A stretch of 64,000 nucleotides of DNA from the NCBI RefSeq assembly GCF_036417845.1, contig NC_089991.1, forward strand, positions 10,049,001 to 10,113,000. The letters are read 5' to 3'. The notes beneath the pieces were generated by a model, which did no database searches, was not told the origin of the DNA, and worked only from the letters and a program-made list of their open reading frames with translations. Of this stretch, positions 1 to 64,000 are shown piece by piece. The DNA comes from Apteryx mantelli (taxonomy: Eukaryota > Chordata > Aves > Apterygiformes > Apterygidae). Every line of letters starts with the position of its first letter. Positions within the stretch are counted from its first letter, which is position 1. The translations under genes and the position numbers were made by a program.

Positions 1-1290
1 CTCTTCACTGCCACTAACCATCTGTATGACCTTAGGCTGTTTACTTTTTTGTTTAGAGTTCACCGCTATGAAACTGTAGGCGCTTTCATTTTGACATGAA
101 AAGAAATGTTAGGGATGACCCCAGACCAAATTAGGACTTTCTGCTTACTTGACTTGGCTTTGGATCTACTTGTAAACATTAATAAATACTCTGATCTGGG
201 GAACGTGTGGCAGCTATTCATTATGAGGGTTAATATTTGGATTTAAGTTGTGTTGGTCTGTCTGCACACGTCATGCAAAAGTATGTTTTCTCCCTTCCTG
301 AGAGGGCACTGACCTGCCTCTTCTCTGTGCAGCTGCAGCCTGCGTGCTTGTTGCTCTGGTCTATTAGACTGTCTTTTATTCACCTATTTCTAACCTTGCA
401 AATGACGTTTCTCTCTGAATTCTTCTTTTCCCTGGAGAACCAGACATCCTGTTTCTTCCCACGTAACTTGCATTCCAAAACTTTGACATCATCTTTGTTT
501 TCCTCTCTTGCATCTTCTGAGGAACGTTGCACAGAGCAACCACTTTTTTTTTTTTTTTTTAATCTTTTCTTTTGGAGAGCCCTGAGCAGGGTACTTTTGC
601 TGGATCCTGTAGCATTAATAATGTCACACTTATGTGGGTATTGATCTGCTTGAAGAGCAGTACCCTTGTGGTCTGTCAAGTTCCACATGGAGGGAGAAAA
701 GGTCTTCCCTAATAACATTACCTGTTCTTCTGAAGACAGCAAGGAGAGATAGGGAAGGGATGAGGGTTCTGCAGTATGCTTATCTCACTAGCACTGCTAC
801 TATGGGAACTTTAGGAACAAACTCAGAAGGTTTCAACAAAGCATAAAACCTGGCATTTTTCAACCTTGCCTGTTTGCTTACTATTTAGGTTCATACTGGG
901 GTGCTTTAATAAAAATAGACTGTCTTCCAGAGGTCTTGAGCGACCTGGCTCTCCTTTTGTCTCTGCTGGGACAAGTCGTTAAAATAAAACCCTTTCAGCT
1001 ATTGTGCTGGGATATGAAAGGAAAACAGTGATGTGCTAACTGAAGTACCTCTGTCCTACAAACCACCCTGAAGTCGGCATGAATTCCTCCAGCAGTGTGG
1101 GGAAACTGAAATGATCTATTTGTAATTTTCTTCCCTGACAAAATGCAGGGAGTGACTCAAATATGTCCCATCCTTATGGAAATTAATTGTGTTAATGGGA
1201 TCATTAGAATTTAGAGTTACTGCCATCAGACTGGTTTTTGCGGCTAATGATCGTTCTTGGGTAGGTTATGTCATAATGAAGGCGGAGAAT
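1..1290. other. 5' flank of the LEKTI-like gene, no gene seen
   Basis: I see no coding exon, RNA gene or recognisable repeat here. The stretch has a T-run near 543-560 and scattered AT-rich sequence. The open frames are short, overlap on opposite strands and lack splice or homology support. Confidence 0.5.
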
Positions 1291-1299
1291 CTGGTCATC

Positions 1300-1307
1300 T
1301 ATATATA
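1300..1307 (+). promoter_or_regulatory. TATA box of the LEKTI-like gene
   Basis: TATATATA lies 87-94 bases upstream of the initiator ATG at 1394, which fits a transcription start near 1330 and a short leader. The downstream egg-white genes have a TATA box at a similar distance from their ATG. Confidence 0.6.
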
Positions 1308-1393
1308 CATGATCTGACCTGAGCTCTTTCTTTGGGTTTCATTGAGCAATGCACTAGTAGAGTCAACGTAGGCAAACAACTGCCACCCTCACC

Positions 1394-2646
1394 ATGAAAA
1401 TAGAAGGTGCCTCGGTGGTCCTTGTTCTGGCATTTTTCTGCTTCTTCTCAGGTCAGTAACTTCTGATGCTCTCTGCACTGAAATCTGGGACTGGCATGGC
1501 ACACAGCCTGGGAGCTCCCTTAAAGACAGCAAGATAGAAAATTATAGAGTACTTTTTCTGTAAAAAGCATAGTGACATAACAAGAAGACCATCATTTTTA
1601 CTGTAATACTTATGGTATTGATTTTATATAGCATTGTTAATAATGGCCTTTTCTCTTGCATGTGAAAATGGTGAAGTTCCACCAATGGGTGAAAGGTATC
1701 TATTCTTAGTAGAGTTTAGTAACAGTAAAAAAAATAAAAAACCAAAGCAGTCTATGTGGAGGAATACAAATTTCCAGCCAGACTGAATTTTTGCATACAG
1801 GTAGTTTAACATTGAGCAAAAAAGTGTAATACACCTTTTGGTGAATGCAGAAAAATGAGAATTTCTTGTCAGCTCTCATTAACGAATACATTTTCATATG
1901 GCTACAATAAAGAGACTTCAGGAGGAGTTTAGATTTGATGTAATGGTCTTTCACTTTAATAATCTATTTATACTGAAAAAGAGCTAATGGAGGATTTCTT
2001 GATAGCTCCCTGTGATGTCACAGATGATGCAAGAGAAAAGGATGAAACATGTAGTATACTGACTCTAAGTGGCTTAGCAGAAAGAAACAGATAGCAGCTA
2101 CCCATCTACTGAATCATTATCAGTTTGGTAATTTATGTGAAGTATTGCAAATGGAATGAGCCTTGAAGAGGAATTTGAAGATCTGGACAAGCAACAACAT
2201 TATGGGCCTGCTCTGGCACCCCAATTTTAAGTGAAGACGAAGAAAACCAAAAATGTTTGGTTACAAAATTGATACCACTAGCAAGGCAGTGGGGTACAAC
2301 AGTAAAGAAAAAAATTTTGAACCATCCTTGAAACGTTAATTTTAAGACTGAGAAAACTAACACAGTAAAGAAGGAACAAAGATGCAAAAAAATGGATATG
2401 CTTTTGCATTTGAATGACAAAAAATGCAATGTTCCAGGAAAAAAAAAATCTCTTACACAGTCCTTTCTACCAATGTGCCATAATGTATTGGATTAGCTTT
2501 TATCTAGAGGTATTTGGATGGATTAGGAAACTGCATCAAGTGTTTTAATTAAATGCTTTTGATTTAAAAATTTTCCTTCAAAGATTCTGTATGGTTTCAT
2601 TGTTCTGTTTTTTGTCGCAGATGTTGCCAGCCAAGCTTCGATTAAG
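1394..2646 (+). other. LEKTI-like exons 1-2: signal peptide and N-terminal linker
   Basis: Exon 1 (1394-1451) encodes a hydrophobic signal peptide and ends in phase 1 at a GTCAGT donor. Exon 2 (2621-2646) encodes D-V-A-S-Q-A-S-I-K and restores phase 0. Its donor reads AAG/GCGAGT, a GC-AG type intron. The nearest GT four bases on would break the frame into exon 3. Confidence 0.65.
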
Positions 2647-5600
2647 GCGAGTCCAACCTTTTCTATTCCGATTCTTTTTGTTTTGCAAGCTACACTGCTT
2701 AATGCACACTGAGCAAAATTAAGCAGACAGACTGAACTGAAAGATTATAATCTTTTCCAGTGGTAGAAAAAAGGGAGTGATTTTTTCCTTATTTAGAGAC
2801 AATACATTTATACTGAGTAGTGGGTCTAGCTGAGATACTCTGTATGTTTGGTGTACTGTGCTGAGTACACACCTGAATAGCTCTAGCCTAGAAATCACAT
2901 GAGAAGTTAGTGAGTTGTATTTCTAATGATATTTACAACTTTGGCTTCTGATCCAGCAGAAACGCTTGTTTTTGACAATTTCGGGGCTTGATATTTAAAA
3001 AAAAATTAAGCCAAGTCCATTCGAGTCTCAGAAAATGATTGACTCAATGACCGAAAAGTAAGCTCAGTTCATATTTTAATCAAATTATTTTGTTTCTCCT
3101 TAGTAAAGATGCTTTTAGAAAACATGGTAGACAAAAATAACTGAATGGTTCATTGATTCTCCATAATCTGTATTTCCAGTTACCCAAGAGGAAATTGGTT
3201 GATACAATGTTAGGGCCTATTAATGCTCAGCTTCCTAAGAAAATAGTGCTTTTCTGAAATTCATCTCTTGCACTTGATCCACTCTTCAGTTAGATTCATT
3301 GCTTTTGCATCCAGCTGGCAATTTTAGGGCTATATTTTTTGCTCTTGACTAACTTCTTCGAAAGTATTCCCTGCAGCGGGTAGCAATTTGTAGCTGTAGG
3401 CAAATTAAACCTGTATTCCTTTTCTCATGAGTAACAGCCTTCTTGATGAGTTTTGGACTTTCTCATTGCCTTTTCCGCCCCAGGAACTGCGCAGCTCTAG
3501 GCTCAGTACGTGACGTGGGCTTAGTGTGTCCTGCGTGTGTCGCAGGATGGGGATGGGGTGAGGTGTCTGGGTCCAGCAGGAACAGACTGTCGCTACAGAT
3601 AGCACAGAGCCCACCCTAAAAAACACCTTAAATTCAGATGGATGTTTCTTAAGCTCCCAGCAACTCCATTGGACGAAGGTCTCCACTGACTGGCCTCCTG
3701 TGTGTTTTTCAGAAAGAGTGCATGAAAATTTGGTCGCTCCTGCGCAGCGGGAAGTTTTCCTGTCCCAATGACAACAAGCCCGTCAGCGGCCCCGACGGCA
3801 AAACCGACCTCAACAAATGCCTGATGTGCAAACGGCTGCTGTGAGTATTGGCCATTGGCCCCACTCCGCAGCAGCCAGCACGTTGGTTCGGGCCACTGTC
3901 CCAGCTCTCCACAGCGTGTCCCTTCCTCCTGCAGTGACGGTCTCGCTGTGGTCCCAGGACAGACGGACCAGTATGTAGATCTTCAGCAAACCCATGAACC
4001 CTGCCAGCTCTCTCCAGCTAGTCACGCGTTGCGGGGGACATGAGGAGCAAGCCCAGGATGAAAGCGTGTGGATTTAGTTTGTCTTGCTTCCAAACATGAT
4101 GCTTAATAGGGTGGAAACGCCTGGCTGTTAGGCAGAGCAAAAGGATGGCAAAATGCCCCCGGTTGAAGAGATGCTAAATAGCTGGGGTATGTCTCACCGA
4201 GCTGGAGCCCCAAGTCCCGGTCCCTCCCCCCACATTGCACAAGGAGGAGGTGGGGTTGGCAGGACCAGCCTTTAATCACTAGCTATTTTGGTTTTACGTC
4301 CGAGGACTGCGCACTGCTCTGTTGCTCACGCCTCCCTTTCTTGCAGGGAAAGATACTTGAAAAACAAAGGGAGTGGTGAAGTCGCTAGAAACATGAACTC
4401 CTCAAGAGAGGTGAGGCGAAACGTCACTGCCGAAGCCAGTTTTATTGGTGTGCTGGGAGGAGGGCGGCCTCGTGGCGTGCATCTCCTGCGTCTGCTCCGC
4501 TTGCTGAGCGCTCTTCCCTACCGCAGCGGGGCAGCGCGGGCTCGGCCGATGCGAAAGGTCCAGAGCTGAAAAACACCCTCTGCCTCAGCAAGAGGGTCTG
4601 AAGGAGTAGGAAGTTTGGTGCTGTCCACTGGCATAAAAGAAACCAGAAATCCTCTCAACTCCTCCCAGGCAATCTAGTCCTTATCAGGGAATTACCAACG
4701 TGGCATGTATGGTCTGTGCCCGAGCCACCGTGTAGGCTAAGGGAGATGCCTGCTTGTTTATAAAGCACACTGTTGGCATCTGACAAATAATTAATAGCAA
4801 TAATGGTGCCCTGACTAGAGCAGGGCGTGGGAGCAGGTTAACTCTAATTTGCCTTGTTTATCTTGTCGATGTACCTAGCTAGTTTTTTCATCCAGAGCTG
4901 TTTTTCTAGATAGCATATCTTTTTGTGGAGGGACTTGCCCTTTCTCCATCCTGGTCTCTTATTCTCTATAGGAGCAAATTGGTTTGCATCAGATATTGTC
5001 AGTTGCAGTGATTTATTTTTTTACACCTCCTGGTTTAATGGCATAGCTCGCTAGCTCTTACGTGCGCAAACAACTTAAAGGATTTGTAAAGCACAGCTGT
5101 TCTAAGGGAAGTCTTTTTTTTAAACATCTGGCTTACCAAAGTATGGTCCCAAGAGAGGAAGTCCATGGTGCCAGGCAGATATTTGCACTGGATGTCTTTG
5201 CTCAACCACGGTTTTTCTGTCTGGCTTTTGGCAAGTAATTTTCTGGGCCTGACTTCCCCATCTGCAGAATTGGAATAAGTCATAAAACTATCTCCTCCGC
5301 AAGGTGTGAGGGGGAAAAAAATGCATTACAGATCACATGGCAGATAACCTTAAAAAGGGGCCCAGAAAAGTGCTGTAAAAAGGATCTCGAAAGGCTTTGC
5401 GCAGAACATGTTACCTGTGCTACAGACCTGCTGACATGTCCTGAAAGCCATAGGAAAGCTGTTCAGAGGAAAGCAAGGGCAAAACTGAAAAGCCTGAGCA
5501 GGCTTTACCATGAAAGTCTCCTGCAGAAAAGAGCACTTTGCTTAAATTAATTTATAGAATCATGTTATACGGAAGACAAAAATGGTCACCTTTTACTCTA

Positions 5601-8600
5601 GCACATCTGGAAATGTGAGGTGTGCAAGAATTTTTTTTTTTTATGCCTACAGCTTCCTCTCTTTATCGGGCACAGCTTTTTAAAATTCTTAGTAGTGTGT
5701 TCACTCACTAGAGATGGGAAAACTAATTTCTCCTTGATTCAGAATCCACTAAGAAATTGTCACTTTTATACTTTGAACAGAACCTAGGTCCTTCAGGCAG
5801 GATCTTGCATATGTCTTGTTAAAAATAAGACTATCCTGGATGCAAAGGGGAAATATGTACTGCTAAACTTACTGACTTATTTGCTATATGTTGTATACTA
5901 TAGTTTAAAAGACAACACATCAAGCAAACAAGTTCTGGTTTGGCACTTATTTATGCCTCAAGGAAACAAAATTGTGTTCGATGTGTAATTCAGTGGATGG
6001 ATAATCCTCTGGATTAGTGTGATTTATATCTCTGTCAAACATATCTGTTTCAAATATTGTATTTGGCCCTTCCACAGGATGACTGCCGAGAATTTCGGGA
6101 TCTGTTCAAGAACGGGAAACTTTCCTGCACAAGAGAAAATGACCCTGTCCGGGATTCCTCTGGGAAGCAACACAGCAATAAGTGCATCATGTGTGCAGAG
6201 AAGTTGTGAGTAGAGAAAAATACCATTTCTGTTAGATTGACAAAGCTGTTGTTGGACAATCTGGCTGCTGACACCAGACAGGGCAGAACTGCTTACCCCT
6301 TGCATAGCTGTTGGCAGAGCAAACCTCTTGCTCCCTGGGAGCAATATTTTATTCACTTTTTCATCTTGCTTCTCTTCCAGCAAAAAGGAGAATGAGCAGA
6401 AGTCATCTAAAAACAGACAAGGAAAAGATAAGGTGAGATTAAAGTATTAGGCAGGTCGATATACAACTTTATTGGATTTTCACCCAAGATAGAGAAGGGG
6501 CAACATTATTCTACTCCGTTGCTTTGTCTGTACTGATTTCATTTTGAGATCCACTTTCCTTTCATTGCTTGTTTCTTGTTCGTGCTCCTGAAGCTCCCAA
6601 GAGAACAAATTGCGTGTCTTTCATTTTCGGCAATCAAATTCACCTCCAAGCGGCAGGGCTGGTCCATAGCTCCCTCCAGGGTTAGCGAGCAAGGAGCCCT
6701 GCGCCGGTTCTGTGAGCTCCCGACGTGACCAGCTGGGAGGCAGGAATTTGGATAGGTTTTGCGGAATGCTACATCTGTCCCGCTGACCCATGGCTCCAGC
6801 GACAGACAGGGACAAATCCCATCAGAGAAAGAAACTAAATATGTTGAACTGTCCTGAAATCTGGCACAAGGATGGAGAAGCCAGCCTTGCTGGGGATACT
6901 GTTTAGGTTAAAAAGAAAAATCTGGGAGAAAAGCTCCATATTTGAGCTCTGGGAAGCTCAAAAGACCTTTATGTCCTGGGAGGAGACTGCAGCTGTGCAC
7001 TGTCCCCAGGGGCCTGTGGCACCTTGCTTGCACCGTGCAGCCGTGTCTGCTGTGCATCGCCAGTCCAGGCTGTGCCTGGTGTGCCCTAGGACTCTGCTTC
7101 ACTGGCAAAAGCAATTCTGTAAGGAAAAAAGTCACTTTCCAACCTTTTGATTTCTCTCATGCAGGGGGACTGGTGGAGTCCCCTTAAGCCTCAGTCTTGA
7201 GGCCAGTCTCATTTTGGTGCTATTCCTAATGCCCTTGGCACAAAAAGAAAAAACCAAACAGAAGAATGAGTGAAGTTTGCTGATGTCAAAGCTGGGCGGC
7301 AGTATTGGCAGAGGAGGATCAGCAGATCACACAGGACTAATTGGATAGTGCTGAGGCCTGGAGTAGTAGAAACAAGATAAAATGTAATAACAGAGAGTGC
7401 AAGATCACACAGTCAGTGATTAACAAGAATCCCTGCTTGTCAATTAGAAGTGATAAAAGATAAGAAAGCCTCACATTTATTAGGGGGTCAGTGGTGAGAG
7501 GCCCATGAAAAAAGGCAAATACAAGCCTCGGATATGCTCAGGGAGGTTTTTGCAATAGAGGTCAGGAAGTTAACAAAGCTCCAGAAATACTAAGTCAAAG
7601 GGAGAAGGTTTGAGAAAGGCTGTTAGGATGATCAGGGAAAGCCAAATCTGTTTTGCATTTGGAGGCTCGGAGCACTTAGCCAGGCCGGTCCGAGAGGAGG
7701 AGGCTGGCAGGGGCCAGCAGAGCTTTCCTGGAGCTTGCCAGGGAGAGAAGACACCGCTTTAACTGCGTAAGGACAAGTGAGCACAAACAAGCGATGAGAA
7801 GAAGCAGCGAGTTTCTCGGGCAGCCGCTCCGAAGTGGAGTTTGACGTGTTTCTGATGGGAGCGATGCAATGGGGCTGCCGGTCAGAGCAGGGTGAGGATC
7901 TCCCCAGGGTCTCGTCTTGTCCTGTGTGTCCCTCAGGTCTCACCCTGTCCTCTCAGTGACTAGTCTGGGAGTAGGGAGACATGGGCTTTTGGACTCTGAA
8001 TACCTTGCTCAGTGGCCAGCAGTGTCTGTTCAGCAGCAAAGCTGAGGACCCTGAGGCTGAGGTATCCAGGGGTGAGGTGCAGGAACAAGCTGGCAAGGAA
8101 ATCCTCCCCTGGCCAGAGAGGATGAGATGTTGAAGACTTTTAAGGCGAGCAAAAGATGAGGCTACTAATCTCCTGAGGCCCTTAATGCAACCTAGCCAAA
8201 ACCTTCTAATGCAGAAAGTAGGCACAAAATAGCAAATGTTAAACCTATTTATAAAAAGTAAAGGGTAACTGAGATCCAGTAATTTATCTTCAATATCTGC
8301 TACTGCAATCAGATATTGCAGTATCTGAAATAGTTGAAATTAGAAGGATTGAATGTTTACATCCACATTACAGAATGGGGAAAATTAACATGGTTTCTGT
8401 ACGGTGATTTTGAGCAGGAAACAAATTAGTCATCTGCGCTCCCAAGAACCTTCCACTGCTTGTGGACTTTTAAGTATGTTTGCACTGTGCTTTTATGTTT
8501 TATCTGTTGCTTCTTGATCCATGCATGCCAAACTGTGATTGATTTTGGGGGTATTACTTGCTTTGTAAATTAAACTATTATCTGAGCTATGATCTGGGAG

Positions 8601-11600
8601 AAGGCTGTAACTTGTGTATTAAGGATGTTGGGAGAAGTGGGAGGGACCCATTACCTTATCAGCCACATCGCTAGCATGCTTTGGATAGCCCAGCATGGAG
8701 CATAACAATTAGTCGGACCATACTAGAAAACTCCCAACACGTGCAGTGCCGGCAGAGGGACCCATAATTTTTCTGACTCACTCCTCTGTTTAGATACTAA
8801 GTGGCTGGTGCTGCACACCCTCTTCTCTCGCTCACACCCAGGCTCTCCTGTGTGATGCACTTGTGACGGTTTGATACTTTCCTGGCAGGAAACCCCAAGT
8901 TCCTAGGAATCGGACCACTAAGGCAAGGAAGACAGGTTGCCCTAAACGCTGCCCTCCCTTCTGCAGGTTGACTGCAGTGAGTATCGCTCCCAGTTCGAGG
9001 CCGGTGGAAGGCTGTCCTGCACAAGGGAGAATGACCCCGTTCGGGATTCTTCGGGCAAGCAGCACATCAACAAATGTCTCATGTGCGCCGAGAAGTTGTG
9101 AGTACAGTTTTCTCTGAGCAACAACAGCAAAGAGGGGAATCCCCTGCTGCAAAAACGCAGTTTCTGCCTGTGGAGCTGCAGTTAGGTGATGCCTGGGAGA
9201 GAGTCCTGAATCCCGGTGGCCCTCCAAGGGATGCTCCTGCAGCAGGGCTCTGGTCACTGCCCCTCTTCCCATTTCCCCTTTGGTGCAAGAGGCCCAGGGG
9301 CAGGTGAGAAGCAGCGTGGAGTAGAGGAGAAGCAGGGTTGATAGCTAGCAGCCCCCTTCCTGAGGGGACTGTCTCCGCTGCGGCAGTTCCTGAGGAGTTT
9401 CCCACGCGTGTACTTTGCCTTCCAGATGCGCTCTCTACTCCCATAGTGCATCTGCAGAAGCAGCCCTGATATGAAAGCAGCCACCTGGATCCAGGATGTA
9501 GCATACAGTGGGAATGGTGAGGAGAAGGGAGAAGGTTTAGGGGTGGGGATTAGCAGCAGAGCCACCAGGAGCATGGACCGTGGAAGGGGAGGGTGATGCA
9601 TGGTGCTGGGCTCCAGGGCAGCCTTGTAATCGGGCACCACTCACGTAGCCATAGCGCTCTGTTTTTCTCCTCTCCTTCCAGCAAAAAGGAAGCCCAAAGA
9701 GGAGGCCAGTCTGGGGGAACTGTCCAGCGCAACCAGGAGCTCACTTCAGAGAGGAAAACTGAGGTGGGACCAAGTTTGCTTGCCTTGGTGGTGGGTGCCT
9801 CACCTGAGCTCAGAGAATGGGCCAGCAAGAGTGTCTGTGTGATACTGATGGCCAGGGACCATCTGTGGTCAGCCTGGTATGACGCTGGTGCAGCTAATGA
9901 TGAGGGAGAAGCAGGTCATGTTATAAAGCCACATTCATTCGTGGGCTGTGCTCATGTGTGAATGTACAAAGCGGGCATGTTCAGACCTGGCAGAATAACT
10001 CCACTTGCTTTCTCAGTGATGTGATGCTCAGTGATCTACCCAAGATAAAGGGCAGATTCGGATGTCCTGCAGTCCTGCCTGCCCTCGAATGGTAATCTTC
10101 AGTGGGTATTAAAACCTGTATGGAACAAGCATCGAATGTGCTTCTTCAGGAACAGCACCTTGCTTCCTTGGATCTGGGAGCGGGATTGGGGAAGAACGGG
10201 AACTGCTTTAGCTTTGCTTATTCTCTGGTAGTACAAGAGTTTCTTCTATGCTTGGTTAATGTGCTCCTGCCCCTTTTGCAGAAGAGTTGCAGCAGCTCAG
10301 GGTTGCAGCAGGGAGTGAGCAAGCAGCGTCCCCCCTCGGCAAGTAGAGGGTGAGTACGGCAGCAGCTGGCGTGGCAGCTTGGCCCCTGGCCTATTGCACC
10401 GGCCCTTGCTCCGGCTTCTGCAACCTTCCACATGTGGCCTGTTTTCTCTAGAAATAGTCAGGAGTTAATCATAGCAGGAATAGCTCAGTAGCACAGAAGT
10501 GCCAGTATCTGGGATGGAGAATTGAAGACTGCAGCATGTTGGGTGTTTAATATAGCATTTCTCCCCTTTGGCTGAGCTGGCTTTAGGGACCATGTTGCTG
10601 CCATTTACTGGGAAGGGCAGATGGAGCTGGGTTGTCATTCTTGGCAAAGGTGTGATTTCAGTGATGCTGGCGCCTGTAGTGGTTTCTCCCACAGACACAG
10701 GGCTGCACAGCCCTATGCACCCCCTGGGCCTGTGCAGAGGAGTGGGGCAGTGCAAGGAGCTCAGTGCAGTGTTGTGCATGCATGGGTCCTGGGAGGAGTG
10801 TCCCCGCACGTCGGTGTCATCCGTAGCCCTGGCTGGGCTCCACCAAGGCTCTTCCCCATGAGAAGAGATGCTAAGAGACGGGAATGTTTCTTGTGCAACC
10901 CTCCTCCAATTCAAAAATGTCCTCGCCTTACCTCTGCACAAAACACCAGATGATTTTTGTGTTCAAAATCCCTCTTGTGATGCCTTTGCCCAACAAACTC
11001 TGCCTTCTGGCTTGTCCCCCGCACATCCTCCCCATGCCCACGTGCACAGATGCAGCGCTTGGAGCACCGCATGCCTCTGGGCCCTGCTCAGGGCGTCCTG
11101 TGTTTTAGAGCTCTCCAACCCGTGTGGGGCTCCTTTTGCTGCTTTTTTGGAGCCTGGAGGAGGGCTGGCACAGCCTTTGCTGAGGAGCTCTGCCACCACT
11201 TGCTCGACAGTGGCTGGCGCAGCCCCTTCGCCCCCACAGCGATGCCCGGCAGGTGGAGTGAGCTGGAGGACGGGCATCTTGGGCTCCACTGGGCTTCTTG
11301 CCCGTCTTCTGTCCCGTCTCCGCTGTTGGGTGCGGTAGGGGCCCGCAGGGGGCCCACGGCCGTGGGGGGTTTGCGCTCTCCTCCCGTGCCCGTGGGGACC
11401 TGCGTTGAGCTCCCTCTCCCTCTCTCTCCCCGCCAGCCCGCAAGGAGACCTGGCTCAGCGAGGTGGGAGCTGCAACCCCGGACCGGAGCGCAAAGGACAG
11501 AGCCGAGACACGGACACCTACCAGCCGGTAAACTCTCCCGCGCGGCAGGCGAGCTGCCGCGGGAGCCGCACCGGAGAGTTTTCCCGGGGGCGCTCCGCTG

Positions 11601-14600
11601 CTATCGTCCCGCGGGATGGCGCTGGGGCTGAGCCGTCCTCCCGGCTCCCTCCCCAGCAGATATTCCTGCGGCGGCTGGGACCCTAAAACTGTTTCCCGGG
11701 CTCTGTGTCCTTGGAAGGGTCCGAATGAGAGATGGCACCTGTAGCCTGTCACTGTTCCTTGTGTCCCCCACCCCGGCACCAAGGTGGAGGGGGACTGGAT
11801 GTGCCAGTTTGGGAGCCCCCTCAGCCGGTTTCACTGCTGGAGCTGGCTCCTTGTGCATTGGCTATGGGAGGTGCTGGCCTTGGGCTGGATGCCTGCCCCA
11901 AAAATATCCAAAGGGAGGCAAGGGGTGTCCGCCACAGATGTTGAGGAGGTGCAGAGTCAAGGGCCATGGTCCAGAGCAGGGCGATGGGGTGACCGAGGGC
12001 CTCGGGAAAGGCTGGGGCAGGGTACTAAGAGGGAAACACTGAGCAAGCGGTCATGGCTGTATATGGAGTAATGGGGGGGCGGATTGGCGCGTCTGCTCTT
12101 CTTATCTCTACAAAAAGAAAATGCAAAAGTTTCAATGAGGTCAAACAGTGGAAAATGCAAAACTGATAAGAGAAAATAATTTACCATAAAATGAGTGACT
12201 GAGCTGTGGAACTTGCTGCCAACAGAGTGTTGCCAAAAGCTAAGATGATTTAAAAAAAAAAAAAAAAGCCATTTATAGTTCCTCCAGCTTTTTCATTCAG
12301 TAATTTAAAAAACATTTTAGAAGGGATAGGAAACCTTTCCATGGGGTTTGGGGGGAGCTTTACTGCAAATCACATTAACCCTCTGAGAGGTGTCTGTCAT
12401 TGACCACTCTTGAAATGGGATACTGGAGTAAAAAAAACCTGAGGAGGTGGTTCAAGTGCAGCAATTTTAATGCATTCCAGAGGAAGCATTAGGCTGTAAT
12501 AACGACAGGCTGCTTGAGTGCTTAGTGGTATTTCCTGGCGGTATCAGGGGAGGAGCGGATGCCGATTAGCCTGGCTAACGTGGGGTGATTCAGCACGTGA
12601 GCCTGACCCTCTCCGCTCCCGGGCTGCCGGTGGGTTTCAGCATGGGAAGCCCCACGGTGGTCACCGGAGGAGCGTCCCGCTGCTGGGGAGGTCTCCGCTG
12701 CCCTGGGCTCCAACGCCGACGCAGGCTGCATCGTCTGGTGCGTGGGAAGGAGTCTGAGGGGAATTGCGAAGGTCAGCACTGTTTGCCTTAACGTCATCAT
12801 TAATTATACAGATGAGGGAGGAAACGGCACATTAATGAAATTAGCAAGTGACGTTGGAGCGGCAGGCACTATCGCAGAAGCCTGGCGTCACCGTGCTCGC
12901 CCCATGCCGCCAGGCATGAACCCGTCCTCCTCTGCGTGGCGGCACTGTCCTGACCCGGCGAGTGGCGATAAAACGTTGCTCTGTGCAAAACGGGGGGTCT
13001 GCGGGTGGGACAGGAGATGAAACATCCTCACCACCACTCTCCTCCGGTTGCACCACTTGTAGTTGTCACAACACGTTTTATGGCCCATAGAGAAGGGAAT
13101 GGAAACCCATCAGTCACTCCTTCGTCTCGACGCTTTTTTGCATGCCGGCAGCCAAGGAGGGCAGCAAGGCTGAGAAAGGGGCGAGTGTGTGTGCGTGGGC
13201 TGTGCTATCTCCAACCTCTGCTGCTTGACATTTGCGCTGGCAGGTCTGTGGGGTGAAGACCTAAGTGTGGGAGGCCCTTTGGGATCCCTGGAGAGGCAAG
13301 GTGAAGGCCACTTTCTGCTGTGACTTTTTCCTCCCTTGTTGTGCCATGTGTCATTTATAGAAGGCTGTGCATGTATACTCCTGTTCTTACACTTGAGAGG
13401 AAGTAAGAGGGCACACTTAATTAGTCATAGCTCTTAATATATTGTTTGCATCTCTTAATTTGGCGACCATTAGAAGTTGTGCTGCGTGTTGCACCGCCCT
13501 CGGGTGGCTGGAGTTGGCTGTAGAGATTTTCCTTTAATTTTTGCCGATGGGTGCCTGCTACCTTGTAGCTAAAACAGACGTCAGGGCCCTGACAAAGAAG
13601 GACTAGTGGCAGATAGCAGAAGCTTTTGTCTTCTCATGGACCCAGAGAGAGAGAAATAAACCTCCCCTGACCAAAGGTGTCAAGGCGGATTGGGCAAGCG
13701 GACCTAGGTCTGTGCCCGCCACTGCCCTGCGGTGCCTCGGCTGGGAGGGCTCTGCGCCGAGGGCCTGGATGCTCGGCCCAGCAAGGGGCTTTATCTCCCT
13801 TTACAACCCCAGCTCTGCTGCAGGCGTGATGGACGTGCTGCAGGGCAGAGGGATCTCGAGGTGACGTTTGGATTTTAAGTGCTGCTAAGTTGTGTTTAAA
13901 AAAAAGGGGTCTCGCAAGAGAACCGGCACCAAATGTGATTTCTTTTTCTCTTCAGCTGGACTGCGATCGCATTCTGCACGGGGTAAAGGGTGGAAGGATT
14001 TTCTGCAGCAAATCCTCTCAACCCGTCTGTGGCACTGATGGGAAAACATACAAAAATGAATGTGACTTGTGTTCAGCTGCCATGTGAGTAGGCGGAGAGA
14101 TTTCAGTAATACAGGGCCATCCACCATTCCCGAGTGTCTTTTGCAGTGCAGTGTTTGTTTTGATATATCATGACTCACTATCAAGTGTGTCCTTGGTGCC
14201 TTGCTGTTAAGCAAACATAGTTCAAAATGCCTGAGATTAATCTGATGACAGCTAATTAAGACACACAAGTTTCCAGAGTCCCCTATCCCCCTTCTGCTCT
14301 TTCATAAGATTATTTTGGGAGTAGTAAATGCCATCCTATTGAAAGCAGCATCAGAGTACTAAGGAGTCCACAGAGGACAGTCCTGCTGATGGCAGAGAGC
14401 TGCGGCATTGCAAGTGAATAACAGGCAACGTCTTGTCCTCCCTTTGCAGGAGAGCTTCAAACTACATCACAGTAAACTACCGAGGTGAATGCCGAAAGCC
14501 TGCCCCAGAAGTGGTAAGGAGCATGTCATTCCTGGGCCAGGAACGCTTGGGCTTTCCCTTTCCATTGAGAAAACCCCGTCGGCACTGTGTGGGCTTGTGG

Positions 14601-17600
14601 GGGCTGACCAGCAGCCCTGCGTGGACTTGAAGTGGAAAGGTGGTCCCTTCACGAAACAGCATGGAAACAGAGAGGGGGAGAGTAAGCAGTGAAGACGTAT
14701 CTGCTGGCTACTACTGGCCGTGCTCCTTCGGCAGTAGCTGGGAGTCAACTCTTGATCTGGCAGGCCGGTTAACTAGCAGGTTAACCAAGCCAACAGGGTA
14801 ATTAATACTGTGTTCACGCCACGCTGGGGAGTCCTGCGGCCGGCAGGGCTCAGCCGCACCGCTGAGGTCCCCTCCATCACGGCGAGCCTGCTCTGCCCAG
14901 AGACTGGTACGGGGCATGAGGCCAAGGTAAAATACTCGGCCGTCTGCCTCCCAGCCTGGCCGTAGTCTGGGGAGGCAGGGAGCACCGCTGAGGAGGAGGG
15001 ATATTGGAGCCCTTGAGCCCCTCCTCTTTATTCCCACGGAGGGGGATTGCTGGGAGCTGGAGAAAGCGGATGCCAAAAGTGTCTCCCGGCCATGGCATCC
15101 CCTTTCCTGCTCCAAGCACGTGCCGAGGAGCGTGAGGGGCTCAGAAGCGGGGTGTTTGCGGTCTGGATGGGAGGCGAGGTGGGCTTAAATACAGGTTCAG
15201 ACTTGGATTTAATATATAACCTAGGCATAGCCTCTGTATTTTACCTAGGCTGTCCAGTAGAAGAGTGACACATCTGGGAAAACATCTGGCTTTCCTCCTG
15301 GGATTTTAGAGAGTGAGTGAGGCCAGGAAGACCAGAACTGCATAAACCGTAAAGGCCTCATTTCCCAAATAATATCCAATGAGAAGGCTGGGAAATGATA
15401 ATTATTCACTAAGTTGCTCATCATACATCCTTTTGGGAAGGGTCTTGAGCTTTGATGTCTTGTGTGATCCTGCATAGCGGGGCAGTTGAGCATTTCCCAG
15501 TTGCCCTTTGCATCTCCACCAGTGGCAGCTCTGCAGTCTCCAGTGCTTAGTTGTATAGCCAGACTCTCCCAATTTGTGTCTCTTGGATGTGTTTGGGGGA
15601 GGGGACAGATGCCAAGTAGCACCCAGGAAGGATGTGACCTTGCTATTGGCATGAACTGGAACTCTTGAGAAACTGAATAGTCATCCCCAGGGAAATGCTG
15701 AGATTTGTCCCCACTCCAAACCTGGAGAGAATCAAAAAGTTGAAACAGCCAAAACAAGAAGTTCTGTGAAGTTTTGGCTGGGAGCTTTGGTTTCTGAATA
15801 TGAATTTGGTTTCTGAATGTGTTCTGAGTTATTGGCCTACGGTGTTTTTGCAGGCCAAAAGTATTGTCCATACTCCTTGGCATAAAGAGCTTTACTGCAA
15901 AATAGACATCATGCCATAGCTGTTTTTCCCTCCTCTGTTTAGTGCTAGGATGACAGCAAGTCACTAAAATATTTAAAAATTACACATTCTGGTTCCTCTT
16001 CCTCTCTTCTGTAAAGCATCAGAGCACTCTTAACTCTCTGTTTAAAGGAGAAGAAACCATAGTGCAGAGAAAAATGATTTTGCCCATGATCACACTGGAG
16101 GTCTCCTGCCTTCTTGTCTCGGCCTTTAGTGCTTCTTTAAGTTAAGATGAAGCCGCTATGGGCTCATGCATGCTGGGAGCACAGGGAGAGAAGACACTGT
16201 TGCTAACCTGCCTGTGACACTGCTCAGGCTGTCCGGGACAGCTGAGAGCAGGTACACCATGTGCAGCTGAAAAATAGAGAGGATTCCCTCAAAACTGTGG
16301 CCAGGTTGGGATTGCTTTCTGGTTTGTTTCTTTACCAAGCTGTTACAGCTCTCAAACCTATGCATCTAGAGAAATATGCCATTTACTGAAAATCAAACAA
16401 GCTTCATATTTCATAGCCAAGTTAAAAGTATTCCGAGGGGAGTGGGAATCAATTCAAAGGGAAAGCGATAAGCTCTTGTTACGCACACAAAAAAGAAAAA
16501 AAAAAAAAGCACACAATGACTTATTCTTTCTTACTTTATGTATATTATATCACCTGAAGAATCAGACTGGACATTTATGGAAGTCCATTTCCTTGGCAAA
16601 GGAAATGTGGAGTCCATCAAAGGCTTCTCTTATTTCTGAATTGGAAACCTATAAATGAGAAAAATTCCACTCATGTACTGAGCAATGTTATTTTCAAGCA
16701 CTGAAACTGATGGTAACCTGCAGTGTAATGAATCCTTCCTTCCTTCCTTCTACTGAAGAGCCAGATGCTAGATATTTGCTATTAAAACGTGGAGGAGACC
16801 AGCTCCAGCAGTGCCTTTGGCATCTGAAATGATTTTAGACAGCAGTGATGTGCAGAACAAAAATGCAAAGGCCCAAAGAATCTTCTTCAAACTTGAAGAT
16901 GATCATATTTTTGGATCATATTTTGAAATTAGCCTTGGAGGTGCATGACGATATATATGGCCAGCATGCCTCATCTCTTCCCTTATGCAGGTCAGTGCCT
17001 GCATCCACTCCTGGCAGCAAAGTTCCCACTGAATTTACAGGTGTTTCTGGAAGCTCTCCTGGTCGGTGGCCAGGTTCTCATGAGGAAGGGATTCCCAAAG
17101 GGAGGAATGGGAGAAGGGAGGGTTGTGAGGGATTTGACATTAAAGGGTGTATCTGGACAGCGTACGTTGCTGTAGTGGAAAACCTTCTCACGGAGAGCCT
17201 TGCCCTGTGCCTCAGGCTGGCCAGCCTCCGGGCTCACTGCCTCCCCGGTGAGGACTGTGACAAAACCAAATTCCTTTGATCCTGCCTGATGCATGCTGTA
17301 TCCTGCTCTGCTGTACTCCGAGTGAATGTAGCTCTGAGTCTAGGTATTTTGTTGTTTTTGTTTTGGTTTGTTGTTTTTTTTTGACAACCTTGCTTGCTGC
17401 TAGGTCCTCCAATGCTGTAAATGTCATAGGGATTGGGATAAATTAATTGTGGGTCTTTTCAGTACCTTTCACTTTTAATGCTACATCTCTTACGGTTCCT
17501 TTTCTTGTTTGAAGGCTTTTTCACAAGTCCCCCATGTGATATTCATCATTCTGTCCATTTTAGTCAACAGGTCAGGCAAAAAAAAAGTATGGGTGTATAT

Positions 17601-18004
17601 CCAATTTCTCCTTCTTTCTAATCTGTTAAAGAACAAACAGACAACTCCCATGTTTTCAATGGGCATGTCCCAGTTTTCTTACAAAGCCGGTTGTTTTGTC
17701 AGTTTATCACTGTCTAAGAAGGCAGAAGAAGGAAAATAAAAATAGCAGCACCTTTCCCAGATAGGTATTAGGTGTGAAAAGCACCTAGCTTCAGGCTGAA
17801 ATTAGTGCTGTTTTCCTGGGCTGGCAGCTTCCCAGTCCACCTGCCCTGGTGCCGCACTCTGCAGCCTCTGTTTCGTGCGGAGGTTGAGCAGGCACTGATG
17901 GGACATGGGGGTTGTCGCATAAACACAAATGCTCTGCCAGTGTAACACGGCAGTGGTCACGCTTGGCGATGGACTTATTTTTTGCTCTCTCTTTCCAGCA
18001 GTAA
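1394..18004 (+). CDS. SPINK5: SPINK5/LEKTI-like multi-domain Kazal inhibitor
   Basis: Secreted Kazal-type serine protease inhibitor; in mammals LEKTI restrains kallikrein-like proteases in epithelia. Exons read by eye: 1394-1451, 2621-2646, 3713-3840, 4347-4410, 6078-6205, 6381-6432, 8967-9097, 9682-9763, 10282-10349 and 11437-11527 (both tentative), 13956-14083, 14450-14513, 17999-18004 (stop TAA 18002). All phases join without a break, giving about 341 residues, or 288 if the two tentative exons are skipped. A signal peptide opens with MKIEGASVVLVLAFFCFF. Domains 1-3 have the four-cysteine LEKTI pattern, with P1 residues Asn, Arg and Arg; domain 4 has six cysteines and P1 Lys. Intron 2 starts with GC instead of GT. 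Mammalian LEKTI has 15 domains, so this copy is short. The symbol is by family resemblance; some avian databases may use SPINK5 for ovoinhibitor. I could have missed exons in the long introns. Confidence 0.78.
3713..4410 (+). other. LEKTI-like domain 1 (exons 3-4), four-cysteine type
   Basis: The core exon 3713-3840 carries cysteines in K-E-C, F-S-C-P, N-K-C and L-M-C. The second exon, 4347-4410, is a hydrophilic linker without a sixth cysteine. This matches mammalian LEKTI domains that lack one disulfide. The residue two after the second cysteine (P1) is Asn, which is not a trypsin-type residue. Confidence 0.8.
6078..6432 (+). other. LEKTI-like domain 2 (exons 5-6), four-cysteine type
   Basis: The core exon 6078-6205 encodes the LEKTI signature around S-C-T-R-E-N-D-P-V-R and N-K-C-I-M-C. 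The linker exon 6381-6432 is rich in Lys, Glu and Ser. P1 is Arg, suiting trypsin- or kallikrein-like targets. Both splice sites are strong and phases match (0-2, 2-0). Confidence 0.85.
8967..9763 (+). other. LEKTI-like domain 3 (exons 7-8), four-cysteine type
   Basis: The core exon 8967-9097 repeats the domain 2 signature almost exactly from S-C-T-R-E-N-D-P-V-R-D-S-S-G-K-Q-H onward. There is one extra residue between the first two cysteines. The linker exon 9682-9763 is Gln/Ser/Glu rich. P1 is Arg. The similarity to domain 2, which also covers the donor sequence, points to a fairly recent internal duplication. Confidence 0.85.
10282..11527 (+). other. Tentative LEKTI-like exons 9-10 (linker, no Kazal core)
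   Basis: Exon 10282-10349 (68 nt, phase 0-2) and exon 11437-11527 (91 nt, phase 2-0) have good acceptors and usable donors (GTGAGT, GTAAAC). They join in frame between domains 3 and 4. They encode a Ser/Gln/Arg/Gly-rich stretch with only two cysteines, so they are not a Kazal domain. They may be an expanded linker, remains of a lost domain, or not exons at all. Exon 8 can also splice directly to exon 11 in frame. Confidence 0.4.
11200..11680. other. CpG-rich island inside the LEKTI-like gene
   Basis: This interval is visibly rich in G, C and CpG compared with the AT-rich flanks. It contains the tentative exon 10. Long open frames on both strands here are explained by the scarcity of AT-rich stop codons. 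It could be an internal promoter island or a recombination-driven GC spike. Confidence 0.45.
13956..14513 (+). other. LEKTI-like domain 4 (exons 11-12), six-cysteine Kazal
   Basis: The core exon 13956-14083 holds five cysteines in the classical order, including P-V-C-G-T-D-G-K-T-Y and N-E-C-D-L-C. The exon 14450-14513 supplies the sixth in R-G-E-C. P1 is Lys. As in mammalian LEKTI, the last domain is of the classical six-cysteine kind. Confidence 0.88.
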
Positions 18005-18580
18005 TGGAGTTCAGACTGCCAGCAAATATCAGGGATCAGCTGTGACCAAAGGTAAAGAGAGAAATGCTGTGATTTATTCCCTTTTGGCCAGCCTGTCCTT
18101 TGAGACAACCAAACCCTTGTGAAATGCTGTCAAACCTCGCCCAGGCAGGCAGCAGGGCTGGGGGCAAAGGACTCTGCCACGTGATCTTCCCTCTGGCGGC
18201 AGCCCGAGGCCGGGGTGCCACAGCACCGGTGCTTTGCAGAGCACTGGGACGCAGCAGGGAACTGTAGGACTTCAGGACTATAGGGATAAGCTCTTCATCT
18301 TCCTCCCTTTTTCCCTCTCTCTAGGGCAAGTAACAGAAGAATTGATGTTAAGCCTCAAGGGAATGGAGAAGTCCTCAGTGTTGCCAAAGCCGACCTCATC
18401 CCCCCTATGTGGAGGACAGCCCCATCCTTGCTCAGGTGGAGGGAGGAGGGCTCAGGGGACCCAGCCGGTGTTTCCCCAGGTCTGGTTCACATGTGCTCGT
18501 CTGGGCTCGACTCTGCTCAGGCTCTTTGCCACGTCGCTGTGTCCTTAGTGTGCTTCTACAATAAAGTTAACTCAGCAGAA
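17999..18580 (+). other. 3' end of the LEKTI-like gene: stop exon and 3' UTR
   Basis: Acceptor TTTCCAGCAG is followed by TAA in the reading frame from exon 12, giving a C-terminus of P-E-V-Q (or P-E-V if the second AG of this tandem acceptor is used). The exon ends at 18051 before GTAAAG. A further exon starts at 18325 after CTCTCTAG and runs to the poly(A) signal. The stop is under 55 bases from the last junction, so it need not trigger decay. Confidence 0.55.
18560..18565 (+). terminator. Poly(A) signal AATAAA of the LEKTI-like gene
   Basis: AATAAA follows the last exon of the LEKTI-like gene. A second AATAAA about 100 bases downstream (near 18661) could be an alternative. Confidence 0.55.
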
Positions 18581-18669
18581 CTCTGTCACTGTTCTTCACT
18601 AAACCTCCCTGGGGGACCTGCCAGTCCCTGCTCCATCTTTACACCAAGCATCCATTAGACAATAAACGC

Positions 18670-20190
18670 AGAGGCCTGTTGGGTGTATCAGCTGCTGTAA
18701 ATACGCGGTGAAGATGTCAGGCCTGAAGAGGAAGAGTGTGGTCCAGGGTTTTATGATAAGGTACTGGGGGGTTGGGTTTTCTCTGACTCCTTGCGGGGTC
18801 TTGGGTAAATCACTTCACCTCCCATCTGCCCTTTTCTCTTTGCCTGTAAAATGGACATTAAAAGATACTTACCTACCTCAGAGGGTTGTTTTGAGATTTA
18901 ATTGATATATGTTGGGAAGCCCACAGAAGAAAATCTGTTTTAAAGCACCAAATGTATTCTGGTGCCAGTTTAACTGTTGCAGTAAGTGTCCTCTTCCAGC
19001 CAGCTCATCTGAGCACTGGGAAATCCAAACTGCTTTGCTTTGAGGGGTTGTGGGAAGCAAACATTTCAGAGAGGTCGTGTGGGATGGTGTCATGAGCCAC
19101 AATGCACTGAATCTGGAGTAGTGCCTCAGCTGGGAAGGTCTCTACAGGACCCTGAGGAGAGAATTTGATCTGTTGCACATAGGACCAGCAGCATTTCTAG
19201 CCCTGTGAGGGCATAGATGCTGCAGGCACCTCTGGGACAGTGCTGGCCACCTTCATGCACATGCACGTCCCTGCCCTTGGCTGGCCCTGCTGGTGTTGGC
19301 AGACTGGACTGGATGCATGGAGCCAGCAGAGCCCTAGGAGTAGAAAGCCCAGCAACTGCCCTCAGTGGCCTGTGAACCAGCGTTGTGTGCTTTTGGATCA
19401 TCTTTCTGTATTGGCCCGACCTGCCTGCCTGAAGTGGAGCCTGTGCAGCCCTTTGGCCCCCCTGGCTGTGGGCACAGCCGGAGCCCATCTCCCGGGCAGG
19501 CTCCTGAAGGGAAGAGAATTGCAAAGTGCAAATGCAGCTTTGCATTCAACCCCCCTACGAGCAGTCCTGCCAGTGCTTCCCAACAGGCTGCAGTGGACTA
19601 CCTGGGCAGAGCCATGGGGAACGATGACTTTCCACGGGGGCTGGAGGGTGACAGCAGAGCTGGCAAGGGAGGAAGAGGAGTTTGAAATCCCAGCTGAGGG
19701 GCTCTAGAGAGATGCAGCCAGTGCCCGAGAGGGGTGAGCTCTTCTCTGAGCAGTGGTGGGATGGCAGGGGAAAGCATGAGGATCCTGGTGCTGGGGAAGG
19801 ATGGGTGAATGAGAGAGAAGCTCCACAGATTCAGTTGGGGAGTGACTGTTGAATGGTTTAAACTATTTATGGAAAAGTACTGTTGTTTTGAGATGTAACT
19901 GATTTACAGGTAGATTTAACTGATTTATATTTGGAAGCTATTTTAAGATGAAGTCAGGTCTTTCAGCTAAATGCTCCCCTAGGTAGTTGGGACCTATCAG
20001 TGCAGCCCACCTGAAAATAGTGGGGATCTGCAAAAGAGGAATATATGGTGCCAGGTAACAGAAGTCTGTTGGCAATGTGCATGTACTTCCTGTACTTTCT
20101 TTTATAGCTGTTACTTAAAGCAAATATACTTATTTGTATAAACTTCATTACAGGACATTTCCAGAAGACCTTGAGTGAACGCACATAGTA
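18670..20190. other. Intergenic, no gene seen
   Basis: No exon with Kazal cysteine spacing and no known repeat was recognised. The open frames between 19126 and 19707 lie in a G+C-richer patch on both strands and look like chance. Confidence 0.45.
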
Positions 20191-20199
20191 TTTGAGTCC

Positions 20200-20340
20200 A
20201 TTTTAGCTGTGACCTGGTCTGTAAATATTCTCTGCTGCAGATAAGGATTGAGTGATATTACTTCAGATTTTGGCAAGATTTCACCTAATGCTGTTTCATT
20301 TGGTTGCCTCCAGAGTTTTATAGCTTTTCAATTAAGCTTT
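20200..20340 (+). repeat. Upstream-module copy U0
   Basis: The stretch with ACCTGGTCTGTAAATATTC, then TGCAGATAAGG, then ATTTTGGCAAGATTTCA matches the modules upstream of ovoinhibitor, ovomucoid and the pseudogenes. It lies about 5.4 kb before the ovoinhibitor ATG, so that gene appears to have two module copies. The AGAACA motif seen in U1-U4 was not found here. Confidence 0.5.
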
Positions 20341-20344
20341 CAAG

Positions 20345-23300
20345 ACCTGTTTTCTTCGAGGGCAACTATTGAGAACAGAATGTAAACTCTCAAACTATTT
20401 CCACATACATCATATTTATCAGTTTATGACTATTATCCGCAGACTCTGACACAAATAGTAGTTAATATTTTGCGTGCTGATATTTAATGTGAGCAAACAT
20501 TATGGGTTAGAAATTGTCATCGCCTATTTCTACGTGAACCAAAACCTCTATTACCACAAACGGTCATGGAGGGTGAAAGTCACTGGTTTCATACTATTTA
20601 ACTTTTGCTGGGGATGCAAAACACATGTCTGCTTTTGAGCTTATATAGCAGGTAAATTTCTGACTGTTATTTACACAGTCTGAGAAGGATGAGTATCAGA
20701 CAGTGAAAATGTTCACTGATGACATCTGCTCACTGATTTCAGCTGAAATCATGTGCAGTGACATGTACCCGATTTTTATAAAAGCAGTGCATAATTTGAG
20801 GCTTAAAATAAATTCTTGGAAATGAAAATCAGTGCACTTGAGAAAGCTATTATAATTTGTGGCGAATTTCAAGTATTTAACTTTTGAAATAATCACCAGT
20901 AAAATCTACATTAACTGTGCTGCTAAAGTAACGAGCTGATGAGGAAGGTGCCCTTAGTAGGCTCTTCTGTCAGTATTTGGGCACCTTCTGAATTTCTCCC
21001 TGCTGCCAGCAGAAATAATCAGCCACAAATAAGAGATTATTAATCAGATTACAATACTCTGTCTGCCAAGATGGCTCATGACAGTGGTTGAGCAGAACTG
21101 CCTGTGGTGTAGCCAGCAAACCTCATAGAGGCAGCAACGCTAACTCCCGCATGCTTTCTGCAGTCTCCACAGTCATTCCTGTCTTTCTTTCGACCTCCTT
21201 TTGCAGATATCTTCAAGGGCCTCCCGAAGCTGTCTATACCGAGCGGGTGGTACGCAGCAGAGCTGCAGCAGGTACCCACGCAAGGGAGGCCACACGCTGT
21301 TTCCAGCATGTTCCAACGAGGTTCCTGGGGTGCAGGAGGCAAAGGCTCAAGAAGTGTTGGGAATTCATTACCATTTCCTTTACGTTTTCTCTTGGTTATC
21401 CTATGTGTTACTCTCAAACACTGTAATGAGGTCAAAACAGTCCTCCACAAAACTGCAAAGGTACCAGCACCCTGGGAAGTCTTAAGTTTGCTGTAAATGA
21501 TACTTTATAAGGGGTGTCTCTTTTGCCAAGATTCAGAGACCCCTCATGTGATTTGTAGTATTTTCTGAGGCTTTGCAGAATTGGCGGCTTCAATCCCCAG
21601 GCCTCTAACTAGTCTCCTGCTTCTCTCAGCCTTTCAACAAGTTTTCCCAAACACAGTCAGGTCTCGAGCTAAACTGTTCTCTGCCGGGGCTTTGTCTCTC
21701 TTTGTGTATTCTGAGGACTGTTGACTCTGGCAGATGCCTTAGGTGACCTTGTACTCACGATGGTGTTTCCCAATCCTCTGCAGCCTGTCCTTTTGCAGCC
21801 TCTCCGCTGTGCACATTATCCTCCTGTTTCTCTTACAGCCCACCGCGGTGGGAGGCTCTCGCGCATGGTGCGCTTTGGAGGTGTCCCCTTTGCAGTCAGC
21901 TCCTGTAGACAACGCCAGAAATCCTGCAGCTGGGGGTGTTTGTTCCTTCAAGAACTGAGTGAGTCACGATGTGGAAAGCCTGATGCTGCGTGACACTGCC
22001 TTTTTACAAGCACCACACCATTTGCGCAATGACCCCCCCCTTCAAGCTGTCCTTACAGCCCTGCGGTACTCTCAGTCCTTCCAAGCAACTGCTGCAAGTT
22101 GGTACTTGAGGGTTTCAGCCTTGTTTCCCTCAATTAGCACAAATTCTGCTGCATATCCCATCTGCTTTATCCTGGGGACTGGTGAATGGCCCTTTCTCTT
22201 TCCTCTCTTTAGGGCTCTTTCTTGATAACCGTTTGCTGGTTTGTCCTTTCCTGCAAGAGCCTCTCTACTATAGGGAGCCCTTGTTTAGGCTATTTCCTTG
22301 GGATTTTCCCTGCTCCGCCACATGCTACAGGACCTCTCCTGATGCCCAGCCCTCACATTAAAACAATCAATAAATGAGACGTGGAGCTGAAAGAAGTCTT
22401 CAGAGCTTTCCCCTACAGGAAGGCACAAGCAGCTCCACTCATACAGTTAACTGCAAATAATCACAGGTGAATGCAACTAGTTGCAAACTGCAAATCCAGA
22501 TGAAAATTCACAAATCTCCTTAATGATGAAGGTCCCAGAAAAAAACACTTTTGTGTCTTAGAGAATGGAGGCACTCTGTGCTTGTCACAAATGTCTTTAA
22601 TTCACAGTTGTAGGAAAAGAAAGAAATGGAGAAAAGAAATGGGACTTTTCCATTTCTCTCTCTCTCTCTTGCACATACACACACAAACGTGTGTTGGAGT
22701 AGGCCAGAGGGAGCTGGATGATCAGGGAGCAACCGCATTGCCCCCTCCTTTTGGTTTCAGACTCAAGCTCTCACACTCACAGTGCTTCACCCATGCACGG
22801 TAAGTCCACGTTCAGCACTCCAAAGTGCTCCCTCTGCGCCGCCCCGGGGCCCCGCTGGCGTGCCTCGTGCCGCGGCTAGCTCTGCACGCCGGCAGGTCCG
22901 TGCTGAGCACCAGCACCGGGCCTGAGCACGGGCTAGCAACAACCGCACGCCTGGTTTGCAGATAGGAAGTGTGGACAATTTCTGCTTATATTTATGAAGA
23001 AGAGGTGACTGGGTTTCACTGCCGTCTGGCTTCAAAGGGGCCACCTTCTTTTCGGTCCGTGTCAGTGAAGCTCTGTATATGCTTCGCTGTATATGCATCT
23101 AGCTCGGCTTTTGTCTTTTGCTCTAATCTGGAGGCTCTGAAAGGCTCTGTCCTGACAGACAAATGGGCTGATAGAAAAAGCTCTGCTGAGCTTGTCGGCG
23201 CAGCAGCCGGCTCCCTTTGGGAGTTGCATTGTGGGGCTTCCTCGTGCGGAAGGCAAAGGCCAGCACTGCGGGGGCTGGCCGAGGCTGAGGACAAGAGGGA

Positions 23301-23440
23301 CGTGCTATAGCTGCCGTGATGATTTCTAGATCTTGTTTCCTGCTCTGAATCCCTGGCAGATGTTTGCTGTTCTTTCCCTTTGAACTACCTCCTATTGCAA
23401 ACATTTCCTGAATTTGAATAATTTAGTTGGAAAGAGAATT
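20345..23440. other. Intergenic, no gene seen
   Basis: I looked for Kazal core and linker exons and found none. There is a short CT/CA-rich microsatellite at about 22655-22690. A G+C-rich patch at about 22830-22950 explains local open frames. Confidence 0.45.
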
Positions 23441-23444
23441 GCTG

Positions 23445-23660
23445 TGATCTTGACAGAACATGCTGACTCAATCTATTTCAACTGCAGATTTGGTTTGCAA
23501 ATAATATCTCCTTGCTGATAAGGTTTAGGTGTCATCTTTGCGGACGTTGGCAGAAATTAATTTGACCGTGACAGCTTTTATAGAATCTAGCAATAAAATT
23601 GTCAAGATACATTTTCTTCTGCCAGGATGCACTAATTGATGATGGTCTTGGCTGGAATAA
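23445..23660 (+). repeat. Upstream-module copy U1 (about 2 kb before ovoinhibitor)
   Basis: It contains ACAGAACATGCTGACTCA, then TTGCAAATAATATCTCCTTG, then CTGATAAGG. These align in order with the modules at 38.4, 44.1 and 48.65 kb. AGAACA at 23455-23460 is the half-site bound by glucocorticoid/progesterone-class receptors. A regulatory role is inferred from position and recurrence. Confidence 0.6.
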
Positions 23661-23664
23661 AGCA

Positions 23665-24775
23665 CTGAGAGACAGATATTGTAATTGGGATAAACAGGGG
23701 TCACTATAGTTGAGACCTGCATTGGTCTAAAGGTCTGGAGTCTTTGACACTTGGTGGAGCTGAGATAAGGGACAGGACAGGAGAAATCAGAGCTGAATAT
23801 TAGGGGGAAGGAATGAAAACAAGAGACATGGATAGAGAGCTCTGTAATGTTACTAGAGATTAATGCAGCTGGGAATGCTGGCATTTGGGGAGACTTTAAC
23901 TTTGCAAATGTACACTGCAAACTACTAATATTATCAAATCTCAGATACTTCTGAATATGAGAACAAATAGAATTTTCCATTAAGTAATCCCTCCACCCCC
24001 AAAGTGTTATTTTAGATTTGCATTTGATGTGTGAAGGATATTGGAGATGTCCTTCTCTTAGAAAGAAAAACTGGGATGATTCAACCTGAGTTCACTCTGT
24101 TTAAATTATGTCAAAAACAGATCTGAAAATAAGGATTTTGATTACCAAGTACAGAATTTGAGAGATTAAGACAAAAAATAATGAAAAATCTGGACTGAAG
24201 AATTTAGGATCCCAATTTAGAAGTCTGGGCTTGAGACCAGTGCAGAGAATTGCCAAAAATGAAGGTGAACGAGACTTTGCAGAGGAAATTCACACATGCA
24301 GCAGAGGTCACCTGTGTGAATGCAAAGAGAAAGAGTGGCCACCTCTGCTCTGCAAAGACATGGTAGAAATGAAACATAATATATCTGTGGTTCCAAATTC
24401 AGAGAGACAGATGCTCAACACATGTATTGGCAGACTGACTTATGAGAACAAGATTAAGGAAAAATAATCACCACATCTAAAGTTGGAAGCAAAACTCTGC
24501 TCAACATATCAGGGTGGGAAAAGTAGATGCTCTTCATTGTGGAGTTCTGGGAGAACTAGCACACAGACCTGCAGGTCCAGTAGTTATACTATTTCATAAA
24601 AGTCTGCTTGGTACACGTGCGGTACAAGGTGACTAGAGACTACCAACTGGCACAGCTCTGTTTACACAAAGGAGCAAAAGTGTTCAGGACCAATCCCAGC
24701 TCTGTTGCTTTAATACTGGGCAAGACTTCAGGGGCGATTTGAAGAAAAATAAATACATAAAGTGCAAAGGGATAA
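23665..24775. other. Intergenic, no gene seen
   Basis: AT-rich sequence between module U1 and the CR1 remnant. The open frame at 24231-24467 has no splice context or family resemblance. Confidence 0.4.
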
Positions 24776-24779
24776 TGTG

Positions 24780-25340
24780 CACTGTGAATTTTCTGAAGGA
24801 AATCATGCATGGGCTGATACCAATCTTTACAAAGTTGGCTGGCTTCCTAGATAAAAGGAATACAGTAGATCTAGTGTACCTGAACTTCAAAGCTTTTGAT
24901 CTGCTGCCCTGTGGGATACTGTCAGTCAGGCTTGGAGAGGCAGATGAGGAACTGGCTACAGGAGAGATGATAGTGTAGGATCAGGGGGGACCGTGGATCT
25001 GGATGGAAGTTATCAGTGAACAGTCAAAGGGATGATTCGGGGGACCAAACTTAATATTTTTGCTACTTGCCTTAGAAGAGAAAAAGTTGGCACATGGAAC
25101 AGACCACTGCTGAGATTTTAAAACAGAAGAAGAACAGAATTTCTCCAGCAGAGAATTGGGTGACCTTCTGGACTGAAATTGTCTGGACTCAAACTGGGAT
25201 GAAATACAGTGGTGAAAAGTGCAAAAATCATGCTGTGAGGTTTAATAATGAGGATTTCAGCTATCAGCTGGGAGCTCAGTGGAAAACTACAGAGGATGGG
25301 AAAGACCTAACTGTATTTAGTGAGCCCCATGGTAAATGTA
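24780..25340 (+). mobile_element. Decayed CR1 LINE fragment, reverse-transcriptase region
   Basis: Conceptual reading around 24850-24930 gives D-K-R-N-T-V-D-L-V-Y-L-N-F-K-A-F-D, close to the non-LTR reverse-transcriptase motif of CR1 (D-x-x-Y-L-D-x-x-K-A-F-D). About 300 bases on, GAAATACAGTGGTGAAAAGTGCAAAAATCA and the following text resemble the later CR1 coding part. The frame is broken many times and both ends are indistinct, so it is old. It lies directly upstream of the ovoinhibitor promoter. Confidence 0.55.
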
Positions 25341-25599
25341 AGCCTGGAACATGCCATGGCTGGGTGAGGAGGAGTGCAGTTGTGGGGCATGGGGGCAGAG
25401 CCAGGAGGAAGGCAGCCTGGCATTGCATCTGGTTCCCCTCGACCATCCGGCCATGCAGAAAGCCCCTTCCCGGCATTTACTCCTGTGTCAATCATTAGCC
25501 AGAAATCCAGATCTGGGTAAATATATTCTGGCTTCCAGTGTTGATGACAAGATTGGAATGTTACATAATAAGGTGGGACCGTTTGACAGTATAGGGTGT

Positions 25600-25605
25600 T
25601 ATATA
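25600..25605 (+). promoter_or_regulatory. TATA box of ovoinhibitor
   Basis: TATATA lies 72-77 bases upstream of the ATG at 25677, the same geometry as in ovomucoid. Confidence 0.65.
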
Positions 25606-25676
25606 CTCCTGCTCGTGAACTTCGCCTCCTACACCACACGCTTGCAACCTGCACAGACGAGGCACTGCTGTTGACC

Positions 25677-26498
25677 ATGAAGCTAACGGGGGTCTTCGTG
25701 CAGGTGGCTGTAACCCTGTGCTGCTTCTTAGGTGAGTAATTCCTATGACGCTGCTCAGATCTCTGCAGCTGAGTCAGAGGCTAGGTTATTAGTAAAGTGT
25801 TTGAGTCTCGTAAAGTGGAGGAGAGTCTTCTTCTGTGAAGAAATATTCTGCCTGAGAAAGTGCAGCAAAAAATCAGACTGAAATTTCAGCAAGCCTCATA
25901 CAGACAACTGTTTTCATCTTCTCATTTTATAGGAATAAAATATTGAAGGAGCAGTTCTAGTGCAGGGCAAGAACTTATATGTTGAATGTAAGGGCAAAAT
26001 AAAAGTTACCTCTGTCTGAGTGAGCAATGAAAATGAAAACTTTAACTCCTAGGTTTACTCTGCAAGGTTGCTGTGCTGTTCCCTGCAGCTGAGAAGCACG
26101 TGACCGAAGATGGACAGTTTCAGTGGTCAACAGTCTTCTTAAATATGCATGTCCTCTAACTTCTTAATGTCAGATACAAACTCTTTTAGAAAAGGTTAAA
26201 CTATGAAAATGCACAATGTAAATTACCCCTATCATTTCCCTGTAACATCTTAGGAATTGATTAATTTATTGTCTCTCCCTTTCTGTCTCCCCTCAAAAGT
26301 ACAATGAAACTTTATTAATACACCCTATCACCATCTACAGTCATGATGCAATATTTTCCTAAATGCAATAAACCAGTCATCAGCGGTTGCTGGATTTAAC
26401 TATTTCATGACATTTCCATATGTCATCTCTGCATGTCAATAATTTTTTTTTCTTTTATGTCTCTGTTTTTTTTTTTAGATACTGTCTTTGGAGTTGAG
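25677..26498 (+). other. Ovoinhibitor exons 1-2: signal peptide and short linker exon
   Basis: Exon 1 is 55 nt and exon 2 (26479-26498) is 20 nt encoding D-T-V-F-G-V-E. The same lengths and nearly the same codons occur in ovomucoid. The two genes therefore share their 5' architecture by duplication. Confidence 0.92.
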
Positions 26499-29400
26499 GT
26501 GAGTTACAGATCTTTCCATTTATCCTGTTCTTTTCCTGGTCTCTGGTAGAATAGCAATAGCATGTAACCATTTGATGACCACGTGGATTAAATCTAATGA
26601 AAGCTTGGCTGTTTGAATAATATTTGCCAGTGTATGATTGAAAAATACTGCCAATTTCGTGAGAAAATAAAACATCTACCATTTTTATGCTATTTTCAGT
26701 TCATTAAATAAAACAAAGAAAGCATTAGTAATTGTATAATTCTACTATATCAACTCTTAGACATAATTGATCTACTCCTGCAGTCAAAGGCAGTAGGTTA
26801 CAGCCTCAAGAGGAAAACTAACCTAAGATGATATGCCTGAAAGCATCAAAGACCATGATTCAGATAATTTTTCTATACAGTAATACCCACAGAATTGTGT
26901 CCCTCGAATAGGTTTTACATACATATACTTAGCGATGGAAACAGCAGGGTATGTGCGATAGATTTGTCTGCAGGTTCTGCCCACACAGCTACGAGTGCTG
27001 AGACTCCGGTAGCTCACCAGAGACTGCAGCGTGCTTGGGAAACCTTTTAGACTCAGCGCTCGGGGGCTCTGGAGGAAGGCCAGGCTCCCAATTACCAGCC
27101 GCCTTCATTAGGCTGTCACCTCACCTACAGCGAGCCTTCCTCCGGGCCCCCCGGACTCCTGCCTCAGAGGAAAGCCTCATCAGAAACTTTTGCAGGGAAG
27201 ATTCACTCCTCCCGGCCGCCTGGAGGGATTCAGAATAATTCCTCTAGTTTACCTCCTGGCTGGAGCTGCAGGGGCTGCTGCTGGGGCGGGGGGAGCTCGC
27301 ACGGGGTGGGGTGTCTTTCGGCATCGCAGCCTGCAGCGGGGCTGACGGCGGCACGCCGCTTGCACAGGTCGACTGCAGCCAGTATCCCAGCAGCACCACT
27401 AAGGACGGCACCGACTGGGTAGCCTGCCCGAGGAACTTCTCGCCCGTGTGCGGCACAGACGGCTCCACATACAGCAACGAATGCGGCATCTGCCTCCACA
27501 ACAGGTGAGTCTTGCGCCACAGGCGCTGCGCCGACCGGGCAGCGCTGTGCAGTGCGCCTGGTGTCAGCCCTTGAAATACCGGCATTTCTTCGTAGACTTT
27601 AGAAAGTCCCTCGGGAGTGGGTTTGCCCTGAGCTCCCACAGCGCTTCCTCCTCCGCCTCCTGGCGTGGGCTGCTGAGGCAGGTCGCAGCTCTGAGTGTGG
27701 CTGGAGGAGGAATAAGCTGATTCTTATTGCAAAGGAGCAGACCAGCTGCTTCCCACTGGCCCACTAGAAACCCAGCAGATACTGGCAGAAGTAGCAGGGC
27801 AATAGATTAGAGGTAAGAGTGGCAGTTACGTGCTCCAAAAGGCACAGAGGAGCATATGAGTTAGCACCTAGGCACTGACTCCTCCAGTCTGGAGGCGACG
27901 ACTGCTCTTCGCAATCCCTGACAGAAGTTGTCTTCTTCTAGGCAGCACAGGAGCCATGTTGGTAAACAGCACGATGGAGAATGCGAGCAGAAACTTATTC
28001 AGGTAAGTGCAATAGCAAGGCAAAATCTTACTCTGCTGGTGTCCATGGAAGACTTCTGTTGGCTGTAGAAGTGGACAGTCCAGCCACCATATAAGAGGAA
28101 CATAGTCCAAAGGAAAATAAAACGTTGGTCTGCACAGTCCAAAGGGAATTAAAAAATGATGATAGCCAAGGCCCAGAAGGTTTTATGTGCCATATGGTAC
28201 TACGTCTCTCTGTTTTTCTAGTGCAGACTCCTAACCTCTGGACTCAGGAATAAGATGAAAATGTCATGTTGGCTGAAGGTTGGATCTCACAGCCTAGTTA
28301 GTTCCAGTAAGATCTCACGAAAGTCCTCACAAAGCCAGAATGAACAGTCCTTCTTTCTATGCCATTTTCTTCAGCATGAGAGAATTCCCACAACATTGGC
28401 TCCAACTGCTTTTGGAGCCCCAAAGGCTGAGACAGAGTAAGGATACTATAAAGAAGCATTATTTCTTTCTATCAAAAGTGAATTCTGTTCTGTTACTGCT
28501 ATTTTTACAGGTCGACTGCAGTAGGTACCGTAGAGCTACAAAAGCTGGTGAAGTCCTGGTAGCCTGTCCAAGGATACTGAAACCAGTCTGTGGCTCTGAC
28601 AGCTTCACTTATGACAACGAATGTGGGATCTGTGCCTATAATGCGTAAGTGGTGTGCGTAGAACCTCCTCTCTGGACAATCACCAATATTTAAGGCTCTC
28701 AGAAGTGTTCCTTTAAAACGCTAGTCTTTCTTCAGTCTGGGTTCTCAGTAGGTCTCTCTGGAACTATCAGTTTGCAATTTCTCCAGCCAGCTTGAGCTTT
28801 CTTCCCCAACCTCTGTGCTCATGTGTGGAATCACAAAAGAGCCAGAGGATAACACAGAGCAGAGCCATGAGCCCATCAGAATGGTATTCGTAATACTGCA
28901 GGATAAGGAAATAATGTGTTTGATGCTCAAAGAGTGACTGCTACCATCCTCTGGGCATATTCAGATTAAACTCAGACAGTTCTAGCATCCCATGCACTGG
29001 GTAGGACCTTGCTTTCTTGTTCTAGTGTCTAGACTATAATGGAGAAAGTGACTCTCAGAGCTCTCTAACCAAAGCAGCTCTTTTTTTCCAGAGAACATCA
29101 TGCCAACATTAGTAAAAAGTATGATGGAGAATGCAAGCATGAGATTGTCTCGGTAAGTGCAATAGAAGTCAAAATCCATCTCTTACTGCTGTTAGTAGAG
29201 AGAATGCCACTGACTTCCCTAGGAAATTGTGAAAGTGCCATATGACAGGGCTTACGAGGGTCCCAGCCCAGGCTCTAGCGTTCTGCAAGTGAGAGTGGAT
29301 TTCTCATCCTCCTTGCCCCGAAAGAAAGGGTGACCCCACTCATACCACACCAAAAAGACAAAGGAGACAGGAAATGGGTATGAAATATGAAGCTGTAGTC

Positions 29401-32400
29401 ACCCAGCGCTGTAGAGTGCACTTTCCTTCATACTAAGCTGGCTTTTGTGCCCAGGGAAAGGGGAGGCCCAAGAGACCAGCGTATTTAGTTCTTTGGGTGC
29501 TGGATTTTCCTTGACAGTGTGTTGTGCAGGCTGGCAGTTTTCTTTCTGAACATCACAAGCTTCTCCACCCTTTGCAACAGGGACTCAAAACTCCCATGCT
29601 AGTTGTTTTTGCAGACATAATGAAACTCATAAGAGCACTAAGCATACATATTTATAGGGTTTAGCTTATTGTATATTTATAATTAGTTCTACACGAGGCA
29701 GAACAGTCTGGTGCCTCAGGAAGAAAAGCTTATATATTTCAGAACAAAAATCTGGGGATGTAGAAAGTCCATTCCCCAACTGATAGATAACTATTTCTTC
29801 TTTATCCTTTCAAATCCCATTGCTTAACTACATGAAATCTGAACTATTAAGTAATCACAGCACTGGAGAAAAGGGAGAAAAACAATCCAAACTACAACAA
29901 TACTAGTCAGATTTTTAGCTGGTGAAAAAAGGTTCCCAACAAATTGAAGAGAATTTTGTTGGTGAGAATGGGCCCAAAGTTTTGTATGTTCCTTCTGTCT
30001 GAAGGATCCCTTCTCCAAGATGGGTCCTTTCTCTCCACTCCTAGACAACTAGGATAATGTTCAGAAATCCCATTTCTGATAGAAGATTTAGTTTAAGTGT
30101 ATCAGGGCTTTGTCCTGTTGCAGAAACTGTGAAGGCTGGGATACAGAACAGAAAGGTTTTGCATGGACTTTTCTCACATAACAATGGCTCTACCAGATCT
30201 AACTCTCCTTATTTTAATAGATTGACTGCAGCCGGTACCCAACAGAAGTCACTGAAGATGGCAAAACATTAGTATCCTGTCCAAGGGTCCTGCGTCCAGT
30301 TTGTGGCACAGATGGTTTTACATATGATAATGAATGTGGGATCTGTGCCCATAATGGGTAAGTGCCATACACAGAGCATTCCTTCTAAGTTACCAGCAGC
30401 ACTTAGCAGTCCTGGTAACAGTCCTTTTATATTTCTGCTTATGCCTATTTCTTCAAGCCTCTTAGAAACCGGCTTATTTTTGGGTCTTTCTTGAGTTTCC
30501 TTCCGATTTCCTTTTTGTCCTCATGAAGGGAAACTTGGAAGAGTCAGATGACAGCTCTTTGGATTAGTCTGTAGGCTGGCCAGTGACTGAGCAGATGAAG
30601 GAATAGTTCAGAATATCACTTTAAATTATATGTTTTTAGAAGATGTGACGAGCTTGTTAACGAGTAGAATAATGTAGCTATTTTGATACACTCCTGTAGA
30701 GGCTGAAACATTAATTTGCCAGGTATTTGCTCTATGCTATATCTGATTCATTTTGCATCTGAATATGACCAGGAGCTTAAGCATTAAGTTCCTCGACTTC
30801 ATTGTCTCCCTCTTCCAGAGAGCAAAGGACCCATGTTGGCAAAAAGCATGATGGAAAATGCAAACAGGACGTTCCTGAAGTGAGTACAATATAAGGCATA
30901 TTTCTCCTCTTGCCTATATTAACTGAAAGATTCCCTGAGGCTACCTCTACTCTGAAAGTGAGCTGGCCTGAAGCCTGGCTTTCTCCACATGTCCACTAAG
31001 CCTTGTGAGCCCCCTGCGTTCAGGACGCCTACAAATCCCATCTGTCTTGAGGCAGGTGTCATCTGGGCCCTCCTTGCCTACAAAGCCCTGGCAGATGGGC
31101 TGCATGTGAGCCGCTGTGCTAGGCACAGAGTCTACATTACAAATTCACGCCTACGCCAACCTTTGGAGTGGGGGGTGTATTCTGGTATACGGAGCACACC
31201 TGAAGTTTTGCTCCAGGCATATCAGCTGAGAGGTCCCAGAGCTCACTTCTAGGACACGCCAGCACATAAATGTGGAAGTCAGTCAGTTTGATAGCAGGTC
31301 TTCCTTTGAGGATGATCTTCAATTGCATTATCAGCGAAGTCCAATTTGTTTCACTATTTTGTTGTGTTTTTTTTATTTATTTCTGTAGTACAGAATGACA
31401 TGGGGCTGTTTCTTTCTGGTTTTCTGACCTACTTTTCAAACAGTTTTGCTCAGGTTGTAAACCCCTGGAGTCAGAAGTAAAGTTGGGTGGCATTTGGGAT
31501 TGACCTAGCTAGTTGCACTAGTGGTTGGATGTCTCACAAACTATGCAGTGCTGTGTAGTTCCTTGTGTGCATGAGGGGATTCATGCAGAGCTGATTCAGG
31601 CTGGTTTTGAGAAAGCTGAAATGCAACACCAGTGTTGTCTCGGCATCCAAGCATAAAAGACATGGAGACAAATGGGAGATTACTCTAGGTTTTGTCTCAG
31701 AAAACACATGCTTCCTTGGTGCTGATACTCCTGCTTTTTGCAGCTTGACTGCAGTCAATACGCATCAGAAGTGACTAAGGATGGTAGACCCCGGGTGCTA
31801 TGTCAGAGGATCCTGCTCCCAGTCTGTGGCACGGATGGGTTTACTTATGGCAATGAGTGTGACCTCTGTGCCCATAACATGTAAGTACAGCGCATAGGAC
31901 TTCCCTTTGGGGGTAACTAGCCATGGTTAGTGCTCCAGGCAGCTCTTCTCTAAATATCAGCATGTCTATAAATGTATTTCTATTCATCTTTCAATCTCCT
32001 GAAGCCCCATCACCTTGATTTTCTTCCCTGACCCTCTGTTAGTGCTCATCAAGGGAGCTGGGGAAGAGCCAAATGTCAATCTGTGCATACTGTGAGGGCT
32101 GTGGTATCTGAGCAAAGGAAAGGGTGGATGGGACTGCTACCTAGCACACTGTGAGGAGACCTGATATGTCTGTTACTGTTTAGGACTATGCTTGCTAAGG
32201 ACAGGGAGAAGATAGCTAATTAGGCAGTGAGATGCTTCCTTTATCATAAATATTGACTATGAATGAGGTCCACTTTTTATGGTGCCTATGTGTCCTGTGG
32301 CTTACATGGTGAGCACGCTAATGTGTGAGCACACTAACACCAACCTCTGCCCTTTCAGAGAACACGGAACTGATATTAAGAAGAGCCATGACGGAAGATG

Positions 32401-35400
32401 TAAGGAGAAAAGTCTCCCAGTAAGTCTAAATAGATGTAAAATAAGTGCTCTAGCCTGCTCTCCCTACAGTATCCAGAAACACCCTGGCTGCCTTTGCTGA
32501 GCTATCTGTCTTCCCAAATGCGCAGAGGGTTGCTGCACAGCCCTTGTGCTGGCACTGCATTGCTCCCTAGCTGCTTGCAGCAGCTGCTGCCGACATACTG
32601 TGCATCAGGGCGAGAGAGAACGGGAATAGCCCAGGACTTCAGAAACAAAATGTCCCAGTACTGCAGATCTCTGAACTGAAATCATTAGAAGCAGCCCAAG
32701 AACCAGGCAGCCTATTTTAGGGTGGTAGGAAAAGAAGGCAGAAGAACCTGTTAGATATCAGTGTATTCTTTCAGTTTTAGGATTTCCATTGCAATACACA
32801 GGCAGGTTAGAAAACCCTCATGCTCCAGTTAGCCAGGAAACCTCTGCTCCTAGCTACAGATACAGAAATAGCTTTATAAACATCCACAGTAACAATACAT
32901 GCTGATAAAATCTCTATGCATTTATTCTGCATACGCAAAGCAGCTCCAAAGCACTGAGAATAACTTCATGCACCCGGAGGGAATGCAATATGATTTGAAT
33001 AATAAAGACACTGTTATCTTTGCTTTAATTTGTCCTTGGACCATGTGAGAAATTTGGGTAATAAGAGACACTACACTGGGGAAACTATGCAAAATGACAG
33101 TAAAAGGTCAGACGCTTAGCTAATGTAGACCGACTTCCACTGCTATTAACAAGAGTTTGCCTGTTTATCCTCAAATATTTGAAGTGCCACTTTTTATATA
33201 TTGTAAGGCTTTTTACAACACAATCGGGTGAAATGGTCCTTGCTGCTATTTTGAAACTGCTGAAACTAAATCTCAGATTTAGTTAGCTCTATGTCAAACT
33301 GGACTTAATGTAAAACCCTTTAAATCTGATTCCTTGGGTGAAATGTTTGTTCTAAAACCTAGTCAATTTTCTTCAGGACATGGAAAACTTGCATACATAC
33401 TTGTCTGGGAAAATGATCTTTCCTGTCAGCTCTTCTTTTCTTCCCTCTGTTAGCAGACAATATTGAAGCCAACTAAAATTACTTACTTCATTTCTAAAGG
33501 AAGACTAAAATTAAAATACAACCCTATTTTTTCTCTAGCAGAAGCTTTTAAAATCTGGAGGAATAGAGCAGGCAGACTGCAGATGAGACATTTTTGTTTC
33601 ACAGCGGCTGACTTGGCTCTGCTGTTTTATCTCCCCAGGTTGACTGCAGTAGATATCTGTCCAGTACTACCAAAACTGGTGAAGCCATCTCATCCTGCCC
33701 CTTTGTCCTGCACGAGGTCTGTGGAACAGATGGTGTCACCTATGGCAATGACTGCGCCCTGTGTGCCCATAACTTGTAAGCCCTGGCAATCCTCCGCTGA
33801 GCAATCAACAGTCCTTCACAGCGCCTGCTGCCTGGACCAAGAGGGAGGGAGTCACTCACTGAGTTTTCTTAACTCCCCTTTCTCTCTCTTCTAGAGAATT
33901 TGGAACCAATGTAGGCAAAAAGCATGATGGAAAATGCATAGAGGAAGTTCCTCAAGTAAGTGAAACTTAAAAAAAAAATAAATAGGAGCTTGAGGTGATG
34001 CTGAGTGCATAACTTAAGTGCTGGCTAGTTTTGATAGCCTGGCCTCCACCGGGTCACATAGCTCATGCTGCCCTTCCTTCCACGGGTGAATACCCACCTC
34101 CTGACAACAGGAATATTGTGCACTTCCTGCACACAGTCTTAAGAAGAAAGAAAGGAGGACAGGTGAGGAATGAGTTCTGAGACAGGTAACAAATGATTTA
34201 AGGCACTATGAGAAGAAATCCCTTTCCCACAGCAGTCCATCATAGGGCAGCAGGAACTTAGCAGTCTGTTTTGGCAATATGGGAAGGGAACACAGAGGAC
34301 CCCAGGGTGCCTCTGTATTTTCTTCTTTCTGCAGACTTAAGTTTTACAAAAGGATGTTTTGCAAAGATTAGAAAATCAGTGTGTCTGTGTTTTGAATGTT
34401 GATTCCTAATGTCCCAGGGGATTCAAACCCCTCTCTGTTTTTCTTGCAAATTCAATGTAATCTAATGTATACCAACAATGAATCTTGTAAAAATACCAAA
34501 TTAACTATATTTGACCAGCTCTAAATGATTTACACCCACCAAGGAATAGAAAAACAAAGTTGTCTCATTAGCATGTGTTTGAAAGAGTCAACATCCTGAG
34601 TCAGATATTTCATTTCTATACAAACAGAGTATGAAATGTCATCCTTTGTTTCCCTAGTACACACTGTGCTCAGACCGGGTGAGACACATAAATCAGTAAG
34701 GAAGAACTCACACTGGGGAAACTAGGGGTGCTAAAATGCCAGTTCTTCAACCAGTGTAAATCAGCCTCATTTGCTGTCAGTCCTCCTGGCAGATTTCAAC
34801 ACTCGGAGCCAGCCCATTGGAACAAAAGGCCTGTTGGCACGTCCCCCCCCAGCTCTTGTGGGCCATGAAAAACTCCTTGGTCACGGTCAGCTCTCTAGTA
34901 CGGACTGGATAAATCATTCCATTTTGATTTGCAGATTGTTGTTAAGCTGCATTTTATAATATCGCAGTAGGCTCAGCGAGGTATAAGGGCGTCACAATAA
35001 ATACAAAGCTGAGGGAGAGATGTGTCCCTTCAGCCTCATTTCAGCCTTCTCCAGCTGAAGGCTCTGGAAGGAAATTGCCATGTTACTACTGCTTGGGTTT
35101 CAATGGAAGAATGAGTTAATATATAACCCTAATTTATCCTATGGCCGATCCAAAAAGGCAGGGGTATAAGCGGGGGTGTTGGGTCTGGGCGCTGCTGGAG
35201 CAGAGGCCATACCAGAGCTTTTGCTGTGTTTGCTTCCCAGCTCAACTGCAGCAAGTACCAAACAGTCACTACAGATGACGGCAAGCATCTGATGCTCTGC
35301 CCGATGATCTACGCTCCCATCTGTGCTACCGATGGCGTCACTTACGCCAGTGAATGCACGCTGTGCGCCCACAATCTGTAAGTACACACACTTCTCCTGG

Positions 35401-36900
35401 GGGCACTGGCAGTGGCTGTGGTTTGACGGGTCCCCACGAACGCCGAGCAGCATGCCGAGGCCTGCATCTGAAATGCTACGTTGGACGGGGGAGCCGAACG
35501 CCACCGCGACCTGCCAGCTCCCCTGTCTGTCCCTTCAGCCTCCCTCGTTTCCCTGCTGCCCGGGTTGGTGTTCGAGATGGGCATTCAGCAAGGACCAGGC
35601 CACTGCTCCGAGTCCCGCAAAGGGGCATGCGGTGGCTGGCAAGACCACTAGTCCCAAAGACACGGCCCCTGTCCATAAGATCACACACTAATACGGCACA
35701 GGCGATGCTAAGCTAGTTTGTCTGAAAGTCGCTTGTATGCTACATGTGAGTCAGGCTGTGGTCTCGCGCTGCAGTTGTAACGGCGAAGTTTGACACTAAT
35801 GTCAGCGTCTCTTTCCTCCAGAGAGCATCGGAGCAGTCTTGGCAAAAGAAACGACGGAAGATGTGCAGAAGATGTTACAAAAGTGAGTGAGAACAGAAGG
35901 AAACAAGGAGCCAGGGCCCGTGTCTGTTACAGTCCTGGGGGCTGTGCTCTGCTCTGAGTTACAGATGGGGGAGCGGTGTTCAGACCTGAGGAGATCACCT
36001 GGGAATTTCACAGTGGTCATAAAACAGCCATCATCCATCCCATTGCTCCACAGCAGGGCAAGGAGGAGTGTGGTAGTGAACAGGAGTAGTATGAGATCAC
36101 ATCTGCCACCAGGAAGAAACTTTTTGAGTCAGTTATTATCCTGATCTCACGACAGAGTCTCACTTCTTGGGGTGGTGTCATTCCTGTCGCTGGGGACTGC
36201 AGTTTGGTCTCAGGCAGGCCACAGAATCTCTGTCATTCCTCTGTCTGCAGGATTATTGCAGCAGCTTCCAAGAACCCTCGCTTATATGCACCATGGAATA
36301 TATGCCACACTGTGGCTCCGACGGCAAAACATACAGCAACAAATGTATTTTCTGCAATGCATTCCTGTACGTACAGAAATAAGTCAGCTCTGTTGCATGG
36401 TCATTTCCTGCACCTGCTGAAAATGCAGGCCTGTTTCCTTAACATGGTTTTGACTGACTGGTTATGGGCATGTGCTGGACGTTTCTGGTGCACCATAAAT
36501 TGTGCAAGGAGATGGGGGGGGTTTAAAGGAAAATATGAAGGACCCATTTCTGTGGATCTGTACATGGCTTCCTGGTTTTAACGCCAAAGCCATTTTACTC
36601 ATGTACACCAGCACACAATTTGTTCCAGAAGCACATCAGGGCATGGGAAAAGTATTTCATGAAACAGCTGGAAGTGTGTGAAATCTTATATCTTTCCTTT
36701 AATGATAATAATGAAAGGAAGCAGCTGAGATTTTGAGAATGTTCATCATTAGGCAAGATTAAGTCAACACTTCTTGTGCTAGTGCAGTGGGTAACAGTGC
36801 TTCTGTGCCGAATATGCTCTGTGTCTAATCCATCTCTTCTCCTTTTCTCACCAGGGAGAGCAACAGGACTCTCACACTCAATTCTCGGAGCACATGCTAA
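25677..36900 (+). CDS. OIH: Ovoinhibitor, seven Kazal domains
   Basis: Secreted egg-white and plasma inhibitor of trypsin-, chymotrypsin- and elastase-like proteases. Sixteen exons: 25677-25731, 26479-26498, 27368-27504, 27942-28002, 28511-28644, 29092-29152, 30221-30357, 30819-30879, 31744-31880, 32359-32419, 33639-33775, 33895-33955, 35241-35377, 35822-35882, 36251-36366, 36855-36900. All phases join and give 473 codons plus stop, about the length I recall for chicken ovoinhibitor. The signal peptide reads [18 protein letters not shown]. Every domain has six cysteines. The P1 residues in order are Arg, Arg, Arg, Arg, Phe, Met, Met, the pattern I recall in chicken. The ATG was chosen for its signal peptide, the TATA distance and ovomucoid homology. 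It is likely hormone-controlled in oviduct, inferred from the family and upstream modules. The gene looks intact. Confidence 0.95.
27368..28002 (+). other. Ovoinhibitor Kazal domain 1
   Basis: Exons 27368-27504 and 27942-28002. The reactive loop reads [10 protein letters not shown] with P1 Arg, so a trypsin-type site. The core exon and its flanks are much richer in G+C than the other domain exons apart from domain 6. Confidence 0.93.
28511..29152 (+). other. Ovoinhibitor Kazal domain 2
   Basis: Exons 28511-28644 and 29092-29152. The reactive loop is [10 protein letters not shown] with P1 Arg. The core is one codon shorter than most others. The bases after the second exon (GTAAGTGCAATAG) match those after domain 1, evidence of a shared duplication. 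Confidence 0.93.
30221..30879 (+). other. Ovoinhibitor Kazal domain 3
   Basis: Exons 30221-30357 and 30819-30879. The reactive loop is [11 protein letters not shown]1 Arg. The second exon encodes a V-G-K-K-H-D-G-K-C motif shared with domain 5 and, in altered form, with relics near 46 kb. Confidence 0.93.
31744..32419 (+). other. Ovoinhibitor Kazal domain 4
   Basis: Exons 31744-31880 and 32359-32419. The reactive loop is [11 protein letters not shown]1 Arg. All six cysteines are present. Confidence 0.93.
33639..33955 (+). other. Ovoinhibitor Kazal domain 5
   Basis: Exons 33639-33775 and 33895-33955, separated by the shortest intron of the gene (119 bases). The reactive loop is [11 protein letters not shown]1 Phe, a chymotrypsin-type site. 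The usual Pro before V-C is replaced by Glu, as I recall for the chicken domain. Confidence 0.93.
35241..35882 (+). other. Ovoinhibitor Kazal domain 6
   Basis: Exons 35241-35377 and 35822-35882. The reactive loop is [10 protein letters not shown] with P1 Met. C-A-T-D-G replaces the usual C-G-T-D-G. An N-C-S glycosylation sequon opens the domain. The surrounding 0.5 kb is G+C rich. Confidence 0.93.
36251..36900 (+). other. Ovoinhibitor Kazal domain 7
   Basis: Exons 36251-36366 and 36855-36900 (stop TAA). The reactive loop is [11 protein letters not shown]1 Met, with nine residues between the first two cysteines. An N-R-T sequon follows the fifth cysteine. This is the closest relative in the window of the single domain at 57.9 kb. 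Confidence 0.93.
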
Positions 36901-37025
36901 CTACACTGGAGCCCAGCTCAGGAAGAAAAACTCTCTTGTGTGTGACTCCCCATGGGCTGATCTTCCCTAACAGCTTTCCTTCAGCTTGTCTTGTTTCCTC
37001 CTATCTCCTGAAACACTTTTTGTTC

Positions 37026-37031
37026 AATAAA
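37026..37031 (+). terminator. Poly(A) signal AATAAA of ovoinhibitor
   Basis: AATAAA lies 125 bases after the stop codon, giving a short 3' UTR. Confidence 0.75.
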
Positions 37032-37059
37032 CTCACTTGGCAACATTTCTCTGTCTTAT

Positions 37060-38140
37060 TTTAATGCCACATTCTTCCACCCCTCACATGGTACCTCCAA
37101 TGCTGCAGATTCATTCTTCTATCGATGTCCTCCTTCACCAGACACATGGGCAAACCATTTTTTTCCTGCTGTCCCTCAGTGCCGACCCCACTCCTAGGAG
37201 GGACCCGGCTTCCCCTTGGAGCCCCAGGCACTTCCTTACTCCTTACAGTCTCACTGGCAAGATTAATCTCATCTAGCCCTTAATGTCTCCATGTGTTCTC
37301 ATCATCTAGACTCCCTTTTTTACAGTCAGTGCAGGGAAACAGGCACCCTGAGGGCATGGTCCAGCTCCTCCAAGGGGCAATATCTAAAACAAGGTGGATG
37401 GCCTGCTCACAAGAAGAGTGCTTTCTCACTGTTGACTGGGAAGGGAAACTTGCTGCCTAGCTGAGAGGTGCCCCATCCCGGCTCCTGCTGTCAGCACTGT
37501 CTGCACAGCCTGCCACATGGAAGAGGCAGCAGCTGCTGTCAGCAAAGGTGATGTAAGCCTGTCTCCACTGAATTGACCTCAGCACCATGTACTGTTATAG
37601 GATATAAACTACAGGAGGGGCACATTGAGCTCCCTTCAGGGTCACAGAGAGCAGAAAAGTCCACTCACAAAAGCCTTTGATTTATTAATGCACCAGAATA
37701 GCTCCAGGCCTGGTACCTCGCGGGAGCTGAGCAGAAATCACACCTGTAGTGTGGGACAGCCCTGATAAATCACTGCAGCCGCCTTGCTTCTAAAGCCATA
37801 CGAGAGGGAAAAGGATGCAGAGGAGGGCTGGTGACCAGTTTTAACAAGATATATTGCAAACCATAGGAAAGTGGGTCTGCATAATAGTCATGTTTTGGCC
37901 TATATAGGAGACCAAAGAGTTCAGGACACGATGATTACATTTTCTGTCACTTTTGTCTCCATATGGATGGCAGGGTGGGAGGGGGAGCTGGGGGCCACTC
38001 TCCGGCTAATGGCAATATAGTTACAACCACTGCATCTAGTTTGGCACTAGGTCCCCCAAGATAAGGCTATTTCTAGTCCAATATTTAGGGCATTAAAGGA
38101 CTTCTAGACTAAAGCTATAGCCTCCCTGATTCAATGTCCT
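37060..38140. other. Intergenic, no gene seen
   Basis: No exon, RNA gene or known repeat recognised between the ovoinhibitor poly(A) site and the next upstream module. Confidence 0.45.
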
Positions 38141-38149
38141 ATTGTAGTT

Positions 38150-38620
38150 TACCAGAGAGTAACACAATTATTTGGACCCATTTGGAAAGTCACTCTTTGA
38201 ATTGTCAGGCTAGATTAATGCACTGAAGGCAAATGTTCCAGACTTGGAGATATTCTGGGCATTGTATCAGGGAATAAGGCCTTAAGTACTGCCATGCTAT
38301 TAGATTTTGTGGCTGGCATGTACTTTCCAAGATGATTTGTAACTAACAATGGCTTATTGTATTTTTCTTGAATCTCTGTCCTAATGTAAATATTTCTTTG
38401 GTTTATATAACCTTCTTGCCATTTGCTGTTAAGGCGTTTTTGCAGAACATGCTGATTTATTCCAGTTTAACTGTGACTTGATTTTTAAATAAACTCTACT
38501 TATGGATAAGACCTGAATAAAATTTTTGTGGACTTTGGCATAATTTCATTTGGACTTAGCTCTGATTGCTGGCTTTTGTAGTAAAGCTGTTAAGATCTGC
38601 GCTGAGTGACATTAGCTGGA
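38150..38620 (+). repeat. Upstream-module copy U2 (before relic A)
   Basis: In order it carries GTAACACAATTATTTGGACC, then TGTAAATATTTCTTTGGTTTA, then GCAGAACATGCTGATTTATT, then TTTAACTGTGACTTGA. The first two also occur at 43.8-44.1 kb, and the latter two are shared with U1, U3 and U4. AGAACA is at 38444-38449. The module sits about 0.85 kb before the relic exon 1 at 39296, the same spacing as at ovomucoid. Confidence 0.65.
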
Positions 38621-39201
38621 CACAGACTTGCCAAAGCCTCCTCTGTGGAGCTCATTGTCTGATGACACCAAAGGCAAAACATGAACTCAAAGAGGCACAT
38701 CTCAAAGCTGAGATGAAATCATAGCAATCCAGGGAAGAAGCTGAAGTAGTCACTAAACACAGTTTCCATGCAGTATTCACCGATAAATTTCATGTGAAAG
38801 TACATAATGGGATAAATCACCAAACTAGGCCAGAAAATGGGAAAAGCCTGACATGGGAGTTTATATATTCACTCAGGCGCAGGGGGTGTTTTATGAAGCT
38901 ATATAAGTCTATAAAAGTAGGGCAGCCTTCTTCTCACTGACAGAGCTGTCTTCTGTCCCTCAGAGTCAGCTTTCAGCTGCTCCAGGGTTCCTACTGAGCA
39001 TCTGTTAATCAGATGATCTTTTTCTGCTTCATGTTGATGAGGAAGCAACCGTCAGACCAAGACTGGCACATTCAGAAGGAAGCATTGAACTCTCGTGGCT
39101 TAGGAGAGAGGTAGAACAATATCAGGGTTAAGTGTCACTAATAAATCTGAAAGGTGGTTTTAAGGTACAGCTGGCTAAGGTGGATGCCTGCTTGGTGATA
39201 G

Positions 39202-39209
39202 ATATATAT
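39202..39209 (+). promoter_or_regulatory. Relic TATA box of pseudogene A
   Basis: ATATATAT lies about 90 bases before the relic ATG, matching the geometry of the live genes. Other TATA-like runs occur at 38900-38916, farther away. Confidence 0.4.
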
Positions 39210-39295
39210 GGATTTCTGTGCTGGGGAGCACCAAGGTATCATCTTGTGACTCAGTGCTTGACAGACTGCAAGCATATTCAGTAACCGTCTCCACC

Positions 39296-39350
39296 ATGAG
39301 GGTGGCAGATGCTTTTGTGCTACCCAGCCGCCTGCTCTGTTGCTTTTCAG
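39296..39350 (+). pseudogene. Pseudogene A exon 1 relic (signal peptide)
   Basis: It has the same length as the live exon 1 of ovoinhibitor and ovomucoid and an open frame encoding M-R-V-A-D-A-F-V-L. Bases after it, ATGTGTAATG, correspond to GTGAGTAACT in ovomucoid, so the splice donor is lost. Confidence 0.7.
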
Positions 39351-40357
39351 ATGTGTAATGCTGCAGAGCCCTGCAGCTGACTTCCTTCCTCAGCTTGGTC
39401 AAAAGCCGGAGCAGCTTCCAAATTGTCAGGCTGTTCTCAAAGACCATTAGACTGGCATGCTAGGAAAAGGGTTTTTTTTCAGAAAAAGGCACTAAAAGGA
39501 TCAGACACAAGGGCAGGTTTTCAGGGCTGCTTCTATGGACTATTATTTTATCACTCTCTCCATGAATGGAAAATAGTTGCAGATGCAGCCTTGTACTCTC
39601 AGTCAAGGATGCAGTGAAGAAATAGTGACTTGCCAGTGCCTGTTACGAAGGCACAGTATGATGTTCAGACATCTAAAATTTACTGGTGAAATGCAGTGGG
39701 TACAGCTCCATATATTGCCCTGCAGCCCTCTGCTGCATCCCGCCTGCTCCAAAGGCCATGGACCGAGATCCTGAGCAGCCCCAGGGCCCGACAAACTTCC
39801 ACGTATTTCACACCATGCACATTTGACCCTCAGGAATTCTGACTTGTAAATGCACTGGTGCCAATCACAGAGGCAATATTTTAGAAATATAAATGCCCTC
39901 TCCTTGTTTGTCCAATTTATCTTTATAGCCTTATCAATGTTTTCTGAGCCTACAGTCATTTTTCTTACAACACAAAGAGAAAGTGAGGTGAATCATTTAA
40001 TTTCTTGATTGATAAGTGGGATTTAGAAAACAATATTTTTTAAATAGTCTTTTTATATTAGGCTGAAAGAGATTTTTTTTCATCATTTATCAGCATGGTA
40101 TATATCAGCACTCACCCATCTGTGACTTTAACAAACCTATAACTGACAACCTTTGTACCTAAACTTCATTCAGAAGCTTTACCAAAAAAAGCTATAGGTT
40201 TCAACATGATGTCTGCTCATAATTTGTCTTTTTGTTAGCTTTTCTTTCAGATATCGTATTTGTTGGAGGAGCATGTGGATGGGCCTAGATATTGTGTCAC
40301 TCTCTTGGGGAGTGCGTGGTAACAACATGGCTCACCCCACTGACTTCTGAAACTATT

Positions 40358-40463
40358 AAAAATATTCAGGAGAGATATTAATGTACAACTATTGCTCTTT
40401 CCAAAAGAATAAAAGTATTCAAGGGAGATATTAATGTATGACTGTCACTCTTTCCAAAAGAAT
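40358..40463 (+). repeat. Tandem duplication, two 53-bp units
   Basis: Units 40358-40410 and 40411-40463 are equal in length and differ at only a few positions. Both end in CTTTCCAAAAGAAT and contain GGGAGATATTAATGTA or GGAGAGATATTAATGTA. It lies in the dead intron 2 of pseudogene A. Confidence 0.85.
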
Positions 40464-41077
40464 ATTTAAATGGTCTTGTTATTACCACTTTTGTAACTAT
40501 ATATTCCTCAGATGAATGAAATCCAGAAATAATTATATGAACTCATTGTATCAGTTCCACAGGTATATTTGACCGGCTGGAAACAGAGGAAATAGCTTGG
40601 GGTCCGAAGATTAAAAAATTACCTTAGACCTCTATATTTAAAAGAATATAATCCTAGTATCCACACATTTCATCCATCTCAGTATGTTCACCCTCAGAAA
40701 TGTTCATTCACTTTTTGTTATTGTCTGATACAATTTTATTTGATTGTTTGCCATGCTCTAGGCTTCTGTTGCATGCGTGCCGCTGACCAACAAGTAGATA
40801 TGAAGAAAGCAAAAAGAAATAATGAAAGGGGGCCAGTCTCCAGCTGGCAAACACCCACTTAGCCTAGAAGGCTTCTCCTGATTTTCACCAGCTGAGGTGC
40901 AGCCCCGTAAGTTTAAACATACTGTGGCTTTGCAAACAAAAAGAGTTCATACAGTGAATTTCTTCCTGCATACTTTTCATTCATAGAAGCTAAACCCTAG
41001 TTTCATTCAGGCCCACTGAGGAATGAACTATTTGGAAATTTATTGCTTTACTGCTTGTCTCTGTTCCCTTTACGCTT

Positions 41078-41207
41078 AGCTGCAGCACATAGCACAGGGG
41101 CACCGCTGAGAACGGCAGTCAGGGCCCCGTGGCCAAGCTCCAGACCAGATCTGTGGCACAGATGGTTTCACTTACATCAATGAATGTGGGATCGGTGCCT
41201 GTAATAT
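41078..41207 (+). pseudogene. Pseudogene A Kazal core relic
   Basis: The second half is well preserved: CTGTGGCACAGATGGTTTCA then AATGAATGTGGGATC, matching ovoinhibitor domain 3 or 4. The first half is strongly diverged. One core cysteine is lost and an unpaired one gained nearby. Confidence 0.75.
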
Positions 41208-42531
41208 GTCAGTCCGAGAGAAAGAGCTTGCTTTCCGAGTGACAGTCTCCTAGCCCCTGGCCTCTCCCTCATGCTTTCCAATTCATCCTCTGTTTTCCTC
41301 TCCACTTGTTGTTTGTGCTCAGGGGGAAATTGCGAAGTTTTAGCAGAGAAAAGAAAATAGCCAGAGTGGAAATCCAAATGATGCAGCATATTCAGATGTC
41401 ATAGACTTGTTGACTGATAGGATTATAATGTCAGAGATGCTAAAACCACTTCATTGTTGGTGGTTAACTCAGATGAACTCTCCTTCACTTGCATCATCTG
41501 TGAGTTTATTTGCATTCCCAGCATCTTGCTTCAGGAAAATGGACATACTGAACCTCTAACAGCAGACTTTCCCTCCTCCCTTTCTGTCCTTCAGAGGACA
41601 GGGGACACGCTCTGACGAGAAACATCAGGGGATACAGGAACAGCAGTCGTTCCAGTGAACAGGAACGAAGGCAAACCAAGACACTGCCTGAGCTCCTGTT
41701 GCTGTCTGTGGCAGCATCCCAAATGATGTCAGCCGGATGCTGAGCAGGCAGTGTAGGAACAGGCATAAGTGATGCATATACCTTCTGTTGGCATTTTATT
41801 CAGCAGTGATTTAACACTAGCTTCCTAATATTGATCTTTACCACAGCCTGCATTCAAACGTATGAAGAGAAAGATGGCAGAAAGATACAAAATATGAGAC
41901 AAATAGGAGAAATATTTCTTTGCCACTGAAGTGTGCACAAACAATCTTTTCTGATAACATCAGGAAAGCAAAGCGGATCCTGTTTTAGGACTAGAAAAGG
42001 AGACTCAGAAAATCCCTGCAGGTATCAGTGCACTCAGCTCTCTTGACAGAAGTTTTGCAAACGTGGCACAGTGCCAAGCCACAAGCCATATAATCAAATG
42101 CAGCATAGCAGTCATCATGAACAAACTAACATATTAAGTCAATGACTGCTTTACTTTGCCAGTGCAATAGTTTGTAGCTGGTAAAAGTCCTGCTACATAC
42201 CTCACTGCCATAACTGTGAAACAGTAAAATCCTGGAATTCAACAACATGTTCCTCTCTGTCAGCACCAACGGTGCTTCACCCACATCCAGCTGCAAAGAA
42301 TCAGCCCATGTTCCCGTTAAAGTTCAGCCCTGCTGAACAAATTGAATTGCTCCCCTTTCTTTTGATGTTAATGTTGAAGGAAATAATATTCAGCGGTTGT
42401 GACCCTAACACTTTTGAAGCTATGGGAACTCTCTCCATCCAGTTTCACCTATTGCAGCCAAGTGACAGTTCAGGCTGTAGCACCAGGATGCATCCTGTCT
42501 CTCACCCTGTTCTCCTTCTCTTTCCCACCAG

Positions 42532-42576
42532 GGAGAGCAGTGGATTTTCTTTTTTAGCCATTCTGGAGAATGTTAA
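42532..42576 (+). pseudogene. Pseudogene A terminal exon relic
   Basis: After CCCACCAG the exon reads GGAGAGCAGTGG and ends AGCCATTCTGGAGAATGTTAA, aligned with the ovomucoid end that encodes S-H-F-G-K-C and stop. It is 45 nt instead of 46, so the frame is off by one base before the final Cys. Confidence 0.75.
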
Positions 42577-42599
42577 ATTGCTATTGCACCCAGTCCTTC

Positions 42600-43810
42600 A
42601 GAGAGTACTCCCTCCCCTTTCTTTTTTACAAGATCTCTCTTAAAAAACAAACCTTCATTCATCCCACATCTCAAAGGTTCCTGGTTTTCTTTCCCTAAAT
42701 GAGAGCAACCTCCTTTACCTCTCTTGTTCGAACACTGTGTTGCATGTGAACTTTTGCTAGTTTGCTGGGCGATAAGGTCAGATCCGTGAGTGCATTTTTG
42801 CTTGATGTTCTGCTCATTCCCATTCTGCACGGGCTCATTTCATGGTTTCACCTGGAAAGAAAGCTTTGCTTGTGGACTTGATACAGCCCCCTTTCTCAGG
42901 ACTGGGCAGACGGAGGCCTCCAGGCTGCTGTGGCACCAATGAACTGGCACCTTCAGGAGCTGCCACCTCTTTACACTCCCAGTTATTTTCTCCCATATGG
43001 AATTTGTGCATGGGGAGAAGGGACACTCTTGAAGTTTTATCTAACTTAAATGACACCTCAGGATAATTTATCTCTCATTCCTGTCATTATCTGTGTATAA
43101 CCTTCTGCACTTCTAGCTCCCTCAGAAGAATACAAAGCCTCAGCTTGCCCTGTCCTGAGCTTGCATGATGCAGAGCACAGACCCTGGCCCCAAGGGCTTG
43201 AGGACCAGGTGGAGAACTGGCAACTCTCAGGCCAAATTTACATTTTGCAGAGCAGGACCTGAAGGCTGAGAGACACAGACTGATGGGGGAATCTCACTAG
43301 CAGAACTGGGGCTGAGCTGAAAGCCCTGAGTATAAGACCTTGGCCATTTCCCCAGTAGTTATTCCAGCCCTCCTCTCCCTCTGATCAAGAGTATGTCTGC
43401 ACCCTATCAGCATGGCAGGGATCAAAGGAATCTGTCACACGGTTATAGATGGTCCTCCACAAACTTGATATGTTACTTACCAAGGGGAGGGGAAGGTAAA
43501 CATGGAAGGATAATTACCCTCTCATTGAAAATGCTTTGTGGTCCGTAGACATTTCTGTCAATCTTAAGAAATAGAACTGAGGGGGCACTGAAGGCATGTT
43601 CCTGTGATAAATGAATGACTGCTGGCAGCTCCCTGTGGAGAGATGATCTGTTTCGTGGGAGACTGTAATCTGTCTCTGCAGCCAGCCTTGCCATAGCCTT
43701 CCTAATGTAGTCATATCCGGGTTACATATCCCTCTGTAAACAAGCGCCAGGATGCAGCTCTCCAGGGATCAAGGGACTTTCCCTGAGGCCTTAGTATTCC
43801 TCTTTGCTGC
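42600..43810. other. Intergenic, no gene seen
   Basis: No Kazal exon or known repeat recognised between the end of pseudogene A and module U3. Confidence 0.45.
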
Positions 43811-43814
43811 TCAG

Positions 43815-44320
43815 GGGGTAACACAATTACTCGGCCCAGCTATACTGAATTACTTTTTCCTACCCTACTCATTAGCCCATTAAAATCTCTTTTTTCTGCC
43901 TATAGGCCTTTCTTGGCAATGACACTCAGCTAGTCTTTGGTGACTTGGGTAGCTGATTGAAATCCAAGGGATGTAGCCACAATCCCCCTGCTGTGTGCTA
44001 TTCTGATGACGTGTGCGCTGCTAGGTGACTGGTAGCTAGCAAACGCCTCATCTGCTGTCCTTTGGAGATGTGTTCAAATATTCCCTTGGTTTACATAACT
44101 TCAAAGCAATTTGCTTTCATAGCAGAACATGCTTATTCATTCTGTTTTCACTGTGCATTGGTCTATAAATAATGCCTCCTTGCAGATAAGAATCTATTGA
44201 ATTTTTTTTTTACCCTTGGAAGCATTTCTCCTGACCCAAACTCCTGAAGGAGATGTTCTCAGCCTTACCAGTGAAGCTGCCAAAGTCACTTTCTTCTGAC
44301 AGACAGCAGTAAATGATGTC
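43815..44320 (+). repeat. Upstream-module copy U3 (before relic B)
   Basis: It has GTAACACAATTACTCGGCCC, CAAATATTCCCTTGGTTTAC and AGCAGAACATGCTTATTCAT, then GTCTATAAATAATGCCTCCTT. The piece CCAGTGAAGCTGCCAAAG is shared with U4 (CAGTGAAGCTGCCAAAAAG). AGAACA is at 44124-44129. The similarity to U2 runs for about 500 bp, so a large upstream block was duplicated. Confidence 0.65.
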
Positions 44321-45064
44321 ATACCCAGGTTGGCTGCTACTTCACCACAGCCACCTTTTCATTGTTACTATTTGGGTTGAGGCAAAGATGAAATTAGCAG
44401 TCAGGAACACACAGCTGAGATCACTGAAGTGTCAGGAAAACTGATTAAACCAATGATTTCCACTTCCTCTGACCAGCTGCATGATAACATCTCCTGCTTG
44501 GCGTCCAAGCCATCTGCCCTGCAGTATGTTTACTCTAAAGAGTAAAACCCTGGGCTGTTGTCCAACTAAGCTTTCTGCTATTTAGTGCTTCCTTCTTCTG
44601 CTGCTTATTCTACTGTTTTCCTGAATCTTATGTGAGCAACTCTTGCCCCATGGCACAGGGCCTGACCTATGGTCTCACCATCCAGAAACCTGACTGAAGC
44701 CAGAGCACCATGTGAACTAGCGAGGTGAGGAGTGATGGTATGTCCTCTGAAAGCTGATACTGCGAGACCCCCATCTGGCCTGTGCAGCAGCAAAGGGACC
44801 ACTGTTTTGGCAGCTTATTTTCTGCAGTGCAGGCAACTGTTCTGGTAAGCTGGCACCTCTACTGCTTTGATGTTTGCAGAAGACCTGTGCCTGGTGTGCA
44901 ACCATCAGTTTAGACAGCCACTTCTCACCTGGGCATTTATTATAGATTCAAAGGCTGACGTGCCTTTGTGGAAGTGTGATGGTGGCAGGAGACCTGGGCC
45001 TATCCTGAAATAGAGAGATCTGGAATTATTGAAATAATCATAGTCTGAAGATAAGGTTTTGTGG

Positions 45065-45090
45065 GTTTTTTTTTTTTTTTTTTTTAATAA
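45065..45090. repeat. Poly-T tract
   Basis: A run of about 22 T bases, possibly the decayed tail of a retroposed sequence in reverse orientation. No element body was recognised next to it. Confidence 0.6.
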
Positions 45091-45304
45091 TGATTAAAAT
45101 CTACTCTTTCTGCTCTGCATATTCTTACTGGCTATCCTCTAAAAATGTATTGGGAACTCTGCATCACTTACCCATCACCTTTAGTGAAGGTCATAGGAAA
45201 ACTCTGAGACTGGTCTCCCGGGTCACAGAGATACATTATATTCTTTATTAATAAAAACCATTTGTAGGAGAGAACATTATATAACTCCTGTGTTAACAGA
45301 ATAA

Positions 45305-45790
45305 TTTAGGCTGGAAGGGCTCTCTGGAGGTGTCTAGTTCAACACCTGCTCAGAGTAGGTCCAACCTCAAAGTCATATCAGGATGCTCATGGCATTCCTT
45401 GTCCAGCCAAACTTTGAGTATCTCCAAGGAGGGAGATTCCACAGCTTCTCTGGTCCTTGCACCACTGTTTGACCAGCTTTGTGGCAAAGAATATTTTTCT
45501 TGCACTCAATCAGAATTTCCTCTTTTTTCTGTGTAGTTCTGAGAAGAGTCTGGCTTCATTTTCTATATAATCCCCATTAGGGAGTTGCAATTAGATGCCC
45601 CGTAGCCTTCTCTTCTCCAGGCTGGCCAAGCCCAGCTCCTTCAGCCTCCCCTTGTATGCCCTGTGCTCCAGTCCCTGACCTGTTGGTGGCCTCCTTTGGA
45701 TTCCTTCCAGCATGTCAACGTCTGTCCTTGTACTGGGGGCCAGTACACTAAATTCATCATGTAAGTAATGTGAAACCATGTTAGCCTTTA
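45305..45790 (-). mobile_element. CR1 LINE 3' end fragment
   Basis: The + strand reads as the reverse complement of a CR1 3' end. Landmarks in order are GGCTGGAAGGGCTC, CTAGTTCAACACCTGC, TTCCACAGCTTCTCTGG, GCCTTCTCTTCTCCAGGCTG and CTGGGGGCCAGTACAC. About 485 bases survive, diverged from the avian consensus I remember. It sits within the remains of pseudogene B, so it probably landed after that copy had lost function. Confidence 0.8.
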
Positions 45791-45949
45791 CCCACAGGGT
45801 ACAAAGTTCTGCTCATGTTCTTGTTAGTTCAGGAAAACATTCTCTGACATTACCTGAATCAAGCTCTATTTTATGAGTTCATAAACACAAGGATATGTTT
45901 TCATACCGATATGTTTTAACTATATAATCAATTTTGTTTGTTTTTTAGA

Positions 45950-46361
45950 TTAATTCAAATACTGCCTTCAGGCCTATCAATTTCTGCAGGCGTGTGGCTC
46001 AGTGTAAATAGTTATTGGCCACATTGTGGCCAAGTGAAAAACAAAGATGGAAACTGTAGCTTGAATGATACTTAGGCATTTTGGAGTGAGCATAGGCAAT
46101 TTCATGAAACAGCTACAACTAACTATTGTTCCTTCCCACTTCTATAGCAACTATTTGTTAATTAAATAATATGGCAAAGCCCAGGAATGTTTGGAAAAGT
46201 GTATTAAATCAGTAATGTCATTTATTTATCAGTGAATTACACTGAGAAGTTGCATTATTTGCTAAGAAAATATCCTAACTTCAGTTTTGATTCTTCCAGA
46301 GAATATGGCATCAACATTGGCAAAAACTGTAATGGAAAATGTAAAACAAGAAATTCCTTGG
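45950..46361 (+). pseudogene. Pseudogene B: Kazal linker-exon relics
   Basis: The clearest relic is 46300-46361 after TTCTTCCAG. It reads AGAATATGGCATCAACATTG and encodes a G-K-N-C-N-G-K-C stretch where live copies have G-K-K-H-D-G-K-C. It ends at a good GTAAGT donor, but is 62 nt instead of 61 and gains a cysteine. A second, weaker relic near 46000-46070 carries GTGAAAAACAAAGATGGAAACTGTA, resembling another linker exon. No core exon between them is convincing. With module U3 upstream this suggests another lost ovomucoid-type gene. Confidence 0.55.
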
Positions 46362-46374
46362 GTAAGTAAGAGAG

Positions 46375-48630
46375 GATGTTAGAGGATGTTATATCAATGG
46401 CCAGATCTTGCCCTGGTGTGAGTCCAGAGACTCTCTGGAGTTCAGAACCATAAAATGTGGCACTGCCTTTGCTTGCTTGCGGGTCTTTGCGCTTGTGCTG
46501 GCCTCTGCACACATGGGGATTTTCCTCTAGCCGAGCGTTCATTAGCCATATGCTGCATCTGACTTCAAAGATTAAAAGGGGAGAGGCCATAATGCAGAGG
46601 ATTACAGCATGAGATCAGTGGCAGGATTGCAAAGGAAATCCTCTTTCTAGCTGTTCTTCTAGGTGTAGCTAAGAACTGAGCAACCTGTCCTTCTACAACA
46701 AAGTCTTGACTAGCTGAGGGATTTCCATCCTGCGGAAGGATAAGCTGGAGCTAAAACCCCCATCTGCCCAGATCTGGAAGGTACAAATGCTGGCTGGGTG
46801 GAGGAAGGAGGTTATGAAGTGACCCCACTCCATATGCTGAAGCCCGTTGATTGCTGGGGGTTGTTTTTGTGGCTTGCCTGAAAGGAGCATGTGAGTGCCT
46901 CAAGGGAGGCTGATATTCCTCAGTCAGCACTTAACTATCTTACAGACTTCCCGTCTATATGCCTGTGAGCTGAACAGCAAGAGTGATCTCCCAAAGAAGA
47001 GACAGGTGGTGTGGTGGTCCGAGGAAATCTATGGGTTGCTCAGGGCAAGAAAGTGACAGCTCCAGTGCCGAATCGGGCAATTGCAGTGGTAAAACTCTGT
47101 CCTGGGCACCTCCTGTGCCCCTTAGCAAGGTCTGACTGTGGGGGTGAGGTACGCAATTATGGATGTAGAGCCTTAGATTTAGGTGGGTGGTCAAGGGCCT
47201 GGGTCAGCGTGGTCAGTGTTACTGCTGGCATCCTAGTGCTTATGTGGCTCCCTAGTATAGCTCCTGGAGTCAGGGGCAAAGATGGAGATGCAGAACATGA
47301 TCTCTTGGAACCTGATTTCTTGACTGCTTTATTTTTGTATTGTTATTTTTTTTTTTCTTGTACTTACTCCATGGCTCCCTGCTTTCCAGGCCAGCTGTTG
47401 AATTCAGTGATCTGTCTAGGAGGCAACCTTGTGGTGTCTTCTCATATGTGCACTTTTCCCCAGTGTATATGGACAACCGTGTGCCATCTTTGGTAGGAAG
47501 ATGCCTTCCAGTTAGAAGTAGTGGGTGGAGTCCTGCCTAGAGGACAGTGCTGTCCAGGGCAATGAGCAGCCTGGAGCAGTGGAGTAGACACCAGGCAGGA
47601 GAACCTGCTGTGGGCTGAAAATTATCAGGTCCGGGCCTGGAAAGCTAATTAGGGTGACTTGCAGAGATCTCACTGGATTGTTACAGAAGGCAGTGGCCTT
47701 CTCCATGTTCCTACTCCATGCAGGAAGAAGTATTTACCTCCACTGTGCTGGGTGATTGACAGCTTGTACATACGAACCAATGAAGGCAACAAGCATGGCA
47801 CATGGCAGGAACTTCATTGACTGCCTGTCGACACTAAGGGGATAAAGTCTCTGGTTTCCAGAGTAAGGATGGGCAAATACCCACAATGTACATAAGGGCA
47901 GTGTACATTCAAGATGTGCTATGCCTGTCGAAAATATTCATACACGCTTCCTGTAATTTCTTGGAACAAAACACAGCAGGATACCTATTCTAATGCTTCT
48001 TCCTGTGAGTAAACCAATCTTTTTTATGTAGAAATGTAACCTATATAGCTACACAACTATGCTACGACTTTCAATACATGCCAGTGTTCAAGATATATGA
48101 ATCCACACACTATAGTACAACATATATATTTAGGGAACAGAGTATACCCTTTAGATCACTGCAATGTATCAGACACTAACACAATTGCTTAGGCTAAATT
48201 TCAATTATTTCAGTTGCATTTCAGTTGATTAACGCATGGTGCGTTGTTTGTTCGAGGGAACACCTGTAAAGCATCTCTTGCTCTGTAGCTCCCACAATAC
48301 CAAAGTCTATGCTAAGCATGATGCTTAGAGTTCATGATGTTAAACAGGTAGACTTGCCATTTCAGACCTGTCAGAGAAATCATGGTGAGATATTTGGGTT
48401 AAAGACAGAACCCACTCTTGCAAAGTTACATTCACTAAAATAGCGGAGGCCAAGGCCTCCTTCTAGGAAGGAGAAACTTGGAGAGAGACTGTACAGAGGC
48501 TGGAGGTGTGAGACAGACTGGGAAATTGGGACAGGCTCTGTTTTAAGTATCATTTTCTAGAATATCTGTATAGGAAAAGGATCTACTGTACTTTCAAATC
48601 TAGCTGTGCCCATGTTCCTAAAACTTCAGT
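46375..48630. other. Intergenic, no gene seen
   Basis: No exon or recognisable repeat apart from a T-rich run near 47342-47356. Open frames here overlap on both strands and have no family resemblance. Confidence 0.4.
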
Positions 48631-48636
48631 GTCATT

Positions 48637-48860
48637 TGTTCTCAAGGTGTCTTGGCAGAACATTTTGAATCAATTCGTTTAACTGTGACTTGGTCTGTAA
48701 ATAAGTACTCTCTGCTGATAAGGTTCAAGTGACATTTTAAGTGGAGTCTGACAGAATCTAACCTGCTTTCAAGTCTTCTGCTGAGCTTTTCTATACCTCA
48801 GCAGTGAAGCTGCCAAAAAGCTCTTTTATCAAACCAGCACTAAATACCATTAACTCAGGT
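48637..48860 (+). repeat. Upstream-module copy U4 (before ovomucoid)
   Basis: It contains TGTTCT (48637-48642) and AGAACA (48657-48662) 14 bases apart, then TTTAACTGTGACTTGGTCTG, TAAATAAGTACTCTCTGCTG and ATAAGG. It aligns in order with U1-U3 and lies about 0.8 kb before the ovomucoid ATG. The two hexamers are half-sites of the steroid receptor class known to control egg-white genes. Function here is inference. Confidence 0.65.
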
Positions 48861-49392
48861 GAGACACAGTCCTACCAGAGTCACCTGGGAATGTTTAACT
48901 AACTAGTTCTGCTGACAGCAAAGCCGCGCCTGACCCATGTTCACACTTCACCTAGTGGCAGATATCTGGGAATGCAGAAAAAAGCCAGAAAACAGAAAGG
49001 AAACTGGAACTTCTTAGGCTAATTTGCAAACAGGGTAGTATCTCGTACCTATACTGCTTCTGGGAGGAGGGCATCCTAGTGGGAGATTTTATGCTGCAGA
49101 GAAAAATGACAAATCTGTCGTTTAATCCCCTAGATATTTTGAGCTACATACACTTCCACTAGAATCCTAACACATTTTCTTTGTCAAAAAGTTGTTTAGT
49201 TTTGCCCACAGAGCAAGTGATGCTTGTCTCAAGTTATTAACCAAATGTCCAGCCAAAATCAATTGCCTAGTAGAGGCAGACCATTACCTGAAAGTCAAGA
49301 TCTCAATAAATATTACCAGCCTCATTGTACCAGTGACAGATTCGGCTGGTTGTTTTATGTTACAGTTGAACAGTTTAAGACACCTGCATTTG

Positions 49393-49400
49393 TATATATT
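49393..49400 (+). promoter_or_regulatory. TATA box of ovomucoid
   Basis: TATATATT lies about 75-80 bases upstream of the ATG at 49474, consistent with the roughly 50-base leader known for ovomucoid. Confidence 0.7.
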
Positions 49401-49473
49401 CACAGTCTGCCTTGTGGAGACCATCTCAAGAGCAGAGCACTAGCAGCCTGCAAACTCAAGAAATACTTCCATC

Positions 49474-52400
49474 ATGACCGTGGCAAGTGTTTTTGTGCTG
49501 CTCTCTCTTGTGCTTTGCTGCTTCCCAGGTGAGTAACTCTCAAGGCACTGCAGAGGCTTTGTATCTGAGAGACAGACCTGGCTATCTTTTAAAAAAAAAA
49601 AAAAGAAAAGAAAAAAAAAAAAAAAGGATAGTGTCCTCAAAGAGAAAGAATTTTATCCTACAAAGAGCTGGTCTGTCTCAGTGTGTTGGCATCGCACAGA
49701 ATACAGGATCAGATTTCTGGACAGTCTTAAGTGGATTACTGTTGTAACTTGTTGTCTGTCAAAATACAAATAACTGCAAGTGGAGTTCTGTGCTCGTAAT
49801 TAATGCTGTGTACAGTTAAGGTTAATTGGTACTTGAAACAAGGCCATAATGAGGTGGTCAGACCTCCAATAACTACTCATGGATAATATAGTAATGGCAC
49901 AAGCAAGTTCTGTGCATAAGCCTGGCAACTTACATGTATTACTTTCACTGCAAATGGAAAAACAAGAGATGAAAACAAGCCAGAGTTTAATATTTTCTTT
50001 GCATATTTAGATCTGATGAAATTACAAAGTCAAAGATGTGTTTTTTAATACACTCAGCTCTTTTGAAATGCATATTCCTGACAACAGGTGCTGTATATGT
50101 TTGTTTATCCTGTTGGCGACTATTTGAATTTGCATTTATCTGTATTGACTTGGGTACCTTTTCAGATATGCAACAGCTATTCTTTAGGATCAAAAATAAT
50201 GTGTAAAAGATAAGGAAGGAAAAGCTATTCCATTCAACTAATAAGTCTATGTATCTCAAAAGAAAAAAGAAGAAAGCTATTTAAAAATACATTTCTTCAC
50301 AATCAGCAATAAGAAACAGTATTATATTTATCAACATAGGAAAAAAAAACCACCCTGATTTATTAGTTCAGGAAACCATTCAGTAAAAACCACACAGTTT
50401 GATACAGCATATAGGAATGCTATATCCAGATTCCCAACTTTAACTGAGGTCTTATTGATAATATTGGCTTTGTTTCACATTTTGTACCTCTTTTTTCTTT
50501 TCCAGATACTGTGTTTGGGGTTGAGGTGAGTGGAAGGTTTTTCTGTCACTTTTTTCAGATATATGGCCTGATATAGACAACTGAGAAATGCACGGTAACC
50601 AAAGGGATGAAAAAACCTAAAGCCTGCAGAAGCTTAACTGTTTTTCTCCAAACATGAGACTGATGTCATTTTAATCAGATGGTTTTAAAAAAAGGATATT
50701 ATCTTTCTGTTAATTCTATTCTATAGCTATACTATGTAGTATAAAATATTATATTATACTATTAGCTCTACATCTATACTGTATGTTAATAAGGTAGGAA
50801 TAGTAATAGCATAAAATTATTGGGTGAATTCATTTCTGACTAGCCCTAAACTGGTCTTAGCTCTAAGCTGGCCATATATGATGGCAACAGACTGTGACAT
50901 CACAAACTTCCCAGATACAACCTGGCAAAAGAATAAAACCGTATAAGGCACTCCAGCTTCCACACATCACGTGTGTGGATATTAACGAAAGTTGTTCTTC
51001 TGATAAAACCATCTGTGCTTTGAAAATGAAAGAGTAATAGTGAAAGTGCACTGGAGATGCCACATGAAGGTAAGAATGAGGGACCAAAGCTCAACCTTTG
51101 TAAAATGACATCTAGTGAGTTTAAGAGACTGTCACTGATTTACCCCAGAGGGTGGCTGCATGGGTGCAACCCTGTCATCCTCCTCACCCACTGCATTGGG
51201 GCACAGGGTATCCCTGCAGAAAGGATCCACCCATTACCAGACTGACACACCTGCACAAGTTTGTTTTACGGTAGCAACAACAGAGTGAAAAATCCACTGC
51301 AGGGAGGTTCTATCTGGTCCTTCTTTCACGTAAAATGAGAGATGTACATGTAAAATGTTTTCACTGCCCTGTTGCTGTACACTCCTTTGACAGGTTGACT
51401 GCAGTAAATATCCCAACACTACAAATGAGGACGGCAAAGAGGTGCTGCTCTGCCCTGAGGCCCTTAACTCCATCTGCGGTACCGATGGGGTCACTTACAG
51501 CAATGAATGCCTACTGTGTGCCTACAACATGTACGTACTGGATAGGAGAGCTCTCCTTGTGAGCAGGCAAACTCAAATGAGTCTGCTTCCCTTTATGTGA
51601 GACATCCCTAGCACTTAGGATGAAGCAAGGACTCTGCTGAATTTCCTAATGCTTGTCTTTCCCTCTCCAGTGAATATGGAACCAACGTCAGCAAAGATCA
51701 CGATGGAGAATGCAAGGAAGTTGTTCGTGTAAGTAAAATGAAGGGCAAGGGTCAGGTCCAATTTCTGAGTGGTCAAAGCTGCTTATTGACTTCTCCAAGA
51801 GACAATTCAAACACTAAATAAGAGGATGTATGAGATGCCAGAATCTTGTATTGGACTTCTTACGGTGAAATTTGATCATAATGACACAAAAGGCATTTTT
51901 TCCCTTTGTGGTGGACCCTCAAAAGGCCAAAGGCATAAACCCACCAGATATACTTGCTTCCTATAGCCTCCCTATAGCCTATAAGCCTTCACCAGTATTT
52001 TGTTGTATGTTCCTTCCACAGATTGACTGCAGTAAATATTCCAACACTACAAATGAGGAAGGCAAAGAGGTGCCGCTCTGCACCAAGGTCTTCAGCCCTG
52101 TCTGTGGTACTGATGGAGTCACTTACAGCAATGAATGCCTGCTGTGTGCTCACAACATGTAAGTACTGTGTATGCAGAGTTCTCCTTGTGAGTAGGCAAC
52201 AGGTGCTTTGGCCTTCTGGCAGCTGCACTTTTAAACAGCAGAATTTCTACCAAGGTCTTTTCTGTAAGGCTCGTGGACTCTGACCTTCCTCCCTCCCTGA
52301 TAAGTAGACCCTGTTTTCCTTTGTGCTTAGAAGGAAAACTGTGCCTTTCATCTCAAAAGAGAAGTAGAGGGTTGAGTGGGGATTTAATTCAGGAGAGAAT

Positions 52401-54674
52401 GCTTCTCTTGACTAAATTAAAAGGGTCTGTGTGGCAGATGTTGCCTTGCAGAGAACAGCAACTAACTTAAGGTGCATCTACCTTGTCAAATGACCCAGCT
52501 CCTATTTCTTCCTAACACCCTGTCCCCTCTCTTGTCCTTAGCATCATGCTTTATAAAACAGCGCTCTGGCAGGCTGTTGCACCACCTTATATTATATCTG
52601 TCTCTGAACAAAAATGTCACAAAGCATTTGCCTTCAAGTGCATGTCTTCAAGGCCATTGGGTACCACACTGCATGTCCAGGAAAGTGGACAAAGACTGTC
52701 TTGTGTGGAGGGGGCTAGCTCTGAGCTGTGTGGATGTGAGTCAGTGTGGTCCAGCTTGCTTGCTGCGGAGACAGGGGTTGTTCCCTGAGCTGGTGTTTAG
52801 AGCAGAGCAGATACAGGCTAAGCTGGATGTATATTGTATCCCATATGTTACACCTGAGGCCGATTAGTATTACTGGAGCACAGTTTAACAGAGCAGGTTG
52901 CTCACAGAGCTCCCTAACACTTGCCTCTCCTTTTCCAGAGAACAGGGTACCAGCGTTGGCAAGAAGTATGATGGTAAATGCAAGAAGGAATTTGCTACAG
53001 TAAGTGTGAATTATGTAATGAAGGACCAGGTGTTAGCCCCACTGATGTCAGTGAAAAGAATGCCAGTGTCTGTAGCAGCCTGCAGACTAGGAGCAGACTA
53101 GGAGCATAGCTTCAGCACAGTGAAAGATTTTGCTTTCTCCACACATAATACACATTATCCACACTCTTCATGTCAGAAAAAGAGAGTGACTGCACAGGAA
53201 GGGATCAGTAAAAAAAAAAAAAAAAAAAAAAATCAGTAGCAGAAATAAGTCATCAGGACAGAACTGCAAATAAGAACGCAGAATGGCTTTTGAGATCAGG
53301 CTGATGGTCCATCAAGCACATGGTGACTTGATGAAGAGCCCAACCTTCAGCAGTGGTTGAAAGGACTGTATAGGAGACAGTAGGAACAGAGTGAATATGT
53401 ACGGCTCTCACCAAACACTCTTCCAACCTCCAACTCTTCTCAGCTGATGGACTTCTTAAACTAGATGTGCTTTCTATGTATCCAATGAGCCTCGCTGGAT
53501 TTCTCTTCCATGCATATGTCCAGCCTCTTCCTGGACCCGTGTAAATATTTTGCACTATGATATCCCTGAGTAAGTGTAGTACCCATTGCACAAAGAAACA
53601 AAATTCCACTCTCATAATATCTAGGTGATCTTCCCATTGTAAGACTATATGAGAGACATTGGACCCTTATATCTATCAGCGCCTCCGCCTCTCTAGATGC
53701 TAGGATTTTTCCAGTTAATTTCCTGGACAGGTTGGAACATGATGCAATCTGAGCATGGCATGTTCACTGAATGAACTGCTGCTGCTTAGAAATGCTGTGG
53801 TCAGGCTATGATATAGATCTCTTTAAACAGGAAATTATGCTCTATTTTTATATTATTAAATTTTTCTAGCATAGGAGAAACTGGCACCTCAGCTTATGTC
53901 ACATTATGCAAGGAAGTTAATTATTTTATTTAGGAAACAGATTGTTATCTTTATCATTGAAGCTGTAGCCAGGAGTTCAAGCCCATTTGCTATCTACTCC
54001 TTCGTATCTTTCATATTAGACTTCTTTTTTCCAGGTTGACTGCAGTGACTACCCTAAACCTTTCTGCTCGCTTGACTATATGCCTCTGTGTGGCTCTGAC
54101 AGCAAAACATACAGCAATAAGTGTGACTTCTGCAATGCGGTTGTGTATGTACAAACATGGATCACATTTGTGTTATTCACTACCTCCTACAGGCACAAAT
54201 TTGCACAGCTACTGTTTCCCTGCTTACTGACCAGCGTTGACTAGGGATTTGGGGTAGAAGAGAATACCAGGCACCATGCCAACCATTCATTTTTTCATCT
54301 GAGCACACAAAGGGCTATGCCTGGTTTGTTAGTGTGAATGGTTTGAACACCATTAGCCTTAATGGAGTTTTCTCACTTATTGCAAAGAAAATTAAATTTG
54401 AAGTTTCATTATAGTTTCCCAAAATATTTTTAGTCTTAAGAATGAGTTAAATCATTTCACTCATCTCTTAATAATGAAATGAAATAGCTAATGGGATTCT
54501 CTGAGTCTGAGATCCTTTGGCTCTGGAGCAGGATCCTATCTAATGCCTTCTGTAGGAGCCAAGGGAAAGGATAGATTAGAGCAGGCAGTACTCTGTCTAA
54601 TCCATTTTTTTCCTCTCCTCATTTTCAGAGAGAGCAATGGGACTCTCACTTTAAGCCATTTTGGAAAATGCTAA
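49474..54674 (+). CDS. SPINK7: Ovomucoid, three Kazal domains
   Basis: Major secreted egg-white trypsin-inhibitor-family protein. Eight exons: 49474-49528, 50506-50525, 51394-51530, 51671-51728, 52022-52158, 52939-52999, 54035-54144, 54629-54674. Phases join cleanly for 207 codons and a stop, close to the 210 I recall in chicken. The signal peptide opens [12 protein letters not shown]. Domain 3 ends in the hallmark [16 protein letters not shown]1 residues are Glu (domain 1), Lys (domain 2) and Leu (domain 3). N-glycosylation sequons are N-T-T in domains 1 and 2, N-V-S in domain 1, and N-G-T in domain 3. The donor of exon 6 can be used six bases later, adding Val-Ser, as is known for chicken. 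The gene is intact. A TATA box and module U4 lie upstream. Confidence 0.96.
49587..49626 (+). repeat. A-rich tract in ovomucoid intron 1
   Basis: Two runs of A are broken by AAGAAAAG. This is simple low-complexity sequence and may be the tail of an old retroposed piece, but no body is recognisable. Confidence 0.8.
51394..51728 (+). other. Ovomucoid Kazal domain 1
   Basis: Exons 51394-51530 and 51671-51728. The reactive loop reads [10 protein letters not shown] with P1 Glu. Sequons N-T-T and N-V-S are present. The donor of the core exon is GTACGT. Outside the loop it is nearly identical to domain 2. Confidence 0.94.
52022..52999 (+). other. Ovomucoid Kazal domain 2
   Basis: Exons 52022-52158 and 52939-52999. 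The reactive loop is [10 protein letters not shown] with P1 Lys, a trypsin-type site. Exon 6 ends in A-T before GTAAGTGTGAAT, which holds a second GT six bases on. Confidence 0.94.
53211..53232 (+). repeat. Poly-A tract in ovomucoid intron 6
   Basis: An uninterrupted run of about 22 A bases. No target-site duplication or element body was identified beside it. Confidence 0.75.
54035..54674 (+). other. Ovomucoid Kazal domain 3
   Basis: Exons 54035-54144 and 54629-54674. It opens [11 protein letters not shown] and has the reactive loop [10 protein letters not shown] with P1 Leu, as expected for inhibition of chymotrypsin- and elastase-like enzymes. Seven residues separate the first two cysteines, the classical ovomucoid third-domain spacing. 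Confidence 0.96.
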
Positions 54675-54790
54675 ATATCAGTGCTGAGAGAATTTGCCAC
54701 AAGATCCCCACTGGTGAACCCCCACTGAAGATCTCACCTCAGTTCATCTTGCTCTCTGGGGGACTCAGTTCATCCCTGATTTTCTTTCTC

Positions 54791-54796
54791 AATAAA
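54791..54796 (+). terminator. Poly(A) signal AATAAA of ovomucoid
   Basis: AATAAA lies 117 bases after the stop codon, like the ovoinhibitor arrangement. Confidence 0.75.
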
Positions 54797-54829
54797 CTTA
54801 AATCAGCAACATTTTTTGTGTTGTTTGGT

Positions 54830-56070
54830 GCTCTGTCTCACGCAATGTTTTCTTCTGATTTGTTGAATGATGATGCCTGACTGAATAGGTTACGCACTTG
54901 TGGCTCTGGGACATAACAAGAACAACATCTTGCTCCCCTCCCTGTCATAAAAGGCAAAAATTAAAAACAGATGTTTAAATGATACTTGGCCTACATCAGT
55001 AATCAGGCACTTTTGGATATTTGACCTTATAAGGGGTTGAAAGACTGCTCTGAACTGATGACACCAGCTGAGGTATAGCTAAGGTATTTCTGGTGCACTT
55101 TCCCTGTGTAGGCATCATCAGCAAAAGCAGTTGAGGCTGTGCTGTTGTCTGAACCAAGAGCTGATCCCTGGCCTCCTGAGTGCAGTTCTTTAAAAAGTAT
55201 AGCATTCTGCAAGGGCAGCCTGTCAACAAAGCCCATGCTTTTCAGACATGTGAGTGTGCCCTGTCTGTTTGTCCGGGTCTCCCAAGTGACTTGTTTCTAG
55301 GCTTTTTTCATCTTGGAACCCTCAAGTATTTTCAGATATGTGCCCTCCTAGGGATGGTTCCTGCTTACTTGTCTTTTCTTTTAATCCTTAATAACAGTAC
55401 CATTTGCCAGCCAAGGAGGTATTTGAGCAGTGTTTCATGATCCAAAGGCAATATATCCTTCTGTTTTTGAGAGTGTGACCTCTTTCATTAGCTCCTTGTC
55501 TATTAAATTTATTTTGCTTTTGTCCTTTGCTGGTGTATTGAATTGGTGGGTTTTTTTTGATCCACACGAGAGAAACATAAATAAGTTAGACATACCCCTT
55601 CTGAAAAGTAATGTCTTCCAGATGCATTTCCTTTTGGGAGCCGAAGAGAGAGGGGTGTTTGTTTTTCTTGATGGAATGAAGTAATTTGGAAAAAAGGATG
55701 CTTTGGAGCAGCTTATGTTGAGATTGGTAGATGGATGAAACAGTCATTTCCAAATTGAGTTCAACTTTTCTGGGATCCAAGGGACAGGCTCATGTCAGTG
55801 TGAGATAATCAGACTATCAGGCTACTAATGCAAATCTAATCCATGATGGTAATGCTCTTTAGGGAAAATTAACAGTTTATAAATTCTCTGCAAATGCCCA
55901 TAAAAGCTGTTCCATCTCTAGCCCAGTCCAAGGACTCTCTTCAGTATTTGAGACACCCTATTGCCTAATTTCCCAGTCCACTGTTTTTCTGATTTCACTA
56001 AAATTTAATGATACCTTATTGGGATGAACCATGGGAATAAAAGTAAAGGCGTTCCACTCTGGAAGCCATT
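54830..56070. other. Intergenic, no gene seen
   Basis: No Kazal exon or known repeat recognised. AT-rich open frames near 55180-55684 have no support. Confidence 0.4.
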
Positions 56071-56079
56071 CATTTCAAA

Positions 56080-56145
56080 TCTGCAACATTTTGCTCATGA
56101 AAGAGCACTGTATGTAAATAAGTACTGACTCATGCACATAGAGAA
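56080..56145 (+). repeat. Short upstream-module piece U5
   Basis: GCAACATTTTG followed by TGTAAATAAGTACTGACTCA shares the 14-base TGTAAATAAGTACT with module U4, in the same order after AACATTTTG. It lies about 0.4 kb before the single-domain gene. The match is short and could be partly chance. Confidence 0.4.
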
Positions 56146-56450
56146 AATTTGGCAGTATACGCTGTTCAGGTTTGTACAGTTGGCCTTTTGACCGCAGGAA
56201 TTTTTTATGGTCCTTCAAAAGCTACCTGCCACGTATTTCACTTGAAATAATGACACATAGTGTGTATTTAACATATACGAACTTCTTGTGATTCCTGTTG
56301 ATGAAGAAGCATTCTTCCTGGCTTAGAACATGGCTTACCTCAGTAAATATTGTCAAGATTACCACCCTGACAACAGATCTGGGATGTTATTTCAGAATAA
56401 GGGTGGATAAACCAAATACAAATACACGCACACACGCGGGCGTGCACACA

Positions 56451-56457
56451 TATATAT
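56451..56457 (+). promoter_or_regulatory. TATA box of the single-Kazal gene
   Basis: TATATAT lies 70 bases upstream of the ATG at 56521 and 106 upstream of the ATG at 56557, inside a CA/TA-rich stretch. Confidence 0.5.
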
Positions 56458-56520
56458 GCATGATTACCATCTGAGGGGAGAATCAGGACCGCAGTTACTG
56501 AGCTGAACACAGGCTCTACT

Positions 56521-58693
56521 ATGTGCAGACACTTAGGCACCATTAAGACAGCAGGCATGTTGATGCTGTTTGCTCTAGCCCTTTGCTGCTTCCCAGGTGA
56601 GTAACTTTACTGACTAGTGCCTATTGCTCTGTGTTTGAGTAAGTTCTGGCTGTTTTTAAAACTACAAAAACATCCTCAGACTGGAAAGGGTTTCATTCTA
56701 CAAGGACTTATTTACTCCTAGAAAGATGGTGTTGAAAAGACTTGACATCAGAGACTATCACTTATGGGGTAATATTTTAGCAACAAAACTGAGTGGGTAA
56801 GAACAACTGTGGGAACAGCTCTACGATCAACGCTAGTTTATGCATAATGAAAGAAGTGACATGTTTGTGGTACAACCAGGAGACTCAGACATCCAGTGTT
56901 TAAACTCTGAAATGTTGCAGAAACATGAATTATTTTACTGAAAGGAACTGAACTTTTCTTGTAGGCATCACAAACTGAAAGATGTGATTTGAGAGCTGGA
57001 ACAGTTGTAGAAGCTTTATAGATATTACATCTCACAATATACTTTCATTATTTAAGCACTACTAAAGAAATGCATATAAGAAGCTGTCCCAGGATACTTA
57101 ATAGCTGTATGACCCTGTTTTTCTCACTAACCTGTTTATCTTTTAGTACATGTCCTGCTTCATCCTCTGAGACATAGAAAATGTATTTATCTTCTTTTCC
57201 TTCATTTTATGGACCCTTTTTCATCTTGGCTGTAGCCCTCATAATGTACACAGCAATGTTGCAACATACAATATGGTACAAAATTTTGCATAACATTATT
57301 TTTATCTAAGAAGTCATTTGTTAACAGTGAATTAAAGGTTGTATATTCGGGACATATATTTGCAGATTTTAAATATACCAGTATCCATGACCTGTATTTG
57401 TGTCACAGTTTCTACTGTTTTTTCTTTCTACTGTTTTTTTCTACTGTTTTTCTACTTTTCTACTGTTTTTTTTCTTTTCTTTTCAGATACCATTGCAGTG
57501 AAGGCGAAGGTAAGGGACAGTTCTTTCTAGTTATTCTCCATCATTTATTTCCTGAAAGCAGTTTCAATAGAAATCATTGTTAATCACAGTGTGATTGAGC
57601 ATTTGAAGATCCTGAGTCCTCCAGCTGTTTGAGCAATATTTGCCACACATATTATGGGGTGAAATTTTCATTTCAGTCCGATAGTTTCAACAAGTAGTGC
57701 AGGACTCAGTGAGTGCCCAAGTTGCTGTCACAGTTACTGCAGCAGCATTTATGACATTTACACATGCTCTACATTGCTAGAGGCTGGAAGGGCGCATTAG
57801 CAACACACCACTGTACTCCTGCCCTATCACTCAGCTCTTTCTAGGCTTATGCTACCAGCCAGTACCAGAGGAAGCCCAGGTGGATCTCTGGTCTCTCCTT
57901 AACATCACCTATCAGTTGCTGAGAGATCTTTTGTAAACCTGATGTTGTATCTATCTATCTACAGGACTACTGCAGTCATCATACCATACCCAGAGCTTTC
58001 TGCACTTTAGAATACATCCCACACTGCGGGTCTGATGGCATAACATACGGCAATAAATGTTTATTCTGCAATGCATTTCTGTATGTATGAAAATAAATCT
58101 TTTCACTAACTAAACAGCAAACTAACTTAGCTTACACTAACTAATCTATCTGCCCTTCACTGGGAGAAGTGAAGTTCTTTTATTTTGTGTTTACCTGTTT
58201 CCTTATCAGTAAGGGCTGGTGATTTTTATGGGGAGATTTTGCCAGGAATTCCTTTCTTTGAGGTAGAAAGAGGTAACAATAGTAGAGTTAAGGAATTTGC
58301 TGAAAAGCTTTCTTCCAGCATACAAAGTCTATTTCCTACAGACTATTTGTTCTTCCTTTAAATTAAGTCTTTATCTTGTCTTTGAATGTTAGCAGTAAAA
58401 GCAAATGGCTGTAATATCTTTCAGAATTTTTCTGTTTTGGTTAAGTTCCTCTATGATATATCCATCACTGGAGGGACAGACAAACATTAAAAGTCCAGAT
58501 GCTCTATCTCTGAGATACCTATTTTCTCCTCCCCAGGAGAAGTCGTCGCACTCTTGCCTTGCTATATCTTCAAGAGTGTTACCTCTTCGAAGGGCTTCAA
58601 ATCAGAAAGAGAAACCTTCCCTTGCAAGGTTTCCTATGGCAGATGCTGCCCGAAGACTCGTCCCGAACCTTGAAAGCTCCTGATGAATCCTGA
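56521..58693 (+). CDS. Single-Kazal-domain inhibitor, ovoinhibitor-domain-7-like
   Basis: Predicted small secreted inhibitor. Exons: 1 ending at 56596, 57487-57509, 57965-58080, 58537-58693. Exon 3 encodes [19 protein letters not shown], with nine residues between the first two cysteines as in ovoinhibitor domain 7; P1 is Leu. Exon 4 gives R-S-R-R-T-L-A-L and the sixth Cys at exactly the position of ovoinhibitor (E-S-N-R-T-L-T-L). The ancestral start (55 nt before the exon 1 end, at 56542) is now ATT. In-frame ATGs lie at 56521 and 56557, giving 123 or 111 residues. The ancestral stop TAA after the last Cys is TAC, so 37 extra residues follow. Frame and splice sites are otherwise intact. It is either a live gene with moved ends or a young pseudogene. 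Exon 4 is the least certain part. Confidence 0.62.
57409..57480 (+). repeat. Minisatellite of TTTCTACTGTTTTT-type units before exon 2
   Basis: Several imperfect copies of a 13-16 base unit built on TCTACTGTTTTT lie end to end just before the TTTCAG acceptor at 57486. They form an unusually long pyrimidine tract. Confidence 0.8.
57948..57963 (+). repeat. ATCT short tandem repeat at an acceptor
   Basis: ATCTATCTATCTACAG abuts the acceptor of the Kazal core exon at 57965. Length changes here could alter splicing strength. Confidence 0.7.
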
Positions 58694-58925
58694 AATCTCT
58701 ACTAAATAACAAAAACAGCATTCATATCCTGCGTTAATACTATGTTTCATGCTGTTTTTTCCTCAGCTGTCATGTGATTATATCACAGCAACAATCCTGG
58801 GGTGCAGGTATTAATAGTGAATTAAGGAAGAGAAAATATATTGTTCTGATTTACAAAGAAATCAACTCCATCTACAAAGGCAACAGGACACTCCTGAGGG
58901 CATCTTATTTCATTCAGGTTTCTGA

Positions 58926-58931
58926 AATAAA
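58926..58931 (+). terminator. Possible poly(A) signal of the single-Kazal gene
   Basis: AATAAA lies about 235 bases after the predicted stop codon at 58691-58693. It is the nearest canonical signal. Confidence 0.4.
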
Positions 58932-58939
58932 ACCAGTAG

Positions 58940-61900
58940 TAGAAATGTAATCTGGTGCAATGCTCCTACTGATTTGTTTCATTAAGAGTATGCTGGACAG
59001 ACGTCCACTTAACCAAGGAGGAACTGTCCGCCTCACTAACTGCTACTGTTAAACACCTGCTGCCTCACCCTTTTATTACTATTCGTACATTATGCATATT
59101 CTGGCAGCCTGTAGAGGCCCCAAGCAAACCTGAACATACACATAATTAGAGACAAACCCAGGCCAAAGATTTTTACAGCTGGGAGTGTTTCATGGCCGCT
59201 CTACAGAAAGCAACTGAGGCACAAACTGGCTCTCAGGCACTGGGAGCTGCTCACCTCCTTTTCAGTTTCCCAGCTTAACCACACTTTCTTATGTGGACAA
59301 GAGAAGTGTGTCAGTTCAGATCACAGCTGAATCTTCTCCCCTTGAAAGCTGGGTAGGGAGCACACCTTTCAGTGGAGAAAACCCCTTTTGCAGTCTGCTC
59401 TGCCTCCCAAAGCAAGAGGACAGCATTTTTTCTCTATGCAGGCAGACACCTGGCTGCTCACATGCATGTCTGCAATATGCATCAGTGCAGGGTACTGCAG
59501 AAAACCAGTGGACAGAGTCAGACCTAATAGGCGAGATGTTTGGAAGAGTGCTAGCAACAGTTCCCACAGCCCTTTCCCGCACCTCACTCACCACTTTGCT
59601 GCTGCTTGTAGGTAATTGCATCGACTGTCGCTTGTGGAGGATCCTCTGAGATTCTTCGGCCTCTGGAAATCTTGTCTGATGAAAGGAAGGGCTCAGAGTC
59701 ATAATGTTAATTTATTATTCATTAACAGTTAGTGAAGTGCTGGCAGTGCAGCATGTTGTGCATGCAGCCGTCTCACAGTCAAAGAGTTAATGATTTTAAG
59801 TGACAATATGTCACTTTCCAGAGACTGGAGAGAGTAGCTCTTTAGAGACAATTTATTTCCAAAAGACCTGACTGTGTGTAACCATTTAGTGCCACGTCCC
59901 TTCCCAGAGCTGGAATGTCCCTCCTGTGAGGGGGAGGTCTGCATGCTAGAAGGCATTTCAGTGGCACGTGCAATTTCTTAGGGCCAAGACAAAGTGAGGC
60001 TCTGCGATGCAGTGCTGGGGATGTGCAGCTCATGGGCTCCATACTCATTCCTGTCCCCCTCTGCTGCACGAGGGGGATAAGAGAACACCAGCCCCATCAC
60101 ATATTTTCTTTCTTAGGGAGGACAGAGAGGATGAAGAGGGCCCCAGAGGAGCCATGCTGCCTCGGAGAACAAGCGGAGCTCCTAGGTGCCCTCAAGATCC
60201 TAGAGATCCTTGGAGCACAGCTTCCAAGGGCCTTTTCTGCCGAACAGGAAAACCTGTGAGGCAATTCAGGGGAAACTGTGAGTAGAAATGAATAGGGCTG
60301 AATCCTCCTCCCTGATGCAGAGCTCAGTTACACAGAGGTACTCGGGAAGTAACTGAGGGCAAAGCGTGACCCCAGCAGGATCACTGTGATGCTTCTGTGC
60401 CAGGTGGCCAGCTCTTCGGGTCAGAGAGGAAGACAATATTCTTTTAGGAACATCTTGTTGGAAATTATTTTTTGTTGCTGCTCAATAAAATCCTGCCACA
60501 ACAACACAAAATCTTCTCACTAATCTAACTCTCCCTCCAGGAAATTCAAGGCAGGAAACACTGCCTGCCTGCCGAGGTTTTTTATGGTATAATTCTTTAA
60601 GCAGTACCTCATTACCTGTTGTTTATGAATTTAGGAAATGCCATTCAATTAGCCCACAAACTAATTAGCACATTCCATGTGGTTATTTTATTCTGCTCTA
60701 TTTTATATCACTGCTTCTGTTTTAGTATACTTCTGTTTTAGTTCTACTTTTTGCTGGCTAAAATATACCTCAGGCCAGCCTAGATCTTTCTGTTAATACA
60801 GTTTCTCTCTGAGACTTCATTCAGGATAAACAGTTTATCCCTACATTCTTCCTCTATGTGGAGAAAAATAAAATGATGTTTTAAAGGAAAATTACTTGGA
60901 GACCTCATTTCTGGGGGGTAGCCATGTCAGAGCTATTGCAGTGAGACAGAGCTGAGACTCATTGTGGGATTTGGATGTGTGGGGCCAGATCCTCAGCATT
61001 TTGCTGTAAGTATGTGGTTCCCAGACAGCCAAATTATTCCAGACACCCTTGCCTGTGGTATCATCTATGGTTAAACGACAGGAGATATGCAGGCAGAAAT
61101 CAGATAGCTGAACTGCAAGGAGAACTATTACATGAATACAGCTCAGAGCAAAGGTTTTACTTGCTCTAAATTGAATTCATATTCTTACAGAAAATCTAGT
61201 TCTGCCCCCGTGTGCATAGGTCTGGTAACAGCAATCTGCTTTAAATGATCTTGCAGTGTGTCACATCACTAATCAGTGGAAAAGAAATACATTTTGTATT
61301 TTTCTGTACCGTAGCATAGTATACAGGAGTATAGTACCATTTTATTCTTGATAACTATGTGCATTGTATGACAGTATTATATGGCAGTAAGGGCAGTGGT
61401 ATTGCTGCCGGAATGAAAACATGCTGTGTTATATGCATACATCCACCTTTTTTCAAACACTTGAAAAGTATCATTACTCTTTGAAGCCAAATGAAGCCTG
61501 TGACACGTTTTAAACTAAAGCAAGGAAAGTGAATGAGGAATTTCTTAGGCTGTGGCAGATTATGGACTTGCCTGAGATAGGGAATCTCAAGACCAGAGGA
61601 AAAGATTCCCAGGAAAACACCACTGTTAGGGGAAGAAATAATTCTGGATTAGAAATTGTTAGAATTTCCAGGATTATGGGAAATTTACCCTAATACAAGA
61701 GGATGCATCATGTGGCTACCAGTTTTTATCCTATTTATGTGGCCAAAACCTGCTTGATGGAAAAGTTTGCCTTCTAAAATCTTCAAATAGCAGGAAGAGT
61801 TTTAATTAAACTGTTTTATGGATCATATACCTCCAGAAGAACAAACTAAAAACAATCCTATACTCAAACTCACTTTACTGAATGCACCATCATGAGATTC

Positions 61901-64000
61901 TTGAATATTACAGCAGACTTCGGAACTTGAGTTCATTTCCTCCTTCCCATTCCCAATGTGTGTAGGACTGTTCCTGAAATTCACTCTTCTAAATGTGTTA
62001 GGACAGTTGATTTTGACCCTTCCCAAAGTCTATGTTCTCTCCTGCCCAGTAATAATTACTTGTGTCTTGTTCTCTTTTTTAGTCCAGCTTCTGGTGCCAC
62101 CCCACATCACACCTCGCCCAACAGCTTTGCCCAGACTGCTTGCATTTATCTTCCATCCTTTCTCCAAGGCAAGACCTGTCTGTAGCAAGACCCTTTCCTT
62201 GTTTCCCTTGTTCTCCCTCCTGCCCTATGAAATGGCACTAATTACTGGAAGAAGAGAGGAAAGTGTTGCTTTTGGTGTAGTCCTGGCTGGCCACCCAGAC
62301 CCTCAGAGGCACCAGTTGGTCAGAGGGGGAACCCACCAAGCAGAGCTAATTAATCAAAGGGCTGATGTTGGCCAAACATGAGAATGATGCCATTCCCTAC
62401 CAGGTACCTTCTAACTCACAGAAGATCCTGAGAGACCAACATGATTTCAGTCTGGGAGGAGAGGAAAACAGAGATGCAGCACAATTTCTGATAAATGGAG
62501 ATCCCAAATCTAGCAGTGGATACGCAGAAATTGGGTCATAGGGCTGAAAAGGAGACACACTACATTCTGGTAGCCTCCCTAACCTCCTCAAAGCCAGAAA
62601 GCACCATCTCCACTGATGGCTGGTACAAGTTCTGAGGAAACCTTGTTGTCAGGCTTAGGCATTCTCGTCGTTGGAGAATAATCAATATTAACACTTCTGC
62701 AATTATTTCTTCCCTTCCAAATGCGCTTATGATCAGTTAAGGAATCTGGCAGTCATGTCACTCAAGATGCTAAGAATACAACAAAAACAGCTTTGAAAGG
62801 AACCCTTTAACTCCTGTTATTTGTGAATGAGATCCAAAGAACCTTACTCATTTATTTTTCAGAAAAAAAGCTTTCATTGACATGAACAGGCCAAATGCTG
62901 CAAGCTCTATTTTGTGACTACAGTTACAATTTCAGCTACAATTTTATGGTTTATCTGCCCATGCCAAGACTTGAACATCTCCCAGGATAATAAAAAAAAC
63001 ACTTCTGATTTTCTATTTAAAAATCAGGCTGCCTCTAAACCACACATACAGCTCACGCTGCTTCTAAAACTTAAACATGTTGTTCTGTCCCTCACTTTCT
63101 TCCTTGACTAACTTAGTACAAAGACGTTTTATTTTATGCAATATCCCTTATTTGTTTTTCCATATACCCGGCACAGAACTGAACCATTTAATAGAGGCTA
63201 ACACATTATTCTTCACTTATCTTCTCTAAAAAAATGGCTTCCAGCTGACACTCTAAGTTTAATGACAAGTAACAGAAGGGGAACAGGTGGGTACCTAAGG
63301 ACTTGCCTTCTGCTTGCAGCTGCTGCAAATTTTTCATGAATATCTTATGTGTTAAGAATCGTATTTCACCTGCACAAAGAAAGTTTATCTGAGTCCAAAT
63401 TTAAGGCTAGTTATTCTCCTCATTTCTTAATCAGACCCATCCCCATTGACAGCAGTTGGATAACTCCTGTTCCTACATGGAAAGATCTTTTAAACTCCTG
63501 AAGTTTAAGGTAATGCTTTCCTGTCATGATGACTGATTCCTTCCCATTGATGAGAAATTTAGAGTACCAGAAAAACAAACAGAGTGCAGAGAGATTCACT
63601 GCACCCTCAGTACCTTTAAAATACACAGATTAAAATATACATAACCCCATGTTTCCTGTCTCTAAAAGCTTAGGGTGTCCCCTGCTGCTGTCCCATCACT
63701 CTGCTGTACCTTGCAAATCTCCTGGTGCCCAAATACTGTATACTGTATACAATATGCTATGCACAAGTTTAAATGCTTTCACCAAATTGGTGCTTTTGCT
63801 TTACCAGCTTCCATATGGAATCTCATCAAATCTACTCTTGGTACGATGTTCTTCCTGCGTGGACAGTACAAACGGCTCATAGTACAGCAGGGTGCCTTAG
63901 TTAACAAGATGGGCGTAGCTCACATTTTTATTCAATTCTTCTGGGCATTTCTCTGACAAAGAAGCATTCCTTAGGGCTCAACTCAATAACCAATACAATT
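58940..64000. other. Intergenic tail of the window, no supported gene
   Basis: No Kazal exon, RNA gene or recognisable repeat was found. Open frames at 59293-59702, 60007-60285 and 61956-62381 have no family resemblance, and two of them are matched by antisense frames. The frame at 60117-60285 follows a good acceptor and is noted separately as a weak exon candidate. Confidence 0.4.

Follow-up and report, generated by a model that had tools for sequence, protein, structure and literature searches.

Does a gene whose start, stop and polyadenylation signals have all changed round an intact domain have ends that were reset under selection, or is it in the first stage of gene death? The question is raised by a single-Kazal, four-exon gene located 3' of ovomucoid, within the bird SPINK cluster, in a 64,000-nucleotide stretch of Apteryx mantelli DNA (GCF_036417845.1, contig NC_089991.1, positions 10,049,001 to 10,113,000 of the forward strand; hereafter, the window). 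Because three altered end signals surround an intact domain and four intact paralogs are adjacent, the locus is a clean test case. Loss of a stop and a shift of the start are recognised routes by which proteins gain ends. If its function has been kept, the gene would be a compact natural case of the resetting of all three end signals; with it the avian SPINK cluster around ovomucoid grows by one member, and the kind of system that it represents is not new. A Kazal gene with changed ends beside ovomucoid was not described in the abstract openings and passages of the literature searched, and the passages found in PMC6767445, PMC8742010, PMC6693190, PMC9363672, PMC4666066 and PMC9237712 contain no description of this gene.

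The gene has exons at positions 56521-56596, 57487-57509, 57965-58080 and 58537-58693 (+), which splice to 372 nt in one open frame of 123 codons plus a stop. Each of its three introns is GT-AG (six of six splice dinucleotides), with the phases of ovomucoid and ovoinhibitor. The coding part of exon 1, taken from an upstream in-frame ATG, is predicted to encode a signal peptide (hydropathy, the only property scored here, marks the N-terminus as hydrophobic, with a GRAVY of 1.14 across 32 residues) and is followed by the donor gtgagt. Exon 2 is 23 nt long (DTIAVKAK), compared to 20 nt in ovomucoid and ovoinhibitor. The Kazal domain begins in exon 3, which encodes cysteines I-V and the reactive-site loop CTLEYIPHC, and ends in exon 4, where Cys VI (58577-58579) is followed by a 37-codon tail and a TGA at 58691-58693. 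Every coordinate in a preliminary description of the gene, made from the letters of the DNA, was correct, and its statement that splice sites, phases and cysteines (six of six) are intact holds. A pyrimidine-rich tandem array of TTTCTACTGTTTT units at 57409-57480 lies just 5' of exon 2 and abuts its polypyrimidine tract.

One Kazal domain spread across four phase-conserved exons is the organization of a SPINK gene. What the gene lacks is a start codon in the usual place and a stop right after Cys VI, both of which are found in all four paralogs and are usual, rather than strictly defining, features of SPINK genes. The three or seven tandem Kazal domains of an ovomucoid or ovoinhibitor gene are also absent, as 56521-58693 contains a single Kazal exon.

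The four reference paralogs, all of which belong to the cluster, were ovoinhibitor (25677-37030; seven domains, exon 1 at 25677), ovomucoid (three domains, exon 1 at 49474), a multi-Kazal gene designated X (Kazal exons at 65350, 66211, 67629 and 68683 in the numbering of the window, 3' beyond its end; their grouping as one gene is assumed), and a SPINK6-like gene further 3' (72833-76926 in the same numbering, also outside the window; Kazal exon at 76012), which has an MKATG start, a stop after Cys VI and an AATAAA. Ovomucoid and ovoinhibitor were identified independently. Exon 1 of gene X and of the SPINK6-like gene was found with a search that required an ATG, and their last exons were found with a search for a cysteine plus stop, so that the start and stop evidence from these two genes rests on homology and is less independent than that from the other two.

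When the five exon 1s were aligned, positions 56542-56544 (+) read ATT in a column that is ATG in four of four paralogs, confirming the loss of the ancestral start codon that had been reported at 56542. Both in-frame ATGs previously noted near this position are present, one upstream at 56521-56523 (+), which opens the coding part of exon 1, and the other downstream at 56557-56559 (+), where it is an alternative start. A TATA-like element, TATATAT, is located at 56451-56457 (+), and a transcript start placed ∼30 bases 3' of this element is predicted to lie near 56480. There is no ATG between 56475 and 56521, and the frame that begins at 56521 reads in frame into the Kazal exons with no stop ahead of them. 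Thus positioned, the transcript start would give an mRNA in which the AUG at 56521 comes first. The distance from the TATA-like element to the old ATG position, 91 bases compared to 81 in ovomucoid and 77 in ovoinhibitor, fits a nine-base insertion in the leader. An insertion of this length bearing the new ATG was seen in four-gene alignments of the 5' ends and was absent from an alignment of five shorter 5' ends; it is not claimed here.

At the other end of the gene, positions 58580-58582 (+) read TAC where the paralogs have TAA, TAA, TGA and TGA, in agreement with the reported change of the ancestral stop after the sixth cysteine, and the 37 residues said to be added before a new stop at 58691 are those of the extension that ends at the TGA. 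The number of changed end signals is three, one beyond the count in the preliminary description: in the five-gene alignment, the hexamer at 58705-58710 (+) is AATAAC, in register with an AATAAA in four of four paralogs, in which the poly(A) hexamer lies 111-128 nt from the first base of the stop. The next canonical AATAAA, a possible replacement signal, is at 58926-58931 (+).

Random sequence of the local composition stays open for 37 codons with a probability of about 0.10; the length of the tail is therefore a chance expectation that needs no explanation. The tail is hydrophilic (GRAVY, -0.63). It had no match in Pfam at E values up to 1, and its one match in PDB (E value, 0.58) was a designed protein and was taken as chance. 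A novel function for the tail was considered and is not claimed, given the chance-like length and the lack of a detectable protein relative. What stands of the earlier proposal of a rewired inhibitor with a new C-terminal tail is that a tail is encoded; a new function for it is not supported. Comparison of the tail with the ovoinhibitor 3' untranslated region (UTR) gave 51 identities in 111 bases at an offset of -2 and 34 at an offset of 0, compared to a next-best value of 40 and a mean of 28 over 301 offsets, which supports a UTR origin of the tail. The ovomucoid 3' UTR gave no clear signal (35 at an offset of 0; best value, 40 at -17). The five-gene alignment of the tail region continues through the poly(A) hexamer. 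The tail also carries an in-frame dibasic run, RKR, which could be a processing site.

The protein has the core C-G-x-D-x-x-T-Y-x-N, its six cysteines are spaced as in Kazal domains, and as a whole it scored 48.9 bits against Pfam Kazal_1 (PF00050; cut-off, 21). A search of NCBIfam with the whole protein returned no families. When the C-terminal Kazal domains of the five genes were aligned by codon, all 15 of the columns that are invariant across the four paralogs proved to be kept in this gene, and leave-one-out counts of deviations were 0 for this gene, 0 for ovoinhibitor domain 7, 1 for X4, 3 for ovomucoid domain 3 and 5 for the SPINK6-like gene. No interior frameshift, stop, lost splice site or lost cysteine was found. 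On the other hand, the Kazal_1 score of the domain alone was 52.1 bits, the lowest of the five (the others scored 62.7, 64.6, 59.5 and 68.0), and conservation within the domain is lowest in exon 4. The coding identity of this exon is 18/46 nt (39%) to ovoinhibitor and 22/46 (48%) to ovomucoid, compared to 30/46 between ovoinhibitor and ovomucoid. When 401 offsets were compared, the match to ovomucoid at the offset of the gene model tied for best, and the match to ovoinhibitor was no better than the best matches at other offsets. Exon 4 does retain its acceptor and its phase, as well as Cys VI and the columns S41 and L47. The earlier characterization of the interior as clean is thus correct for the frame, splice sites and cysteines and too generous for exon 4 and for the overall match to the Kazal model.

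The gene is present in a single copy. A search of the 1.5-Gb genome with the exon 3 protein, in which 22 candidates were scored, recovered the exon itself at 100% and then ovoinhibitor domain 7 (36251-36366 and 36855-36900) at 69% over 39 amino acids; the other 18 of the 20 places among the matches listed were weaker, and no second copy was found by this search. The DNA of exon 4 matched only itself. In a tree of 16 Kazal exons, the gene was sister to ovoinhibitor domain 7 with support of 89/77, a value that is not starred (as is true of all 13 inner branches) and not conclusive. Other likenesses to ovoinhibitor domain 7 are nine residues between Cys I and Cys II and the PHCGSDG and CNAFL motifs, and the exon phases, TATA-like element and exon 1 layout resemble those of the ovoinhibitor gene. 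In contrast to this gene, with its one Kazal domain, shifted ends and tail, ovoinhibitor has seven domains and keeps the ATG, stop and AATAAA. By these comparisons, domain 7 of ovoinhibitor is the closest relative among the candidates scored, and the best explanation is that the gene is an old tandem relative of ovoinhibitor's last domain.

The third domain of ovomucoid (SPINK7; 54035-54144 and 54629-54674) belongs to the same domain family, and the loop sequence CTLEY is also found in PDB chains of turkey OMTKY3. Over 43 nt, exon 1 shares 86% identity with exon 1 of ovomucoid in this genome. Ovomucoid differs in having three domains, two residues fewer between Cys I and Cys II, and no tail. 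Because the CTLEY loop is that of turkey ovomucoid domain 3, Leu is predicted at P1, with the P1 numbering in the loop being the one that we take to apply. With this residue, which turkey ovomucoid domain 3 also has at P1, the expected targets would be elastase-, chymotrypsin- or subtilisin-like. SPINK6, like this gene, has only one Kazal domain, in which nine residues separate Cys I from Cys II, and a match to SPINK6, together with an entry for chicken SPINK6 in a table of PMC8742010, initially suggested that the two might be orthologues. This was rejected: the gene scored 47.6 bits against solved SPINK6 (2n52), compared to 89.5 bits for the downstream SPINK6-like gene, the last exon of which matches 2n52 through the final residue.

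Tests of selection were limited by divergence. In pairwise Nei-Gojobori comparisons of exon 3 with the four paralogs, pS was 0.69-0.81 and pN was 0.21-0.30, inside the range found among the other paralogs (pS, 0.53-0.89; pN, 0.20-0.42). For exon 4, pN was 0.40-0.52. Synonymous sites are near saturation in these comparisons and the ratios are of little use, so the counts of conserved columns and of intact features carry the weight. A three-gene codon model gave a higher omega for this gene than for the other two in each of three fits (0.19 versus 0.035, 12 versus 0.039, and 0.38 versus 0.165), a difference that was not significant in any of the three data sets (2lnL, 1.3, 3.43 and 0.88), and an omega of 1 on its branch was not rejected (2lnL, 0.62, 0.22 and 0.77). 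Since its branch lengths show saturation, this model has low power in both directions.

The arrangement of the changes was compared with neutral decay by simulation, in a post hoc test with assumed rates (transition bias of 3; 0.12 indels per substitution). Loss of the start, stop and poly(A) signals together with a clean interior, defined by cysteines, frame and splice sites, had a joint probability that peaked at 2.9e-4 at d = 0.06. When the 15 conserved columns were also required to be clean, the peak was 1.2e-4 at d = 0.04. If the interior was held and the ends were left free, which is a limiting case, the joint probability was 0.10 at d = 0.2 and 0.21 at d = 0.3. Plain neutral decay is thus a poor fit to ends that are broken round a clean interior.

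The preliminary description left two possibilities, a functional inhibitor that has been rewired or a pseudogene of very recent origin, and the results lean to the inhibitor, because all 15 invariant columns are kept despite near-saturated synonymous sites; the poor fit of neutral decay points the same way. We consider it slightly better than an even chance that the gene encodes a functional, secreted single-Kazal (SPINK-type) serine-protease inhibitor, the ends of which have moved and the inhibitor domain of which is still under selection. Considerably less weight, although enough to make it the chief competitor, goes to a gene that was functional until recently and lost its start, with the stop and poly(A) signals lost before or after, so that the interior has not yet been damaged. 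Loss of three conserved end signals that four of four paralogs keep is what such a gene would show, and the diverged exon 4, the lowest Kazal score of the five and the higher, nonsignificant, omega estimates on its branch are in keeping with it; the disabling interior mutations of a pseudogene are not found. With cysteines only, the simulated probability of a clean interior was 0.053 at d = 0.06 and, without indels, 0.092 at d = 0.075 and 0.042 at d = 0.1; with the conserved columns also required it was 0.066 at d = 0.04 and 0.017 at d = 0.06. The gene may be a pseudogene with an age below about 0.04-0.06 substitutions per site. What makes decay improbable is the combination of three changes at the ends with none inside, and the in-frame upstream ATG means that loss of the old start need not have silenced the gene. 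If start loss alone was disabling, this objection from improbability weakens.

Two further explanations have less in their favor. The gene might function with a different first exon, last exon or both, in which case ATT, TAC and AATAAC would lie in disused sequence and the tail would never be made. Decayed end signals beside a constrained exon 3, with exon 4 the least conserved part, are what this arrangement predicts, but the features that exon 4 retains, from its acceptor to the L47 column, and the donor and TATA-like element that are kept at exon 1 make it improbable. An error of assembly or sequencing at the start and stop codons deserves mention as the sequence comes from one assembly only. 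Three separate point errors would be needed, exactly at the end signals, while the end signals of neighboring genes on the same contig read normally, and we regard such an error as very improbable.

If the gene is a working inhibitor, the order of events that we infer would begin with the appearance of an in-frame AUG at 56521, within the 5' leader. This AUG, the first in the predicted mRNA, would have taken over initiation, giving a longer signal peptide that would be cleaved on secretion. Because initiation had moved upstream, the old ATG would then have been dispensable and could drift to ATT. In a separate change, loss of the stop would have carried translation into the former 3' UTR, adding the hydrophilic 37-residue tail past Cys VI, a position that linkers occupy in the inner Kazal domains of ovomucoid and ovoinhibitor. 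The AATAAA at 58926 probably became the new poly(A) signal. Inhibition by the mature protein would follow the standard Kazal mechanism, with the predicted Leu at P1. That start, stop and poly(A) were all relocated round a constrained core in this way, with an extended signal peptide, a tail born from the 3' UTR and function retained, is a claim to which we give almost, and not quite, an even chance. Counted against it are that both the replacement start and the replacement poly(A) site are predicted, that three lost end signals are also the look of a dying gene, and that the nine leader bases, present in one alignment, are absent from another that includes a further gene. A possible role in egg white is suggested by the neighborhood.

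Other Kazal sequences in and beside the window were also observed. Between ovoinhibitor and ovomucoid, a relic Kazal fragment at 41083-41208 (+) has Gly in place of Cys V, lacks Cys II and is preceded immediately 5' by an in-frame TGA, while a donor GT is still present. This is probably a dead Kazal exon, and its missing cysteines and TGA contrast, within the same cluster, with the clean interior of the single-Kazal gene. A further Kazal exon is located at 14004 of the window. LEKTI-like Kazal exons occupy 3.8-9.1 kb in the left part of the window, where three LEKTI/SPINK5-like exons without Cys III were found at 3761-3841, 6081-6206 and 8967-9098 (+), two of which are of the CTRENDPVRDSSGKQH type and one of which is CPNDNKPVSGPDGKTD. 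There seems to be a SPINK5-like gene at the left end of the window. Beyond its other end, the Kazal exons of gene X at 65350 and 66211 are near-identical and lie ∼860 bases apart, apparently as a result of a recent tandem exon duplication or as an assembly duplicate.
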